Below are positions 1 through 63,869 of a stretch of DNA of 63,869 nucleotides, in pieces. The position numbers were made by a program, and so were the translations under genes. Each line of letters starts with the position of its first letter. Positions within the stretch are counted from its first letter, which is position 1. Below the pieces are notes generated by a model, which saw only the letters and a list, made by a program, of their open reading frames with translations, made no database searches and was not told the DNA's origin. Source of the DNA: a virus; the IMG/VR virus record IMGVR_UViG_3300027746_000001, positions 1 to 63,869 of that record, one strand, 5' to 3'.

Positions 1-127
1 CAAATTTGCTTGACTGGACTATTCCGTATTCACAGCATGAGTTTGATTTCTTGAATAGAACATACGATGTGTTCGTTACAACTCCAGAGGCAGTAATTCC
101 GTTGCATTATCGAGGGATTCCGTTGGA
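1..127. repeat. Terminal direct repeat, left copy
   Basis: These 127 bases are identical to 63743-63869. A perfect repeat at both contig ends with one reading frame running straight through it (63649 to 806) indicates a circular assembly graph opened at one point. The length 127 is a common maximum k-mer size, so this is more likely an assembly overlap than a biological terminal repeat. Confidence 0.95.
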
Positions 128-806
128 CAAGATAGTAAGCGTTGCTCATGGTCAATGGGACATATTGCTGGCTAGGAAAGATTATGGGGTTGATTTTTAT
201 TCCCAGCTTAAAGGGTATGCTGTTATATCAAGCGTCCTAAAGAACAAATCTATGGAGTTTGGGGTTAGCAGGGTTCCTGACATTGTGAAACTTGGAATCC
301 ATACGGATGTTTTTGAGCGCAACATCTCTCATCGACTATCTGTAATTGGGTATGCTGGGATGAAGGAAACCAAGAACTTCTTGAACGAGGAGATAAAGAG
401 GGGCAAGTTGGTAGAAGATGCTGTAAATGGAATCGATGTGGAGTTGTTATCATTTCCAGAGATGAATCACTTGTGTATGCCTTCGTACTATGGCAGGGTT
501 GATTGCGTTGTGATGTCATCAACCGAGGAAGCTGGAGGTTTGCCAATGATGGAATCCGCAGCAGCAGGAAGACTAACGATAGGAACTCCTGTTGGATATT
601 ATGCAGAGGATGCAGTTAAAAGTGGTGGAGTTGTAGTCTCAATTGATGTAAATGATTTTATCAATGAAACAAGAGAAGCAATCTTGAGATATAAACAAGA
701 CCACCAGTTGTATCGGGATACTTGTGCAAAAATACAAGAATATGCGATTGAAACATTTGATTGGAATAAAAGAATAGAAGGTTGGGTTAAATTATTTAAT
801 ACATAA
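1..806 (+). CDS. Glycosyltransferase (GT4-like), 3' part of a gene cut by the contig ends
   Basis: This is the downstream part of a 299-residue protein whose ATG is at 63649. The frame is continuous across the joined ends, so the TTG at position 6 is not a real start. The C-terminal half carries EEAGGLPMMESAAAGR, which resembles the E-x7-E donor-binding motif of GT-B glycosyltransferases of family 4. The likely role is sugar transfer from a nucleotide sugar to a surface glycan or a virion protein; donor and acceptor cannot be read from the sequence. It follows a GT25-like gene with an ATGA overlap and is followed after 5 bases by a methyltransferase, which suggests one glycan-building operon. 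Confidence 0.85.
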   Translation, partial: NLLDWTIPYSQHEFDFLNRTYDVFVTTPEAVIPLHYRGIPLDKIVSVAHGQWDILLARKDYGVDFYSQLKGYAVISSVLKNKSMEFGVSRVPDIVKLGIHTDVFERNISHRLSVIGYAGMKETKNFLNEEIKRGKLVEDAVNGIDVELLSFPEMNHLCMPSYYGRVDCVVMSSTEEAGGLPMMESAAAGRLTIGTPVGYYAEDAVKSGGVVVSIDVNDFINETREAILRYKQDHQLYRDTCAKIQEYAIETFDWNKRIEGWVKLFNT

Positions 807-811
807 ACAAT

Positions 812-1366
812 ATGAGTGACTACACATTTGAAGCAAATTACTGGGGAGACTGCTGCAACACGTTCGATGAAGACCAGAAGCATTACGTTTATGCGCGATT
901 CATGGGGCTACATCAGGTTGGCTATGGGTTCAGCCTGTCAGGTAAGTCAGTGATCGACATAGGTGGTGGGCCTACTTCCATGCTGTTAAAGTCGAAGGGA
1001 CTTGGCAGGGCATTGGTAGTGGATCCACTTCAGTATCCTCAGTGGACATACGCTCGCTACCATGAGCATGGGGTGGAGTGTCTTGTTATGCGAGGTGAGG
1101 ACGTTTCACTCAGAGGGTTTGACGAGTGCTGGATATACAATTGCTTGCAGCACACGGATGACCCTGCACTTATTATTGCCAACGCACTGCGAGCAGCTAG
1201 GACGCTTCGTATATTTGAATGGGTTGATATCGAACCACATGATGGGCATCCGCAGATGATCACGAAAAAGATGCTTGACGAGGCTATAGGACGTGAGGGA
1301 AGGTTAGTCCACCTAGCTGAAGCAGGTTGTTTCGGCTTGGCATACTTTAACATACATACAAAATGA
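812..1366 (+). CDS. SAM-dependent methyltransferase (class I)
   Basis: A protein of 184 residues. VIDIGGGPTSML near residue 47 matches the glycine-rich S-adenosylmethionine motif I of Rossmann-fold methyltransferases. An acidic residue after the next strand (VVDPLQYP) and WIYNCLQHTDDP, in the position of motif IV/post-II, support this. It sits directly after three glycosyltransferase genes and overlaps the MazG-like gene by ATGA. Position favours methylation of a sugar or glycan, but a small-molecule or nucleic-acid substrate is not excluded. No DNA-methylase DPPY/NPPY motif is seen. Confidence 0.8.
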   Translation: MSDYTFEANYWGDCCNTFDEDQKHYVYARFMGLHQVGYGFSLSGKSVIDIGGGPTSMLLKSKGLGRALVVDPLQYPQWTYARYHEHGVECLVMRGEDVSLRGFDECWIYNCLQHTDDPALIIANALRAARTLRIFEWVDIEPHDGHPQMITKKMLDEAIGREGRLVHLAEAGCFGLAYFNIHTK

Positions 1367-1827
1367 AATTAACTACACCATACGAGCAGTTCGTTCGATC
1401 CATAGTGAAGCCGGGGCATGACATCTTGCTTCAGTTAACGCCACTTCAGGCATCCATTCTCCACATGGCAGTTGGAGTGAGTGGTGAAGCGGGTGAGTTG
1501 CTTGACGCAATCAAGAAACACGCAGTCTACCAGAAGCAATTAGACTTCGACAACGTGCGGGAAGAGGCAGGAGACATTTTGTTTTACCTAACTGGTTTGT
1601 TAAACGAGTTGGGATTGACGCTTAACGAGTGTATCGAGGCTAACGTAGAGAAGTTATCGAAGCGATACCCAGAGAAACGCTACACGAATGAGGCAGCAAT
1701 CGCACGGGCAGACAAGGTTGAAGCGGTTGAGGAACCCGTTGTGTTGAAGGACGATGATGACTTGGCAGATATCAAGGTGGAGCGCACTTGTCGAATTGAT
1801 GATCCAGAGTGTGAGTCATGCCAATAA
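1363..1827 (+). CDS. MazG-like nucleotide pyrophosphohydrolase
   Basis: A protein of 154 residues with the all-alpha NTP pyrophosphohydrolase pattern: GEAGELLDAIKKH followed by VREEAGDILFYL. These supply the ExxE and ExxD acidic residues that bind Mg2+ in the MazG/dUTPase-like superfamily. It probably hydrolyses (d)NTPs to monophosphates or tunes the nucleotide alarmone pool, a common phage function. The C-terminal ~35 residues are acidic and end in CRIDDPECESCQ, a cysteine-containing tail outside the family core. ATG overlaps the preceding TGA. Confidence 0.85.
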   Translation: MKLTTPYEQFVRSIVKPGHDILLQLTPLQASILHMAVGVSGEAGELLDAIKKHAVYQKQLDFDNVREEAGDILFYLTGLLNELGLTLNECIEANVEKLSKRYPEKRYTNEAAIARADKVEAVEEPVVLKDDDDLADIKVERTCRIDDPECESCQ

Positions 1828-1834
1828 CTAATAT

Positions 1835-1918
1835 ATGGGATATTATATCGGCTATAGCGTATTAGCAGCTATTATACTGTATGTTGTATACGATGGAATG
1901 AAAGGGTTTGACGAGTGA
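1835..1918 (+). CDS. 27-residue single-pass membrane peptide
   Basis: The frame encodes 27 residues beginning MGYYIGYSVLAAIILYVVYD, a hydrophobic helix long enough to cross a membrane, followed by a short charged tail. It starts 7 bases after the MazG-like gene and its stop overlaps the GTG of the next gene in the same GTGA style as other junctions here. Function unknown. Confidence 0.55.
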   Translation: MGYYIGYSVLAAIILYVVYDGMKGFDE

Positions 1919-2091
1919 ACACACTTGAACATTACATTCAATACAAGAAGCTGAACGCAACAAAGGTAATGAACGCATTGCAATTACATGGAATCATTAG
2001 CGACGAGTGTATCTTTCCAGATGACGTTAGGGATTCTGGTCAGGCAGTCTACTGGTTGGAAGACCATATGGGAGAAATACATAGATCATGA
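1915..2091 (+). CDS. Small hypothetical protein, GTG start
   Basis: A 58-residue frame opens with GTG overlapping the TGA of the membrane peptide and ends in TGA overlapping the ATG of the deaminase gene. It fills an otherwise empty gap exactly, which is the main evidence that it is real. It begins NTLEHYIQYKKLNATKVMNA after the initiator and is mostly helical in character; an internal ATG is codon 19. No family recognised. Confidence 0.65.
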   Translation: MNTLEHYIQYKKLNATKVMNALQLHGIISDECIFPDDVRDSGQAVYWLEDHMGEIHRS

Positions 2092-2477
2092 ACTGGGACG
2101 AATACGCATTGTCGATAGCTGAAGTTGTAGCCAAGAAGAGCAAAGACCCGTGGAGGCAGGTTGGTGCTGTGTTGTTGAGACACGACAACACTGTTGCAGC
2201 GTGTGGGTACAACGGGTTCCCGCCGCATATGGAGGAAGACTGGACTGACAGGGACAAGCGTAGAAATTACGTTGTCCATGCAGAGCAGAACGCATTGCGT
2301 CATGTTAAGCCGCTGGAGTGCTACCTGCTGGCATCAACAACATTGCCGTGTAACAACTGTTTGAAATCGCTTGCATCGTACGGCATCAAGAGGATAGTCT
2401 ATCGTGAGACGTATCCCACGGACGAATCAACAACACTGCTTGCAGCGGAATTCAACATTGCACTGATAAACGTATGA
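2088..2477 (+). CDS. dCMP/cytidine deaminase family protein
   Basis: A protein of 129 residues. The zinc site of the cytidine/deoxycytidylate deaminase family is complete: HAE within VVHAEQNAL near residue 63 (His ligand and Glu proton shuttle) and PCNNC near residue 87 (two Cys ligands). The early GAVLLRHDNTVAACGYNGFP segment matches the substrate-side strand of dCMP deaminases. The expected reaction is dCMP to dUMP, feeding dTMP synthesis. It lies next to a MazG-like gene, consistent with a nucleotide-pool module. No thymidylate synthase is seen, so the host must supply it. Confidence 0.88.
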   Translation: MNWDEYALSIAEVVAKKSKDPWRQVGAVLLRHDNTVAACGYNGFPPHMEEDWTDRDKRRNYVVHAEQNALRHVKPLECYLLASTTLPCNNCLKSLASYGIKRIVYRETYPTDESTTLLAAEFNIALINV

Positions 2478-2695
2478 CAAAGGAAGAACTATGGAAGGTG
2501 TATAGCAACAAGAACCCATCGTTCAACGGAAGGGGAAACGTAACCATGTCTGCAAAGGGACTGCGTAAGTTGTTCGATACGACATGGGATGTTGCAATGT
2601 ATGACGGGGAAGAAGAAGGGGAAGACGAACCAAGGTCATATCATAGCACTAGTGCTGGTGTGGATGCACTAAAGAGCATATTTGGAATGAAATGA
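2474..2695 (+). CDS. Hypothetical protein (73 aa)
   Basis: Overlaps both neighbours by ATGA. The protein starts MTKEELWKVYSNKNPSF, has a basic N-terminal half and an acidic Glu/Asp run near residues 45-52. No family recognised. Tight coupling to the deaminase gene supports co-translation. Confidence 0.7.
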   Translation: MTKEELWKVYSNKNPSFNGRGNVTMSAKGLRKLFDTTWDVAMYDGEEEGEDEPRSYHSTSAGVDALKSIFGMK

Positions 2696-2937
2696 ACGAG
2701 CCAAACATAGCGCAGAAAGCGGTTACCTTTGTGAAGAGTGCAGCGGCATTCGTCAGAGCAGGTATGCCTATACGGAACAAAGAGCAGATCGAAGAGCGAT
2801 TATTAATCTGCAACCAGTGTGTTCACTATGATCCAACGGCATTCAGTGGCGCAGGAAAATGCGGTGTTTGTGGTTGCAACATGGAGATAAAACTAGTTAT
2901 GGACACTGAGAGATGTCCATTGGAGCATTGGGAATGA
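2692..2937 (+). CDS. Small cysteine-rich (zinc-ribbon-like) protein
   Basis: An 81-residue protein. After an N-terminal helix it has ICNQCVHYDP, then CGVCGCNMEIK and a final Cys (TERCPLEHW): a CxxC plus CxxCxC pattern typical of a small metal-binding ribbon. The 193-residue protein at 5695 shows a comparable R..IC..C segment followed by GCGAC, so the two may share a module. A role in binding nucleic acid or a virion protein is inference. Confidence 0.7.
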   Translation: MNEPNIAQKAVTFVKSAAAFVRAGMPIRNKEQIEERLLICNQCVHYDPTAFSGAGKCGVCGCNMEIKLVMDTERCPLEHWE

Positions 2938-3119
2938 CAAGATTAGAAGCGCAACGTAAATCAAACGAGGACTATATGTGCGGACGCATATCAAAAGAGG
3001 AGTGGGATTTCCAGTTTGAAGAGTTAGGAAACGTGAGAGTTTGGAGTAAGGATGGTAAAATTCACCAACTAAAGGAGGAACATGAAAGACTCAGACCAGA
3101 TAACAGAACTACAAAATAA
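2934..3119 (+). CDS. Hypothetical protein (61 aa)
   Basis: The start at 2934 (ATGA overlap with the previous stop) is preferred over an earlier in-frame ATG at 2913, which would overlap by 25 bases. Charged and helical, beginning MTRLEAQRKSNEDYMCGRIS. The pattern 'edYlaGkIsreEyd' recalls short phage proteins of unknown function. Confidence 0.6.
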   Translation: MTRLEAQRKSNEDYMCGRISKEEWDFQFEELGNVRVWSKDGKIHQLKEEHERLRPDNRTTK

Positions 3120-3264
3120 AATTGATAAGTTGATCGATACCTACATTGCAGAGTTTGATTTGCCATTGGCAAGCATGGTTGGCATCCTTCAGGTCAAGAT
3201 CCACGAACTGATTGAGAATTCAATGTATGACGAGGATGAAGATGACGAGGAGGATGAGGAGTGA
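3082..3264 (+). CDS. Small acidic hypothetical protein
   Basis: A 60-residue frame preceded by a strong Shine-Dalgarno sequence (AAAGGAGG at about 3071-3078), one of few in this genome. An amphipathic helix is followed by an Asp/Glu-only tail (DEDEDDEEDEE). It overlaps the previous gene by 38 bases. Function unknown; the acidic tail could mimic DNA or bind a basic partner. Confidence 0.65.
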   Translation: MKDSDQITELQNKIDKLIDTYIAEFDLPLASMVGILQVKIHELIENSMYDEDEDDEEDEE

Positions 3265-3500
3265 AATACAATCGCATAGATCAACTTGGGATTGTGATCA
3301 CGGAGAACCCAATTGAGCATATTGAGTTTGATGTACTAGATAAAGCATTGAAAAATAGCGGAATAGACAGAGATAAGTTCAGCGAGTACTTTGGAGTGCA
3401 AACCTGCTATGAGAAAGGATTGTATCCGTGGGACGTTGAACCTGTGCTAGAAAGAATAATGAGCGGAAAACTAACTGGAACGCAGTTGTACTGGGATTAA
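3261..3500 (+). CDS. Hypothetical protein (79 aa)
   Basis: ATG at 3261 overlaps the previous TGA. The protein (MKYNRIDQLGIVITENPIEH...) has regular alternation of helices and no recognised motif. Its place in an unbroken series of coupled genes supports reality. Confidence 0.65.
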   Translation: MKYNRIDQLGIVITENPIEHIEFDVLDKALKNSGIDRDKFSEYFGVQTCYEKGLYPWDVEPVLERIMSGKLTGTQLYWD

Positions 3501-3502
3501 TT

Positions 3503-3757
3503 ATGAATAAAGTAGATACATTTATGGCTGAAGCATTGGACGAGATGTTCAAGCGTGTTGGGTTTGAAGGATTTGATAAGGAATTCACAAACCAAGAGAA
3601 CTGGTATAGCAAGAAGAGTTGGACAAACGAAGAGTTTGAGAAGTACAAAGAGTGGTTTGTGAATAGATTCACTAAAGTATTCAAGTGTCATAAAAGCCTC
3701 GCAGAAAAGGAATTTTGCTGGTTTAATCTGATGTGGGGATGGAGAGTGAATGAATAA
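3503..3757 (+). CDS. Hypothetical protein (84 aa)
   Basis: Starts 3 bases after the previous stop and overlaps the terminase ATG by 8 bases. Rich in aromatic residues (several Trp, many Phe/Lys). Not recognised. Immediate upstream position to the large terminase does not make it the small terminase: it lacks a helix-turn-helix pattern, and a better candidate is at 60867. Confidence 0.6.
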   Translation: MNKVDTFMAEALDEMFKRVGFEGFDKEFTNQENWYSKKSWTNEEFEKYKEWFVNRFTKVFKCHKSLAEKEFCWFNLMWGWRVNE

Positions 3758-5612
3758 ACCTCCGTCAGTTTTACAGGCAATCAACATTGCCACAAGGGTG
3801 AGAGCAGAGGCTGAAAAGGATGACATCAATGGGGTCATTTATGCTGCTCAGTTTATACTGACACATTTGACAGATTCTCATAAAAAACAGGTTACACTGG
3901 ACGAAAAGGTGGCTAGGCAGACTGTGTTAAACTTCGTTCAACACCTATTGAGGCACGATCAATTTGAGGCAGCGGCAACGATTCTATGGGGGGCTGGAGT
4001 TTACGACTGGAGGCCACAGAGTGCAGCGGATACTTGGAGGTGCTTGTTTGAGCATGACAAGTTATTAGTTCAGGGGGCAGGTGCAATGGGAAAGACGTTC
4101 AATGCCGCTGCGTGGTTCCTGTTGGATTGGATGCGAGATCCAGAGTATACTTGTATCAAAGTTGTTTCGTTGACTGAAGCACACGCGCAGAGAAACGTAT
4201 TTGCTGCAATCAAAAACTTCTACCGCACTGCATTGGTGCGTCCAGAGTACGAAGGTAGCGAAGACTTAGTGAAGTCGATTCAAGCCAATGACGATGACAA
4301 GAATGGCATCCATCTAGTTGCCGTTCCGAAAGGTGATAGCGGAACTGGTACGCTCCGTGGGTTTCACCCAAGTCCAAGGCAAAAGCCAGATCCTAAGTGG
4401 GGGCAAATGAGTAGGACACACGTTGTGCTGGACGAAGCTGAAGAGGTTCCCGCTGGGGTGTGGGAAGGTTTACAGAACATCCTGTCCGCTGCTGACACAA
4501 AGGATTCCAAGGGACGCATCAAGATTTTCGGAGCATCGAACCCGAAAGACAGGAATAGTGAATTCGGAAAAAGGTGTGAACCTGTGCGGGGTTGGCAGAG
4601 TGTGGACTGTGAAGAGGATTTTGAGTGGGAAAGTAGGGAGGGGTGGCATATCTTGAGGCTCGATGCAGCAAGGTGCGAGAACGTGACAAATAAGGAGATT
4701 GTTTTCCCCGGCTTCCAATCGTACGAGGGCTACATGGCATACGAAAGTAAAGGACGCACTGCCGAATACTACACAATGGCCCGTGGATTCTTCCCGCAGG
4801 AAGGTATCTCGATGGCAATCATCACTCCTGCCATGATGGACAACTCAATGGGTAGCTTGCGGTTTATTGGCCCTGTAGTGCCTCTAGCAGCGTTCGATTT
4901 GGCATTGGAGGGGCGAGATCAAGTTGTCTGCTCTTTCGGGCGATACGGACTCTGTGATGGGTGGACTCCACGGGATGGACAATTTAGAGAATTCAAAAAG
5001 CCAAAGACGTGCTTACAACTGGATTCGCAAATGCAGTTCCCGAAATTGGCAACACTAGAGCAGACCGCAGAGATCATCCGCTTTGCAAAGGAGATGAGGA
5101 TCGGCGCGAATTGGCTATGTGTTGACCGAACTGGAAACGGAGCAGGAATCCACGATGCGTTGAGATCACTTTACGGAAGCGAAGTCATGGGGGTCAATTA
5201 TTCATGGGCTAGTTCAGAAACCCATATCTTGGGAGATGACACACAACGCGCAAACGAATTGTATTCAGGAGTTGTTACAGAACTGATTTTCGGACTTGCT
5301 AAATACCTAGAGTTTGAGTATCTAAAAATATCACCTAGTTTCCGTATCGAGGAGTTGGTTCGTCAAGCAACTTCTCGCAGGTACAAGCAGCAGGGACAGG
5401 GGTTGGTGAGAGTCGAGAGCAAAGGGGACTTCGTAAAGCGGACTCGCCAAAATAGTCCTGACGCACTCGATTCCCTGTCCCTGCTGGTCTATTTGATGAG
5501 GCAACGAGGTGGAGTTGTTGCCACGATGACCGAACCAAAACCAGAAAAGTTTGTTTTCCAGAAAAAACACACTGGAATTGAAAGTTATGAATTCGTTGAT
5601 TTCAGCAATTGA
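3750..5612 (+). CDS. terL: Terminase large subunit
   Basis: A protein of 620 residues with both expected domains. The ATPase half has GAGAMGKTF (Walker A, about residue 110) and VVLDEAEEVP (Walker B plus catalytic Glu, about residue 222). The RNase-H-like nuclease half has acidic positions in FDLALEGRD (about 381), CVDRTGNGAG (about 456) and NSPDALDSL (about 567). It cuts concatemeric DNA and pumps it into the prohead through the portal. A ~90-residue N-terminal extension precedes Walker A. A promoter-like element overlaps its stop codon. Confidence 0.93.
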   Translation: MNKPPSVLQAINIATRVRAEAEKDDINGVIYAAQFILTHLTDSHKKQVTLDEKVARQTVLNFVQHLLRHDQFEAAATILWGAGVYDWRPQSAADTWRCLFEHDKLLVQGAGAMGKTFNAAAWFLLDWMRDPEYTCIKVVSLTEAHAQRNVFAAIKNFYRTALVRPEYEGSEDLVKSIQANDDDKNGIHLVAVPKGDSGTGTLRGFHPSPRQKPDPKWGQMSRTHVVLDEAEEVPAGVWEGLQNILSAADTKDSKGRIKIFGASNPKDRNSEFGKRCEPVRGWQSVDCEEDFEWESREGWHILRLDAARCENVTNKEIVFPGFQSYEGYMAYESKGRTAEYYTMARGFFPQEGISMAIITPAMMDNSMGSLRFIGPVVPLAAFDLALEGRDQVVCSFGRYGLCDGWTPRDGQFREFKKPKTCLQLDSQMQFPKLATLEQTAEIIRFAKEMRIGANWLCVDRTGNGAGIHDALRSLYGSEVMGVNYSWASSETHILGDDTQRANELYSGVVTELIFGLAKYLEFEYLKISPSFRIEELVRQATSRRYKQQGQGLVRVESKGDFVKRTRQNSPDALDSLSLLVYLMRQRGGVVATMTEPKPEKFVFQKKHTGIESYEFVDFSN

Positions 5613-5638
5613 CTTGCTAAATTTAACAAAATTGATAA
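5609..5638 (+). promoter_or_regulatory. Putative sigma70-type promoter
   Basis: TTGACT (5609-5614) and TGATAA (5633-5638) are separated by 18 bases. The -35 hexamer includes the stop codon of terL. It precedes the 5695 gene and the portal in an 82-base gap, the first sizeable gap in this operon. Confidence 0.4.
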
Positions 5639-5694
5639 ATAAAACAAGTTTTTCCTTGCAAACCTTACAAAACTGACGTAAAACTCAAAAATTC

Positions 5695-6276
5695 ATGGCA
5701 AAACCGATAATTGGAATGATCCCGCCGGGGGGTTGGCATTACTACGATGGTGATGCAAAGCTCACTGGTCATAGCTATGACAACTTGATTGAGGTTGTCA
5801 CGAATTTTCGTGCCGAAAACCATTTGCCAGTTGGTGACGTGGAGGGTGATGTCAATTCGTACATCTGTAGCAAGAACCCCAACTTCTGTCACGGAGTTGA
5901 TATGGTAGTTGTAACATCTGTTAATACACCTAGTCAAAAGACAGAGTTGCTAAATGACGTTACGATTTGGGCTAAAAATGTTATCAATTCTTCAAAAGAA
6001 GTAGCACTTGTATCCAGTGAGCTAGCAGAGCAACGCGCAAAGATCTGTCTTGCTTGCAAACAGAACGTGCAATGGAAAAGCGGTTGTGGTGCTTGCGTGA
6101 AAGCAACGGAAAGGTTAAGTGCCAGCATTAGACAGGCTAAAGAGACAAAAACATCCAAGGCACTAGGTGGTTGTTTGCTTCTTCGTCACGATAATAAATC
6201 CGCAGTTTTTATGTCCAGAGACAGCATTTCCCCGTCAGACAATTTGCCAGCCGATTGTTGGCTAAATCTCAAATAA
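5695..6276 (+). CDS. Hypothetical protein with cysteine knuckle
   Basis: A 193-residue protein between terminase and portal. It begins MAKPIIGMIPPGGWHYYDG, and in the middle has KICLACKQN and GCGACVKA, a CxxC...CxxC arrangement likely to bind zinc, with two more cysteines later (GGCLL, ADCWL). Its position suggests a packaging or head-vertex accessory, but I recognise no named family. Confidence 0.75.
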   Translation: MAKPIIGMIPPGGWHYYDGDAKLTGHSYDNLIEVVTNFRAENHLPVGDVEGDVNSYICSKNPNFCHGVDMVVVTSVNTPSQKTELLNDVTIWAKNVINSSKEVALVSSELAEQRAKICLACKQNVQWKSGCGACVKATERLSASIRQAKETKTSKALGGCLLLRHDNKSAVFMSRDSISPSDNLPADCWLNLK

Positions 6277-6277
6277 T

Positions 6278-8689
6278 ATGGCAGATACAACCAAACCAAT
6301 TCCAGCAGAAATCACAAACGTCTACGCATCGAAAGCTGCGCGGATTATGAAAACCTCTGACAAGCAGAGGATTTCTGAATTGGAAATCGTTGATGGAAAT
6401 GACACTGGTGACGTTGTAAATCCTGACACATTACAGGTTAAACGGACTTTTAAAGACTGCCAGCAAGCGCATTCTGCATATCGTAGACTCAAGCAACAGA
6501 ATGTTGAGCGCAATCGCAAAAACCAATTGATTCAAAAGAAGCTAAATAATGAACCTCCATACAGTGCCAAAAAACTGGAAAGCATGGGTCAGAATTGGCG
6601 CAGTAATCGTCCAACTGGGTTTTTGTCTACGATGGTTAGTCGTTTACAACCACCATTTAAACAAGTAATCGAGCAATCACCAACGCTTACCTATTCCAAA
6701 TTTCCAATGGAGGGTGTTAGCGAGGAGCAAAAGACAAAAGTGTTCCGTGAAGAGATCACCAAATGCATCAGAGGATGGAAGGGTCACGATGACCTAGTTG
6801 CACAGGTTACGCATGAGAATACCACATTTGGTTTTTGTGGAGTATGTTGGGATGACGTTCGTGATTGGAAACCTGAGTTCCTTCGTCAAGATTATACTTT
6901 CTTCAGCATCGAGACTCCACAAGAAGCCGATTCAACCCCGATTTGGGGAAGGAAGCGTCGATACCAGATTGCGGAATTGCTTCCAGTGCTGGAACAACCG
7001 AGACTTTCTGTGCTTGCAGGTTGGAATATCAACAATCTGATTAAGGCAATCAATAACGCAACACCCGCTGGGAGAACGCTTGATTCTGACGATGATGCTA
7101 GACGCTACGAAGACTGGATGCGTGAAGGATCCTATGGAGCAAGCTACGAGAATGACGCGAAATATGTCGAACTTGGTGAGTTGTTGATCCGTGAACCCAC
7201 TGGTAAGATTTCGCGTTATCTTTTTGATGATAAAAGCGGAGATGAAATCTGCACACAATTGGATAGATACAACAGGATGTCGGACACAATTGCGCTATTC
7301 TCTGTTGAGATTGGCAGTGGCGCATTGATGTCATCCCGTGGTGCAGGACGTGACTTGTATAACACGCATATTGCTATCGATAAGGCTCGTAACCTTATTG
7401 TCGATAACTCATATTTGCGCGGGATGCTATTACTGAAAAAAGGCCCAACCGCTAAAACAGGCATTCCTCCGCTTCAAGTAATGCATCCCGTAGCATATGT
7501 GGCTGAAGGATATGACGTAGTTCAGTCTGCAATTCCTGCTGACGTGGAAGATTTCATCAAACTCGATCAATTCATGTCTGGATTAGCTGAGATTCAGATG
7601 GGAACATTCCTTCCATCATCCGTTATGAACATCACGGGTGGAGATAAGACAGCATCCGAGGTAAACCGCATTGCTGCCGTTGAAAATCAGATCCGCGAAG
7701 GCATCCTGATGCGTTGGGTTAAACAATATTCCAAGGCAGTCGAACGTATGCAACGTGGAATCTGTCATCCTGAGCATATTAAAGCCGCATCTGAGCTAAA
7801 AACGCAGATTGATTTCGCTCGCCTTCAGAATCCTAACGCAATGTGGGCAAGAAAAGAGGTTGTAGAGGCATTTGAACAGGCGCAATCTGAGATTCCATCG
7901 TTCCTAGTGCCATTTGAGATCCCTAGACACCTCGATGAAGAGGCAGTTTCGTGCGTTTTAGCCATGTTGGAGCGTAATTTACCTCCTAGCGACATTTTGC
8001 TGATGGCATTCTCTCCAGCAGAGGAACTTTTACCTCAAACCGAGGGTCAGGACGCTGCAATTCTTGATCTTCTGATCCAACGCTACACTGGAAACCCAAA
8101 TATCAACCAAGATGAGCTAATGAAACTTGATTGGAGTCGAAAAGTGGGTGAATCTATCGCTAACCAAGTCATCCTTCCGAAAGATCAGGTTGAGGCAGTG
8201 GCAATTGAGGCTACACGTCAGCAGATTATTGAGTTGCAGAGCATCATCTCAGGTGAGGACATTCCAGTCTCTCCACGGGACAATGATATTGTTCACATCC
8301 AGACCATCATGGAGAAGCTATTCCCGCTCATTGCTAACGCTCCAGCAGGGTCGATGCCTCCAGAGATGATTAAACCCCTACAATCGGCAGTACAGCACTT
8401 TATCGGTCACGTCCAGAACGCTGAAGCGAAGGGTGCAGATAAAAAGCAGATTGCCGAATACAAAAAGGCAGTTTCCGAGGCAATTACGCACCTCACAGCA
8501 GGACAAGCACCAATTTCAGAAGGTGATTTATTTCCAGCAGCAGCAGGTGGTGGTGGTGGAGGAGGTGGACGTAGACCATCGACTGCACAGGCCACCGCAA
8601 TGGGAGAAGCAGTTGGAACACAAAATCCCTCACAAAATAACGCAGTCAACCAAGTTGCTGCACCACCAAAACCAGTAACAGCAGGATAA
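6278..8689 (+). CDS. Portal (head-tail connector) protein
   Basis: A protein of 803 residues immediately after the terminase block, the size expected for podovirus-type portals with a long C-terminal barrel. The motif ITGGDKTASEVNRIAAVENQ at about 450-470 matches the conserved helix of portals of this class. Twelve copies should form the DNA entry ring. The C-terminus (about 755-800) is Ala/Gly-rich with an uninterrupted run of eight glycines, probably a flexible tail inside the head. Assignment rests on order, length and this motif. Confidence 0.85.
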   Translation: MADTTKPIPAEITNVYASKAARIMKTSDKQRISELEIVDGNDTGDVVNPDTLQVKRTFKDCQQAHSAYRRLKQQNVERNRKNQLIQKKLNNEPPYSAKKLESMGQNWRSNRPTGFLSTMVSRLQPPFKQVIEQSPTLTYSKFPMEGVSEEQKTKVFREEITKCIRGWKGHDDLVAQVTHENTTFGFCGVCWDDVRDWKPEFLRQDYTFFSIETPQEADSTPIWGRKRRYQIAELLPVLEQPRLSVLAGWNINNLIKAINNATPAGRTLDSDDDARRYEDWMREGSYGASYENDAKYVELGELLIREPTGKISRYLFDDKSGDEICTQLDRYNRMSDTIALFSVEIGSGALMSSRGAGRDLYNTHIAIDKARNLIVDNSYLRGMLLLKKGPTAKTGIPPLQVMHPVAYVAEGYDVVQSAIPADVEDFIKLDQFMSGLAEIQMGTFLPSSVMNITGGDKTASEVNRIAAVENQIREGILMRWVKQYSKAVERMQRGICHPEHIKAASELKTQIDFARLQNPNAMWARKEVVEAFEQAQSEIPSFLVPFEIPRHLDEEAVSCVLAMLERNLPPSDILLMAFSPAEELLPQTEGQDAAILDLLIQRYTGNPNINQDELMKLDWSRKVGESIANQVILPKDQVEAVAIEATRQQIIELQSIISGEDIPVSPRDNDIVHIQTIMEKLFPLIANAPAGSMPPEMIKPLQSAVQHFIGHVQNAEAKGADKKQIAEYKKAVSEAITHLTAGQAPISEGDLFPAAAGGGGGGGGRRPSTAQATAMGEAVGTQNPSQNNAVNQVAAPPKPVTAG

Positions 8690-8696
8690 TAATATT

Positions 8697-9113
8697 ATGC
8701 CAGACCGAGCCAAAATCATCAGCGAACTTGCTTCAAAAGCAAAAATGGATCCATCGTCCGCAACCACCAAAAAAGACATCAAAGCATTGGGAGAAATTTC
8801 AGAACCATCTGGATATGGAATGAAACGAGCAGGGAAATCAATGAGTTCTGGTTCTATTTCTCCTAAATTATTAAAATCTGAACCTCTTCCAACTGCAAAA
8901 GATAAGGAAGAAGAAGTTGAAGACTTGCTTACCGAGTCCGAAAAAGAAATGGAAAAGAAAACAGAAAATGACGCAAAAAAAGAAGCTAATTATGCTCGTA
9001 TTGAAAACCAAAAAATGAGCGACCAAGGCATTGTAAATTTGGATCAACTTGTTGATGCTGGTAAAAAAGTCTACCGCAAGGTTAAATCCAAAGTTAAGTC
9101 GATGATGGAATAA
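8697..9113 (+). CDS. Charged hypothetical protein, head region
   Basis: A 138-residue Lys/Glu-rich protein, predicted mostly helical or disordered. Position between portal and scaffold suggests a head-assembly accessory. No family recognised. Preceded by an AT-rich leader ending TATTATG without a Shine-Dalgarno sequence. Confidence 0.7.
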   Translation: MPDRAKIISELASKAKMDPSSATTKKDIKALGEISEPSGYGMKRAGKSMSSGSISPKLLKSEPLPTAKDKEEEVEDLLTESEKEMEKKTENDAKKEANYARIENQKMSDQGIVNLDQLVDAGKKVYRKVKSKVKSMME

Positions 9114-9132
9114 AATATATTAATAAATAAAT

Positions 9133-9372
9133 ATGAAATGGGAAGAATCTGACGCATCACGTCTGCGGGACTACGACAAAAAAACAGGGAGTCGATTGCG
9201 TTTATATTTACGCAGCCGAATTCCTTTCATAACGGAATGTTCCGTCGAAGGAGTTGCAATGCAAGCCATGTTGAAGCAAGGTTTTGAGATGGCATTGCGA
9301 GAAATTGAAGATTGCGTAAACTCTTCAAATGACAACGCTGATCCCAGCGCAGGAAACTTCACGTCCATGTGA
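9133..9372 (+). CDS. Hypothetical protein (79 aa)
   Basis: Begins MKWEESDASRLRDYDKKTG, basic then amphipathic, with no recognised domain. A low-complexity Asn/Ser segment precedes the C-terminus. It lies in the head gene cluster, with AT-rich gaps on both sides. Confidence 0.65.
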   Translation: MKWEESDASRLRDYDKKTGSRLRLYLRSRIPFITECSVEGVAMQAMLKQGFEMALREIEDCVNSSNDNADPSAGNFTSM

Positions 9373-9405
9373 CGGAAAAATCACCTAGTATTTACGTCAA
9401 ATTAT

Positions 9406-9657
9406 ATGGCAGAAATCAAACCAAGATTCAGCAAAACAATCACTAACAAGGCAACTGGTCGAACGAGGACAGTTGAATACGGGCAAGCGGGAAAAGCCAA
9501 GGATGGAAAGGATCGTATTCGACCCGGCACATCGAAAGGTGACGCATATTGCGCCAGAAGCGCAAACATTAAAGGTGATTGGAAAGATGATCCGAATTCA
9601 CCAAATAATTTAAGCAGGAAAAAATGGAAGTGCCGCGGAGAGAAGTCAATGAAGTAA
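9406..9657 (+). CDS. Small conserved phage protein with DPNSPNNLSRKKWKCRG motif
   Basis: An 83-residue basic protein. The stretch GTSKGDAYCARSANI followed by DPNSPNNLSRKKWKCRG is a pattern I associate with small head-region proteins of unknown function in other tailed phages, including marine phages. It has two conserved cysteines. It precedes the scaffold gene. Confidence 0.75.
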   Translation: MAEIKPRFSKTITNKATGRTRTVEYGQAGKAKDGKDRIRPGTSKGDAYCARSANIKGDWKDDPNSPNNLSRKKWKCRGEKSMK

Positions 9658-9680
9658 ATAAACAACCAATTAATAAATCT

Positions 9681-10934
9681 ATGGAAAACGAAAACGAAAA
9701 AGCAGAATCCAGTGTTACTGGATACGGAAACCCATCGTTGGACGCAGATCCGATTGATGAATCAACTGAAAATCAAATCGATGCACTACTTGACGCTGCA
9801 CTAAGCGGAGTTGAGCCAGTGTACGCAGAGGAACCTGTCGAAACGGAAGAAATTGAACCAATCGAGGAACCAGAGCAAGAGGTTGCTGAATCCACGGAAC
9901 CTACAGAGACTACAGAAGCACCTGTAACTCCAGAAGTCGAACTGGATCCAGAAATTGCCTCAATCGAGCAACCCCGCAATCTCTCTGAGGTTAATCGCTC
10001 CAACTGGAGAAAGTTGCAAGAGACAGCATCCACATACAAAAAACAAGCGGAGGAAACAGAGCAACTACGGCAACGTGTTGTTGAAATGGAATCACGGCAG
10101 CAGGAATTCAAAGCACCTGATGATTATGATGAATTAAAGAAATTTCGTGCAATCTTTGACATTAAGAATGATCCTGAATTCCAGTCGAAATACAATCAAC
10201 CTATTCAGTCTGCTAAAGAGAACATCTACAATATCCTTCGTAAAAACGGAGCGAGTGAAGACGTTATTGAATCTATTGAAAAAGCAGGTGGGCCTGATGC
10301 AGTTGATCAGGGTTGGTGGAAGAACAATGCAATTGACAAGTTGCCACTTACTGATTCGGAACGTCTTAAACGCAACCTTGTTGATGTTGTTGACCTGAAA
10401 GAGAAGCAAGAACAAGAGATTGAAAATGCCGCACAAAATGCGGAGCAGATTCTTGAGCAGCGTGAACAAGAAAAGGGTAAATGGTATCACCAAGAGGTGG
10501 AACAGATCGATAGGCATATTGATGATCTGACGAAAGAACTTCCTTGGGCTAGGTACGCAGAAGCACCAAAAGATGCAACTCCAGAAAAGCTACAGCAAGT
10601 TCAAAGGCACAACGCGCAGGTGCAATCCCTTGCTGAGAAGTTTAACTCTGCTCTGTGGCCTACCAACGCTCAAGAAAGGGCTAATGTGGCAGCAGCAGCA
10701 GTTTTCTCACACGTTCTAACAGAGCAATTGCGTATCGAGCAAGAAGGCAAGTCCAAATACATGGCAGAATTGAAGTCTTTGCGAGAAGAGAACAACAAGC
10801 TAAAAGGGGCTGGTAAAATGCCAAAACAGACCATCACTGGTCAGCATAGCATTAAATCCAGTCTAAATGACCGATTGAAGATGAATTCGATGGATGCCAT
10901 TGATCTTGGACTTGATGAAGCACTAGGTGGTTAA
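9681..10934 (+). CDS. Capsid scaffolding protein (probable)
   Basis: A 417-residue acidic, coiled-coil protein. An earlier in-frame ATG at 9624 lies inside the preceding gene, so 9681 is chosen. The first ~110 residues are Glu/Thr/Pro-rich and disordered; long heptad-like helices follow (for example EKQEQEIENAAQNAEQILEQ). This composition, and the place between portal and capsid genes, is typical of podovirus scaffolds that guide prohead assembly and then leave. No enzymatic motif is seen. The C-terminus (SIKSSLNDRLKMNSMDAID) may be the capsid-contacting end. Confidence 0.75.
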   Translation: MENENEKAESSVTGYGNPSLDADPIDESTENQIDALLDAALSGVEPVYAEEPVETEEIEPIEEPEQEVAESTEPTETTEAPVTPEVELDPEIASIEQPRNLSEVNRSNWRKLQETASTYKKQAEETEQLRQRVVEMESRQQEFKAPDDYDELKKFRAIFDIKNDPEFQSKYNQPIQSAKENIYNILRKNGASEDVIESIEKAGGPDAVDQGWWKNNAIDKLPLTDSERLKRNLVDVVDLKEKQEQEIENAAQNAEQILEQREQEKGKWYHQEVEQIDRHIDDLTKELPWARYAEAPKDATPEKLQQVQRHNAQVQSLAEKFNSALWPTNAQERANVAAAAVFSHVLTEQLRIEQEGKSKYMAELKSLREENNKLKGAGKMPKQTITGQHSIKSSLNDRLKMNSMDAIDLGLDEALGG

Positions 10935-10943
10935 AGTATACTA

Positions 10944-10971
10944 AAGTTATACACAAAAGCATATATAACTT
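10944..10971. other. AT-rich inverted repeat
   Basis: AAGTTATA (10944-10951) and TATAACTT (10964-10971) form a perfect 8-base inverted repeat with a 12-base loop in the gap between scaffold and glycosyltransferase genes. It could be an operator or weak hairpin. No T-tract follows. Confidence 0.35.
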
Positions 10972-10997
10972 AATATAGTTAAAGCCACATTATATCT

Positions 10998-11987
10998 ATG
11001 GAACCAAAAGTTTCACCTGACGAGCGCATCACAATGAATGCATTGGATTCTTTCGATCCATTTGCAAGACAAGGACAAGTTCAGCGTCCACAACCACAAC
11101 CAGAAATAAATAAAGAACAACGAGATTTTTCACATCTCAACGAACCTATGATCAAACTAGACCGAAAACCTAAACGCAGACGCAAGCCAGTTCCAAAGGT
11201 GCTGGAAAAGATGGAATTACCAACTCCAGAAGAAATTAAACAACCGATTATCGAAGATGTTGCCGAAAAAGTACAGTTTAACGATACTCTACAGTCAAAT
11301 ATTGTAGAATCCCGAACCAATGAGGGGTTGCCATCGTATCGTGCAGAGTTTGCAGGAAGGGACATTTTCGTTGGTTTTTCGGCTAATAAAGCTACAAATC
11401 CCATCACTACGCTCGCTTTAATCAACATTGCGCTTGATTTCGGACGGGATAAGATCCGATTTGACGTTTCTAGCGACGAAAATAATTTTTATAAGTCAAG
11501 AAATGACCTTGCGGAGAAATTCCTAGCCACGGACGCAAAATGGTTGCTGTTGTTGGACAATAATATCATCCCATCCATCGGTAGACCGCAGTGGGCAAAG
11601 GCAACAATTGGTGCTGCTCGAAATATCCACGATTCGCACCTACAGAAGCACATTGTACATCGTCTAATTGGCGCAGGGAAGTCTCTTGTTGGTGCAGCGT
11701 ACTTTGCTAACTTGGATGACGCTTCAATCGACTGTTCAAAAACTGATCTTGGCAAAAAAGCACGGGTCTGCACCGATTCTGTAGAGGCAGTTGACTGGGT
11801 GGGTAGTGGATGCTTGTTAATCCATCGTCGGGTGTTTCAGGATATCAAGAAAAAGTTCCCTGACATCAAAAATGGGCCATTTTACCCTGACGATATTTCA
11901 TTCTGCAAAAAGGCAATGGAAGCAGGTCATCAACCACACATTGATTTGGGTGTTCCAGTATTTAACGTGGGAATTAAGGCATACTAA
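10998..11987 (+). CDS. Glycosyltransferase (GT-A fold) with disordered N-terminus
   Basis: A 329-residue protein. Residues 1-115 are Pro/Lys/Glu-rich and disordered. From about 120 a GT-A-like domain follows: AKWLLLLDNN near 181-190 stands at the DxD-type metal/nucleotide-sugar site, VDWVGSGCLLIHRRVF near 264-279 matches the acceptor-side motif of GT2-like enzymes, and PDDISFCKKAMEAGH resembles the usual EDxxFc motif. Role: transfer of a sugar, acceptor unknown. It is embedded in the head operon and coupled (TAATG) to a second glycosyltransferase, which points to modification of virion proteins. Confidence 0.78.
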   Translation: MEPKVSPDERITMNALDSFDPFARQGQVQRPQPQPEINKEQRDFSHLNEPMIKLDRKPKRRRKPVPKVLEKMELPTPEEIKQPIIEDVAEKVQFNDTLQSNIVESRTNEGLPSYRAEFAGRDIFVGFSANKATNPITTLALINIALDFGRDKIRFDVSSDENNFYKSRNDLAEKFLATDAKWLLLLDNNIIPSIGRPQWAKATIGAARNIHDSHLQKHIVHRLIGAGKSLVGAAYFANLDDASIDCSKTDLGKKARVCTDSVEAVDWVGSGCLLIHRRVFQDIKKKFPDIKNGPFYPDDISFCKKAMEAGHQPHIDLGVPVFNVGIKAY

Positions 11988-12580
11988 TGAAACCAAAAAT
12001 CTATTCATATTACGAGAGTGTGCAACTGCGTCCACAGGACGAACAATTTGCTTGTGCAAACATCTGGAAATCGACTTGGGAAGCTCAAGGATGGGAACCA
12101 GTGATGCTAAATCGCTCACACGCGCAGGGGAGTCCGCTTCACCTAAAGCTAATGACAAAATTAACTCGACTCGCTCCAGTTCTCCCCAACGAGTTGCAAA
12201 ATAATTTTGCTTTCATTTGCGCTCGTTTTTCGCGTTGGTGTGCGCTTCATGCTGCTGGTGGTGGATGGATGAGTGATTATGATGTTGCTAATATTTCATT
12301 TACTCCGCAACTCGCTGAGGAGGTAGAGAAGACTGGATCATTGCTTCTTTTGTCTGGGCAACCATCTTATATTTTTCACACAACTAAAGAGATGTGCGCT
12401 CACGTCATAAACACAATACTTTCCAATGATCTTCATGTGGGTGGAGTGTTAAAAAACGAAGACGATATCTTTAACGAATCTGGAAAACTCGATAGAATTG
12501 AAGCGAATTTAATTCACGCAAAAATGGAGAATAATATTCCGAAATCTCAATACCTAAAAAATATTTTAAATATAATTTGA
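11987..12580 (+). CDS. Glycosyltransferase, GT32-like (DxD sugar-binding)
   Basis: A 197-residue protein. RFSRWCALHAAGGGWMSDYD near residues 78-97 is the hallmark of family-32-type transferases: a helix (sR...L...GG.Y/W) leading into a D-x-D metal site (SDYDV). The N-terminal strand (PKIYSYYES) fits the start of a GT-A Rossmann-like fold. It is shorter than most GT32 enzymes and may be a minimal version. The start overlaps the stop of the upstream glycosyltransferase by one base. Confidence 0.78.
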   Translation: MKPKIYSYYESVQLRPQDEQFACANIWKSTWEAQGWEPVMLNRSHAQGSPLHLKLMTKLTRLAPVLPNELQNNFAFICARFSRWCALHAAGGGWMSDYDVANISFTPQLAEEVEKTGSLLLLSGQPSYIFHTTKEMCAHVINTILSNDLHVGGVLKNEDDIFNESGKLDRIEANLIHAKMENNIPKSQYLKNILNII

Positions 12581-12603
12581 CAATGTTTTAGTTTTGATAT
12601 AAA
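12577..12603 (+). promoter_or_regulatory. Putative promoter for capsid operon
   Basis: TTGACA (12577-12582, overlapping the TGA of the GT32-like gene) and TATAAA (12598-12603) are separated by 15 bases. The hexamers are good, but the spacing is short. It would drive the structured leader, the FGE-fold gene and the major capsid gene. Confidence 0.45.
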
Positions 12604-12834
12604 AAGGCAATAACTCGACGTGCCAGATTCGTTATTCTGGTGACTCCGCAGAAGTCAAAAAATCTGCACTCAGGCCGAACAACGCCCAACGTGCCGGGGC
12701 AACAAAACCAAGAAACAAATCGTTAAGAACCGATAGCGGGTCTTATCGTCTTGAATGTTGCCCGAAAGATTTTCTTACGGGAGTTCAAGCAGAACAAACC
12801 CAAACAAACAATTAATTAGAAAACAAAACAAAAC
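12604..12834 (+). ncRNA. Structured leader or small RNA candidate
   Basis: About 230 non-coding bases with several hairpins: CCAGA/TCTGG (12623-12640), GACT/AGTC (12642-12656), GCCC/GGGC (12684-12700), CGATA/TATCG (12731-12748) and an 8-pair stem CCCG-a-AAGA / TCTT-a-CGGG with a TTT loop (12761-12781). CGTGCC occurs at two places. No frame of useful length is present. It ends at an A-rich stretch before the ATG at 12835. I do not recognise a known RNA family. Confidence 0.45.
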
Positions 12835-13818
12835 ATGAAATTTATTCCTAAGTTTCTTTCAGTTGCGCTTTCGATTTTTACCATTGCAACCAGTAACGCT
12901 GATTATATTACAGACAACGTGACTGTCACAGGTGGTACATTCGGAAACGGAACGTCATTCAAAGGTCAAGCAGTTAGTACCTTTAAAATTGGCACTAAAG
13001 AAATCACATTTGCTGATTGGCAAACTGTCCGCACTTATGCTGCGGCTAATGGTTTTGACATCGGAAGTGCTGGTTCTGGAAGTGGATCAACAAATCCTGT
13101 GGAAAAAGTAAGTTGGTATGATGCGGTAAAATGGTGTAATGCAGCAAGTCTTCTTAATAGCAAGACTCCTGTTTACACTAATAGCCTTAAAGTATCATCG
13201 ATTACTCGCAACAGTACAACAGCTACAGTTAATACATTATTGCCACACAATCGAGTGACTGGTGATTCTGTAACCATTTCTGGAGCAGTTCAGTCCTCTT
13301 ACAATATTACAGCAAACGTGACTGTTGTAAATGCAGTAACATTTACTTACACTGTTGCTGGAAGTCCTGTAAGTCCTGCTACGGGAACCATTGTTGCAAC
13401 TGGAACATACAAATCAGGTGAAGAAGTTCCAGCAGTAAACGCTTCCGCTAACGGATATCGTCTCCCTACTGAAAAAGAATGGGAATGGGCAGCAATCGGT
13501 GGAACATCGGTGAATACCCCATTGCCATTTGCTTTTGCTGGAAGCAATAATCCAAGTGGAGTTTGCTGGTCACAAACAAATTCTCCGACAAGCACTCAGC
13601 CTGTTGCAACCAAAACCGCAAACCAATTGTCTATTTATGACATGAGTGGAAACGTCTTTGAATGGTGCTTTGACGATATCACTGGCGTTGTTGGTCGTAG
13701 GATTCGTGGTGGTGGATGGACTGTTAATGCTGACAGTTGCCGCATTGACAATCGTGGATATCCAGCACCTCAACGCCAAGAAAACGGATTTGGTCTTCGT
13801 ATCACAACAAACCCTTAA
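12835..13818 (+). CDS. Secreted FGE/SUMF1-fold (C-type-lectin-like) protein with inserted beta module
   Basis: A 327-residue protein. Residues 1-22 look like a signal peptide (charged MKFIPK, hydrophobic core, cleavage near SNA-D). The rest follows the formylglycine-generating-enzyme/sulfatase-modifying fold: EVSW-like KVSWYDAVKWCNA, YRLPTEKEWEWAA, DMSGNVFEWCFDD, RGGGW and a final GFGLRI. The catalytic cysteine pair of true FGE is not evident, so a binding role is likelier. Residues ~117-192 interrupt the fold with a beta-rich insert (VTGDSVTISGA, FTYTV) that also occurs in the tail protein at 30562. It sits directly upstream of the capsid gene. Confidence 0.8.
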   Translation: MKFIPKFLSVALSIFTIATSNADYITDNVTVTGGTFGNGTSFKGQAVSTFKIGTKEITFADWQTVRTYAAANGFDIGSAGSGSGSTNPVEKVSWYDAVKWCNAASLLNSKTPVYTNSLKVSSITRNSTTATVNTLLPHNRVTGDSVTISGAVQSSYNITANVTVVNAVTFTYTVAGSPVSPATGTIVATGTYKSGEEVPAVNASANGYRLPTEKEWEWAAIGGTSVNTPLPFAFAGSNNPSGVCWSQTNSPTSTQPVATKTANQLSIYDMSGNVFEWCFDDITGVVGRRIRGGGWTVNADSCRIDNRGYPAPQRQENGFGLRITTNP

Positions 13819-13874
13819 AACAAAAACAAAACAAATTAACAAAAACTTAAAACTTAAATTAGAAAAATAATATT

Positions 13875-15059
13875 ATGTCAGAATGTATCTCACTCGCAGC
13901 AATTCAAAATTTTGCATCTAAGGATGTAAATCGTATCATCGGACAAATCGGACGAGTTCTCGCCCGCAAGTCCCCTTACATCAACTCCATCGATGGTGGA
14001 ACGCTCCCTAACGTCTCTGACGTTGTGCGTAGTGTTGTGGAGGAAATGGCAGTACCTGCCGCTTCTCTCGCCTCTCCTACCTTCGTTAACGACACCACCC
14101 TCTGCGGTGTTGGAGCAACCCCTGACGTTGTTGGCTCGACTGAGTATCAGTTCCAACTCCAGACCCTTCGTGGTGCTGGCCCACGTGTTTGCGTAAAGCA
14201 AGCCCGTACCGCATTCAAAGGTTCTTACCTCCAAGCTCAAGTATCGCTTGAAAAGACGATTCTCCAGCTTATCAACGCTGATATTCGTTACCAGTATCTC
14301 CTTCAGTCTGGCATTAAATATGTTGTGGATTCCACTGCTACTTTTTCTGCTAACTTGACTGGTGATATGCAGCAGATCAACACCTTGTTTGCTAATAAGG
14401 CTCCTGATGCTCCTATGAACTTCAAGACCCTCTACAAACTCGGTACGTTCCTGCGCGAAGAGATGCTTGCTGAACCATTCGCTACCTCCGAGGGTGAATT
14501 CTTCCAAGTTATCGCTTCCGCTGACCAGATCGAGAATTTCCGCAACGATGCGGACGTTAAAGAGGATCTGATTGGTCTTACGACTGGTTCGTTCAAACTT
14601 GGTGAGACTGCCATCTCTGGCTACTCCTTCCAAGGGTATCGCGGTTTCGCATTCGGTATTGATCAACAACCCCTCCGCGCTACCGCGAATGTTGCTGGTG
14701 TTCTTACCCTTGTTAACCCAATCGTCTCGACTGCCGTAACGAATGGTTTCGCTCAACGACGTAACCCAGCATGGGTTGCTGCCAATTACGAAGTTATGTT
14801 TGTTATCGCTGGTAATGCGTTCAAGCGTCTCGTACCTGAAAGCTACGTTGGAGAGGGAACCTTCCGTTTCGCTCCTCAACTTGCTATGGGTGAACTGGAG
14901 TGGACATACTTCCGCGACAACGATTGTAACTTGTATGGTGACTTCGGTCAGCACATCTACCAAATCCAACGTGCTATTCAGCCAATTCGTCCACAGAATG
15001 TTGTGGCGATTGTCTACAAGCGTTGCCAAGATGATGTGAATCCCGCACCTTGCGTGTAA
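13875..15059 (+). CDS. Major capsid protein
   Basis: A 394-residue protein beginning MSECISLAAIQNFASKDVNR. Assigned from position (after scaffold, before tail genes), length, and codon use: unlike its neighbours it uses a narrow, C-rich set of codons (CTC, ATC, AAC, CGT/CGC), as expected for the most abundant protein. That bias also leaves the opposite strand open for 379 codons. HK97-type folding is assumed, not shown by a motif. A perfect 11-pair hairpin follows its stop. Confidence 0.82.
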   Translation: MSECISLAAIQNFASKDVNRIIGQIGRVLARKSPYINSIDGGTLPNVSDVVRSVVEEMAVPAASLASPTFVNDTTLCGVGATPDVVGSTEYQFQLQTLRGAGPRVCVKQARTAFKGSYLQAQVSLEKTILQLINADIRYQYLLQSGIKYVVDSTATFSANLTGDMQQINTLFANKAPDAPMNFKTLYKLGTFLREEMLAEPFATSEGEFFQVIASADQIENFRNDADVKEDLIGLTTGSFKLGETAISGYSFQGYRGFAFGIDQQPLRATANVAGVLTLVNPIVSTAVTNGFAQRRNPAWVAANYEVMFVIAGNAFKRLVPESYVGEGTFRFAPQLAMGELEWTYFRDNDCNLYGDFGQHIYQIQRAIQPIRPQNVVAIVYKRCQDDVNPAPCV

Positions 15060-15073
15060 GTTGAATTGATATC

Positions 15074-15105
15074 GGTGGCAGAGTTAATTAGTTGACTCTG
15101 CCACC
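15074..15105 (+). terminator. Hairpin after major capsid gene
   Basis: GGTGGCAGAGT (15074-15084) pairs perfectly with ACTCTGCCACC (15095-15105) across a 10-base loop. No T-tract follows, so it may be a leaky terminator or an mRNA 3'-end stabiliser that isolates the highly expressed capsid message. Confidence 0.6.
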
Positions 15106-15128
15106 TCATCAGTTTAACATTCACACAT

Positions 15129-15392
15129 ATGGACGATATCCCTTCAATTCTCGACACAGCAAAATTCCGTCATTTGGTGCTTGATGGGGTTTCTAATATC
15201 GCTAACTCTATTCAAGGATTTCAAATCCCAGAATATGACGAACTCGCATTGACTTACTATGGTTCGACGAACAATATCGCAACTGTAGCTTACAGCAAAG
15301 CATCGGTTGTTGTTGCAACATTGACATTGACATATTCCGTGCAGCCTCCCACTGCAAATGACGCAAATTTAGTAATGGTAAGCATAGCTTAA
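15129..15392 (+). CDS. Small tail/fibre-associated hypothetical protein
   Basis: An 87-residue protein. The segment [20 protein letters not shown] followed by a strand-rich VVATLTLTY is a pattern I associate with small phage proteins next to collagen-like or tail genes. Function unknown; a structural adaptor is plausible from position immediately upstream of the collagen-like fibre. Confidence 0.65.
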
Positions 15393-15393
15393 T

Positions 15394-17210
<1,817 letters not shown>

Positions 17211-17214
<4 letters not shown>

Positions 17215-18839
17215 TTTTAACTAATTCCAATGCGGCAAATATTGGATTAAGTGTTGTTAGATGTATTGCATCTGCAACAGCATCGTTCCGTCAGTTTATG
17301 GTTTATGCCGATACAACAATTTCAGCGGTAATTTCTGGGACAATCGGACTTATTAAAAATGGGACTGGTGCGCTTACGCTTAGTGGAAATAATACCTATA
17401 CTGGAGCAACAATTATCAATGCCGGCACTTTAAAAAATGGAAGTGCAACAGCTTTTAGTACTGGAAGTGCTTTAACTGTTAATGGTGGAATTTTTGATCT
17501 CAATGGTTTCAATGCAAACGTGGCATCAATGGGAGTTGGGAATGCTTCTGGAACGATCACCAACTCGGTCTCAGGATCGGGTACAAATACGATCACGATC
17601 TTGAATTACAACGCTGCGGTTGCCTCACTCATTACAGATGGTTCCACGGCAAAGACGGCAGTGACCATTAACAATAATGGTGGTGCTTACGCTATTTCAA
17701 ATGCGAATAACACGTTTTCAGGAGGGTTTACGATTGCCTATGGTGGTTCTGGTGGTGGATCGCGCCTATATCAGGGTTCAATAACAAGCACTGTTGTTGG
17801 AGGGATTCTAACAAAAAGCAATATAGGAATAGGAACGCTTACCATAGGAGCCAATGGAAGCACGTCCAATGCTCAATTGATGCTTAACTCAGGTTCAATT
17901 TACAATAATATCATTGTTAATGCAGCACAATATGCAGATGGTGGTGCAGCCGCATTCCGTCTTGATGGAACTGGAATACAATTTTATGGAACAATGACGG
18001 CAGGTTCCTCTAATATTAATTTATCAAGCCAATTTACAGGTTCGGCAACTTTAAATGGTCAACTAACAGGAACGAATGGGCTATTATTAAAAACTCCAGC
18101 AGGGGCATCGGCTACATTTACTCTAACTTTATTAAATCCAACAAATAACTATTTAGGAAATACAACAATTGCAACGAGAACAACAATAGTTATTAGCGGT
18201 GCAGGACAACTCGGATCGGGTAATTATTCTGGGAGTATCGCAAATACAGGATCTTTCATCTACTCCAGCACTGCCAACCAAATTCTCTCTGGCACAATTA
18301 CGGGAACTGGTCAATGGATAAAAAACGCAACTAGCACACTCACTCTCTCTGGCACATTCTCGGGAACAACAGGGCCAATTACCGTAAACGCTGGAACGCT
18401 TGCTCTGGGAGCCAATCAAACGCTACCAGTAATAGCTGGAGCTGGAAACATTGATATTGGAATTTACAATTTAGTAATTGCTAATGGCACAAACAATACT
18501 TTCTCTGGCGTTATTAGCGGATCTGGCACATTTAGGAAAACATCAAGTGGAATTCAGACACTTTCGGGTAATCTCACATACACGGGATCAACTGAAATCA
18601 GCAACGGAACATTACAAATTATTAGGGCATTCGGGTCAATAACCCCAACAGCATCATTTGGAATATCTACGTTGGTTGTTTCCTTTACTGGGACTTTTCC
18701 ATCGGGAATAACAGACTTTCGTTTTTTTGCAGGAACAACAATTAACTCTTACGCATCCGTAACCCTAACTGGTGTTCCAGTTGGAACAACAGCAATCTAT
18801 AACTCCGCAAACTCGACACTTTCAGTCATAGTTCCATGA
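17211..18839 (+). CDS. Autotransporter-associated beta-strand-repeat protein, copy 1
   Basis: A 542-residue protein. After an N-terminal module ([17 protein letters not shown]) come repeats of the type [20 protein letters not shown] followed by INAGTL, the autotransporter-associated beta-strand repeat, which folds as a beta-solenoid. Such repeats are frequent in surface proteins of Verrucomicrobia and Planctomycetes. No signal peptide or autotransporter barrel is present, so this is probably a virion appendage. Its N-terminal ~60 residues and C-terminal ~80 residues match the protein at 19093, showing a tandem duplication. TGA/ATG overlaps on both sides. Confidence 0.82.
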
Positions 18840-19048
18840 TAATTTCTCCTAACGAAAATGGTTGGTCTTACGATGATTCTACAGGCAATTGGAAATTGGT
18901 TTATGCCGACAAGTTAATTGTGTTGTATGAGCAGACAGACCAATCAATCGCAACTCAAAGCGTCCTTTTCGTAGGAACTCAAGAAGAATGTGATAACCAA
19001 ATATTGAACCTTGGATTGCATTTTCCAGATACGGAGGAAAAGGAATGA
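18836..19048 (+). CDS. Hypothetical protein (70 aa) between duplicated genes
   Basis: [20 protein letters not shown]...: a small acidic protein of unknown function. It is coupled by ATGA to copy 1 of the beta-repeat gene. The equivalent position after copy 2 retains only a trace (MINIGNG), so this gene was lost there or gained here. Confidence 0.65.
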   Translation: MIISPNENGWSYDDSTGNWKLVYADKLIVLYEQTDQSIATQSVLFVGTQEECDNQILNLGLHFPDTEEKE

Positions 19049-19092
19049 ACGACAACCCAACTCTTACAGGAATAATTGGGATCCAAATGTAA
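19045..19092 (+). pseudogene. 15-codon relic of the holin-like gene
   Basis: The frame reads MNDNPTLTGIIGIQM and stops. It starts with the same sequence context (GGAATGAACGACAAC) as the membrane-protein gene at 20217 (MNDNATNH...). It is best explained as the truncated end of a duplicated block ABR gene plus start of the following gene. Confidence 0.55.
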
Positions 19093-20199
19093 ATGAAATT
19101 AACTGATTCTAATGCGGCAAATGTTGGAGCAAATGTTGTTAGATGTATCGCATCTGCAACAGCATCGTTCCGTCAGTTTATGGTTTATGCCGATACAACA
19201 ATTTCGTTGGTAATATCTGGGGCAATCGGTCTAATTAAAAATGGATCTGGAACTCTCACCCTCACCGCAGCAAATACCTACACAGGAGGCACTACAGTCA
19301 ATGCTGGAACGCTTCAAATAGGAAACGGAACGAATAATACTGCTAGGGTTTTGGGAACCACAACCTTGAGCGGAGGCAACATTGCATACAGTCTAAATGC
19401 CAACAACTTTGCTGTAAATGGAGCCATTACCCTTACCTCAACGGCAAGTTTAACAAAACTTGGATCGCTCCAGATTAACTTACAAACTGGAACTCTAAAT
19501 GGCGGAGGGCAGACTTTAAATATCAATGCGACTGGTGTAATTTATTTCAACGGGACGGCAGGAACCAGTCTTGGTCAAATAAATATCCTAAATGGGGGTG
19601 TTGGGCAAGACGGCACGGGAGGATTGCCGCTACGAAATGCCGAAATTAGTATTGCCAACGGAGCGCAATTTAGAACCTATACCAGTCCGACGATCAACAA
19701 TAATATCACTCTCAATGGGGGTGCTGGGCCAAATGGGAGTGGCGCACTTTGGAATGAGTCGGTGGTTGCCGCGCATACGCCAATTTATATTGGAATAATC
19801 ACTTTAGCTACTGGGACAAACTCAAGTTTTGGAAATACTACATCTGGTTTTACGATAACTGGACAAATAACTGGTTCGGGATCATTTACAAAAATTGGAA
19901 CTGGAACGCTTAGAACATTTGGAATTAATAACAACTATACTGGGTCAACGACAATCAGCGCAGGAACATTACAAGTTCAGAAAGCCTCATTTGGGGCAAT
20001 CACGCCAACAGTATACTATACTTCTAATACACTTTCAGCTTCTTTTAGCGGAACATTCCCATCTGGGACAACAAATTTCCGAATATTCCAAGGCACAACA
20101 ACTAATGTATACGCTGCGGTGGCTTTATCGGGAACTCCAGCGGGATCATACGCAACATACAATTCAGCTAACTCAACTATTTCAGTTGTAGTGCCATGA
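19093..20199 (+). CDS. Autotransporter-associated beta-strand-repeat protein, copy 2
   Basis: A 368-residue paralogue of the protein at 17211. Over ~60 bases near 19140-19205 the two genes differ at about one position, while the middle parts differ strongly. Repeats include [16 protein letters not shown] and [11 protein letters not shown]; the C-terminus ends [13 protein letters not shown], against [13 protein letters not shown] in copy 1. Conserved ends with a variable centre suggest an exchangeable exposed solenoid on a fixed anchor and tip. Confidence 0.82.
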
Positions 20200-20216
20200 T
20201 AAACATAGGAAACGGA

Positions 20217-20390
20217 ATGAACGACAACGCAACAAACCACGGATTAATGGGTACGATTATATCGACCACAGGATTTATAGTAAGTATGTTACCAGAAATA
20301 GAAGCGTCAATTAGACTGACGGGTGGAATTATCTCCATTATTGCTGGTGTTCTGACTTGCATCTATATGGTAAAGCAGATTTCAAAATGA
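20217..20390 (+). CDS. Small two-helix membrane protein (holin candidate)
   Basis: Start 20217 is preferred over 20196 because the MNDN start is preserved in the upstream duplicate. The 57 residues hold two hydrophobic segments (GLMGTIISTTGFIVSML and GGIISIIAGVLTCIYMV) joined by an acidic turn and end in a basic tail, a class II holin-like topology. It is first in a lysis cassette. Confidence 0.6.
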   Translation: MNDNATNHGLMGTIISTTGFIVSMLPEIEASIRLTGGIISIIAGVLTCIYMVKQISK

Positions 20391-20617
20391 AACCCAAAAA
20401 ATTTGCTCTTGTAATAATAGTAATATCATTTATCCTATTAGGATCCTCATTCTTAACTGGATGTGTATCAGTTCCAATTCCACCAGCAGGAGATAAGGTT
20501 GGTGAGTTAGGACACATTAAAATTTCACTTAAATTTCAGTACCTCCCAGCAACACAACCCGATATTGATTGGTTTAATCCACTCATACCACAACCCAAAC
20601 TATATAAAGATAAATGA
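20387..20617 (+). CDS. Small lipoprotein (outer-membrane spanin candidate)
   Basis: A 76-residue protein starting at an ATGA overlap. Basic N-terminus, hydrophobic segment and lipobox FLTGC (cleavage before Cys at about residue 25) mark it as a lipoprotein. The mature part is Pro-rich at the start (VPIPPAGDK). Between two membrane-protein genes and an endolysin, an o-spanin or superinfection role is plausible. The lipobox implies a diderm host. Confidence 0.65.
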   Translation: MKPKKFALVIIVISFILLGSSFLTGCVSVPIPPAGDKVGELGHIKISLKFQYLPATQPDIDWFNPLIPQPKLYKDK

Positions 20618-20790
20618 AAATTGTAGATTACATCTTGGCTCGTCTTTCGGAATCGTCAACTTATCGTGGTGCGATTTTTCTTCTTGGTGGACTTGGTATT
20701 GCCGTTGCTCCAGAACAAGCTAATGCGATTGCTGCGGCATCTATGGCTATTGCAGGAGCAATTAACGTGTTCCGAAAAGAAAAGAAATAA
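20614..20790 (+). CDS. Holin-like membrane protein
   Basis: A 58-residue frame between ATGA and TAATG overlaps. It begins MKIVDYILARLSESSTYRGA, followed by a hydrophobic segment, APEQANAIAAA and a second hydrophobic segment ending FRKEKK. This layout (short helix, membrane segment, 'SPEQ' turn, membrane segment, basic end) matches a widespread family of phage holin-like proteins upstream of endolysins. Confidence 0.65.
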   Translation: MKIVDYILARLSESSTYRGAIFLLGGLGIAVAPEQANAIAAASMAIAGAINVFRKEKK

Positions 20791-21308
20791 TGCTTCATAA
20801 GTTAACCGATATCGCACTTCGTGAAGTCGGAGTGCGAGAAATTGGTTCTAACAATTCCGGTAAGCGCATCCGTGAATACCAATCCGCAACTGAGCTTGAT
20901 CCTGCTCCGTGGAGTTGGTGTGCAGCGTTCGTAGATTGGTCAATTCGTGAGTGGTTAAAAGATGATGGTGTTGTGGCATGGCTAGGACTTAAAAACCGCA
21001 CTGCTGACCAATGGAGGCCAACAACAGCACTGGCATATGGTCTAACATCATGGGCAAAGCAAAGACCAAACACCACCAGTATTTACAATGAAAAAGATAG
21101 AGCAGTTGCTGGAGACATTGTTACATTTGATTTTTCGCACGTTGGAATTGTTATTGAAGATTCTATGAGTCATATCGTGACCATCGAGGGAAATACAAAT
21201 GGGTCTGGTACTAGAGACTCTGAAAGTGGTGATGGGGTCTGGAAAAAGATCCGTAAAAAATCACTTATAAAAGATCTTATCCGTATACATCCATCAACAG
21301 CAAAATAA
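20790..21308 (+). CDS. Endolysin with CHAP (NlpC/P60-like) domain
   Basis: A 172-residue protein. WSWCAAFVDW (catalytic Cys near 44), DFSHVGIVIE (His near 115) and IEGNTNGSG (Asn near 135) give the Cys-His-Asn site of CHAP amidase/peptidases, with the usual 'GdIvtF' strand before the His. It should cleave peptidoglycan peptide or amide bonds. There is no signal peptide or SAR helix, so export needs a holin. It starts on the last base of the holin-like gene's stop. Confidence 0.88.
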   Translation: MLHKLTDIALREVGVREIGSNNSGKRIREYQSATELDPAPWSWCAAFVDWSIREWLKDDGVVAWLGLKNRTADQWRPTTALAYGLTSWAKQRPNTTSIYNEKDRAVAGDIVTFDFSHVGIVIEDSMSHIVTIEGNTNGSGTRDSESGDGVWKKIRKKSLIKDLIRIHPSTAK

Positions 21309-22054
21309 TGGCAAATATTACCCATAAGTGGAAGAAAGTCCTAGCAGTTAGTTGTTCACACGCGAAATATTGCGACAAGGAATCATTAGACGCTGTTTTA
21401 AAATTCAAACGTGATTTCAAGCCACATACAACCATTCATTTGGGGGATTTTGTTGATTTAACAAGTCTAATGTCTAGAGCAAAAGGATCCAGTGAAGCGG
21501 AACCACTCATTCCAGACATTGATACAGGTCTAATGCACCTCAAAATGCTAGGTGCAAATGTGGTGTTGTGTGGCAATCACGAAGATCGAGCTTGGAGACT
21601 CCAATCTAGCAACAATGCGGTTGTAGCTCATGCCGCATATAAAATTGTGGAAGCTATTGAAAACTGCTGCAAGAAACTCCGCGCACCACTGCTTCCGTGG
21701 GATGGAGTGTTCCAGATGTACAACCTAGCTGACATTGGATTCCAGCATGGTGTTTTATACAACGAAATGGCTGCTAGAGACACCGCAGAAGCATTCTGCA
21801 ATGGAACTAGGCGCAAGGTTGTCTTTGGGCATACCCACAAGGTTGCAATGCAGTCTGGACGCAATCTTGTTGGTGGAACTGGGTACAATATTGGTTCTCT
21901 GACAAAAAGATCCTCGATGGAATACGCAAAAACCCGCCGAGCTACCCTTGCTTGGACGAATGGATTCCTATGGGGTGAGTATTGCGAAGAACTTAACCAG
22001 TCTTCACTACACATTACATCACGGGAACAAGGACAGATGTGGAGACTGCCATGA
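21308..22054 (+). CDS. Calcineurin-like metallophosphoesterase
   Basis: A 248-residue protein. Motifs of the family appear in order: SCSH near residue 15 (in place of DxH), LGDFVDL near 45 (GDxxD), CGNHEDR near 84 (GNHE) and FGHTH near 172 (GHxH). The first motif lacks its Asp, so one metal site may be altered. Members hydrolyse phosphodiesters or phosphomonoesters of nucleotides, nucleic acids or proteins; the substrate here is unknown. It follows the endolysin with a one-base overlap. Confidence 0.82.
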   Translation: MANITHKWKKVLAVSCSHAKYCDKESLDAVLKFKRDFKPHTTIHLGDFVDLTSLMSRAKGSSEAEPLIPDIDTGLMHLKMLGANVVLCGNHEDRAWRLQSSNNAVVAHAAYKIVEAIENCCKKLRAPLLPWDGVFQMYNLADIGFQHGVLYNEMAARDTAEAFCNGTRRKVVFGHTHKVAMQSGRNLVGGTGYNIGSLTKRSSMEYAKTRRATLAWTNGFLWGEYCEELNQSSLHITSREQGQMWRLP

Positions 22055-22332
22055 CCCCAAACGATTTTCTCAAGATTCTCCTTAATGCAAGCAATAAACC
22101 CACTGATCCACCACCAAATGACTGGTATTCCAGAGATCAATTGGGTAAAATGTGGAATGTCAAAAAAACAATCTGTTGGACTAGGATTTCAAAAGGAATT
22201 AAACTTGGATTTATTGAAAAGAAAACATTTTATATCCCAGATATGAATGGAACAATGAAGCCAGTTCCTCATTATTATTTTCTAGACAAAAAACCCAATA
22301 AAAAAACTTGCATTAAGCAAAACAACAACTAA
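22051..22332 (+). CDS. Small winged-helix-like protein
   Basis: 93 residues from an ATGA overlap at 22051. WYSRDQLGKMWNVKKTICWT followed by a basic helix and KKTFYIPDMNGTMKPVPHYYF reads like a winged helix-turn-helix with a beta wing. It may bind DNA and regulate lysis or tail genes; no family assigned. Confidence 0.6.
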   Translation: MTPNDFLKILLNASNKPTDPPPNDWYSRDQLGKMWNVKKTICWTRISKGIKLGFIEKKTFYIPDMNGTMKPVPHYYFLDKKPNKKTCIKQNNN

Positions 22333-22344
22333 AATTCTAAAATT

Positions 22345-23898
22345 ATGTCATGTTGCAACGATTCAAATAGTAATGTCTGTAGGCAAGACATCCCCTATCC
22401 CCAGATTTCCCATGAAAGCGTTCCATCATTAATCAGCAATCTTGTATATGCTCTTTATGGAACAATCAACAAGACTGTTGTAAATGGACGAGTTGTTTGG
22501 GATATTCCTTGTGATCCTAACAACACCGCTGAAGTTGATAATATTCCGCGTGAAGAAGGTGAAGGATTGCTTTGTTACTTGTTAAGGTTATTTGAAAATA
22601 GTCTTGATAGTTTTGGTTCATTTTTGCGATGGGGATTTTCTGGTTCTGGACAAACAGAATTCACTCTTACTGGAGCATATCAAACTGATCGTAATGCTTT
22701 TTTGGCATACATTGACGGAGTTGTTCAAGACCCGATTAATTATACAATTTCAAGCACGCTGCCAAGGGTTCTGACATTAAGCGCACCTCTTCCAGTTGGG
22801 TCATATTTAACTATTGTTGAAATGTCTGCAACTGCTGGAGCCACTGGTGCTACAGGCCCGCAAGGCCCACAAGGCACTCCCGGTGGGGCTACAGGCGCAA
22901 CTGGACTTCCATCTCCTGCTGGTGGCATTCGATGGGCATTTACAAGCAATGGATCAAATGTGTTTTATGAGTTGCCGGGAGCTTTCTCAACTTTAAACAC
23001 AGCATACTTGGTAACATACAATGGCGTTACACAAGACCCAAACAATTACATCATAAATTCTGGTTCTACATACTCGATTACATTAAGCACTGCTCCAGCA
23101 AACGGAGTTGGAATCGTTATTGTTTCACTTAATGGTATCCAAGGATCAACTGGCCCACAAGGAACACCGGGTGGAGCGACTGGGGCCACAGGCCCAAGTT
23201 CTCCTGCTGGTGGTATTCGATGGGCATACACAAGCGATGGGTCAAACACTCTATATCCACTGTCAGGAGCGTTATCTACTTTAAACACAGCATATCTTGT
23301 AACCTGCGATGGAGTTACCCAAGACCCTAATAATTACACAATTGCTGCTGGTTCTCCATATTCAATAACTTTAAGCACTGCGCCTTCTGCTGGCGTTGGA
23401 ATCGTTATTGTTTCACTTAATGGCATCCAAGGTGCTACAGGACAACAAGGAACTCCGGGTGGAGCCACAGGAGCCACAGGCCCAGCAGGAACAAACGGAA
23501 TAAACGGGCCTGTTGGCCCAGCATTCCCAGCAGGAGGATTGCGTTGGGCTTATACAGGTAACGGATCGCAAACAATTTTTAACATCGCTGGAGCATCTAC
23601 AACATTGGCTACAGCATACTTGGTGACAATTGATGGAATTACTCAAGATAGCGCAAATTACACAATTACTGCTGGGAGTCCATATACATTGACTATTTCA
23701 ACTGTTCCTAATGGATCGGTGATTGTAATTACATCATTGACTGCTGGGCTTGCAAATTGGATTACTGGATTTGGTTCTCCGAATGGAGTTGTTACAGCAC
23801 CAACTGGTAGTGTTTATACTAATTTGACTGGAGGATCACTTTCTACATTATATGTAAAAGAATCAGGTTCTGGAAACACTGGTTGGATTGCAAAATAA
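22345..23898 (+). CDS. Modular tail fibre with four beta modules and collagen-like linkers
   Basis: A 517-residue protein. A cysteine-rich start (MSCCNDSNSNVC) is followed by four ~75-residue modules at about 93, 193, 289 and 397. Each reads like RWAYTSDGSNTLYPLSGA, then L.TAYLVT.DGVTQDPNNY and ITLSTAP.G..I.IVSL. They are separated by G-x-y linkers (GPQGTPGGATGATGP). The same module occurs once in the spike at 27699. It probably forms a trimeric fibre for host contact. Confidence 0.8.
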   Translation: MSCCNDSNSNVCRQDIPYPQISHESVPSLISNLVYALYGTINKTVVNGRVVWDIPCDPNNTAEVDNIPREEGEGLLCYLLRLFENSLDSFGSFLRWGFSGSGQTEFTLTGAYQTDRNAFLAYIDGVVQDPINYTISSTLPRVLTLSAPLPVGSYLTIVEMSATAGATGATGPQGPQGTPGGATGATGLPSPAGGIRWAFTSNGSNVFYELPGAFSTLNTAYLVTYNGVTQDPNNYIINSGSTYSITLSTAPANGVGIVIVSLNGIQGSTGPQGTPGGATGATGPSSPAGGIRWAYTSDGSNTLYPLSGALSTLNTAYLVTCDGVTQDPNNYTIAAGSPYSITLSTAPSAGVGIVIVSLNGIQGATGQQGTPGGATGATGPAGTNGINGPVGPAFPAGGLRWAYTGNGSQTIFNIAGASTTLATAYLVTIDGITQDSANYTITAGSPYTLTISTVPNGSVIVITSLTAGLANWITGFGSPNGVVTAPTGSVYTNLTGGSLSTLYVKESGSGNTGWIAK

Positions 23899-23921
23899 TT
23901 TAACAACAAAAAAATAATAAT

Positions 23922-25493
23922 ATGCCACTAACTAAAACCACACAAGCAGTAATCGCTCCGAATATCTGCACAACGGATACAGCGCAGACTATTACTGGAG
24001 TCAAGACAATTTCAAACGACACACTTATCAATGGACTTACTGTTGGCAGAGGTGCAAGTAGCGTTTCTGCAAATGCAGCACTTGGAGAGTCTGCTCTTTC
24101 ATCAAATGTAAGTGGAGTTGGAAACTGTGCAATCGGAGGGAATGCATTAAGGGGAAATACTACTGGTGGATACAATATTGGTATTGGAGCAAATGCTTTA
24201 TTTGTAAATCAAGCTGGTTCTGGGAATATTGGTATTGGTGTTAATGCTCTTACTGTAAACATAGGTGGTGACAATACTGCTGTAGGAAGCACTGCATTGC
24301 AGTATAACACATCTGCGTCAGATAATACTGCCGTTGGGTCTGGTGCGCTTAGAGGAATTTCTGGTGGTCTTACTGGAACAGGAAATTGCGCTCTTGGAAG
24401 AAATGCTTCTCAAGGAAATACTACTGGTTCATACAATATTGCAGTTGGAAGTAATGCCTTATTTTCAAATCAAACGGGAGGAGGAAATGTTGCTGTAGGA
24501 CTTAATTCTCTTACTATAAATACTGTTGGTAATAACACTGCCGTTGGAACAAGTGCGCTCCGATTTAATACAACAGGAACGGACAATGTAGCTGTTGGAC
24601 ATAGTGCTTTGGCCGCAACATCTTCTAATTCACAAACTGGAAATAACAATATAGCAATTGGCAGAAGTGCGCTTCCGTCAAATACATCTGGTAGTACAAA
24701 CACTGTAATTGGATACAGTGCTTCAGCTTCATCAACAATAGCAAGCGAAAACACTATTGTTGGAGCAAGCGCAGGAGATCAAAATATTAGCGGAAGTCAA
24801 AATTCATTTTTTGGTGCTGGTGCTGGTGGAGAAATTACATCTGGAAATTACAATTCAGCATTAGGTTATCAATCATTGTCAGTTGATACTTCATGCACAA
24901 ATAGCACTGGAATTGGTTATCAAGCAAGAACATTTGGATTGTCAAATCAAGTTCAAATCGGAAATTCAGCCACTTCAACTTGGGTATATGGAACTGTTTC
25001 AAGTCGTTCTGATGTTAGAGACAAAACAGATATTCGTGATACAACTCTTGGACTTGATTTTGTGAATGCGCTTCGTCCCGTTGATTTTAAATGGGATATG
25101 CGTGAAGATTATGTTCAAGAAGAACCTGCTGTCGTAAGTAAACCATCAGAACTTCTTGATGATGCCTCTGAAGAAGATAAAGCAAAATATCAAGAAGAAC
25201 TGGTTAAATACAACGAATACAGGGAAGCTAAAACAAAATGGATTGAAGATGCAAAACTTGCAAATATCACTCACGATGGAAGCAAAAAACGCAATCGTTA
25301 CCATCATGGATTGATTGCTCAAGAAGTTAAACAACTTATTGAATCTACTGGAGTTGATTTCGGAGGATTCCAAAATGCAAATCATAATGGTGGAGATGAT
25401 GTAATGGCTATTGGATATGATGAACTTATTGCCCCTCTCATTAAAGCAATTCAACAACTTTCCGCTAAAGTAGAAACATTAGAATCTAAATAA
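23922..25493 (+). CDS. Tail spike with YadA-head-like repeats and S74 chaperone domain
   Basis: A 523-residue protein. N-terminal anchor MPLTKTTQAV plus CTTDTAQTITG is shared with the next spike. Residues ~45-345 are repeats of the type NTAVGSTAL / NIGIGANAL, as in trimeric-autotransporter head (left-handed beta-roll) domains. The C-terminus from about 361 (SSRSDVRDKTDI...GLIAQEVKQL) is a peptidase-S74 intramolecular chaperone, which trimerises the fibre and cleaves itself off at the Ser in SD. A charged Lys/Glu insert lies in the middle of the chaperone. Confidence 0.88.
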   Translation: MPLTKTTQAVIAPNICTTDTAQTITGVKTISNDTLINGLTVGRGASSVSANAALGESALSSNVSGVGNCAIGGNALRGNTTGGYNIGIGANALFVNQAGSGNIGIGVNALTVNIGGDNTAVGSTALQYNTSASDNTAVGSGALRGISGGLTGTGNCALGRNASQGNTTGSYNIAVGSNALFSNQTGGGNVAVGLNSLTINTVGNNTAVGTSALRFNTTGTDNVAVGHSALAATSSNSQTGNNNIAIGRSALPSNTSGSTNTVIGYSASASSTIASENTIVGASAGDQNISGSQNSFFGAGAGGEITSGNYNSALGYQSLSVDTSCTNSTGIGYQARTFGLSNQVQIGNSATSTWVYGTVSSRSDVRDKTDIRDTTLGLDFVNALRPVDFKWDMREDYVQEEPAVVSKPSELLDDASEEDKAKYQEELVKYNEYREAKTKWIEDAKLANITHDGSKKRNRYHHGLIAQEVKQLIESTGVDFGGFQNANHNGGDDVMAIGYDELIAPLIKAIQQLSAKVETLESK

Positions 25494-25494
25494 T

Positions 25495-27570
25495 ATGCCA
25501 ATTACAAAAGCAAATCAAAATGTAATTGAAACAAGTATCTGTACGACAGATACAGCACAGACTATTACAGGGTCTAAAAACTTCTCCAATCCAAATGGAG
25601 TATTTTCAGGCAACGCATCGAGTGCTACCGCTCTTGCTACTAATAGTTCGACTGCTCGTTCGCTCGCAAACAGGTTTTCTGATGTGGTCAATGTGATGGA
25701 TTTCGGTGTGATTGGTGATGGTTCTAATGAAACCACAAAAATACAAACTGCACTAACTGCCTCACAAGGAAAAACGCTTTTGTTTGAAGCTGGAAAAACT
25801 TATGGTTATACGCAATTAACAATAAAACAAAATACGCAAGTATTATCCTATAATTCAACATTCAATAGATTGTCAGCCGCTGTTGGTCACGGTATTACAA
25901 TTGAATCTGGAGTCGCAATCGACTCTTTAATTATTACAACCCCCGGAGGTGGAACTGGTGCAGGAACAGGAGATAAGGGAGTTTTAATTAAAGGTAGCAA
26001 TGTTCTTATTGATAAACTTTCAATTACAGCAACAGCACAAGGAGTGTATAATAGCACCAATTTTGCTCTTGAAATTGAAAGCATTCCTACTGGAACAAAA
26101 CTTTCAAATATTACAATAAATAACTTTTATTGTAAGTATTTTAGCGTGGGTATGTTTATTAAAAATGTAGAATTGATGACAGTAAATTCCGCATTGGTTG
26201 AACATTTCTCAACAGGGATTTATTTGAAAGATACATCAAGAAGCACATTTAATAATGTAACTTGTGTTTTTACAGCATCAACTTGTGATGGTAGCCCCGG
26301 AGAAAACGGATTATTGATTGAATCAATATTAGCATCAAATAGTTGTTTTGATTTAAGATTTAATGGTTGGAGCGTTATTGGTGCTGGAGAACACTCATAT
26401 AGACTTGGTGGGCAACTTGCAATTAGAGATGTATGGTTTGAAAATTGCCGTTCTGTGAATTCTGGATCTGCCATTGTTGTTAACAATCCAGCCGCAACAG
26501 AGTGGCATGGTGGTTGCGGATTTAAAGTTCTTGGCGCGACAACTGTTGCTGGACAAAAACATAAAAATATTTATTTCAATAATTGCACAGTTGAAGATAT
26601 TAACGATACTTTTGGATCATTTCCAACTGGTCATGGGGCAGGTAATTTTGCAGGATTTCAAGTTGCAGTAGCAACAAATGTTCATATTTCAAATTGTTCT
26701 GTAAAAACACGCGATAATACTTATTCATGTGGATATGGAGCAGAAATACTTGCATCAGATCATGTATATTTTACAGATGTTTCATTTGAAAAGATGTATC
26801 AAACAGTAAGAATTTATGAAGCAGGTAGTGTTGGAGAATATCCGGGTTGGGATTTGCCATGTGAACATATTTATTTCAATAATTGTTTCATGCAATCATC
26901 AAACAGTGGATTGCAATATTTATTTACAATATCTAATGTAGCTCAAAATTTCCATCATAAACAAATTCATTTAAGGGGATGTCATTTGTCTGGAGCAGCA
27001 AGGGCTGTAAGAATTGAACCGATTACAGGAGCAGGATCATACGAAGATATTTATTTAGATTTTACATATACTAATTGCACCTCTAATCCTGCAACATATA
27101 CAGACCCAATTATATATGGATCGCCAAGTAGCGCAATGGTGAATGTTAAAGCACCTTGGCATCCGTTAGCGGATTATCCAAATGTAAAAGATGGATCAAT
27201 TTGGCAAGACACATATCTTGGTCAAGTAAGAGAAAAATCCAATAACATATGGGGGGTAATAAACAATCGCTACAAAGTAACAATTGCAAACAATTATTTT
27301 ACAACAATTATTCCACCAACACTCCCCGATCCGGGATTTCTTCTTATTGCTGGGGAAGGTAGTCAACAAAACATGATGGCATGGTATAGAGCAAGCGCAA
27401 CCCCATCTTCAATAAAATATGCTGGCGCAGCACAAACTGTTATTGTAAATACTCCATTAAATGGAACAACAGGTTCTGTTGGAAATGTTACAGTTGGAAT
27501 CCAAAATAATTTAATTTATATTGAAAATAGAAATGGTGTAGAAAACGATTTCATAATAACATTTTTATAA
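25495..27570 (+). CDS. Tail spike with pectate-lyase-like beta-helix
   Basis: A 691-residue protein. Anchor MPITKANQNV and CTTDTAQTITG match the 23922 spike; the following ARSLANRFSDVVNVMDFG matches the 27699 spike. VVNVMDFGVIGDGSNETTKIQTAL (about 60-85; here read in two halves) is the start of a pectate-lyase-3 type right-handed beta-helix, with repeated short strands such as HIYFNNC and NITINNF thereafter. It probably binds or depolymerises a host polysaccharide. Catalytic acids cannot be placed by eye. Confidence 0.85.
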   Translation: MPITKANQNVIETSICTTDTAQTITGSKNFSNPNGVFSGNASSATALATNSSTARSLANRFSDVVNVMDFGVIGDGSNETTKIQTALTASQGKTLLFEAGKTYGYTQLTIKQNTQVLSYNSTFNRLSAAVGHGITIESGVAIDSLIITTPGGGTGAGTGDKGVLIKGSNVLIDKLSITATAQGVYNSTNFALEIESIPTGTKLSNITINNFYCKYFSVGMFIKNVELMTVNSALVEHFSTGIYLKDTSRSTFNNVTCVFTASTCDGSPGENGLLIESILASNSCFDLRFNGWSVIGAGEHSYRLGGQLAIRDVWFENCRSVNSGSAIVVNNPAATEWHGGCGFKVLGATTVAGQKHKNIYFNNCTVEDINDTFGSFPTGHGAGNFAGFQVAVATNVHISNCSVKTRDNTYSCGYGAEILASDHVYFTDVSFEKMYQTVRIYEAGSVGEYPGWDLPCEHIYFNNCFMQSSNSGLQYLFTISNVAQNFHHKQIHLRGCHLSGAARAVRIEPITGAGSYEDIYLDFTYTNCTSNPATYTDPIIYGSPSSAMVNVKAPWHPLADYPNVKDGSIWQDTYLGQVREKSNNIWGVINNRYKVTIANNYFTTIIPPTLPDPGFLLIAGEGSQQNMMAWYRASATPSSIKYAGAAQTVIVNTPLNGTTGSVGNVTVGIQNNLIYIENRNGVENDFIITFL

Positions 27571-27635
27571 TGAACTGGCCATCCGACTTCCCAAGTAAGC
27601 ATGACAAACCCGAAGATTACGAAAAACAAACATGA
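27570..27635 (+). CDS. 21-residue peptide after spike gene
   Basis: ATG overlaps the stop TAA of the spike gene; the product is MNWPSDFPSKHDKPEDYEKQ plus Thr. ATGA-coupled to the following CPPC peptide. Very short, so reality depends on the coupling pattern only. Confidence 0.35.
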   Translation: MNWPSDFPSKHDKPEDYEKQT

Positions 27636-27697
27636 GCGCAAATATTAAAGCATCCACAAACGGAACACCATGCCCACCATGCAACACACTTAAATAA
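27632..27697 (+). CDS. 21-residue CPPC peptide
   Basis: The peptide contains the run TPCPPCNTLK. A similar peptide (TPCPPCD) precedes the gene at 29795. Both are placed just after a spike gene and just before a TAATATG start. Two vicinal cysteines suggest disulfide or metal chemistry. No known family. Confidence 0.45.
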   Translation: MSANIKASTNGTPCPPCNTLK

Positions 27698-27698
27698 T

Positions 27699-29717
27699 AT
27701 GCCTATCACAAAAGTAGATCAAAATGTATTTCAGCCAGTATTAGCAACTGGATCGACTGCATCAAGGACATTGGCTAATCGCTTCGCTGATGTGGTGAAT
27801 GTGAAGGATTTTCTTTGCGATGATGGATTGCCTGTTGCTGGTGATGGAATCCATGATGATACTACTGGTATTCAAGCTGCGCTAAATAGCATTCCATTTG
27901 GATATGGAGCAACTAACCGATCAGGAGTTTATTTTCCAAGGGGAATATATATTATTACAAATACACTTTTTGTAAAAACAAATTATACAGGATTTTTTTG
28001 TGATGGAGTTGGGAGTGCTGAAATTCGATTAACAAATTATTCTGTAGATTCTGCTATTCTTGTTAAAAACCCTACTGCTGGAGGTTCCATTTTTGAATTT
28101 TCTTGGAGAAATGTTGTATTAGTAAGATTAACTGCATCAACATATCAAAAAGGAATTGTTTTGGAATCATGTTCAAATACACACATGACAGATGTGGAAA
28201 TCTCAGGATTCCCAACTTGTTTAGATATTCGTGGAGGATTGAATTGCCATTATACTACAATAAGGTTGAGTGATTATGGTTCTACAAATACAACTCCAGA
28301 TGTTGGATTATTGCAAATTGATGGCAGCGCATATGCTTCAAACCCAGTTTTCTTTAGCCATTTATTTACTAATTCATTAATTGGAGGAGGATCATACTGC
28401 TTAACAATCCGTGGTGGAGATTATATTACTTTTTCAAATACATATTTTGGAGGTGGAAAACAAGGCGATGTGTTAATTGGAGAGGGAACAATATATGCAA
28501 ACTACGACAATTATTTTGATAATTGTTATTTCGATTTTGCTCAACAGAATTTTGATACAACAAGAGCAGCAATTGCAATAACTGGAGGTGGTAAAAATAA
28601 CACAAAAATTACGGATTCTCGATTTGGGCCTTGGGGAATAGGTGTCAAAATTGATTCTGTATATGACCCTGCAATTGAAATAACTGGATGTTTATTCCAA
28701 AGAACAAATACTCCAGTATTAATGGAAGCAACATCACAATACACTTCATTAGTTCTAACTGGAAATCAATTTAGAGATTCTGGATTTTTGGGTGGAAATG
28801 CTAATTGTTTGGAAATCAGAGATGCAACGCAAATAACAATTACTGGAAATTCTTTTTATTGGGATTATGCTGGATGGGTTGCTGGAGCCACAAGATATAT
28901 TGGAAATGGAATACAAACAGTTTTTAATCTTCGTGATGCATCAACTACATTATCATCAGCATATGAAGTATTAATTGATGGTGTAATTCAACCTTCTTCA
29001 AGTTATACAATTACAGCAGGGAACCCATATACTATTACAACATCTTCTCCAGTTCCTAATGGAGAAACAATTGAAATTCGGATGCCCGGAACTAAAAAGG
29101 TTATTGCAATAACATCTGGTGCAACAATTGAAAATATTTCAATTACAGGAAATGTATTTAATTCCACTCCATTTACTGGAGTAGTATTTGTTGATTTTGA
29201 AAATTTGGGAACAGTCGATCAACTTGTAATCACAGGTAATGCTTCCAGCAATACAACCAATACTATTGTTGGTCATCTTATCGGAAATCAATTGAGTTCC
29301 AATCCATTGATGTTAGACTGGTATCAAGAAGGTGTATTTACTCCTGTATTATCATTCGGTGGAGCAAGCGTTGGAGTTACATATACTACGCAAATTGGTA
29401 ATTATACTCGTATTGGAAATCGAATGATATTTGATTTGCAAATACAGCTTTCAAGCAAGGGTAGTGCAACTGGAGATGTTGCAATAAATGGTTTTCCATT
29501 CCCATTATCTCCAAGTGGAATATCTACTGGCAATCTTTCAGTATCAATTCCAAGCGTTGATGGAATTGGTGGAGCAAATGTTGATTCATATTTTAACACA
29601 ACAACATCAGCAATAATTAGATATATTGATGGTTCTGGAAATGGAGTTACATTAACAAATTCAAACTTTAGAAATAATACATTTTTGTTTTTGTCAGGAT
29701 CAGTTCAAGTAGAATAA
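27699..29717 (+). CDS. Tail spike, pectate-lyase-like beta-helix with inserted fibre module
   Basis: A 672-residue protein. The N-terminal anchor MPITKVDQNVFQPV is followed by SRTLANRFADVVNVKDF and a beta-helix region (GDGIHDDTTGIQAALNSI, YFPRGIYII). Around residues 397-463 the helix is interrupted by the module seen four times in the 22345 fibre (GNGIQTVFNLRDAS, SSAYEVLIDGVIQ, YTITAGNPYTI). The C-terminal ~130 residues form a separate beta domain (YTTQIGNYTRIGNRMIFDL), typical of spike tips in other phages. Expected role: polysaccharide recognition or cleavage. Confidence 0.83.
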   Translation: MPITKVDQNVFQPVLATGSTASRTLANRFADVVNVKDFLCDDGLPVAGDGIHDDTTGIQAALNSIPFGYGATNRSGVYFPRGIYIITNTLFVKTNYTGFFCDGVGSAEIRLTNYSVDSAILVKNPTAGGSIFEFSWRNVVLVRLTASTYQKGIVLESCSNTHMTDVEISGFPTCLDIRGGLNCHYTTIRLSDYGSTNTTPDVGLLQIDGSAYASNPVFFSHLFTNSLIGGGSYCLTIRGGDYITFSNTYFGGGKQGDVLIGEGTIYANYDNYFDNCYFDFAQQNFDTTRAAIAITGGGKNNTKITDSRFGPWGIGVKIDSVYDPAIEITGCLFQRTNTPVLMEATSQYTSLVLTGNQFRDSGFLGGNANCLEIRDATQITITGNSFYWDYAGWVAGATRYIGNGIQTVFNLRDASTTLSSAYEVLIDGVIQPSSSYTITAGNPYTITTSSPVPNGETIEIRMPGTKKVIAITSGATIENISITGNVFNSTPFTGVVFVDFENLGTVDQLVITGNASSNTTNTIVGHLIGNQLSSNPLMLDWYQEGVFTPVLSFGGASVGVTYTTQIGNYTRIGNRMIFDLQIQLSSKGSATGDVAINGFPFPLSPSGISTGNLSVSIPSVDGIGGANVDSYFNTTTSAIIRYIDGSGNGVTLTNSNFRNNTFLFLSGSVQVE

Positions 29718-29724
29718 TAAAATT

Positions 29725-29793
29725 ATGAGTTACTGCACACCATGCCCACCATGCGACACGAACTTTCCGTTGTTGTGTGAACCACTTGAATAA
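29725..29793 (+). CDS. 22-residue cysteine-rich CPPC peptide
   Basis: MSYCTPCPPCDTNFPLLCEP plus Leu-Glu: four cysteines in 22 residues. It starts 7 bases after the spike gene and ends one base before the next ATG. TPCPPC is shared with the peptide at 27632, and the DNA (ACACCATGCCCACCATGC) is conserved too, which suggests a duplicated element. Confidence 0.5.
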   Translation: MSYCTPCPPCDTNFPLLCEPLE

Positions 29794-29794
29794 T

Positions 29795-30229
29795 ATGCCA
29801 TACACTAAAGAAAAATACAATCTCCCTTCTGGATTTACGGATCTAGGTGAGGAAGTTAAGCCAATGTCAATGGAGGAAATGGAAAAGCCTAAAAGCGATT
29901 ACCATTATCCTTCACTCTATTTTGAGAACGCAGAGGGGCTTAAAAACCTTCCTAAAGAGGGAACTGCTACCATCTACTTCAAGAAGACAATGGAGAAGGA
30001 TGAGACTACCATGCGTGATGGCAAGACTGAAAAACGTCATTGCGTTGAGTTGTGTATCTGTGGCATTAAAGCTAAAGGTGCATCTCAAATGATGCCAATG
30101 GAAGAAGAGATGGATGACGAGGAAGCTATTGACTCTGGACTAGAAGAGGAAGAAGCTGGAATGGAATCTGAAAGCAAACCAAAAACCAAAATCGAGATTG
30201 AAATCGGTGGAGAAGAAGACGAGGATTAA
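29795..30229 (+). CDS. Acidic structural hypothetical protein
   Basis: 144 residues from 29795; an upstream in-frame ATG at 29777 lies inside the CPPC peptide frame. The centre (YPSLYFENAEGLKNLPKEGT) reads as a small beta domain with HCVELCICGIK, followed by a long Glu/Asp tail. Position before the adaptor gene suggests a head-tail or decoration component; unknown family. Confidence 0.7.
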   Translation: MPYTKEKYNLPSGFTDLGEEVKPMSMEEMEKPKSDYHYPSLYFENAEGLKNLPKEGTATIYFKKTMEKDETTMRDGKTEKRHCVELCICGIKAKGASQMMPMEEEMDDEEAIDSGLEEEEAGMESESKPKTKIEIEIGGEEDED

Positions 30230-30234
30230 TTTAT

Positions 30235-30552
30235 ATGGCAAAACCAACAACTGAGGCAGCAATGCCCGAACCTGCAATGGGAATGGATCTCCCTGAAGAT
30301 ATGAGCGGAATTCCTTCTCCAATGGCAGAAGAGGGTTCAGTTAATATTTCAGTAAGCAAATCAAAGTTTGATGAACTCCATAGCATTGCCATGCAACTTG
30401 CTGGAGCGATTGATGCTCTTGCCGCTGAAGTTGAAGGTCAAAAAGCCGCAACTGAATCGCTCGATGGACAAGTTCCCGCTGCTGAAGGTGCGGCAATGGC
30501 TAGTGAAGAAGATTTTCTGAATTCTATTGCATCCGAAGGATCCATGCGCTAA
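30235..30552 (+). CDS. Hypothetical protein (105 aa)
   Basis: Met/Pro/Ala-rich N-terminus, then one amphipathic helix (SKFDELHSIAMQLAGAIDAL) suited to coiled-coil assembly, and a disordered C-terminus. Five bases after the previous gene. No function recognised. Confidence 0.65.
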   Translation: MAKPTTEAAMPEPAMGMDLPEDMSGIPSPMAEEGSVNISVSKSKFDELHSIAMQLAGAIDALAAEVEGQKAATESLDGQVPAAEGAAMASEEDFLNSIASEGSMR

Positions 30553-30561
30553 TTTATCGTC

Positions 30562-33500
30562 ATGTTTGTCGATCAAATCTTTGAGGAATGTGCGGAGATT
30601 TTAGGAACTACTGACGAGAAAAGAGTTTACCGCAAAATCACGCAAGCTGTCCAGACGCTTATGGAGTCTGGGCATTGGATGCAATCCACAGCAGACGTTG
30701 ATGTTTGCACAGGATGGGATGGTTGTACTGTTGCTCTTCCCCGTGGAATCGATGTTCCTCTTGCGGTCAATGTAGATGGCTCCCCAGTCTACTTCCGAAA
30801 TCGTCTATTCCAATACCATGTCAACAAAGGTGGTCAATTCAACACTGTAGACTGGGCATGGGATGATCGAGGCTATGTGGCTACTCTCATGCAGATTGTT
30901 CAACCTTCGCAGTTGGTTGCCATTGCCGAAAGCGAAAATGACGTAGGAAAGATCATTCGCGTTACTGGAACGGATTCAAACAACCGAGATCTGCGTAGTC
31001 AATTAAAAGACGGAACTGGTGTTGATGGTCTGCTAATCCCAATCCATTCACAATCTGATTTCGCTTACAGAACAATCGCTCCAGACGATGCCACTATCCG
31101 CACCCGTGAGGTTGCTATAACCCCGATTAGCAAGTTTACGTCTACAGCCCCCCATACGCTTGATTCTGGTCAGGGAATGGCTATTACTGCGATTTCTGGC
31201 ACTATTCCAGTTCCACTTTCAAATGGTCAGGTTTATTACATTGGTGTTCTGGATGCATTGACCATTCAAATCTACAACGATTCCCTCAACGCACAGGCTG
31301 GAAACTACCCAATCTCCCTCCAAAGTATAGTAGGAGCAGGGCCATTGAAATTCCTAGATTCTAGGACTTCATTTGTCGTGACTGCTCTTCAATTCGCATC
31401 TGCTCCTACTATTGAGATTACAACGGCAAATCCAATCACATTTCCATCTGGTCAAGCATTGCCCATTGGATTGCGTTCTGGAGTTACATACTTTGGTAAT
31501 CTTTTAGACTCCACACATCTTCAGGTTTTTAATTCTATTTCGGACGCGCAAGCAAATGTTAACGAAGTTCACACAACAGGATCAACTAACCCAATCAATG
31601 TTGATATCCGCAAAGAGATTGTTCCAGAGACAAAGCTAACATTTAGCGTAAATCACCTACTGACTCAAGGCGATCAGGTTCAGGTATTCACATCTGGTGG
31701 AACGCTTCCACAACCTTTAATTGCAAACCAAAATTATTTTGTGAACATTGTAGATACTAAATCTGTATCTATCCATACTACACAGGCTGACGCGCTTTCA
31801 TCCTCACCAACTAATTTTGTAAATCCAATCAAGCTCACGACTGCTGGATCAGGTACAGTTTCTGTTGTTAAACTTATTCAGGCAGCATCAAGGACAGGAA
31901 CAGAAAGTCAGATAACCGCAAGCGGACTTGCTTTATCAACTCCATCTGGATCTGGAGCGCAATTTCAAGCTGTTATTGTTGGATCTGTAACAGGTGTTAG
32001 CGTTACTGCTGGTGGAAGTGGATACTCAGTTCCTCCAAATGTAACATTTTCTTCTCCACCACAACCACCAACTGGAAGCACTATTGAAGCTAGGGCAGCG
32101 ACTGGCTATGCGCTGATAGCTGGAGGTGCTGTTACCTCAATCGTAATAACTGATGGCGGGTTTGGTTACATTAATGCACCTGCTATTTCATTTGATTCTG
32201 GAACAGCAAAAGCAACATCAGCAATCACAACATCATTTGTATCTGGATTCACACGAATTTCTGGAGGATTTGGATATGATGATGCTCCTCAAGTAAAAGT
32301 TATTGGTGGTGGTGGAAGTGGAGCAACTGGAACGGCAACGATAAACTCAACAATAAATCAAATAGTAAGTCCTAATTTAACATATTTGTCAGGCACTGTA
32401 ACTTGTGTTATACCAAGTGGTCATGGTTATTTCAATGGTGATACAGTTGAGGTGTCTGGTGTGTTGAATGATACGACTGGAGTTTATAACAGAAAAACAA
32501 CTATTTCTGTTCCAACAATTGATAAGACAATATTAGCAACAAAGCTAACTGGAACAGTTGGAGGAACCACTGCTAGTTGTAATATTATTAATCATGGTTT
32601 TGTAGATGGTCAAATAGTTACAATTTCAGGTGTAACTGGTGCTAATCAATCGATGTATAATGGATCCTTTTCAATAAATGTTATTGATAATAATAATTTT
32701 CAATATCAAACATTGACGATAATTTCATCGACTCCAGCAACAGGCCCAATGCTTGCATCTATACCAAACTCAACAACATTTACCTATTCCGCAGTAGGCA
32801 CTGGAAGCACTCCAGCAATTGCAACAGGAACGGCAATGGAGTCTTATTCTGGCAGTGTGATTGCAATAAATACAATCACCACTGGAACTGGATATGTTTC
32901 TAGACCAAGTGTAATCATTACCCCATCAACTGGTGTGTTTGTGCAGTTTTCTGCGACAGGAACACTTCCTTCACCGCTTGTATCTGGAACAGCATATCGC
33001 GCAGAAACTCCATTGAATGGCTCAACTGGAACTTTTACAGTTAAAAACTCTGATTTTAGTGATGTAAACATAACCTCATCAGCTACTGGAACATTCTACG
33101 TTGTTTTGTCCCGTGCATTTGGTGTTTCTTTTACAAATAAATGGCTAGGTGATTTCACAAATTTAACCACACCATCTACGATTTATTGGGGAACTGACTA
33201 TTTGCTACCAACAACTAGTCCATCGATTGATAATGGTTCAACTCCAGCATATTTAAATGTGCTTTCAACGTCTCTTGCTACAGCATATACATCATCAGGA
33301 GATGCAACTGCTGGTGGAACAACTGGATTAATTAACGTAGTTTCATTTGGAACTGGTCAATCGTACTATGCAAAGAGGTTTTCCGTCTCTCCATTGCCGT
33401 ATAACAACCTGATTCAACCCTCTTCTGTGCAGTTTTTGCAGGAAAATGAGACTGTAAAATTTTCAACTAGCGGAGTGTTGCCATCTCCGCTTGTTGCTGG

Positions 33501-34326
33501 AACTGATTACCAAGTTAGGGTGATTGGAGATAGTGTTAATGTGTATTCTGCATCAGTGTTGGTTCCGATTACGACCCCCGGCACTGGTCAATTGGCACTA
33601 GATATTCAGCGCACTTTAAATGTATCTCCATCTACAAGCATTGTGGCTGATGCTTCGTTATACACAACTGGTCAATCCGTTACTGTGCGAGCCAACTCAG
33701 GTGATGTCCTGCCAGATGGTCTTGTTGCTGGAACGACATATTTCATTCGTCGAATTGATAACAATGAATTTGAATTGTATGCCACAAAAGCACAATCTCA
33801 AAACCTCTCTAGCGTTGTTGGAAGAAGAGAGTTTTTAACTAGTGGATTATCCACGGAAAGCAAATTCTTCGTTGATGCCATCGAGGATCCAATCCTAGTT
33901 AAGAGTGTTGCTAACATTCAAAAACCCCTTACAGACGGATTTGTGAGCTTGTATGCCATGGACTACGGACGTAGCAATGATTTAACCTTGATTGGTCAAT
34001 ATCATCCGCAAGAAGTCAACCCACAATATCGCAGGATTCGTATTGGTAAACCATGCGCGTGGGTGCGGATTGCATACCGCATTAAGCCTCCAGTCATCAC
34101 GTCAAAATACGATTTTATTCCGATTGAACATACCCGTGCAATCATTACTGCTGTCCATGCCTGTGATCTTGAAGATAAGGATTTCGCTGAACAGGCACTT
34201 CGTTACTGGGGATTCTCATTAGCGTACCTTAAAAATCAGCAGGAACACCAAGATGGTCATGCTTTTGTTCCACCGCAAATTAATTCTGAAACGTATGGTG
34301 ATACATCTGATCCAGTAATGTTCTAG
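30562..34326 (+). CDS. Tail adaptor (T7 gp11-like) split by a ~930-residue beta-rich insertion
   Basis: A 1,254-residue protein. Residues 1-170 (FEECAEILGTTDEKRVYRKI..., helix bundle, then a beta part) and ~1110-1254 (VSLYAMDYGRSNDL...AYRIKPPVI...HACDLEDKDFAEQALRYW) read as the two halves of a tail tubular/adaptor protein. Between them are at least six repeats of the type LPSPLVAGTDYQVRVI and interspersed GGSGYSVPPNVTF, GGFGYINAPAISF, GTGYVSRPSVIIT repeats, plus a module similar to the insert in the 12835 protein. The adaptor core docks to the portal; the insertion should project outward. Confidence 0.75.
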   Translation: MFVDQIFEECAEILGTTDEKRVYRKITQAVQTLMESGHWMQSTADVDVCTGWDGCTVALPRGIDVPLAVNVDGSPVYFRNRLFQYHVNKGGQFNTVDWAWDDRGYVATLMQIVQPSQLVAIAESENDVGKIIRVTGTDSNNRDLRSQLKDGTGVDGLLIPIHSQSDFAYRTIAPDDATIRTREVAITPISKFTSTAPHTLDSGQGMAITAISGTIPVPLSNGQVYYIGVLDALTIQIYNDSLNAQAGNYPISLQSIVGAGPLKFLDSRTSFVVTALQFASAPTIEITTANPITFPSGQALPIGLRSGVTYFGNLLDSTHLQVFNSISDAQANVNEVHTTGSTNPINVDIRKEIVPETKLTFSVNHLLTQGDQVQVFTSGGTLPQPLIANQNYFVNIVDTKSVSIHTTQADALSSSPTNFVNPIKLTTAGSGTVSVVKLIQAASRTGTESQITASGLALSTPSGSGAQFQAVIVGSVTGVSVTAGGSGYSVPPNVTFSSPPQPPTGSTIEARAATGYALIAGGAVTSIVITDGGFGYINAPAISFDSGTAKATSAITTSFVSGFTRISGGFGYDDAPQVKVIGGGGSGATGTATINSTINQIVSPNLTYLSGTVTCVIPSGHGYFNGDTVEVSGVLNDTTGVYNRKTTISVPTIDKTILATKLTGTVGGTTASCNIINHGFVDGQIVTISGVTGANQSMYNGSFSINVIDNNNFQYQTLTIISSTPATGPMLASIPNSTTFTYSAVGTGSTPAIATGTAMESYSGSVIAINTITTGTGYVSRPSVIITPSTGVFVQFSATGTLPSPLVSGTAYRAETPLNGSTGTFTVKNSDFSDVNITSSATGTFYVVLSRAFGVSFTNKWLGDFTNLTTPSTIYWGTDYLLPTTSPSIDNGSTPAYLNVLSTSLATAYTSSGDATAGGTTGLINVVSFGTGQSYYAKRFSVSPLPYNNLIQPSSVQFLQENETVKFSTSGVLPSPLVAGTDYQVRVIGDSVNVYSASVLVPITTPGTGQLALDIQRTLNVSPSTSIVADASLYTTGQSVTVRANSGDVLPDGLVAGTTYFIRRIDNNEFELYATKAQSQNLSSVVGRREFLTSGLSTESKFFVDAIEDPILVKSVANIQKPLTDGFVSLYAMDYGRSNDLTLIGQYHPQEVNPQYRRIRIGKPCAWVRIAYRIKPPVITSKYDFIPIEHTRAIITAVHACDLEDKDFAEQALRYWGFSLAYLKNQQEHQDGHAFVPPQINSETYGDTSDPVMF

Positions 34327-34328
34327 AC

Positions 34329-36461
34329 ATGAAAAGTGAGAACATCACAGCAGGTCGGATGTCGAAGATATCCAGTGGGTGGATACAAGGAGTTAATTCC
34401 GTTAGAAATCCGTGGTTGTTGCCAGACAACCAGTTTAAATGGGGTGTTAACGTAACAGTCCGAGGAGGATTGATTCAAACCAGACCGGGGCATAAAATGC
34501 AGTTGTCTCTCCCATCTGGAAACTTTCAAGGTGGAATTCTTTTTGCATCAAACAAGCAAAAGGATGCCCCTGTAACACAGAATATCAATGGGGTGATTAC
34601 ACTAACTCCTGCCAAGATCTTTGATGTTAACGGAAACGGAATCGTTGCAGACGAACTAAATTACATGATGTTTGCCGTAAATGGCAATGTCTATTACTCC
34701 CCATTTCCGCTGGTTCAGCCAAGCAATTGGGAAGATTACAGACTAAAAAACATAAAGCTATCAGCGGATGTAGATCAGTTTGTTTTTACACTAGCAACTA
34801 AATCTGCAAATCTGACTACTGGAAGTCAAGAATTCTCGACTCCATCACACAGGATTGTTATGATCCAAGATGGCATTTCATACCCAGCATATTGGGATGG
34901 TTCTGATAAAGTTGGTACTCAGACATCAACAATTCCAGTGGGGTATTGGATGGCATACTCTGGAAATCGTCTTTGGATTGCCAATAAAAACATTGTTTTG
35001 GCATCAGATTTGGGTGATCCAACGTCATTCCAAGAACGTGCCACTGGAACTTCCCGTGGTGACTTTAGTTTTTCACGACCAGTAACTGGAATGGTGAGTT
35101 ATGTTGGACAGGATACGTCTACGAGACTTATTGTATTTACTGATAGGTCTACATTTCAACTCAAATCCAATGTCTTCGACAGAACGCTATGGGTTACAAC
35201 TGAAAACTTCCAATCTACACTTTACCCATCCGTTGGATGTATTGCTGGAAAATCAATTGCTTTTCAGGCAGGTCAGATGTGGTGGTATTCGCAAAACGGG
35301 CTGATAACAACCGATCCTGCTGCTACGGCATATCTATCATCTCAGGTGCTTTGTAAGGACTTAGAAATGGCAAGAACAAAGAGATTAATCACCTCTGATG
35401 CAACTAAAATTTGCGCTATTGGATTTGAGAATTACTTGCTTTATTCCGTGCCTTTCATGCAGACATTGAATTCCGACACAATGGTGTTAGATTACGCTGC
35501 CGCGTCTGAATGGGGAGAGAACAAAAATCCAGCTTGGTGCGGAGTATGGACAGGCACACGTCCTGTTGAATGGACATCTGGAATTATTAATGGACAATCT
35601 AGGTGTTTTCACTTTTCTGTTGATTACTCAGCTACTAACGATGGCTCATACAATCACCTGTGGGAATCATTCCAGCCAGAAAGGGTTGACTCTTACTTGC
35701 AAATAAACCCAGATAAGACAACCACAACTCTATACAACCGCATTTACTCACAATTTGAAACACCTCTGTTGGGTGATCAAATGGATTTAAAGCAATTTAA
35801 ATACGGAGAGATAGAATGCACTCAGATTGGAGGCACTGTTGACGTTGAAGTGTCTTACAGGGGCAGCAAAGGCAACTATAACTCTATCCTTAAAAAGAGA
35901 TTGCTAGCAGTCACTGATAATTACCAATGGGACAATACTCCCTATGAGGAACAAATCCGAGATCTTGGATTGCTCAATACTCAATATCGAAGGTTGATTA
36001 CAGAATCCGCTCAACGTAACTCACTTCTTTCCACTTGCGAGTCTCGACTGACAGATGATGTGGATAAGGCATTTTCATTGCTGATTGAATGGTGCGGTGA
36101 GTTTGGTGTGGAGGTTATCCGTTTGTTCATGGATCCTTGGATGGAAAAATCCACTGGCGCACCTCAAGGTGACGAAACCCAATCGTGCGTTGTTTCTCAA
36201 AATGGTGAATCGTTGACGATAGATTTGCTTCCTAACCCATACGAGCAACAATCTCCTAATGATAAATCGTGGAGTGCCAAGGTGTTCAAAACAGCAACGC
36301 TAAATTGCAACATTAATCCATCTAAATCAATTTCAGCGACTGCATCAGCATCGTTTTTGTCGTATATTTCGTTTGAACACGCTCAAGAAGAGGCAGGAGT
36401 ACTTGCTTTACAGGCCGCAACATCTGCTGCACAGCAGTTTAAAGCGCAAAATCCTTGTTAA
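34329..36461 (+). CDS. Tail nozzle/tubular protein (T7 gp12-like)
   Basis: A 710-residue protein starting 2 bases after the adaptor. The start (SSGWIQGVNSVRNPWLLPDN, then RGGLIQTRPGHK) resembles proteins that form the beta-propeller nozzle of short tails, where 'gvn.vRdp.lLpdnq' is a recurring opening. The long middle is strand-rich (VIVFTDRSTFQLKSN-like), and the C-terminal ~60 residues include a low-complexity Ala/Ser segment. Adjacency to the adaptor gene is the main support. Confidence 0.75.
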   Translation: MKSENITAGRMSKISSGWIQGVNSVRNPWLLPDNQFKWGVNVTVRGGLIQTRPGHKMQLSLPSGNFQGGILFASNKQKDAPVTQNINGVITLTPAKIFDVNGNGIVADELNYMMFAVNGNVYYSPFPLVQPSNWEDYRLKNIKLSADVDQFVFTLATKSANLTTGSQEFSTPSHRIVMIQDGISYPAYWDGSDKVGTQTSTIPVGYWMAYSGNRLWIANKNIVLASDLGDPTSFQERATGTSRGDFSFSRPVTGMVSYVGQDTSTRLIVFTDRSTFQLKSNVFDRTLWVTTENFQSTLYPSVGCIAGKSIAFQAGQMWWYSQNGLITTDPAATAYLSSQVLCKDLEMARTKRLITSDATKICAIGFENYLLYSVPFMQTLNSDTMVLDYAAASEWGENKNPAWCGVWTGTRPVEWTSGIINGQSRCFHFSVDYSATNDGSYNHLWESFQPERVDSYLQINPDKTTTTLYNRIYSQFETPLLGDQMDLKQFKYGEIECTQIGGTVDVEVSYRGSKGNYNSILKKRLLAVTDNYQWDNTPYEEQIRDLGLLNTQYRRLITESAQRNSLLSTCESRLTDDVDKAFSLLIEWCGEFGVEVIRLFMDPWMEKSTGAPQGDETQSCVVSQNGESLTIDLLPNPYEQQSPNDKSWSAKVFKTATLNCNINPSKSISATASASFLSYISFEHAQEEAGVLALQAATSAAQQFKAQNPC

Positions 36462-36462
36462 T

Positions 36463-36711
36463 ATGCCATCGATAACAACATCAAAATTAGATGCTACTAA
36501 CTTTCCAAATAAGTTTATATCTCCGTTTGGTGATGATCCTGTTGTACCTATTTACTCTTCAATTCCGTTTAGCACTGGTCAAAATAATTGCTTGCCATGT
36601 GCGATTTGCGGTTCTAATTTTGATCGTCAAATCATACTTAAAGCGGAAGCTGAGAGATTCAATACAATACAAACCTCCAACAAAGAAGATATTTTAGTTG
36701 GATTTAATTAA
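36463..36711 (+). CDS. Small hypothetical protein with CLPCAICG motif
   Basis: 82 residues; 36463 is preferred over the frame's earlier ATG because it follows the previous TAA directly. It carries NNCLPCAICGSNFDRQ, a CxxCxxC cluster that could hold metal. Located between tail and internal-protein genes. Confidence 0.65.
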   Translation: MPSITTSKLDATNFPNKFISPFGDDPVVPIYSSIPFSTGQNNCLPCAICGSNFDRQIILKAEAERFNTIQTSNKEDILVGFN

Positions 36712-36718
36712 TATATAT

Positions 36719-37102
36719 ATGAAACCAAAAATGCAATACAAACTCGTTCCAAAAGGCACAAACGAATTCTTAGAATTGGTTGATTTTGCCGAGGAATTTG
36801 ATCATAAAATAATCGAGCATCCTAACATTAATGTTTATGCACATTATCGTGATGGTGAATTATATGGCTATTCTGATCATGTGTTTTTGCCAACTATATA
36901 TCCAGCATTTCACCCTAAATTCACTCGTCCTAGAGACGTTATTCAGTGCATGAATGATTGGATCACATACTCTCAAATCACAAACTCACCGGGTTATATT
37001 GGTGTTCCTTTAAAGGATGAACGAATTAACTTTACAAACGAAATAATGGAAAAATTAGGGTTGACTCCTCTCAAAAGAGAGATTTACTCTATCACTACTT
37101 AA
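36719..37102 (+). CDS. Hypothetical protein (127 aa), tail region
   Basis: The start at 36719 avoids overlap with the preceding stop. Strand/helix alternation with VYAHYRDGELYGYSDHVF and a Trp-containing helix (CMNDWITYSQ) reminiscent of a GNAT-like half fold, but no acetyl-CoA motif is certain. Small proteins of this kind occur beside internal virion genes in other short-tailed phages. Confidence 0.65.
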   Translation: MKPKMQYKLVPKGTNEFLELVDFAEEFDHKIIEHPNINVYAHYRDGELYGYSDHVFLPTIYPAFHPKFTRPRDVIQCMNDWITYSQITNSPGYIGVPLKDERINFTNEIMEKLGLTPLKREIYSITT

Positions 37103-37106
37103 TAAT

Positions 37107-37922
37107 ATGGGCGGATCTACATACACACCAGAGGTACAGAAACCTACACCTGAACTTAATATGATGTTAGCTTCTGATGCTAACAAAGGTATGTATGGTG
37201 GCTTAGAATCACAAGCTAAATTCTTGGAGATGGCTACTCAGGTTAAGCCTATTGAGCAAACATTTGATGGATCTCAACTGTCTAAACAGGCATTTGAGTT
37301 AGGTATTGAGAACGCTAATCGTGCTAGGAAATTTGAAGAATCCGTTGATCCTGCAAGCGCAAGAATGAGGGCTAGTGCTGGTGAGACAATTGAAAAGCTT
37401 ACATCTCCCGAAAGCTGGCAACAAAAACTGAATGATTGGGCTAAAACTAAGGGTTTGGCTCAAATGATGCAGTCTGGAATCGATCCATCCTCCAGCATGG
37501 GTCGAGCAGCAATGTACGATCAATCCACGGAAAAAGGAAGACAGATTGCACTTGAGGATTTTGCGTTGCGCCAAAAATATCTTGATGCTAACCAAATGCA
37601 GGGTGGCATTGACCCATCTGCGTTGATTTCTGGTCAAGAGGCAGCAAAGGCCCAAAACAGACAAGGATTGCAAGACTGGCAACGTGGGGTTCTATCTGGT
37701 GCGCAAGGACTAGGACAAACTGCACAGGATGCAATTAATCGTTCTATGGGCAATATTCAAAATGCTCATTCAGCTAATGTTGCTGATACTCAGAATTACA
37801 ATAACATGATCAACCAAGTGAGAGCGCAAAATGCTCAAAGCAAAAATGCAGCAACTGGTCAATGGATTTCTGGTGGTGGTGCAGTTGCGGGAGCGGCACT
37901 TGGTGCTGCAATTCTAATTTAA
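37107..37922 (+). CDS. Internal virion protein candidate (MGG family)
   Basis: A 271-residue helical protein beginning MGGSTYTPEV and ending with a Gly/Ala hydrophobic segment (GGGAVAGAALGAAILI) that could insert in a membrane. Gln/Ala/Asn-rich helices dominate. Position after the nozzle gene and this composition fit an ejection protein. Three further proteins downstream also start with MGG. Confidence 0.7.
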   Translation: MGGSTYTPEVQKPTPELNMMLASDANKGMYGGLESQAKFLEMATQVKPIEQTFDGSQLSKQAFELGIENANRARKFEESVDPASARMRASAGETIEKLTSPESWQQKLNDWAKTKGLAQMMQSGIDPSSSMGRAAMYDQSTEKGRQIALEDFALRQKYLDANQMQGGIDPSALISGQEAAKAQNRQGLQDWQRGVLSGAQGLGQTAQDAINRSMGNIQNAHSANVADTQNYNNMINQVRAQNAQSKNAATGQWISGGGAVAGAALGAAILI

Positions 37923-38755
37923 TGAAAAACCTAATAAATAAAACAATAGATAAAGCTGTTCGTTGGAACAAACAATGGCCCAATGCGGTCATCTTTTGGT
38001 CTGGTGGAAAGGATTCAACTGTCCTTCTTCACTTTTTGAAATTCAAGTGTGGAATTGACTTGCCAGTAGTACAATTTCGGCAACCTAAATTCCGCGAAAG
38101 ATATGCGTATTCTGATAAATTGATCAAGGATTGGCAATTGGCAATGTATGAATATCCAGCCTTCAAGCATACGTTGGCAGATGGGCCTGATGTAGAAACT
38201 GGTGAGGTTCGGTTTGATCTTCTTCATTACTTCCAATGGGGCCAAAATTCCGTTGTCTTGTCACTGGGAACTGAGCGTCCAAAAGCAAACGAACCATTCA
38301 TGTGTGGTGTTGATGACTTTTTGATGCGACCCACGGGAACATTTAATTTTCCTTGGGGAGCAGTCTGGATCGGAACTAAGTTTACAGATACGGATTTAAT
38401 CAAAGGTCATGTTCCGATATCACAAGATATCAGGCACGTCGATGGCAATCCAACTTCACTTTATCTGCTTAAAGATTGGAATGATGATGATGTTTACGAG
38501 TATCTAGAGGCAAACAATGTCCAACCAGATCCAACTCGATATGTGAAAGGCAAGAATGGGTGGATGAACAATCCTGACAAATCACTTAATGCTGACTTCT
38601 ATCCTGTCTGTTTGAACTGCGTTGATCGGCATCAAGGGCCACACGTTGATTGTCCAAAGTTAAAAGCAAAGATCACTAACATTTCGCATCTTGCTCCATA
38701 CGAAGATATCGTGATACCAGATTTAGGGTTTAAACCAGTGGATTGGAACAAATAA
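37922..38755 (+). CDS. PAPS-reductase-like adenine nucleotide alpha hydrolase
   Basis: A 277-residue protein. FWSGGKDSTVLLHFL near residues 24-38 is the PP-loop (SGGxDS) of the ATP-pyrophosphatase/PAPS-reductase superfamily. The C-terminal part has YPVCLNCVDRHQGPHVDC, a cysteine/histidine cluster. Homologues activate or reduce sulfur compounds, or act in DNA/RNA thiolation (for example DndC-like). Which reaction applies cannot be decided. It starts on the last base of the internal-protein stop, an odd place for a metabolic enzyme. Confidence 0.8.
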   Translation: MKNLINKTIDKAVRWNKQWPNAVIFWSGGKDSTVLLHFLKFKCGIDLPVVQFRQPKFRERYAYSDKLIKDWQLAMYEYPAFKHTLADGPDVETGEVRFDLLHYFQWGQNSVVLSLGTERPKANEPFMCGVDDFLMRPTGTFNFPWGAVWIGTKFTDTDLIKGHVPISQDIRHVDGNPTSLYLLKDWNDDDVYEYLEANNVQPDPTRYVKGKNGWMNNPDKSLNADFYPVCLNCVDRHQGPHVDCPKLKAKITNISHLAPYEDIVIPDLGFKPVDWNK

Positions 38756-38759
38756 AATT

Positions 38760-39185
38760 ATGGGTGGATCAAATCAACAACAAATGCCGCAAGGTGTAAA
38801 TGCAATTGGAGAACAGCAATATGCCACTGGAACAGTTCCAAAAGCAATACAAGCAACTCCAGCAGAATCTAAGGCATTTAGACAAGATCAGCAACAACAG
38901 CAATTAAAAAGCTTGTTAAGCAATACACTTGGAAAAGCCGCGCAAACTGCATCGTCACCTTATGATCGTGCAGCAAAATCACAAACTGATTCCGCTTCAG
39001 CATGGACAGCAATGCAACGTGAAGCTGGAGATGGCACTGGTAGCTTAGAATTTTCTTCTGTGGGAGGTTATAGTGTTCCCCCATCTGGTGAAGAGAAGGT
39101 ATCACAGGGATGGGCTAATGCATTTCAATCCATTGGAACATCTGCACTGGGTGGAATTGGAAAACCCGCTAATAAAATAGGTTAA
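38760..39185 (+). CDS. Small MGG-family virion protein candidate
   Basis: A 141-residue Gln/Ser/Ala-rich protein beginning MGGSNQQQMP, with a QQQQ run and a Gly-rich C-terminus. Shares only the MGG[S/Q/G] start and low-complexity helical character with neighbours at 37107, 39488 and 40076. Probably packaged inside the head; function not shown. Confidence 0.6.
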   Translation: MGGSNQQQMPQGVNAIGEQQYATGTVPKAIQATPAESKAFRQDQQQQQLKSLLSNTLGKAAQTASSPYDRAAKSQTDSASAWTAMQREAGDGTGSLEFSSVGGYSVPPSGEEKVSQGWANAFQSIGTSALGGIGKPANKIG

Positions 39186-39475
39186 TGGAAGATGAATACG
39201 ATTGCGAAAAATGCGGTGCTTGCTGTTGTTTTAAGTGGTCTTGGCCTGTGTTGCGACGAGATCGATCTGACGCAAGTGGTATCCCGAAAGAAATGCAAAG
39301 GGAAGACTACCCTCTGATGAAAACAACTGACTCAAGATGCATTGCTTTGGATGGTAAAGTTGGAGAAAAGGTATGTTGCAAAATATACGCAGATCGACCA
39401 AACTCTTGCAGACAATTCAAAGCTGGGTCTGATTTGTGTAAAGAAGCCCGAAAGAAATTTAACCAATTAAAATAA
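39185..39475 (+). CDS. YkgJ-like cysteine cluster protein
   Basis: A 96-residue protein with CEKCGACCCF, CCKIYADRPNSCRQF and a last Cys (SDLCKEA): the cysteine arrangement of the YkgJ/UPF0153 family, which binds zinc or iron. The cellular role of the family is uncertain. Coupled by TAATG to the previous gene. Together with the nearby PP-loop enzyme it suggests a sulfur or metal function inside the virion-gene block. Confidence 0.78.
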   Translation: MEDEYDCEKCGACCCFKWSWPVLRRDRSDASGIPKEMQREDYPLMKTTDSRCIALDGKVGEKVCCKIYADRPNSCRQFKAGSDLCKEARKKFNQLK

Positions 39476-39487
39476 AGGAGTAATATT

Positions 39488-40003
39488 ATGGGAGGACAAA
39501 CAAGCGTATGGGGTCAAAGTGTATTTGATCCATTGGGTGCAGCAATCGAAAGGAAAACTTTTGGGAAAGGAAGGGAGGATGCTAAAAATAGGAAAAAAAT
39601 AGTTCGCAAACCTAATCAAGCGGATGCAAATAGAGCAGAATTATATCAAATGATGAAGGATAGGCAAGCTAACATCACAAAGCAATTGCAAGGAATGCAA
39701 ACTTCTCAACAATCTCAATTGCAAAATCAACAAGCTGCACAGCAAGATATGCAACCAGTTGCACAGATTGAACAACCAATAGGACAAGTTGCGCAACCAC
39801 TTGGACAAGTTGATCAAAAAGCAACAAATGCAATTCTTAACCCAGCACCTACTGTAACTCCAACTACAACTTCATCTGTTGCTGCGCCAACTGTAATATC
39901 ACCAAATGCACCTCTTGCAAATCAGGCTACTGGAATGGGTCAACAAAAAACAAATCAGTTTTCCATGCCATCTGCTAGTGGATTAAAGTTTGGTGGAACA
40001 TAA
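39488..40003 (+). CDS. MGG-family protein with C-terminal PSASGL motif, copy 1
   Basis: A 171-residue protein preceded by a true Shine-Dalgarno (AAGGAG, 8 bases before ATTATG). Start MGGQTSVWGQ; Gln-rich centre; end NQFSMPSASGLKFGGT. The last 16 residues match those of the 40076 protein at 12 positions, while the rest differs. A shared tail motif suggests a common docking site in the particle. Confidence 0.68.
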   Translation: MGGQTSVWGQSVFDPLGAAIERKTFGKGREDAKNRKKIVRKPNQADANRAELYQMMKDRQANITKQLQGMQTSQQSQLQNQQAAQQDMQPVAQIEQPIGQVAQPLGQVDQKATNAILNPAPTVTPTTTSSVAAPTVISPNAPLANQATGMGQQKTNQFSMPSASGLKFGGT

Positions 40004-40075
40004 GAATTGACAATTTGAAGTATTAATCGTATTTCATTAACAAACAATTAAAAATTAAAATTAAGGAGTAACATT

Positions 40076-40600
40076 ATGGGAGGAGGATCACAACCCGCAC
40101 CGCAACCGCAACCGCAAAATAACAATAGTGAAATGATGCTAATGCAAATGCAAATGCAACAGGATCAGGCTGAAGTTGCAAGACAGCAAGCTGAAGAAGC
40201 GCAAAGAAAAGCACTGATTGAAGCGCAAACACAGGCAAATTCTGCTCTTGCGCGTGAAGGAATGCAAAAGGCACAGCAAAGTTTAAGTGGAATTAATGCA
40301 GTTAAATCGGCAGAAGATGCCGCTGCAAAACAACGTAACTTGGTTGCACAACAAGGGGCAGGAACTTCAGCGATGGGTTCTGCATACGATGTGAATGCTG
40401 CTCGTCAAGGTGCGATGTCTAACCTCGGTGCTGCTTCAGGTGTCCTCCCATCCGCTTCTGGCAACATTACTAGTCCAGCTATGGTCAACCCTGCACTGAC
40501 AACCGCTGGTGCTACAAACCAAGGGGTCGGTGGCACTAATCAGCGTGTCAATCAATTTGCAACTCCTTCCGCATCTGGACTAACATTTGGCGGGGCTTAA
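40076..40600 (+). CDS. MGG-family protein with C-terminal PSASGL motif, copy 2
   Basis: A 174-residue protein, also behind AAGGAGTAACATTATG. Start MGGGSQPAPQPQPQ; a long Met/Gln/Ala helix (residues ~20-75); end NQFATPSASGLTFGGA. The leader sequence resembles that of the 39488 gene, so both the regulatory region and C-terminus appear duplicated. Probable internal virion protein. Confidence 0.68.
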   Translation: MGGGSQPAPQPQPQNNNSEMMLMQMQMQQDQAEVARQQAEEAQRKALIEAQTQANSALAREGMQKAQQSLSGINAVKSAEDAAAKQRNLVAQQGAGTSAMGSAYDVNAARQGAMSNLGAASGVLPSASGNITSPAMVNPALTTAGATNQGVGGTNQRVNQFATPSASGLTFGGA

Positions 40601-40603
40601 CTT

Positions 40604-42352
40604 ATGGCACTCCCCACTGGTGGCTACACTTTTACTCCACAGACAGCAAGCCTTGGAGCGAGTCCTCTTTCTGCACTGAAACCTCTAGACGTTGGGGTAA
40701 GCGTGAGCTTTACTCCAATGCCTAAATATGAGGTTCCATCCGCGCAGCAGGAGTTAGTCAGCATTGGTGCTGCAAAAGGTCTACAGGGGTTTTCTGAGCC
40801 AATTATCAGTGCTTATAAAGCAAAGGATGATGAAGCTAAAAAGAAAGATGAGGATGCGCTTAAATATCTGCGTGATGTAAATCTTGCTAAAATCAAATCA
40901 GAAAAGACCCCAGAAGAACTAAAATTTGAAAGAGAATATAATACAGCAAGACTTGCAAATCTAAATAGCCTAACAACTCAACGAGGAGGAGATAAAGTTC
41001 CAGTTAAAACAAGGGCAGCAGGATCTCTTTCTCCAGATATTGTTAAATCAAGTGACAGTGACCCTCTTCCAGAAGATACATCTAGCAGCGTACCCTCTGA
41101 GAGAAAGATTAATTTTGATGAGGAGTCATTAGTTCCACCTCCTAAAGACGAAGAATTGCCACCTTACAAACCAGTAGGAGCGTTATTTGATATTTCATAT
41201 CAACCTAGAGTTGTAACGAAACCTGAACCAGTTATTACAGAGGAGCAAATTGCTGCTGTAACCAATCCACCACTTGCAAATCAGCAAGCCGCAACGGGTG
41301 GTGTTATGGTTCCTTCAGCACCTATTCCAGAAGTAACTCCAACTCCAACTCCAGAGGTTCGTGCTGCTATTCCAGTTACACCAACTCCAGAGATTCGTTC
41401 AGCAACTCCCGCTACAACTCAACCAACCTCATTTAAAGCAACTCCAGATCAACTCGCAAGGATTGAGGAAAATAGGCTTAAAATGATTGAGGAAATGCTT
41501 AGTAAAGCACCTCAAGATCAGCAAGTGCAACAACCATCTCAGCAAAATATTGATGATACAATTGGAGAATTGACAGATTTTGCATATGAAAGTGCTGCTG
41601 ATGCAAGAAAAGCGGTTTCAAAAATCAAAACATTACTTCCTAGTTATAAGGAAGCTAAAATAACACCACATTATGATGATAGATTGGGTAAGCGTGTGTT
41701 TTTTGTTGAGCAACCAGAGGTGGATGACAAGTATGTTAAGCCGGGGTCTACTCCAAGGCTAAATAAAGAACAAGTCCAGATGGTTTTATCCATGCAGGAT
41801 AATTTGAGGCAAGATCCGTTGTACTCAAAAGCATTAACATTTAGAGATTCTAAAGACACAATTTTAGCTTCGTTAGAAAAACAAGATGGTTTTTCTGATA
41901 TTGCTGCAATCAATGCATTTCAACGATTGATTGATCCCGGTGTTGCTGTTCGTGAAGGTGACGTTGCTCTTATTCAATCTGCGCGTTCATTCTTTAGTAA
42001 GTATGATCCAAAATTTATTACAGAAAGTTTCTCGAAAGGATCTAAACTTCCACCAGCGGATAGAGAAAAAATGAGAAAGTTAACTATGGAGTTAACAAGA
42101 ATGGGTCTTGAAAAAGCAAATAAAGAGACAATTCCAAGATTTACTCAAATGGCATCTGATGCTGGAGTTAATCCAGATTATGTAATTAAGCCATTTGATA
42201 TTCCTTTAGATAGAACGCAACTTACAAAAGACATTGATGTTCTTGCTGCAAGAATGAAATCAATTCCAAAGTCTCAAGCAAATGATCCTGCTGCAAAAGA
42301 GTTGATCAACCAATACAAATCTTTAAAAATGCAATTACAACAGGCTAAATAA
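40604..42352 (+). CDS. Large internal virion protein candidate (582 aa)
   Basis: N-terminal ~110 residues Gly/Pro-containing then a charged helix (AKDDEAKKKDEDALKYLRD). Residues ~120-300 are Pro/Thr-rich and disordered, with repeats such as TPTPEVRAAIPVTPTPEIRS. The C-terminal half (about 310-582) is globular and helical (FRDSKDTILASLEKQDGFSD, RQDPLYSKALTF). It lies between MGG proteins and the giant polyvalent gene, the usual place of ejection proteins in short-tailed phages. Confidence 0.65.
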   Translation: MALPTGGYTFTPQTASLGASPLSALKPLDVGVSVSFTPMPKYEVPSAQQELVSIGAAKGLQGFSEPIISAYKAKDDEAKKKDEDALKYLRDVNLAKIKSEKTPEELKFEREYNTARLANLNSLTTQRGGDKVPVKTRAAGSLSPDIVKSSDSDPLPEDTSSSVPSERKINFDEESLVPPPKDEELPPYKPVGALFDISYQPRVVTKPEPVITEEQIAAVTNPPLANQQAATGGVMVPSAPIPEVTPTPTPEVRAAIPVTPTPEIRSATPATTQPTSFKATPDQLARIEENRLKMIEEMLSKAPQDQQVQQPSQQNIDDTIGELTDFAYESAADARKAVSKIKTLLPSYKEAKITPHYDDRLGKRVFFVEQPEVDDKYVKPGSTPRLNKEQVQMVLSMQDNLRQDPLYSKALTFRDSKDTILASLEKQDGFSDIAAINAFQRLIDPGVAVREGDVALIQSARSFFSKYDPKFITESFSKGSKLPPADREKMRKLTMELTRMGLEKANKETIPRFTQMASDAGVNPDYVIKPFDIPLDRTQLTKDIDVLAARMKSIPKSQANDPAAKELINQYKSLKMQLQQAK

Positions 42353-42354
42353 AA

Positions 42355-45300
42355 ATGGAAAATGAACCAAGTCTTCTTGATGTTGCAGATGAAGAGTTTG
42401 CAAAAATAAATAAGCCTGAACAAAATCAAGAACAAGGGTCAATTCTTGATATTGCTGATAATGAGTTTAAGCAGCAGGAAGAGGAAAGCATTAAAAAAGA
42501 GTTTGATGTTTCTAATCTTGAAAAGTTAAAGGCAGAAGGAAAACGACTTTCAGATACTCAAGAAAGAATGATCTTCGATGAAAAAGATAAAGTTCCATTG
42601 CTTGAATCTGCGGGAAAAGCCGCTTCTGAGTTTTTACCTGCCGCTGCACAGAGTTTTGGTCAGATGGCAACTGGTGGATACGAATTGGCAAAAGAAGCCA
42701 TTGTAAAACCTGTTGTTGTAGGTGCTGGATATCAATTAGGTCTAGCCACAGCAAAAGATACACAGGAGGCTTATAAGGGGGCAAAGAATGCCGCTAGATC
42801 TTTTGTGTCTGGTGTTGCTTCAGATATTGAAGACACTTCAAATCTTGCAACCCGCGCATTCATGTTTGGAACTTCATTCACGGACAAACTGCAAGGGATG
42901 TCTGCTGATGATAGATTTAAAAGATATCGATTGCGCGATGATATGCGCAATGTTGAACAAGCGTGGAAAGAACAAACTCCAGACAGAGCAGCAGCATTGC
43001 TTTCAGAGAATCCAATCCTTCAGAAAATGGCTGGAGTTGCAGCAAAAATGCAGGGTGGAACTGAAGAAGAAGCAAAGGCAGCAGAAAAAGCGTATTCTGA
43101 ATTGGTTTTAGAATCTGGACTTACTAAGGATGAGTTAAATCAAAATATATCTGCATTTGGAGAATTCCTATCTCCTATATCGATCCCCGGTGGTAACATC
43201 CCAACAAGAGCAATTGGAAAATACACAGGCAAAGTACTTCAAAAAGGTGGAGAACTGGCTTTAAAAGGAGTTGTAAAACCACTTGCAATTGGTATTGAGA
43301 AAACAGCAGGAGCAATTGAAACTGGAATTACTGGAGTTCAAACTGGAGCAAGAAAATTAGGGGAATATGTTTCTGGTGATCCAGACCTACTATTAAGAGG
43401 TGGATCCATTGCTGGTCTTATACAAGCACCTGCAATTACTGGTGCTATTTTGGCAGCAAAACCAGCAGCAATAGCAACAAAAGAGATTGCTAGGACTGTA
43501 AAGGACATTGCGTCTCAAGTTGACGTTGGTGGTGCTGCTGGACGCAGGGGGTTATTTGAACGCGCTGGAAGAGCAGCAGAGTCTGGTGCGCTTACTAAGA
43601 AGCTATTCAGTCCAGAAGCAATGGGTGGTCTTGGACGAGCGAAGGCAGCGGATTGGATTACACGTCAATCAAACGCAATTGTACAGCAGGGTGTCAATGG
43701 TTCTGTTCTAAACACAATGCTAGGCATTCCAGACATTGAGTCTGCTGAACAACTCGGTCAAGTTGCTGGTTCTGGTTTTGGAATTGGTGCATTTGCTGGC
43801 TCACGTTTGGTGGATCGAGCGAGTGCTGCTATTGATCCAAGAACAGGTCTTGCACAGAAGATTGATACTATAATCACTCCAGACCCTAGTTCTAGGAGAG
43901 CAGACGAGGATGCCGATATTAAACGATTCTTGTCTTCAGTTGATCCAGATTTGGTTCCAAAGATGGAGAAGCTAGGAAGCATCGATGAACGCAAGAATGC
44001 AATTCAGACTAAAATTGATAATCTTGAAAAACAAAAGGACACAACATTTGGGCCTGAAGTTGAGGCAATCAAGGAGCGAATCAGCAAGCAAAAGAAAGAC
44101 CTTGAAGCATTAAGTAAATCCACTCCAGAGACTCAAAAGGAAGTGTTGCGTCAGGTGCATTTGGCATTTGCTGATGAAATGGATCTCGCTAAAACAACTG
44201 GCAAGGCAGCGGGCCTAAATAACATCCAAGTTAAGATTCTTGATCCATCCGAAATGGAAGGATTCTTCCGTAATTCATATGGTGCTACTTTGACTGATGC
44301 TGAAAATGTTATTGCAGGTCTAACTGGCAAGCCAGATTTAAGCCCACAGGAGAGTGAGAACCTAGTAAATGCTAGAAGAATTGTGGATGGATTCAACAAT
44401 GAGGTTGCTGGAGCGCAATCTGCGCGTGGTCTTGCGATTTCTGAAGGAAGTGATCTGGATGGAAATGAAGTTCCAGCATTCATGCGCAAGCAGAACTTGC
44501 AAGGAGCAACCATTGTAATTAATGGTGATCTTGTAAAACAGTTATCCGACGAGGGATTCAATATACGAAATGTGGTTGGACATGAGATGCAACACGCTCT
44601 TGGAAAGTTTACAGAAGTGCGTGATATGCTTGCTCCATTGCGAAGGGAGTTGTTTGACCAGAAGATTGTAAACGAGGATGGAACTGTAAATAAAGTCACG
44701 CAGGGAATTTACTCTGACGATAAACTTGATGCGTATGCAGACACATATGCCGCTGCAATGTCACCATCGGACAATGGAGAGTCATTCAAAGCTCAATTTC
44801 CAAATCAAGATAAGCTACGGGCATATATCAAAGAGGAAATCTTATCGGAAATTGCAGGTAGATCTGGAAATGTCAGTGGTGGAACCCGTGCTGGACTCGA
44901 TTCGATTGGAAGACAGGTTGTTGATTGGATTGAAGTCAACACTCAGAATGGTGCTTTAAAGAAAATCAAAGAAACATTACGCAAGGGTGGAATCATCGTT
45001 GATGATAGTGGTGACATATCCACTGTTCTTGGAGCAGAATTGACCCCAGAATCGCTTGCAATGATTCGGCAATACCAACGGCAACTAAAGAATCTAAACC
45101 AGAGCATGGTCTATGAGGAAGATGCCAGAAAAGAAGAGGTAGAAATCCCAATCACAAAGATTCTTTCTGATCGTACATTGCAGGAAAAATTTAAGAATTC
45201 TGATATTTTCGAGAAGGAACAGGTCGCAACAATGACCGCTCCAGATGGCAGTAAACAGGAAATTCCTATTCCACCCAATGCTGGAGTGGATCCATTTGTT

Positions 45301-48300
45301 GGAACATACCGAATTCAAGGTGGACAATTGGTAGACGAAAGTGGAAATCCAATGAATCTTGGGCCTAATATTACATTTGGCACTATGCCTGATGGAACGC
45401 AGGTTGAGGTTGGAACACGAATCGCTCGCAATGTTGATGGAAGTCCAAAGATCCTATCCAATCGTGAAATTGAAGCTAGGTCACGGAATCGCGGAAAGGT
45501 TATTCGTAACGCTATCGACTCTGCATTGTCCAAAAGTGCATTGCAATTGGAGGATACTGGAAACGGAAACTATCGTGGAGTGATGAGCGAATCGCAGGTT
45601 AACGCTGTTCTTGCACTTCCAAACACCATTGTTTCCCCAAATCTTAAACGTCAGATTCTATTTGTTAATGAAATCCTTCGCAGGAAAGATGGCACTAGGA
45701 TGTACATGGAGTATCAAGCCGCAATGCGTGGTGGAAAATCTAGGGCATTAGCTCCGCAAATCCGAGATGAAATTCCAATTGGATTCCAGTTTTCTAAACA
45801 AGGCAACTTCTTAATCACAACAATGTCTGTCAGCAGAATGCATGACAAGATGAATGCTTGGCTCGCTAAAAAGCCAGAGAATCTAAAGTTGTGGAATGGT
45901 GATACTGCTAGTTTCTGGGATGATGTGATCAAAGTTCTTGATAACCATTCTAAGGGTGAACGTGGTGAAACTGGATTGGATCCAGATGCTGCTATTGCTC
46001 TTGAAAAGAAGAATGCTGTAAACGATTTATTCAACGTATGGAATGCTGACACAAAAGCAGCAAACCCACGCAGGACTAAACTTCCAGTTCAAAAAGGAAA
46101 AGATCCAATCGATGTTATTGTTCGTAGCCGTAGAATTGATCGAATCAATCAGTACAACGAATCGAGTTTGAAGAAGATGCCATTCAACTATGAGTTGAAT
46201 ACAAAGAACTATATGCCAGCGGAAAATCCATTGGCAGACTTCCAAACTCCAGAGGATTTCGCAAACGAACTTCCATCTGTAACCGCTGAAGAGATCAGAA
46301 ATGCAATCAATACAGGCAATCTTGACCAAGTTGAATCTAGGTTGCGTGAAGGTGATGACTTAAAGCCAGCGGAATCGCTTGATGAGAAAGATGGAAATAT
46401 CCGAATTGTTTCTATGTTTGACAATGAATTCATGCCGCAAGAGTCATTGGATTTTGTTGATGTTAAACCTCAGTTCATGCCAGCAGAAACGGAACGCTAC
46501 CCAACCTCCGAACGTGGAATGTACTCAGGTCTACAAAAGACCATCGACGAAAAGGTGCAGGGTAAATTTGCGTCACCAGATCAACTCAAGGCAATCGTAA
46601 GCAACCCACAGAACGCAAAGGCCGAGGAACTAAAATGGTCTGGAGTGCTAGGTGAGATTGATCGTCTTGCAGCGGAGAACCAAGGCAAGGTTCCGAAAGA
46701 CAAGGTTATGGATTACCTTCGCAATGAAGGTGCTGTTAAATTTAAAGAGGTTACTCTTGGTGGAAAGGAAGCATTTGATCAGAATAGGTTAAATCAACTT
46801 GAGGCTGAATATAGAAACCTCAAAGATCATCCAATTGATGACCCATCATTCGGAGAGGATAAGTACGATGAGTTGATCAAATTAATGAATATCAGGGATC
46901 AAAGCACAACTGACACTCTATACAATGAAGCAGAGAGAGTGATGAAGTTGGCTCAACAAGCTCAAAGACGTGGGGACAAAAAGACCGCTGAAAAGTATTT
47001 TCGAGAAAACGAGTTTTTAAATACGCGAGCAGAGAAGCTGGATTTACAAGGACAAGGTTTAGCTAATCCTCCAAGATTTGCAGGGCTGCAACTTCCCGGT
47101 GGCACAAACTACCGCGAGGTGGTGATGACGATGCCAAAAGTTGCAAAATCAAAACAAGAACAAGAACTTGATCAATTTAAGTTAGATATGCAAAACAAAT
47201 ATCTTACTGGATCATGGGGTCAGCGTCTTACACCAGAAGAAGAAACTACAAAGTCAAGACTTATAGAAAGCATTCCATCTAGTCAAAACTATATTTCCTC
47301 CCACTTCCCAGACACACCCAACTATGTAGCGCATATGCGTCTCAACGAGCGCACAGACGCGCAGGGCAACGATGGGTTGTTTGTTGAGGAATGGCAGTCT
47401 GACAGGCATCAGGCAGGTAGGGAGAAGGGGTATGCAAGTGATCGTCCGTCTCCAGAAGAAATTTTGCGTAAACGCGAAGAAATTTTCAAATTGGCAGACG
47501 CAGGAGAAATTACGCTAGAGGAAAGAAATAATAAATTAGATGCAATTGGATCGGCAGGTGGAATCCCAGACGCACCATTCCGAAAAGACTGGTCGATCCA
47601 ACTCTTCAAACGCGCATTGCGAGATGCCGTGGATGCAGACAAGAAATGGATTGGCTGGACTACTGGCATCGAGCAGGTGAAACGCTACGAGCAAGCAATG
47701 CGTCAGGCAGTCGATGAGATCACATGGAACACTCCCAAGGGTTACCAAAAAGCGTTTGCTGCCATTAAAAATGGAAACACAGTATTAGCAGGTAAAATCA
47801 ACGAAGATGGAACTGTCTATGATTCCGATACTGCTGATGCCAATGGCAAGCAATTGAGCGAGGTGATAGGAAAAGAAGTGGCATCGAAAATCCTTGCTGA
47901 AAACTCTGGAACTGCCACTGGTGATGACCTCACTGTTGGTGGTGAAGGAATGAAGGGATTCTACGATCAAATTCTGCCAAAAGAGGTTGGCAAGTATGTA
48001 GCGAAGATGGGTGGAAAGGTTGAGAAGTCTGAAATTGAAACCAAAGAATCCGAAAGTTTAAACATATATGAAGTAAGCAGTGAAGCTGGGAATTATTCTA
48101 TTAGAAGAAGAGATACAGGTAGAATATATCGGGATGGAAATGATCGTGCATTATATTTTGATTCACGGGAGGAGGCACTTTTAAAATCTGAACAACTTAA
48201 TAAAGATGCTAATGCAATCAAGAAAACCCCAATCTGGCGTGTAAACATCACTCCCGAAATGGCAGGTAAAGTGAGAGGTGGTCAGTTGCAGTTCATGCCA

Positions 48301-50142
48301 GCGGAGCAACCCACTAAATATGAACCTATCTCTGCGCGTATACGCCCCCTAGAAGGCATATCCGCACCAACCAAGGTGGTTGGAGCGAAGGCACTCTCGC
48401 TGGGCGAAATTGAGCCTCCTGTGCGGGGCAAGGCTATGCTGCCAGATATGGAGTTGAAACCTGATAGCTCAGAAAAAAGCATACAATCTTCTGACATAAC
48501 TGGCTTGCAGTTCATGCCATCGGAGGGTGAAGTTAAATCAGATATACCCGTTGCAAAAACAGACACAGAAGAAGAGTCATCGGATAATAAATTGATTTCT
48601 ACTGGTGTTGATGTGCCTGAATCCGTAGATGAACAATCAAACATTTATAATGCATTAACGATTGCAAATTCACAATCGTGGAAAAAGGGACGTGATTTCA
48701 AATTAGATATTCAAAACCGAGTTCTTGACGCAGCAAAAAAAGCTGGAGTTCAAATATCGGAAAGAACCGCTGAGGCAATTGAGTATCTAGCTAGAGTTGG
48801 TCTTAAAGATGGGTTACTTGCTTTGGAACAAAACCCAAACGCTATTGGGTGGTATGACGAAAAGACAAAACAAGCACTTGGTGTTATGTCATTATTGTTC
48901 CCTGAAATTGCAACTGATCAAAATGCCCGTTTTGCTTTTACATGGGCAATGGCAGTGACCTCAAATGGATTGAAGGTAGATAAGAACTTTGAGTTGGCTG
49001 AACGTGTATATCGTGAATTCCGCAAAACAGGAAAGATGCCAACAAACATTGAGGCTGGACAGGCCCAAAAAGCAATCAATGAAGGATTGGATTTATTCAA
49101 CAAGCTAACCAAGGATTGGGGTGTTGAGAATACACGCAAATTTATGCAGACAGATTTCACTGTTGGTGAAATTTCAAGGTTGAGCAAAGACCTGTCTCCC
49201 GGTGGTGAATTCGCAGACACAAACGTCCGTGGATCTGCTATACTTGGGCCAAAGATTGGAAACGGATTCTTTAGCAATCTGTATGGAATGTTTGACGCAT
49301 TAACAATGGATCGTTGGTTGGTTCGCACTTGGGGTAGATGGACTGGTACACTCGTTGAGTTTAATCCAGAGTTAACTGAACTTGCTAAAAACAGATTGCA
49401 GGAAACGATCAATAATCTCACCCCAGAAGATAAGGCTAGAATGGATGCGATGATCAAAAATGACATCTCGCAAATGGGACTTGAATATCTATCTGTAGCT
49501 ATTCAAAAGGCATCCATGAAACCAGAGATGAGGCAGTTGATGAATACCACCACTACTGGTGAAGAGTTCCGTAAGGCAGGTAATGGATATGCAAAGTATA
49601 TGGATGGTCAGAAAGAAGCACCATCAGGCCCAACAGAACGAAACTTCATCCGTGAAATCTTTGGTTTGATGCTTGATGAATTGAAGTCATATCCGAAATA
49701 CAAAAACCTAACTATGGCAGATCTTCAGGCAGTTCTGTGGTATGCTGAAAAACGACTTTATGAAACCGCTAAAATAAAATCAGACCAAGATAGTCTTGAC
49801 TCGTCTGATGCGGATGGATACGAAGACGATGATGCACCAGACTACGCTAACGCCGCAATTGGGGTTGCTAGAAAAAAAGGTGTTACTGAAAAGAAGATAC
49901 AACAAGTATTAGAAAACATAAAAAATGACCGCACAACAACTACACGACCAGAAACTATCGAAGGGAATCAACTTGAATCCGAACAGCAGAAAAGTGCTGG
50001 AGGGTTTGTTGGAAAAGAAAAGCAAAAGTTCAAGCAGTACGTTGCAGTCACAACCGCTCGACGCAATCGCACGGGCAATGAAGCGGCACTCTGGACTTAC
50101 GCGAGAAGAAGCGGAAGCGATGGCAGCAACGCAGGGGTTTAA
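42355..50142 (+). CDS. Giant polyvalent virion protein with zincin motif
   Basis: A 2,595-residue protein. Residues ~60-520 are Ala/Gly-rich helices with hydrophobic stretches (internal-core-like). VVGHEMQHAL near 743 is an HExxH zinc-peptidase site, with EEILSEIAG near 828 as a possible third ligand region. About 1680 has GLFVEEWQSDRHQAGR and from 2161 GWYDEKTKQALGVMSLLFPE to MDRWLVRTWGR (about 2317), both domains recurrent in phage polyvalent proteins. Five linkers of the form [YF]MP[AQS]E occur at 46210, 46429, 46474, 48292 and 48511. The last ~73 codons overlap another, better-looking frame (49925), so the true C-terminus is doubtful. Confidence 0.82.
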   Translation: MENEPSLLDVADEEFAKINKPEQNQEQGSILDIADNEFKQQEEESIKKEFDVSNLEKLKAEGKRLSDTQERMIFDEKDKVPLLESAGKAASEFLPAAAQSFGQMATGGYELAKEAIVKPVVVGAGYQLGLATAKDTQEAYKGAKNAARSFVSGVASDIEDTSNLATRAFMFGTSFTDKLQGMSADDRFKRYRLRDDMRNVEQAWKEQTPDRAAALLSENPILQKMAGVAAKMQGGTEEEAKAAEKAYSELVLESGLTKDELNQNISAFGEFLSPISIPGGNIPTRAIGKYTGKVLQKGGELALKGVVKPLAIGIEKTAGAIETGITGVQTGARKLGEYVSGDPDLLLRGGSIAGLIQAPAITGAILAAKPAAIATKEIARTVKDIASQVDVGGAAGRRGLFERAGRAAESGALTKKLFSPEAMGGLGRAKAADWITRQSNAIVQQGVNGSVLNTMLGIPDIESAEQLGQVAGSGFGIGAFAGSRLVDRASAAIDPRTGLAQKIDTIITPDPSSRRADEDADIKRFLSSVDPDLVPKMEKLGSIDERKNAIQTKIDNLEKQKDTTFGPEVEAIKERISKQKKDLEALSKSTPETQKEVLRQVHLAFADEMDLAKTTGKAAGLNNIQVKILDPSEMEGFFRNSYGATLTDAENVIAGLTGKPDLSPQESENLVNARRIVDGFNNEVAGAQSARGLAISEGSDLDGNEVPAFMRKQNLQGATIVINGDLVKQLSDEGFNIRNVVGHEMQHALGKFTEVRDMLAPLRRELFDQKIVNEDGTVNKVTQGIYSDDKLDAYADTYAAAMSPSDNGESFKAQFPNQDKLRAYIKEEILSEIAGRSGNVSGGTRAGLDSIGRQVVDWIEVNTQNGALKKIKETLRKGGIIVDDSGDISTVLGAELTPESLAMIRQYQRQLKNLNQSMVYEEDARKEEVEIPITKILSDRTLQEKFKNSDIFEKEQVATMTAPDGSKQEIPIPPNAGVDPFVGTYRIQGGQLVDESGNPMNLGPNITFGTMPDGTQVEVGTRIARNVDGSPKILSNREIEARSRNRGKVIRNAIDSALSKSALQLEDTGNGNYRGVMSESQVNAVLALPNTIVSPNLKRQILFVNEILRRKDGTRMYMEYQAAMRGGKSRALAPQIRDEIPIGFQFSKQGNFLITTMSVSRMHDKMNAWLAKKPENLKLWNGDTASFWDDVIKVLDNHSKGERGETGLDPDAAIALEKKNAVNDLFNVWNADTKAANPRRTKLPVQKGKDPIDVIVRSRRIDRINQYNESSLKKMPFNYELNTKNYMPAENPLADFQTPEDFANELPSVTAEEIRNAINTGNLDQVESRLREGDDLKPAESLDEKDGNIRIVSMFDNEFMPQESLDFVDVKPQFMPAETERYPTSERGMYSGLQKTIDEKVQGKFASPDQLKAIVSNPQNAKAEELKWSGVLGEIDRLAAENQGKVPKDKVMDYLRNEGAVKFKEVTLGGKEAFDQNRLNQLEAEYRNLKDHPIDDPSFGEDKYDELIKLMNIRDQSTTDTLYNEAERVMKLAQQAQRRGDKKTAEKYFRENEFLNTRAEKLDLQGQGLANPPRFAGLQLPGGTNYREVVMTMPKVAKSKQEQELDQFKLDMQNKYLTGSWGQRLTPEEETTKSRLIESIPSSQNYISSHFPDTPNYVAHMRLNERTDAQGNDGLFVEEWQSDRHQAGREKGYASDRPSPEEILRKREEIFKLADAGEITLEERNNKLDAIGSAGGIPDAPFRKDWSIQLFKRALRDAVDADKKWIGWTTGIEQVKRYEQAMRQAVDEITWNTPKGYQKAFAAIKNGNTVLAGKINEDGTVYDSDTADANGKQLSEVIGKEVASKILAENSGTATGDDLTVGGEGMKGFYDQILPKEVGKYVAKMGGKVEKSEIETKESESLNIYEVSSEAGNYSIRRRDTGRIYRDGNDRALYFDSREEALLKSEQLNKDANAIKKTPIWRVNITPEMAGKVRGGQLQFMPAEQPTKYEPISARIRPLEGISAPTKVVGAKALSLGEIEPPVRGKAMLPDMELKPDSSEKSIQSSDITGLQFMPSEGEVKSDIPVAKTDTEEESSDNKLISTGVDVPESVDEQSNIYNALTIANSQSWKKGRDFKLDIQNRVLDAAKKAGVQISERTAEAIEYLARVGLKDGLLALEQNPNAIGWYDEKTKQALGVMSLLFPEIATDQNARFAFTWAMAVTSNGLKVDKNFELAERVYREFRKTGKMPTNIEAGQAQKAINEGLDLFNKLTKDWGVENTRKFMQTDFTVGEISRLSKDLSPGGEFADTNVRGSAILGPKIGNGFFSNLYGMFDALTMDRWLVRTWGRWTGTLVEFNPELTELAKNRLQETINNLTPEDKARMDAMIKNDISQMGLEYLSVAIQKASMKPEMRQLMNTTTTGEEFRKAGNGYAKYMDGQKEAPSGPTERNFIREIFGLMLDELKSYPKYKNLTMADLQAVLWYAEKRLYETAKIKSDQDSLDSSDADGYEDDDAPDYANAAIGVARKKGVTEKKIQQVLENIKNDRTTTTRPETIEGNQLESEQQKSAGGFVGKEKQKFKQYVAVTTARRNRTGNEAALWTYARRSGSDGSNAGV

Positions 50143-50173
50143 AAACCTAAGTCCAAAAAGAATCTTGGAGTAA
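49925..50173 (+). CDS. Small protein overlapping the end of the giant gene
   Basis: An 82-residue frame, +1 relative to the giant gene, with TAA just before its ATG in the same frame. The end, AIARAMKRHSGLTREEAEAM, matches a motif I associate with small phage proteins ('..hPgLTREeAlemm..fGF'), so this frame looks natively coding. A 218-base overlap is far larger than any other in this genome. Confidence 0.6.
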   Translation: MTAQQLHDQKLSKGINLNPNSRKVLEGLLEKKSKSSSSTLQSQPLDAIARAMKRHSGLTREEAEAMAATQGFKNLSPKRILE

Positions 50174-50178
50174 AGTAC

Positions 50179-50790
50179 ATTTCTGAATGGAAACCGGGTA
50201 GAAAACTGGCAACCATGTTCAGAAACAATGAACTGCCTCCTGTTAAATTCTTGGAACTAGATTCAACTGACAAAGCATCTGCTCAAAAATTTGCAGACAC
50301 CATTCAACAGAGCAAAGAATCATCACTACATGGAGCGTCTGTCTACGTTTATCCAACAGAAGACTACCAAGGAATGAATCTGTTCCTATCAGATTCTGGC
50401 AGGTCAGGATTTGCAGTTAAACCAGATGGTGACATTGTTTCTGTTTTCTCAATGGAAAAGGGAAGTGGCAGAAGCATAATGGAAGCAGCAATTGCTGCTG
50501 GAGGAAAAAAGCTAGATGCATTCGATACAATTCTTCCAGAATTTTATGGTGAACATGGGTTCATTGAAGCAGCAAGGATTCCTTGGAATGATGAGTTCGC
50601 TCCAGACGGGTGGGATAAGCAAACATTTAAAAAATATAACGATGGAGAACCTGATGTTGTAATGATGGTTCTTGACCCTAAATTTGAAGGTGAATACGAA
50701 CCTCGCACTGATGTATACACGACCGAATACGATCAGGCAGTAAAAATGCAAAATTCAATGTTGAGAAAAATAGAAAAGAAACGAAAATAA
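50179..50790 (+). CDS. GNAT-like domain protein, start uncertain
   Basis: The first ATG is 50215 (191 residues), but the frame upstream, back to 50143, reads plausibly as protein (KNLGVKYISEWKPGRKLATM), so translation may start earlier. ATT at 50179 has GGAG 8 bases upstream and is used here as a tentative start. The sequence has GASVYVYPTEDYQGMNLFLS, GFAVKPDGDIVSVFS and KLDAFDTILPEFYGEHGFIE, in line with acetyltransferase-like domains found in polyvalent phage proteins. It may be a broken-off C-terminal domain of the giant protein. Confidence 0.65.
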   Translation: MSEWKPGRKLATMFRNNELPPVKFLELDSTDKASAQKFADTIQQSKESSLHGASVYVYPTEDYQGMNLFLSDSGRSGFAVKPDGDIVSVFSMEKGSGRSIMEAAIAAGGKKLDAFDTILPEFYGEHGFIEAARIPWNDEFAPDGWDKQTFKKYNDGEPDVVMMVLDPKFEGEYEPRTDVYTTEYDQAVKMQNSMLRKIEKKRK

Positions 50791-50793
50791 CAC

Positions 50794-50931
50794 ATGCCAC
50801 TACGAAAATGTGCCTCACAGAATTGCTTTGAACGCAATCTCAAAACTGAAATGAAACACGGCAAGCCGCAGAAGCAAGCACTCGCTATTGCCTATTCCGT
50901 GCAAAAGAAAGCTAAGGCTAAAAAGAAATAG
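50794..50931 (+). CDS. Small basic phage protein (GKPQKQALAIAYS motif)
   Basis: A 45-residue protein. KTEMKHGKPQKQALAIAYSV followed by Lys/Ala is the core of a very widespread short phage family of unknown function ('...hGkPqkQAvAIAls'). The usual N-terminal lysines are replaced by CASQNCFE. Confidence 0.7.
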   Translation: MPLRKCASQNCFERNLKTEMKHGKPQKQALAIAYSVQKKAKAKKK

Positions 50932-50950
50932 CCTTTACAAATTAATAAAT

Positions 50951-51133
50951 ATGAAAAATACAAAACCCGTAAAAGGGATCGGACGAAACCAGTGCGGAAT
51001 TGAAGAACACGATGATCCGTGGGTTCGCAGACTTTCCATTGTCGTAGATCAAGCCTGTGCGTTCTTTTGGACGCGCACTCCAGAACGCAGGAAAATTCAA
51101 CGCGAATTTCTCGCCAAATTGCATGGCTACTAA
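50951..51133 (+). CDS. Hypothetical protein (60 aa)
   Basis: Begins MKNTKPVKGIGRNQCGIEEH, with an aromatic helix (VVDQACAFFWTRTPERRKIQ). The start at 50951 follows an AT-rich leader; earlier in-frame ATGs lie within the previous gene. Unknown function. Confidence 0.6.
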   Translation: MKNTKPVKGIGRNQCGIEEHDDPWVRRLSIVVDQACAFFWTRTPERRKIQREFLAKLHGY

Positions 51134-51368
51134 ACGCAACAACCACCCTGCATTCCCCGTGCCTCATTTCGGTGGAGACGCAAAGACTGGAGCAGTCAAG
51201 CCAAACTCTGGTATGGGCATGAGGGACTACTTCGCAGGGGCAGCACTGCGGGGATACAGGGCAAGCGAAGAATTTAGTGGAGAGTTGCCAGAGATAGTGG
51301 CAGAGTTGTCCTTCGTGGACGCAGATGCCATGCTCATCGAGCGAGAGAAACAATCATTCAACCAATAA
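51123..51368 (+). CDS. Small conserved phage protein (GMRDYFAGAAL motif)
   Basis: 81 residues from ATG 51123. MGMRDYFAGAALRGYRASEE followed by IVAELSFVDADAMLIEREKQ is a pattern common in short phage and prophage proteins of unknown function ('GmtlRDyfAaqAL...A...AdAmL..R'). Overlaps the previous gene by 11 bases. Confidence 0.72.
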   Translation: MATKRNNHPAFPVPHFGGDAKTGAVKPNSGMGMRDYFAGAALRGYRASEEFSGELPEIVAELSFVDADAMLIEREKQSFNQ

Positions 51369-51372
51369 ATAT

Positions 51373-51612
51373 ATGTCAGATACAAACACACCAAAACAAG
51401 CAGGTGAGGAAGAGACGCAGCAAGCGATTGATGCAGTCCTCTCACAAATCGACCTAACCAAAATTACTCAGCATGACGTTTACCATGACGTGATGCGGAC
51501 GCTCCAAGAGACGAGTTTCAAGTTCGTCCTCGCAGCAAAATTGATGGAGCATATTTTCGTTCGTGACGGAGTTTTCAAAACGAAGGAGCAAGATGAGCCA
51601 CGGAAAGATTGA
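51373..51612 (+). CDS. Hypothetical protein (79 aa)
   Basis: Start 51373 comes after an AT-rich leader. Acidic and helical (MSDTNTPKQAGEEETQQAID...). No family recognised; part of a coupled series of short early-type genes. Confidence 0.6.
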   Translation: MSDTNTPKQAGEEETQQAIDAVLSQIDLTKITQHDVYHDVMRTLQETSFKFVLAAKLMEHIFVRDGVFKTKEQDEPRKD

Positions 51613-51763
51613 CAACAATGAGTGGCATCGAAATGGAAAGGGAGATAAGCCCAGAACCAAAACTTGGGAACGAAAATACCAAGACAACTACGATGATATC
51701 GACTGGTCTTCCATCCAACGAAAATCCAAAAAGAGAGATGACGATGAAGACAACGATTCCTGA
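51593..51763 (+). CDS. Small conserved phage protein (NGKGDKPR motif)
   Basis: A 56-residue protein. HRNGKGDKPRTKTWERKYQD followed by NYDDIDWSS is a recognisable pattern of short phage hypothetical proteins. Ends in an acidic/basic mixed tail. Overlaps both neighbours. Confidence 0.68.
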   Translation: MSHGKIDNNEWHRNGKGDKPRTKTWERKYQDNYDDIDWSSIQRKSKKRDDDEDNDS

Positions 51764-51896
51764 TGTAGTGCGGCAGTTTTTATCCGAGATTGGACGCAAA
51801 GGAGGTTGCGTTTCTTCCGATAAAAAAGTTGAGGCAGCACGGGCTAATGGTGCGAAGGGTGGAAGACCCAGAAAGATGGAAGTCTGCACAGCTTGA
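51744..51896 (+). CDS. Small basic protein with ARANGAKGGRPRK motif
   Basis: 50 residues, start 51744. IGRKGGCVSSDKKVEAARAN followed by GAKGGRPRK resembles the short Arg/Gly DNA-contacting segments (AT-hook-like GRPRK) of small phage and bacterial proteins. Could bind DNA; unproven. The longer upstream part of this frame is a shadow of the previous gene. Confidence 0.62.
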   Translation: MKTTIPDVVRQFLSEIGRKGGCVSSDKKVEAARANGAKGGRPRKMEVCTA

Positions 51897-51972
51897 TTCT
51901 ATCGGCATCTGCGGGTGTCAACAGAATTAAGTAACTATTTTTATCCTAGTGAAAAATAAATGAAAATAATTA

Positions 51973-52000
51973 TTGCATAACCCAAGCAGCTTGGTATCTT
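51973..52000 (+). promoter_or_regulatory. Putative promoter with palindromic operator in spacer
   Basis: TTGCAT (51973-51978) and TATCTT (51995-52000) are 16 bases apart, and the spacer holds the perfect inverted repeat CCAAG-CAG-CTTGG (51982-51994). This arrangement would let a dimeric regulator block the polymerase. It lies ~55 bases before the DUF932-like gene. Confidence 0.4.
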
Positions 52001-52055
52001 GTTTGTAGTTGAAAGCGCAACGCCAGCAACGAAACCAAAAACCAAATCAAATAAA

Positions 52056-52814
52056 ATGAACACAATCAATAACCCAGTAATCGCAACACACGCTTCATCC
52101 ACACGCAGTCAACGCTATGGATTCATTAGCACAAAAGACATTGTAGATTCTTTCGCAGAATCTGGATATGTTCCACGTCAAATCCAATTGGCAAAAGCAC
52201 GGAAAGACGAAAACAAGGGATTTCAAAAACATCTCATTCGTTTTGGACATCGTGATATCGCTTCGATTAACAATGAGGCATCTCCAGAGTTTGTTTTGAT
52301 CAACTCACATGATGGCACAAGTTCAGCACAACTATCTATTGGCTTGCGTGTGTTTGCTTGCCTTAACGGATTGGTTACTGGAGATATTTTTGATACGATC
52401 AAAATATACCACCGCAGTGTTGATGTTAATCGTTTCTTGGAAGCAGCAACTCTTCTTCGTAACAATGTTCCATTCCTAACTGATCGAGTTCATGCATTCA
52501 AACAAAAGCAACTCACAGATGCGGAAACAAACCAATATCTAGTAGACTCGCTAAAACTCCGCTACGACGAACCAAATAAGGAATCAACAAAGGCTGATCG
52601 TTATGATTTTCAAAATAAATTATACTATCTAAATCGCGCTCGCAGATATGCTGATTCTGGAACTAACTTGTGGGAAACATTCAATCGGGTTCAAGAAAAT
52701 CTTATCAAGGGACGCACTGGAAGTGGAATTCGCAGAGTAACGTCACCAACAACAGATTTAAAATTGAATAAAGACCTTTGGAACTTAACAGAGCAATATC
52801 TTTTAAATAACTAA
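52056..52814 (+). CDS. DUF932-like protein
   Basis: 252 residues from 52056. The order 'F.STkdivd.f...G..p', HLIRFGHRDI, EFVLINSHDGTSSAQLSIGL, RVFACLNGLVTG and IYHRS is that of DUF932 proteins found on phages and plasmids, whose biochemical role is not established. It is monocistronic-looking, with its own promoter-like element upstream and a hairpin after the stop, suggesting independent early expression. Confidence 0.78.
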   Translation: MNTINNPVIATHASSTRSQRYGFISTKDIVDSFAESGYVPRQIQLAKARKDENKGFQKHLIRFGHRDIASINNEASPEFVLINSHDGTSSAQLSIGLRVFACLNGLVTGDIFDTIKIYHRSVDVNRFLEAATLLRNNVPFLTDRVHAFKQKQLTDAETNQYLVDSLKLRYDEPNKESTKADRYDFQNKLYYLNRARRYADSGTNLWETFNRVQENLIKGRTGSGIRRVTSPTTDLKLNKDLWNLTEQYLLNN

Positions 52815-52823
52815 AACCCAAAC

Positions 52824-52846
52824 GGAGCGGGTTCCACCCCCGCTCC
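52824..52846 (+). terminator. GC-rich hairpin after DUF932-like gene
   Basis: GGAGCGGG (52824-52831) pairs perfectly with CCCGCTCC (52839-52846) over a 7-base loop, 10 bases after the stop. No T-tract follows. Confidence 0.5.
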
Positions 52847-52862
52847 AAACCCAACCAATCAA

Positions 52863-53030
52863 ATGAAACTATTCAAATCTTCTGAGCATTACAAAAACGC
52901 TTCGCACACAAAATTGGTACAGGCACTACAAGCGGTTGTTGACGCATACGGCCATAAAGATTCTTTGCTGATAGACCAGTGCAAAGACGCTTTAAAATCC
53001 GCTGGAATCTTTCCAAAAAAACATTGTTGA
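52863..53030 (+). CDS. Hypothetical protein (55 aa)
   Basis: A 55-residue frame filling the gap exactly: MKLFKSSEHYKNASHTKLVQ, then a helix with VVDAYGHKDSLLIDQC and AGIFPKK. Looks like a small helical bundle. The stop codon overlaps the -35 of the next promoter. Confidence 0.58.
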   Translation: MKLFKSSEHYKNASHTKLVQALQAVVDAYGHKDSLLIDQCKDALKSAGIFPKKHC

Positions 53031-53056
53031 CAATCCCAACCCGCTTTGATTATTCT
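53027..53056 (+). promoter_or_regulatory. Putative sigma70-type promoter
   Basis: Consensus TTGACA (53027-53032) and TATTCT (53051-53056) with 18 bases between. The ATG at 53065 is only 9 bases after the -10, implying a leaderless or very short-leader message. It would drive the recombination operon starting at 53065. Confidence 0.55.
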
Positions 53057-53064
53057 ACACTCTT

Positions 53065-53283
53065 ATGAACATCACAGACCTCATCAACCACCTCGCAGAA
53101 AAAGCCGCACAAGGAAACTGGATCCCCGCTTGCGGTGGAACCGAGCAACCCTTCACATCACGCAGCGGACGCAGACTTCTCTACTGCTGGCAGCAATCCA
53201 CGGGCAAACACGCCTACCTTGATTGCGGCAGTGATCTCATCCTGTCTGATGAGGAAGCACGGAACGCACTTGCTCTTTTCTAA
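53065..53283 (+). CDS. Hypothetical protein (72 aa)
   Basis: MNITDLINHLAEKAAQGNWI...: PFTSRSGRRLLYCWQQSTGK and YLDCGSDLILSDEEARNAL form a small mixed fold seen in other phage genomes without function. First gene after the best promoter match of the window. Confidence 0.65.
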   Translation: MNITDLINHLAEKAAQGNWIPACGGTEQPFTSRSGRRLLYCWQQSTGKHAYLDCGSDLILSDEEARNALALF

Positions 53284-53284
53284 T

Positions 53285-53416
53285 ATGAGCTTCATCGAAA
53301 CATTCACATCAACTCCACTGCTTGTGACGCTCCAGCATATGCTGGATGCGTTCACGGCAATCGCTCCAGCAATTGCTATCCTTGGAGTAACCTTCATCCT
53401 AACCAAAAACCAATGA
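53285..53416 (+). CDS. 43-residue membrane protein
   Basis: TAATATG start immediately after the previous stop. FTSTPLLVTLQHMLDAFTAI leads into a hydrophobic segment (APAIAILGVTFIL) and KNQ end. One membrane helix. ATGA-coupled to the next gene. Confidence 0.55.
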   Translation: MSFIETFTSTPLLVTLQHMLDAFTAIAPAIAILGVTFILTKNQ

Positions 53417-53580
53417 CCACCACATTCGCAGTTTCCTACTTCATCTTGTCATTCGCGTCCTGTTTGGCTTGCTACCGATTGGGGCAACAAAACATCCTCC
53501 ATCGATTCCGCAAGTATTGCGACAAGCGCAAACGTGACGAGACAACGTGCAGTAAATTTGAAGATTTCATCAACCAGTAA
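53413..53580 (+). CDS. 55-residue membrane-anchored basic protein
   Basis: MTTTFAVSYFILSFASCLAC is one membrane segment, followed by a strongly basic cytosolic-type tail (HRFRKYCDKRKRDE). Coupled to the upstream membrane protein; the pair could form a small complex. Unknown function. Confidence 0.55.
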   Translation: MTTTFAVSYFILSFASCLACYRLGQQNILHRFRKYCDKRKRDETTCSKFEDFINQ

Positions 53581-53603
53581 ACAAACCAAAACCAGTAAAA
53601 CAA

Positions 53604-54260
53604 ATGAACACACAATCAGAAAACATAGCAGACCTAGCAATCGCACTTGCAAAAGCGCAATCAGAGAACGGAACAGTCCACAAGGACGCAAAGAACCCAT
53701 TCTTCAAGTCCAACTACGCTTCATTGGCGCAGGTCTGGGAAACAGTACGACCAGCACTAACCGCAAACGGACTCTCCGTGGTTCAGTTGCCTAGCCAAGA
53801 CGCAAGTGGATACTACGTTGAATCCATGCTTATCCATTCAAGTGGTCAGTGGATCAAGTGCAGGACATACATGAAACCAGTTAAGGAAGACCCACAGGGC
53901 ATTGGTAGCCTCATATCCTATGCTCGTCGATATGCTTTGCAATCGTTGGTCATGGTCTGCCCAGACGATGACGATGGCGAGTTGGCAATGGGACGCTCCA
54001 CAAGCGTTCCGCAAGCTAGGACATTGCCAGCAAAAGTACTAGCACCCGTAACACCCAAAGAGGATCCAAACTGGTTCACAAAAGTAGAGGCAGTAATCGC
54101 AACCAAAGCTGAATTGGCTACGGGATACTTGATCTCGAAAGGGGAGATAAAGGTAGGGCAATTGTGGAACGACCTTCCCGCTGGCAAGTATCGTGAGAAC
54201 CTTATCGTATCACCAGAGAAGTTTCTCGCAGCAGTAGCCAAATGGGAGGCATCGAAATGA
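53604..54260 (+). CDS. ERF-family single-strand annealing recombinase
   Basis: A 218-residue protein. IADLAIALAKAQSENGTVHK, NPFFKSNYASLAQVWETVRP and GLSVVQLPS match the ERF (P22 Erf-like) fold opening; GSLISYARRYALQSLV is the conserved later segment. It anneals complementary single strands during phage recombination and concatemer formation. The next gene, a RecB/Cas4-like nuclease with an ATGA overlap, is the standard exonuclease partner in annealing pairs. Confidence 0.88.
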   Translation: MNTQSENIADLAIALAKAQSENGTVHKDAKNPFFKSNYASLAQVWETVRPALTANGLSVVQLPSQDASGYYVESMLIHSSGQWIKCRTYMKPVKEDPQGIGSLISYARRYALQSLVMVCPDDDDGELAMGRSTSVPQARTLPAKVLAPVTPKEDPNWFTKVEAVIATKAELATGYLISKGEIKVGQLWNDLPAGKYRENLIVSPEKFLAAVAKWEASK

Positions 54261-55300
54261 TCCGTCATTCACTACTTCCCAAGCTGGCTGAGTGTGCCTG
54301 TTTCGAGTCAGCGGGGGGTAGCTCCCCTGCTGCGTCTCGCGGGACTCACATGGATCTCGCATTCCGTGAAATGTTCATGGGGAACAACAAGCCTTTTCTT
54401 GACCTGAATTCCAAGGACGCTGATGCGGTCATGTGGGCAGTCGAGATGACCAAGACAATCGCTGGCGATTCTGAGGTGGTCACAGACGAGGATAGCTTGA
54501 AGGTCAAAACGCCGGGGATCGATCACACTGGAACCGAGGATTGCCGCATCCCTGCTATCCACACTAGCCTAGATCTAAAGTCAGGAATTATACGCTCGTA
54601 CTACGAACAGCAATGTGCCTATGCCTACGGAAATATGGCAGCAAGCTACGATTTCGAGACTGGCGAATACGCCATCCGCGAATGGACTTGCCACTTGCTA
54701 TTCTGCGACCAAGAACGGGTAGTCACGCATAGCTGGACAATTGAGGAGGCTAAGGCAGTTGTCGAGGGGGTGATCGCGGCGTACAATGATCCAGACAAAG
54801 CACCGACAGCTTGCGATTACTGCAAGTGGTGCAAAAAGGCATCAACGTGCGGTCAGATTGCAGTTCCAGTTGCCACCACCCTAGCGGTTGTTCAAAGCGA
54901 CCTACAGGCCAACCTCGCGCAAATGCAGGAGCATCTGGCAGGTGATGTGGATCGACTCTCAATGTTTGTAAAACAGAGCAGTATTTTCAACGCATACCTA
55001 GTCGATTGGGCGAAGGATCTGCTCAAGGAAAAGCTACAGGCAGGGGAGAAGGTTTATGGATGGAAACTGCAACGCCAAAAGGGACGCGAAACGTACCCTG
55101 CGGAGGTTATAGAACATATCGGAAGTTGCACCAAAATGTCACTTTCCGACAGTATTAAGCTATTCGGAGGTAGCATCTCTGCTACAAAATTGCAGAAGTA
55201 CTGCGAGTCAGCGGGATACGATCTAACTCAAATCCTGCCTGATGTTGCAGAGGAAATTGTGAAGCTAGTTGAGGACAAACCCAAGAAGGTAAAACTATGA
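54257..55300 (+). CDS. RecB/Cas4-like PD-(D/E)XK exonuclease
   Basis: 347 residues from 54257. RGTHMDLAFREM (about 27), the acidic GTEDCRIP, SLDLKSG (about 104, the D-x-K core) and YEQQCAYAYG (Q-xxx-Y) are the motifs of this nuclease group. CDYCKWCKKASTC (about 185) plus an N-terminal ECACFE suggests a four-cysteine Fe-S cluster as in Cas4/AddB. The C-terminal ~130 residues form an extra helical domain. It likely resects DNA ends for the ERF annealer. Confidence 0.82.
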   Translation: MIRHSLLPKLAECACFESAGGSSPAASRGTHMDLAFREMFMGNNKPFLDLNSKDADAVMWAVEMTKTIAGDSEVVTDEDSLKVKTPGIDHTGTEDCRIPAIHTSLDLKSGIIRSYYEQQCAYAYGNMAASYDFETGEYAIREWTCHLLFCDQERVVTHSWTIEEAKAVVEGVIAAYNDPDKAPTACDYCKWCKKASTCGQIAVPVATTLAVVQSDLQANLAQMQEHLAGDVDRLSMFVKQSSIFNAYLVDWAKDLLKEKLQAGEKVYGWKLQRQKGRETYPAEVIEHIGSCTKMSLSDSIKLFGGSISATKLQKYCESAGYDLTQILPDVAEEIVKLVEDKPKKVKL

Positions 55301-55647
55301 AAGAACTCAACTTTGATACGTTAACAGGCAATGGATGGATTCAGTTTAAAGACTTCCTTGCTCAGTCCGACATTGCGTTTTATAAAACCTTCGCAGGGCA
55401 TGAGGAATGCCGTTGCAACGAGGGGAAAAAGAAACAGGTTGAGGTTTACGTCTACGATCACCGAAAGTATAGCGCAGTTGCTGGAGTTGGATATGAGGTT
55501 AAATGCACTGGTGAGTTGCCAGATGGTACATGGATTGAACTAAAGGCGCATGGGTTGAAACAAGACCATGTTGACCCTAAAGCGCAGGAATTGTTGTCCA
55601 TCTGGGACTGGTCTGTAAAAAACAATTTGACGAAATCCAAAATCTAG
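55297..55647 (+). CDS. Hypothetical protein (116 aa) in recombination operon
   Basis: Strand-rich, single domain: AFYKTFAGHEECRCNEGKKK, VEVYVYDHRKYSAVAGVGYE and WIELKAHGLK. Coupled to the nuclease gene by ATGA and followed by a terminator, so it is the last gene of the ERF/nuclease operon. An accessory to recombination is inferred from position only. Confidence 0.65.
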   Translation: MKELNFDTLTGNGWIQFKDFLAQSDIAFYKTFAGHEECRCNEGKKKQVEVYVYDHRKYSAVAGVGYEVKCTGELPDGTWIELKAHGLKQDHVDPKAQELLSIWDWSVKNNLTKSKI

Positions 55648-55711
55648 ATATTTTGAGTTAGCTTCAGACGAAGCGCGATGTTTGATACCATCGTTAAAAA
55701 CCAACTAATTT
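55648..55711 (+). ncRNA. Structured leader ahead of terminator
   Basis: Two perfect hairpins, GCTTC-AGAC-GAAGC (55661-55674) and CGATG/CATCG (55676-55693), lie between the recombination operon and the terminator. A promoter-like pair, TTGATA (55682-55687) and TAATTT (55706-55711), spaced 18 bases, overlaps the second hairpin. Confidence 0.4.
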
Positions 55712-55771
55712 GACCTACCTCATGCCCACAAGATTCCTTGCGGGAGTATCACTTGAGGTGGGTCTTTTTTT
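55712..55771 (+). terminator. Rho-independent terminator 5 bases before the next ATG
   Basis: GACCTACCTCA (55712-55722) pairs with TGAGGTGGGTC (55754-55764) with one G-U pair; inside is a second stem CCCACAAG/CTTGCGGG with one mismatch. Seven Ts follow (55765-55771). This is the clearest intrinsic terminator in the window. The next gene starts at 55777 without a Shine-Dalgarno, so the element may also act as an attenuator. Confidence 0.8.
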
Positions 55772-55776
55772 AAACT

Positions 55777-56466
55777 ATGAAAATTAAACGTCCAGCATTT
55801 CAGTTTTACCCCGCTGATTACTTGGGATCTCAACGTGTAGCGTTGATGAGCCTTGAAGAAGAGGGTGCTTATATCCGTTTGCTTTGCTATTGTTGGCAGC
55901 ACGGAAGTATTCCATCGAATCCAGATCAAATAGCACGATTGATTGGCAAGGGTGCTTCAACCACCCTTGCAACCACCGTTGCAACCATGTTCAAACCACA
56001 CCTCAACGACACTTCATGCATGGTGCATGAGAGGTTGGAGCAGGAAATCATCAAACAGAATGAATGGGCGCGGAAAAGTGCTGAAGGTGGAAAGAAGTCT
56101 GCCGAAATGCGTAAAATACTCAAGGGTGGTTCAACCACACTTGCAAGGGTGGTTGAAGATTGCTTGCCAAATGGTATCAACCAAAAGGCAACACTACAGT
56201 CTTCTTCTTCATCTTCTTCTTCTACTACTAATAATATAAATAGACCAGATTCAGTTCCTGAACAGGTCTGGAATGATTTTCTTAAAATCAGGAAGGCAAA
56301 GAAAGCACCACTAACCCAAACAGCACTCAATGCCATCCAGAACGAAGCGGACAACGCAGGTTGGACGCTGGAGGATGCGATAACCGAATGCGTCTCCCGT
56401 GGATGGCAGGGATTCAAAGCTGAATGGGTCTACAAGGCACAAGAGACTTACCAACGGGCTTGCTAA
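55777..56466 (+). CDS. DUF1376-type replication protein (helicase loader candidate)
   Basis: A 229-residue protein. KRPAFQFYPADYLGSQRVAL, MSLEEEGAYIRLLCYCWQHG and IARLIGKG match DUF1376 (YdaU-like), a winged-helix domain frequent in phage replication initiators. A Ser-rich linker (eight Ser in a row near 142-150) leads to a C-terminal helix (VWNDFLKIRKAKKAPLTQTA...) of DnaT-like type. The DnaB-like helicase gene follows at once, so loading helicase or recognising an origin is the likely task. Confidence 0.83.
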   Translation: MKIKRPAFQFYPADYLGSQRVALMSLEEEGAYIRLLCYCWQHGSIPSNPDQIARLIGKGASTTLATTVATMFKPHLNDTSCMVHERLEQEIIKQNEWARKSAEGGKKSAEMRKILKGGSTTLARVVEDCLPNGINQKATLQSSSSSSSSTTNNINRPDSVPEQVWNDFLKIRKAKKAPLTQTALNAIQNEADNAGWTLEDAITECVSRGWQGFKAEWVYKAQETYQRAC

Positions 56467-56467
56467 T

Positions 56468-57763
56468 ATGAAAAATACACCAATCGCAATCACTGCTGAA
56501 AAAGCGGCACTGTCACTAATCGCAATCGATCCAGAGGTACTACCGCACCTCGCATGGTCAGAAGATCTATTTGCTTTAAGTCAACACAAGTTAATCTACA
56601 CCGCACTGGAACGAGTATACCAGCGGACTGGATCCACAAACGCACTAGGTGCATTGAGTGACCTTGAGACAACTGGCAAGCTGAATGCCTGTGGTGGTAA
56701 GGATGGAGTCATGGAAATACTCCAGACAATCTTCATATCCCCCGGTGCTATGTGCGTGGAAACCGCAGCGGACTACCGCGCACAATTGATCAAAGCAAAA
56801 GGGTATCGTGATGCCATCAAGACTTGGGAGGATAACCATGATGACGTTTGCGCTATGAAAGCAGACCTCTCTAGCCTTGCTGAGTCCTTCGCCAATGCAA
56901 TCGTACCAGAATCGCAATGCAAGGACGTTAAAGCCCATCTAAACGACTTTATGGATGATCTGGAGGACAAGACTCCACTAGAGAACTTCCCAACTGGAAT
57001 ACCCAAGCTAGACAAGCTACTAGGTGGAGGTGCAAGGAGGGGTGAGATGTTAGTGGTAGGAGCGCAGACCTCTGGAGGCAAATCTATCTTGCTTTATCAG
57101 GCAGCACTACAGGCATTGCTCAATGGTAAATCAGTAACTATATTTTCTTTAGAGATGCCAGCTAAGGCTATTCTGCAACGTATAGCTTCCAATCTGCTTG
57201 GGAAAACAATCCTTCCACTACGCGAGATGGAAGGGGTCACAGAATGGAGAGGGGTTGCATCTGCAAAGGATATCTCAAGCGCAATCACCCAACTCATGGG
57301 AATGAACCTCACGATCCGAGATGATCTTTCCGAGGTTGGAGAAATCGTCGCAGAGGCATCCCGTCTTGCATCACTTGGCAAGGCAGATCTGATCATCGTT
57401 GACTACCTACAAATTGTCACCATGCCAACCGCAGATAACCGAGAACAGGCAGTGAGTGAACTATCGCGCAGACTCAAGTTAACTGCACTCAAAACAAAAT
57501 CCGTGGTGATGACTGCTAGTCAACTCAACGACGAAGGTGCAGTGCGCGAGTCCCGCGCAATCGGTCATCACACTGACTTTCTGATCATCATCTCGCACCC
57601 TGATGAGAAGAAAAAAGAAGCGTCATCATTCAAACGCAAAACAGAAACCCAATCAACCTCGCGTGTACGCATCGACAAGAATCGGCGTGGTCAACGTGAC
57701 GTATTCGTTCCTGTAAAAATGCGCGGAGATATTTCCAGATTTGAACAAATCGATGAACATTGA
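56468..57763 (+). CDS. DnaB-like replicative helicase
   Basis: 431 residues from 56468 (TAATATG). The N-terminal helical domain (residues ~1-150) is followed by GIPKLDKLLGGGARRGEMLV, VVGAQTSGGKSILL (Walker A, about 197), IFSLEMP, LIIVDYLQI (Walker B, about 306), TASQLN and RIDKNRRGQ (arginine-finger region). It should unwind DNA 5' to 3' as a hexamer. No primase domain is attached and none is seen elsewhere, so host DnaG is probably recruited. Confidence 0.9.
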   Translation: MKNTPIAITAEKAALSLIAIDPEVLPHLAWSEDLFALSQHKLIYTALERVYQRTGSTNALGALSDLETTGKLNACGGKDGVMEILQTIFISPGAMCVETAADYRAQLIKAKGYRDAIKTWEDNHDDVCAMKADLSSLAESFANAIVPESQCKDVKAHLNDFMDDLEDKTPLENFPTGIPKLDKLLGGGARRGEMLVVGAQTSGGKSILLYQAALQALLNGKSVTIFSLEMPAKAILQRIASNLLGKTILPLREMEGVTEWRGVASAKDISSAITQLMGMNLTIRDDLSEVGEIVAEASRLASLGKADLIIVDYLQIVTMPTADNREQAVSELSRRLKLTALKTKSVVMTASQLNDEGAVRESRAIGHHTDFLIIISHPDEKKKEASSFKRKTETQSTSRVRIDKNRRGQRDVFVPVKMRGDISRFEQIDEH

Positions 57764-57935
57764 TCACCACTTCGACGAGGCTTGCTTTCTGCTCGACACT
57801 GCAACAGCAATCTTCCAGACCCGCACCAAATCTAGGTTTGCGGACGCTCAGGAAAAATACGAAAAGGCAAAACAAATCTACAATAATTATTTTGCACACA
57901 TTGACGAAAATTCTGTTGACGAGTTTCAATTTTGA
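57753..57935 (+). CDS. Hypothetical protein (60 aa)
   Basis: MNIDHHFDEACFLLDTATAI...: one or two amphipathic helices (FADAQEKYEKAKQIYNNYFA). The start at 57753 overlaps the helicase end by 11 bases. Unknown. Confidence 0.58.
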   Translation: MNIDHHFDEACFLLDTATAIFQTRTKSRFADAQEKYEKAKQIYNNYFAHIDENSVDEFQF

Positions 57936-57944
57936 CCCTAGATG
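57916..57944 (+). promoter_or_regulatory. Weak promoter-like element
   Basis: TTGACG (57916-57921) and TAGATG (57939-57944), spaced 17 bases, ahead of the gene at 57979. The -10 is a poor match. Confidence 0.25.
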
Positions 57945-57978
57945 TAGTGCCGTCAGTTAAATAAATACACAATATCAA

Positions 57979-58206
57979 ATGAAAACACTCAACACAATTG
58001 CAGTCGAGGCAGACAAGCAGCGCAATTCCAGTGGCACACGGGACTGGGGAACATTCCGCATCACGTCAAGGTGCTGTCTTTCTAATGAAATGGTCAAATC
58101 CATTTGTGGCAGACACGAAATGATCGGACAGTCATTCGCGGTCAACGAAACGAAAAACGAAGATGGATATGTCTACGAAGGAAGCTACGATTGCTGGAGC
58201 GATTAG
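57979..58206 (+). CDS. Hypothetical protein (75 aa)
   Basis: MKTLNTIAVEADKQRNSSGT...: small mixed protein with four cysteines (RCCLSN, SICGRH, YDCW). Followed one base later by a membrane-protein gene. Not recognised. Confidence 0.58.
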   Translation: MKTLNTIAVEADKQRNSSGTRDWGTFRITSRCCLSNEMVKSICGRHEMIGQSFAVNETKNEDGYVYEGSYDCWSD

Positions 58207-58207
58207 T

Positions 58208-58348
58208 ATGACAAGCATTCAACTATTCATGGGTAGCGTTACTCTTGTCATGCTGATCTACATCTTTGGTGGATTCCTATGCAAATCGGCAAACTTCATT
58301 GCAAAGAAATTCTACGGAATTGACTTGGACGAAGAACACACAAAATAA
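58208..58348 (+). CDS. 46-residue membrane protein
   Basis: MTSIQLFMGSVTLVMLIYIF is a membrane helix, followed by GGFLCKSANFIAKKFYG and an acidic end. Starts 1 base after the previous stop. Unknown function. Confidence 0.55.
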   Translation: MTSIQLFMGSVTLVMLIYIFGGFLCKSANFIAKKFYGIDLDEEHTK

Positions 58349-58353
58349 CACTT

Positions 58354-58371
58354 TCTGCAAACAAATGCAGA
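58354..58371 (+). other. Short hairpin
   Basis: TCTGCA (58354-58359) and TGCAGA (58366-58371) form a perfect stem over a 6-base A-rich loop in the gap before the SSB-like gene. No T-tract. Confidence 0.4.
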
Positions 58372-58425
58372 CTTGGTGGCATCACACCACAAAAACGATG
58401 CATAATATAAACTAACTATAATAAT

Positions 58426-58698
58426 ATGGCAGAACAATACGATAACACGAATCGCGGATCACTCTTCAAGAATGACCGAAAAGAACTAGACAACCACCCA
58501 GACTACAACGGATCCATCAACATTGAGGGAACCGATTACTGGCTCAACGGGTGGATTAAGGAGTCCAAGAAAGATGGTAAGAAGTTCTTTAGCTTGTCAG
58601 TAAAGCCGAAGGATCAAGGCGCAACCAAAACCCCTGCAAAGGCCAAATCCGCTCCAGCACGGGCCAAGGATTCGGATGGAGATGACATTCCGTTTTAA
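58426..58698 (+). CDS. SSB-like small protein
   Basis: A 90-residue protein. NTNRGSLFKNDRKELDNHPD, YNGSINIEGTDYWLNGWIKE and FFSLSVKPKD give the short beta-barrel seen in small OB-like phage proteins (DUF736-like). The tail is Lys/Ala-rich and ends DSDGDDIPF, the acidic-hydrophobic tip by which SSB proteins bind partners. It probably coats single-stranded DNA during replication or recombination. Confidence 0.75.
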   Translation: MAEQYDNTNRGSLFKNDRKELDNHPDYNGSINIEGTDYWLNGWIKESKKDGKKFFSLSVKPKDQGATKTPAKAKSAPARAKDSDGDDIPF

Positions 58699-58873
58699 CT
58701 AACACTTTCCTCGCTAATCTATTTAGGTCAGTCCCGTAGATAGCAGGGGACAACGGGGGCAGCGCATCCGAAAAAACGCTGACTAATTTTAAGGGATTGT
58801 AGCGGCCACCATGTGGGCTGGTTATCATTTGACCCTGTGAGGCAACTACATAAAACCTCACACCCCATTTTAT
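58699..58873 (+). ncRNA. Structured intergenic RNA candidate
   Basis: 175 bases without a convincing frame. TTAG-g-TCAG (58723-58731) can pair with CTGACTAA (58779-58786), enclosing CCCGT/ACGGG (58733-58757). CAGCG/CGCTG (58760-58781) competes with the outer stem, so two folds exclude each other. Further on are CCAC/GTGG near 58809 and TGTGAGG/CCTCACA (about 58837-58863). Locally GC-richer than its surroundings. It ends at the ATG of 58874. Confidence 0.45.
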
Positions 58874-59257
58874 ATGAACGAAATTATAACAGAAGATTAC
58901 TACGAGGGTCAGGGTTGCACTTGCTATGCCACTAGCGCAAACGAGTGCGGTTGCGAAGGTGCTGACTGGACACCAACTGAGGTTTACAAGTTGCGAGAGG
59001 ATGCAAAGCAACTAGCGTTAGAACGTGACGAGGCGCGGGAGCATTTGCGAGAAATAGCGGAATACGGCACGGAGGAAATAAATGCTGCCGTCGATCTGCG
59101 TCAAAAACTTGCACGCGCTTTATTAGAGCGCGACGAGGCGCGGGAGCAAAACGTCAAGCTGCGCGACATCGCAGATACAGCGATTGAATATGTTGGACAC
59201 ACATCAGTTCAGCAAAAACTCCGCATTGCAGCAAAAGCATTGGAGGGCGCGAAATGA
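58874..59257 (+). CDS. Coiled-coil protein with ERDEAR repeats
   Basis: A 127-residue protein. The N-terminus has a cysteine cluster (GQGCTCYATSANECGCEG); the rest is a long coiled coil containing LERDEAREHL and LERDEAREQN. The repeats are encoded by near-identical GC-rich DNA (GAGCGCGACGAGGCGCGG type). Unknown function; coupled to the next, related gene. Confidence 0.65.
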   Translation: MNEIITEDYYEGQGCTCYATSANECGCEGADWTPTEVYKLREDAKQLALERDEAREHLREIAEYGTEEINAAVDLRQKLARALLERDEAREQNVKLRDIADTAIEYVGHTSVQQKLRIAAKALEGAK

Positions 59258-59478
59258 GTGACACGCCAGAGACAGAGGAGCTTAAGTGTTTAGCACTCAT
59301 CGAAGTGATGGCAATACCACAAGAAAGAAGGGAAATTGCTTTAGGAACATTGCGAGCTATTAAAGAGCGCGACGAGGCGCGGACTGAATTGGAAATGTGG
59401 CGCGATGGTAACATACTCCACGAAATCCATCGAAATGAGTTGGAAAAAGTAGAACGCGAGCGCGACGAGGCGAGGGAG
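59021..59478 (+). repeat. Dispersed 18-21 base repeat (ERDEARE codons), four copies
   Basis: Copies at 59021-59041, 59126-59146, 59365-59382 and 59458-59478 follow GAGCGCGACGAGGCGCGG with 0-3 changes, across two adjacent genes. They are much richer in GC than the flanking sequence. Confidence 0.75.
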
Positions 59479-59583
59479 GCGTTTAAAGAGATGTGGCGAT
59501 CTGGAGATGCCTTTTTGCCGCACGTTGATTCTGAGACAATAAACCGCTGGCGCAAAGCCGCTGGATGGGAGGAAACAAAATGA
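59254..59583 (+). CDS. Coiled-coil protein with ERDEAR repeats, second
   Basis: A 109-residue protein with IKERDEARTELEM and VERERDEAREAFKEMW in a continuous coiled coil, ending RWRKAAGWEETK. It begins at an ATGA overlap with the first coiled-coil gene and shares its repeat DNA, so the two may have grown by repeat exchange and may pair with each other. Confidence 0.65.
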   Translation: MSDTPETEELKCLALIEVMAIPQERREIALGTLRAIKERDEARTELEMWRDGNILHEIHRNELEKVERERDEAREAFKEMWRSGDAFLPHVDSETINRWRKAAGWEETK

Positions 59584-59861
59584 GCGAAACACCATACACC
59601 TCCGAGGTTGAACGTCTGAAGGAATGCGACAAGGACTACCGCTCCATTGCCGCACAATTGTCCGTATTCTGCTCCGCTGCCATCTTTGCACTAAGGGAAG
59701 CCAACAAGGATTTGGAGGACGCACAGGTCAAATGTGAAATCATCCCTGACCCATTCGCGGCACAGGCTATAGATGATATGTTTGCCCAGTACCTAGAGTC
59801 ACTACGTGACTACCCTGAGATAATGGCAATCGCACTAAAATTCATACAGCAATCACGATAG
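59580..59861 (+). CDS. Hypothetical protein (93 aa)
   Basis: 93 residues from an ATGA overlap at 59580. Helical throughout; the first line MSETPYTSEVERLKECDKDY resembles the start of the previous protein (MSDTPETEELK), hinting at a shared origin. Unknown function. Confidence 0.6.
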   Translation: MSETPYTSEVERLKECDKDYRSIAAQLSVFCSAAIFALREANKDLEDAQVKCEIIPDPFAAQAIDDMFAQYLESLRDYPEIMAIALKFIQQSR

Positions 59862-59864
59862 ACA

Positions 59865-60326
59865 ATGCAACTAACACTCAACCCTGACGAGATCCAGATA
59901 TGTCAACTCATTGGCAGGATGCGTTCACTCATTGCACGAAGCAATGGAGTCAAGGATGCCAAGATTGGCAACCAAGACGGAGCAGATGCAGACGTGATCG
60001 GAATGATGGCAGAGTATGGTTTCGCAAAGCTAATGAATGTATTTCCTGACCTTGGTCTATCACCAAGGAGCGGATCCGCTGACGGCGTAATGCCAAGCGG
60101 AAATAGATACGACATCAAAGCATCAAAGCATCCACACGCTCGCTTGCTGTCCACGCTCAAGGCAAACCCTGACGTTGATGTATACGTCCTGTGCGTTGTG
60201 GACGCTCCATCACTCGACTACGTTGGGTGGGCATGGAAGCAAGACCTCATTAAAGCAGAGAACATAGTCAACCTTGGTCACGGAGAAGGCTACGCATTAG
60301 ATCAAGATAAACTAAAGCAATTTTAA
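59865..60326 (+). CDS. PD-(D/E)XK endonuclease-like protein
   Basis: A 153-residue protein. AEYGFAKLMN (Glu on the first helix), SADGVMPSGNRYDIKASKHP (Asp, then D-x-K) and DVYVLCVV form the core of the restriction-endonuclease-like fold. Its size suits a minimal single-domain nuclease. Located beside RusA-like and small-terminase genes, it could nick replication or recombination intermediates or host DNA. Confidence 0.7.
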   Translation: MQLTLNPDEIQICQLIGRMRSLIARSNGVKDAKIGNQDGADADVIGMMAEYGFAKLMNVFPDLGLSPRSGSADGVMPSGNRYDIKASKHPHARLLSTLKANPDVDVYVLCVVDAPSLDYVGWAWKQDLIKAENIVNLGHGEGYALDQDKLKQF

Positions 60327-60334
60327 ATATCCAA

Positions 60335-60391
60335 ATGAAAACATACCTAGCAAAATGGCCCAATGGCACAATATCAGTGTTAGCTAAATGA
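60335..60391 (+). pseudogene. 18-codon remnant-like frame
   Basis: MKTYLAKWPNGTISVLAK then stop. It looks like the first strand-turn-strand of a longer short-protein family starting 'MKtYl..wpdGtis.l', cut by a premature TGA. Could equally be a real micropeptide. Confidence 0.35.
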
Positions 60392-60438
60392 GCTAGATAA
60401 GGTATAAATCCACAAAATCATGTATAACTATACCCGCT

Positions 60439-60843
60439 ATGAACTGGACAACTGAACAACTCAAAGAGAAAGGCTACACCCTCGCACCAGACGGACACTA
60501 CTACTATGCAGACAACTATAAACCTCCATCTCGCAGGTTACTTGACACCCTCGTTAAACACGCTCCTAAACGCTCACTGGACAAAGTACGCAAAGCAAAA
60601 GAAACTAGCAAGGACTGCACTGCTAAGTGCAATCCGAAGTACACTCTCGCAATTACAAGATTCTCAACCAAAACACTCGACGTTGATAACCTTGCTGGAG
60701 GATGCAAACCTCTCATTGACCAAATCCGCTACTCCAAACTCATCCCAGACGATAACCCCGAAAGCGTCGAAATCACGTTCAGCCAAGTCAAAGTCAAAAC
60801 CCAAGCCGAACAACGAACAGAAGTTAGGATTACCAAAGCGTAA
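60439..60843 (+). CDS. RusA-like Holliday-junction resolvase, possibly frame-disrupted
   Basis: A 134-residue protein. The C-terminal half LDVDNLAGGCKPLIDQIRYS then LIPDDNPESVEI carries the Asp residues of the RusA active site. The N-terminal part in this frame is atypical, but the overlapping +1 frame (about 60510-60640) reads GYLTPSLNTLLNAHWTKYAK, which fits the usual RusA N-terminal region. A pair of compensating frameshifts is therefore likely; the protein as read may be inactive or the sequence may contain indels. Confidence 0.68.
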   Translation: MNWTTEQLKEKGYTLAPDGHYYYADNYKPPSRRLLDTLVKHAPKRSLDKVRKAKETSKDCTAKCNPKYTLAITRFSTKTLDVDNLAGGCKPLIDQIRYSKLIPDDNPESVEITFSQVKVKTQAEQRTEVRITKA

Positions 60844-60857
60844 ACCTAAGCAGTCAC

Positions 60858-61448
60858 AATCACCATATGAGCTTTAAACCATCCAAGAAAATGGGTAGAC
60901 CTCCAGAGTATAACGAGGAACTCGCAGAGGAAATCTGTGAACGACTTTCAATAGGTCAAACACTCTCATCCATCTGTAATCTCGAAGGTATGCCAAACTA
61001 TTCCACAGTATGGCGTTGGGAATCTTCCAACGAAAACTTTCGCAACAAATCCGCACACGCAAGAAAAATCGGCACTCACGCACTAGCAGATGATTGCATT
61101 CGCATTGCAGATGATCCAATGCTTGACGCAGCAGAGAAGCGAGTACGCATCGATACTAGACTGCGATTACTAGGTAAATGGAACGCACGTCAATACGGCG
61201 ATAAAATCGAAATAGAGAACACTGGAGCCAAACCACTCAACGTCACATTCACGATTGGTGACCGCAACGCTGAACCCATTGAGCTAATCGAGGGAAGGGA
61301 ACCAGAGGAGAAGCCATTGCAGATCGAAGCGACACGGACAGATCATGTGGGATAGCGAACGATTTGCTAATGTATTTTAACCACAAAAACCGCAATCTTG
61401 TCGATAATAATCACCATATAGTGGCAACATATTTTAAAATCACCATAT
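60858..61448 (+). repeat. Three AATCACCATAT direct repeats
   Basis: Identical 11-base copies at 60858-60868 (over the start codon of the small terminase), 61409-61419 and 61438-61448. The latter two are 29 bases apart in the gap before the zinc-ribbon gene. CACCATATAGTGG at the second copy is a near-palindrome. Confidence 0.6.
60867..61355 (+). CDS. terS: Terminase small subunit
   Basis: A 162-residue protein. GRPPEYNEELAEEICERLSI, ICNLEGMPNYSTVWRWESSN (helix-turn-helix), FRNKSAHARKIG and the later RIDTRLRLLGKWNARQYGDK follow the pattern of small terminases of many tailed phages. It would recognise the packaging site and present DNA to TerL. It is unusually far from terL, about 6.6 kb upstream through the joined ends. 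The C-terminal ~45 residues are disordered. Confidence 0.8.
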   Translation: MSFKPSKKMGRPPEYNEELAEEICERLSIGQTLSSICNLEGMPNYSTVWRWESSNENFRNKSAHARKIGTHALADDCIRIADDPMLDAAEKRVRIDTRLRLLGKWNARQYGDKIEIENTGAKPLNVTFTIGDRNAEPIELIEGREPEEKPLQIEATRTDHVG

Positions 61449-61465
61449 CTAGGGTTTATCAATAA

Positions 61466-61675
61466 ATGGTCAAATTATGCCCAAAATGCAGTTCTACGAC
61501 ACACGTTATGGAATGTAGAGATCTTGGCAATCGATTCTCAAGACGTAGATACTGCAACAACGGAAAGTGCAATCACCGATACTCAACCTTTGAGGTAAGC
61601 GCACAAGACTACCTGAGCCTTAAACAAGTCAACAACATGAAAGCGAAACTAACCGAGATCCTAGAGAACCTATGA
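61466..61675 (+). CDS. NrdR-type zinc-ribbon protein
   Basis: A 69-residue protein. CPKCSSTTHVMECRD, then RRRYCNNGKCNHRYSTFEV matches the N-terminal zinc ribbon of NrdR, including the RRR-C and 'R(F/Y)(T/S)T(Y/F)E' elements, but there is no ATP-cone. In other small phage proteins this ribbon binds DNA. It may act at the AATCACCATAT repeats just upstream; that link is inference. Confidence 0.72.
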   Translation: MVKLCPKCSSTTHVMECRDLGNRFSRRRYCNNGKCNHRYSTFEVSAQDYLSLKQVNNMKAKLTEILENL

Positions 61676-61827
61676 AAGCGCATGAGATAACACCAGAGAT
61701 GCGTATAATCCAGCAACAAAAGCAGGAGATTAGAGAATTGCGGCAAATTATCCACGAATTGCAACATGACGTAAACAAGCAGAAGTCCTTGATCAACAAG
61801 CTGAAGAACAAGGAAAACAACCAATAA
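61672..61827 (+). CDS. 51-residue coiled-coil protein
   Basis: ATGA-coupled to the zinc-ribbon gene. EMRIIQQQKQEIRELRQIIH then ELQHDVNKQKSLINKLKN has Leu/Ile at regular heptad spacing, a short leucine-zipper-like helix. It may dimerise with itself or the upstream protein. Confidence 0.6.
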   Translation: MKAHEITPEMRIIQQQKQEIRELRQIIHELQHDVNKQKSLINKLKNKENNQ

Positions 61828-61852
61828 CTTCCAATAACACCTGTAGTACATA

Positions 61853-62983
61853 ATGAAAACAGAAAAAATGAGATTCCACGCACTGGGACTTCCACACACA
61901 GTTACATCTAAAGAGTTTAACGCTTGCGCGTACACGCAGAAGGTAGTCAAATTCGGCAAAATGATGACCGATAGAGGCCATGAAGTCATCCACTACGGGC
62001 ATGAGGATAGCGACCTGCAATGCACTGAACACGTCAGCGTCCTGACAAATGAGGATTTCGCTAAGTCATATGGATCCCATGACTGGCGCAAGACGTTCTT
62101 CAAGTTCAACACCGAGGATCACGCATACAAGACGTTCTACGCAAATGCCATTAGGGAGGTAGGCAAGCGCAAGCAGCAGCATGATTTCATCCTGCCGTTC
62201 TGGGGTAGCGGAGTCAGACCCATCTGCGATTCCCATCCAGACTTAATCTGCGTTGAACCGGGGATAGGTTACGCTGGCGGTCACTGGGCTAGGTGGAAAG
62301 TATGGGAGTCATATGCCATCTATCACGCTCACTGCGGCATGGGTGCAGTTGGTCAGTGCCAGCAGGATAACTATAGCGTTGTTATTCCGAACTACTTTGA
62401 CATCGATGACTTCACCTTCACCGACAAGAAGGAGGATTACTTCCTGTACCTTGGCAGGGTCTACTCTGGCAAGGGTGTTGATATCGCAATCGATGCAACG
62501 CGCAGAGCAGGAGTGAAACTGGTTGTAGCGGGCCAGAAGGAAGCTGGGTATACATTCCCACCTCATGTCGAATATGTGGGCTATGCTGACGTTTTAAAGC
62601 GAAAGGCACTGATGTCTAAAGCCAAGGCATCCTTCCTTCCATCACAATACGTCGAACCATTCGGTGGAGTCCAGATCGAGAACCTATTGAGCGGAACACC
62701 AACCATCACCAGCGATTGGGGATCCTTCGCTGAGAACAACCTGCACGGGGTCACTGGGTATCGATGCCGCACGATGGGTGACTATGTGGATGCAGTCGAA
62801 AATATCGACCGCATCAAACCAGCGGACTGCCGCAAGTTTGGCGAGAACTTTACGCTTGAGAAGGTTGCACCGAGGTACGAGAAGTATTTCCAAGACGTGC
62901 TTGACGTTCACAACGGAGCGGGTTGGTACGCTGAAGGCAACGGAATCGATGCAATGACAATGATTTACCCATCCAATCTGTGA
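61853..62983 (+). CDS. Glycosyltransferase family 4-like
   Basis: A 376-residue protein. YFLYLGRVYSGKGVDIAIDA near residue 200 is the donor-domain opening of GT4 enzymes, followed by KLVVAGQKEAGY, VEYVGYAD and EPFGGVQIENLLSGTPTITS (E-x7-E-type site). The N-terminal domain has TVTSKEFNACAYTQKVVKFG, typical of acceptor-side binding. ATG 61853 is taken; 61868 (MRFHALGLPH) is an alternative. First gene of a three-transferase cluster. Confidence 0.87.
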   Translation: MKTEKMRFHALGLPHTVTSKEFNACAYTQKVVKFGKMMTDRGHEVIHYGHEDSDLQCTEHVSVLTNEDFAKSYGSHDWRKTFFKFNTEDHAYKTFYANAIREVGKRKQQHDFILPFWGSGVRPICDSHPDLICVEPGIGYAGGHWARWKVWESYAIYHAHCGMGAVGQCQQDNYSVVIPNYFDIDDFTFTDKKEDYFLYLGRVYSGKGVDIAIDATRRAGVKLVVAGQKEAGYTFPPHVEYVGYADVLKRKALMSKAKASFLPSQYVEPFGGVQIENLLSGTPTITSDWGSFAENNLHGVTGYRCRTMGDYVDAVENIDRIKPADCRKFGENFTLEKVAPRYEKYFQDVLDVHNGAGWYAEGNGIDAMTMIYPSNL

Positions 62984-63007
62984 CAAATACTACCAACTAT
63001 TTGTCAC
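62980..63007 (+). terminator. Hairpin after GT4-like gene
   Basis: GTGACAAAT (62980-62988, including the stop codon) pairs perfectly with ATTTGTCAC (62999-63007) over a 10-base loop. AT-rich, with no T-tract; perhaps a weak terminator or processing signal. Confidence 0.45.
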
Positions 63008-63025
63008 CACTTACCCAAGCATAAT

Positions 63026-63652
63026 ATGACAATTGATTTGCGTGGGATTAAATCACTTTGGATTGGTGGAATAAATAAAAACAGAGCATCAAGAATAAGT
63101 TCTTTGTTTGATAGTCTTGGATATAACCACAGAAAAGTTGAAGCTGTTATATCAAATGGATTCAATGGAAATACGCAAAGCACTAAAAATACAATTAAGG
63201 AATCTTTGGAATACGATGAACCTGTAGCAATTTTTGAAGACGATGCCAATATTACGCAGCACTATAAAAATAAAATTGATGTTCCAGACGATGCGGATGC
63301 TGTTTGGTTAGGAACTTCTATGTTTGGTCTTGTTAATAATTGGGAATCAATGTCATTGCGAGATGGGATTTATTTAACCCAACCAACAAAGACAGGAGAA
63401 TACAATGATTTCTATAAAGTGGAAAATATGCTTTCACTTCATGCTGTTGTGTTTATTACAACAAAATACAAGCAATGTATGTTTAATTACTTGGAATACT
63501 TAATCAACAAGCAAACCGCACCAGATATAATTACAGCAGCAACAATGAGGGATTTTAATATTTACGCTTGCAAGAAACCTATGTTCTTTCAAGACGATAA
63601 TGCACATAATAGTTTGCCTACATTAACCCCATTAGATTCTATTTTAATATGA
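63026..63652 (+). CDS. Glycosyltransferase family 25-like
   Basis: A 208-residue protein. The opening (IKSLWIGGINKNRASRISSL) and PVAIFEDDANI near 67-77 with the acidic DD match LPS-type family 25 transferases, as do LHAVVFITTKYKQCMFNYL and the final FFQDD. Slightly shorter than typical members. It would add a hexose to a glycan. TAATATG start; its TGA overlaps the ATG of the next glycosyltransferase. Confidence 0.8.
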   Translation: MTIDLRGIKSLWIGGINKNRASRISSLFDSLGYNHRKVEAVISNGFNGNTQSTKNTIKESLEYDEPVAIFEDDANITQHYKNKIDVPDDADAVWLGTSMFGLVNNWESMSLRDGIYLTQPTKTGEYNDFYKVENMLSLHAVVFITTKYKQCMFNYLEYLINKQTAPDIITAATMRDFNIYACKKPMFFQDDNAHNSLPTLTPLDSILI

Positions 63653-63869
63653 AGAAAGTATTATTTTACACTCAAAACAGGTGGGCATTTGGGTCTATTC
63701 ATCATGGTCTATGCAAGGAATTGTATAAACACGGGATATACGCAAATTTGCTTGACTGGACTATTCCGTATTCACAGCATGAGTTTGATTTCTTGAATAG
63801 AACATACGATGTGTTCGTTACAACTCCAGAGGCAGTAATTCCGTTGCATTATCGAGGGATTCCGTTGGA
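63649..63869 (+). CDS. Glycosyltransferase (GT4-like), 5' part of gene cut by the contig ends
   Basis: ATG overlaps the TGA of the GT25-like gene. The product starts MKKVLFYTQNRWAFGSIHHG, a Rossmann first strand and glycine-containing loop fitting the acceptor domain of GT-B enzymes. The frame continues without a break at position 1 of the window and ends at 806, giving 299 residues in all. Confidence 0.85.
   Translation, partial: MKKVLFYTQNRWAFGSIHHGLCKELYKHGIYANLLDWTIPYSQHEFDFLNRTYDVFVTTPEAVIPLHYRGIPL
63743..63869. repeat. Terminal direct repeat, right copy
   Basis: Exact second copy of bases 1-127. One of the two should be removed to obtain the circular genome of about 63,742 bp. Confidence 0.95.

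Follow-up and report, generated by a model that had tools for sequence, protein, structure and literature searches.

Organization of the locus

The stretch of DNA analysed here as a whole (the window) is a viral contig of 63,869 bases. At positions 12835-13818 it carries the gene for a predicted exported protein of the formylglycine-generating enzyme (FGE) type, which stands between a structured RNA leader and the probable major capsid gene. The features of the locus are the following.

11987-12580, plus strand: 197-aa upstream neighbour with invariant GGGW and SDY (DXD-like GGGWMSDYDV), kept in all syntenic relatives
12577-12603, plus strand: sigma-70-like promoter of the capsid transcription unit (TTGACA 12577-12582, 15 nt, TATAAA 12598-12603; exact match)
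12611-12704, plus strand: core of the capsid leader RNA, hairpin P1 and two H-type pseudoknots (covariation; covariance model R1)
12697-12789, plus strand: 3' half of the leader RNA, helices P5 and P6 (covariation)
12790-12834, plus strand: A-rich, unstructured leader tail without a Shine-Dalgarno, containing a TTAGAAAA motif that is found again ahead of the capsid start (sequence)
12829-13856, plus strand: FGE cassette, missing from the closest relative, G023 (genome-to-genome blastn)
12835-13818, plus strand: predicted exported FGE-type protein with a C-type-lectin fold, 327 aa (PF03781 match, PDB relatives TvpA and CarF, 13-member alignment)
12835-12900, plus strand: predicted Sec signal peptide MKFIPKFLSVALSIFTIATSNA
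13177-13404, plus strand: inserted beta module, residues 115-190 (alignment, AF2, Foldseek)
13696-13800, plus strand: C-terminal stretch equivalent to the variable region of diversity-generating retroelement (DGR) lectins; conserved, not hypervariable (entropy)
13875-15059, plus strand: 394-aa probable major capsid protein, whose gene is the distal one on the leader transcript (conservation; weak HK97-fold structural matches)

An earlier, sequence-only reading of this DNA had placed the FGE gene directly before the capsid gene. The gene that it adjoins, at 13875-15059, is the best conserved of its block, with 80-99% identity in relatives, and the Foldseek matches of its product are mostly HK97-fold phage capsids, none of them individually significant and based on a low-confidence model. 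Searches of Pfam, PHROGs and PDB profiles gave no usable match for this 394-aa protein. The placement thus stands, with a neighbour that is itself, from conservation and modelling, the probable major capsid gene.

The 197-aa neighbour has no Pfam match and could, judging by its motifs, be a glycosyltransferase. The 329-aa protein encoded before it (10998-11987) is glycosyltransferase-2-like in one relative (E 0.003), and it may be inactive in the window, since the DDD motif of the family consensus reads DNN there.

The sequence-only reading had also given the FGE gene its own promoter and structured leader. Both elements exist, as TTGACA-15-TATAAA (a promoter scan whose -10 rule requires a final T passes over TATAAA) and as a leader with a fold z of -3.7. 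However, in the closest relatives, which lack FGE, about 265 nt separate the 197-aa gene from the capsid gene, and this stretch is about 90% identical in nucleotides to window positions 12543-12828. Since promoter and leader directly precede the capsid gene in these relatives, we assign them to the probable capsid gene and not to the FGE gene. Of 47 non-redundant loci, 36 (0.5 expected) have TTGAC at an almost constant spacing from the RNA, mostly 37-40 nt ahead of position 12615, and the predicted transcript start therefore coincides approximately with the first nucleotide of the RNA core. No terminator-like site was detected in window 11900-14000.

An exported FGE-type protein without the catalytic cysteines

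The 327-aa protein matches PF03781 (FGE-sulfatase) with 84.3 bits (E 1.5e-23), above the curated Pfam cut-off of 23.3. Its top match in a sequence search against the PDB was TvpA (2y3c, E 7e-29), followed by CarF (5aoh), and Foldseek on the AF2 model gave CarF as the best structural match and TvpA as a further significant one. The predicted FGE/C-type-lectin fold was thereby borne out, with CarF and TvpA as the nearest folds, although the thin alignment left the model poor in its C-terminal half.

The N-terminus reads MKFIPKFLSVALSIFTIATSNA-DYIT, a textbook, cleavable Sec signal peptide, and a Sec-type N-terminus recurs, with differing letters, in 13/13 members of the alignment, none of which has a lipobox Cys. 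We saw no lipobox, autotransporter or type-9 signal that would take the protein beyond the periplasm. Export via Sec is therefore predicted, in agreement with the signal peptide proposed in the sequence-only reading. That reading had further noted the lack of an evident catalytic cysteine pair. In FGE the active-site pair binds copper and corresponds to Cys336/Cys341 in the human enzyme and to Cys272/Cys277 in that of S. coelicolor (PMC4505483); no C-x4-C pair was found anywhere in any of the 13 FGE-type proteins, and going by this absence the phage protein is not an FGE enzyme.

The alignment revealed an extra beta module of about 75 residues between the two halves of the FGE-type fold, which is absent from the L004 homologue, a protein 78% identical elsewhere. 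The insert (residues 115-190) is well predicted, with an AF2 pLDDT of about 80-93, and weakly resembles a phage endosialidase beta-barrel and the E1 FCCH domain (Foldseek, E about 1e-3); used alone as query in a PDB profile search, it gave no match. The same module is present in the 1254-aa protein encoded at 30562-34326 of the window. In TaqVP and the remaining DGR lectins of known structure, an insert likewise separates alpha2 from beta2 (PMC6328139), and our reading of the alignment would put the insert of the phage protein at the equivalent place. Such a module would fit a binding role.

The FGE gene is a recurrent cargo of the probable capsid locus

In the 14.6-kb block 812-15436, the window and G023 are about 92-93% identical, and the cassette 12829-13856 is the only segment of more than 150 nt that G023 lacks (blastn). 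The empty site of G023 is entered at 12828/13857, and 15 A-rich nt are common to both flanks. The FGE gene is found in 9 of the 80 loci retrieved with the probable capsid protein, and its presence and absence require at least 7 changes on the capsid tree. All contigs with the long FGE family (19/19) keep the order 197-aa gene, leader, FGE, capsid, with short and A-rich gaps between FGE and capsid genes. Between leader and capsid gene, FGE was the only ORF of at least 100 aa that was seen. Upstream of the leader, beside the 197-aa gene, many relatives (L035, L038, L050, L071, L091 and others) carry extra ORFs of about 180-330 aa, marking a second cargo site.

On the FGE tree the window is joined with L004 (98/98) and L002 with L003 (100/99). 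On the capsid tree, by contrast, L002 is joined with L004, and a grouping of the window with L004 is rejected (p 0.001). From this conflict we conclude that the gene moved between lineages into the same site, a transfer that the homologous flanks would allow.

The sequence-only reading had taken absence from all close relatives as the mark of recent chance cargo. The gene is indeed absent from the 13/13 nearest relatives on the capsid tree, with none anywhere in the near-complete G023; yet other lineages carry it at precisely this site, which argues for recurrent and not for chance cargo. Near-full-length genomes that lack FGE at this site have none elsewhere either (15/15), so its benefit must be conditional. 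The patchy presence among close relatives and the clean insertion site are those of a moron or accessory cargo gene; in place of a promoter and terminator of its own, the FGE gene uses the promoter and leader of the capsid gene.

Where the gene is present, the protein appears to be maintained for its sequence, since close pairs differ mostly synonymously: the FGE genes of L082 and L089 show 13 non-synonymous against 99 synonymous codon differences, and 4 against 26 in the last 60 residues. The entropy of the C-terminal stretch is 0.97, compared with 1.03 overall. Variation in the last 60 or so residues, which had been suggested as a check, is thus no higher than in the rest of the protein, and this part is under purifying selection. 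A reverse transcriptase (PF00078) was detected in 0/20 phage records, the window included, by a search that did detect its controls. The suggestion that the gene might be a DGR target found no backing in these data.

A family of pseudoknotted RNAs precedes the probable capsid gene

The following pairings make up the leader RNA.

12622-12627/12636-12641, plus strand: hairpin P1, in the core
12642-12645/12653-12656 and 12648-12652/12663-12667, plus strand: pseudoknot 1, in the core
12673-12677/12690-12695 and 12684-12687/12697-12700, plus strand: pseudoknot 2, in the core
12616-12618/12629-12631, plus strand: pairing of the 5' strand with the loop of P1, possibly a third pseudoknot (modest support)
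12699-12703/12757-12761, plus strand: helix P5, perhaps an alternative to pseudoknot 2, with which it overlaps
12750-12755/12784-12789, plus strand: outer helix P6, in the 3' half

Compensatory double-sided changes affect 19 of the 24 pairs of the core, with 144 cells changed on both sides as against 46 in shuffles, and none of 500 shuffles reached the observed value on any of five covariation measures. These shuffles ignore shared ancestry; sliding the partners, a control that accounts for it, destroys the signal. A structure-free covariation scan ranked the core helices at the top, together with the long-range helix P5, whose pair 12701-12759 forms in 47/47 loci with three pair types and has the second-highest covariation score of the leader. 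For the possible third pseudoknot, 7 of 300 shuffles score as high. Nucleotides 12697-12700 are common to P5 and pseudoknot 2, both of which are conserved, and for this reason we infer that the RNA may switch between the two.

The leader was found in 78 of the 80 unique capsid loci with a profile built from a few leaders, and in the remaining two with the covariance model R1, which scores the leader of the window at 90.4 bits. In all loci checked it lies before the capsid gene or before FGE and capsid genes. Of 17 records, 16 have a single strong copy in the genome; in the remaining one, the contig end cuts the leader. When all viral contigs were scanned for the leader pattern alone, 44 stretches were recovered, and the capsid gene adjoins in every one that reaches far enough. 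Three weak covariance matches in bacterial genomes (25-27 bits, all in Verrucomicrobiota) were dismissed as chance, since their stems are broken. Rfam gave no match for the window or the leader even at permissive thresholds, no match to the leader was found in isolated phages, and the literature searched contained no description of a phage capsid-leader RNA. Apparently, the leader represents an undescribed RNA family, and it is a more novel find than the FGE-type protein.

Genome context and host

Regions homologous to window positions 63007 and 812 lie about 230 nt apart in G023, and the window is therefore probably an almost complete genome with an arbitrary opening point. Glycosyltransferase-like ORFs are found at both of its ends (1-811 and 63008-63869). 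The fibre/adhesin region 15436-29793 is largely replaced between the window and G023, whereas the neighbouring head block is 92-93% identical. This region contains a collagen-like ORF (15394-17214), two ORFs with autotransporter-type PATR repeats (17211-18839 and 19093-20199; PF12951, 65.6 bits for the first) and tail-fibre-like ORFs. PATR repeats are unusual outside bacterial autotransporters. The replacement reflects modular swapping of probable host-recognition genes.

The nearest cellular homologues found for the FGE-type protein belong to the Chthoniobacterales (E down to 2e-50), which offers a hint, but only a hint, as to the host. A capsid search of 388 genomes from the phylum of these homologues, run without a positive control, retrieved no provirus, and neither the capsid protein nor the 803-aa protein had a match in isolated phages.

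Discussion

On balance, we favour the view that an RNA family not described so far stands at the start of the capsid mRNAs in a whole group of uncultured phages. With its two, or perhaps three, H-type pseudoknots in tandem, this leader would control or stabilize capsid expression, perhaps as a switch between P5 and pseudoknot 2, and it would be a shared expression platform which has repeatedly received a gene for an exported lectin-fold protein. The capsid gene would have its own transcription unit, consisting of the TTGACA/TATAAA promoter, the pseudoknotted leader from about the first nucleotide, an A-rich start without a Shine-Dalgarno and the capsid ORF. Some lineages have, between leader and capsid ORF, a 1-kb cassette with the gene for a predicted exported, non-catalytic protein of the FGE type. 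There the capsid leader would become the 5'-UTR of the FGE gene, both genes would share one transcript, and the capsid gene would be left with only a short A-rich start region.

Gene anatomy suggests not only this co-transcription but also that the FGE-type protein is abundant. It would be made in quantity during virion assembly and exported via Sec, and its place of action as a binding protein would be the periplasm or the dying cell's surface. An exported ligand-binding fold that is made late and in quantity suggests the masking of a host envelope ligand as the most likely role, which could exclude superinfection or keep the progeny off debris, ligand and benefit both being guesses. We propose, if tentatively, that the protein is an accessory, exported binder, expressed from the capsid transcript, that masks an envelope ligand.

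Two other roles for a binding protein deserve consideration, each of which we regard as a less likely but serious rival. The protein might be virion-associated, either set free when lysis opens the periplasm or captured after its export, and by attaching to heads or fibres it might aid adsorption to glycans. Its fixed placement with the capsid gene is consistent with such a role, as are the glycosyltransferase-like neighbours, the occurrence of the insert module in the 1254-aa protein and its weak matches to endosialidase structures; however, the conserved Sec signal peptide would keep the protein away from assembly in the cytoplasm, and many relatives make virions without it. Alternatively, it might be a periplasmic factor that, in analogy to CarF, acts on the envelope of the host or counteracts an exogenous compound, for instance as a lysis helper or as a protective binder in the infected cell. 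That CarF is the top structural match and the second by sequence speaks for this, and so does the lack of any surface-anchoring signal in the protein, although the cassette contains no linked lysis gene.

Far less credible are the two roles that family resemblance alone would suggest. The PF03781 match might point to a working formylglycine-generating enzyme that activates host or phage sulfatases, but all 13 members lack the C-x4-C pair and no sulfatase gene was seen among the proteins scanned, which makes this highly improbable. Likewise, the closest solved relative, TvpA, is a DGR variable protein, yet with no reverse transcriptase in the 20 records, a conserved C-terminus and a dominance of synonymous changes, we give very little weight to the idea that the phage gene is a DGR target.

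These findings would have three implications. By entering between the capsid gene and its structured leader, cargo genes have a route to capsid-level expression without a promoter of their own. The start of the capsid message offers a strongly covarying, apparently undescribed RNA, with many natural variants. Finally, the phage repertoire gains an exported FGE-fold protein that has neither catalytic site nor retroelement.

Comparison with known systems

The phage protein belongs to the same Pfam family as FGE/SUMF1 and the FGE-domain proteins of Chthoniobacterales (Verrucomicrobiota). It differs from FGE/SUMF1 in lacking the catalytic Cys pair, and from the cellular copies examined in that these are mostly parts of larger proteins. 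With TvpA (Treponema denticola variable protein 1) and other DGR lectins of the FGE subtype it shares the FGE-type lectin fold, and with DGR lectins also the presence of an insert within that fold; unlike TvpA, it has no retroelement, hypervariable C-terminus or lipobox, and it is phage-borne and tied to a capsid leader. CarF has an FGE-type fold as well, whereas the protein described here, likened to CarF by fold and sequence alone, is phage cargo with an inserted beta module.

FGE-fold domains are also encoded by the Microcystis phages LMM01 and MaMV-DC (phrog_18508) and by a second viral group (L112-L122), but their similarity to the protein of the window is partial. The FGE-domain protein of the second group (L010-L012, L112-L122) is a different one: its N-terminal domain is distinct, and its gene is not linked to this capsid gene. 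In two cases that gene lies downstream of a very large one with a weak match to the 2595-aa ORF of the window.

Phage morons and superinfection-exclusion lipoproteins, of which T5 Llp is an example, resemble the FGE gene in being dispensable exported cargo between conserved phage genes. The FGE gene, however, shares the promoter and leader of the capsid gene and brings none, and its product is no lipoprotein. As for the RNA, a pseudoknot in a phage mRNA leader is known from T4 gene 32, to which the capsid leader is comparable in this respect; it differs in having no Rfam match and in presenting tandem, covarying pseudoknots at the very start of a capsid-gene transcript.
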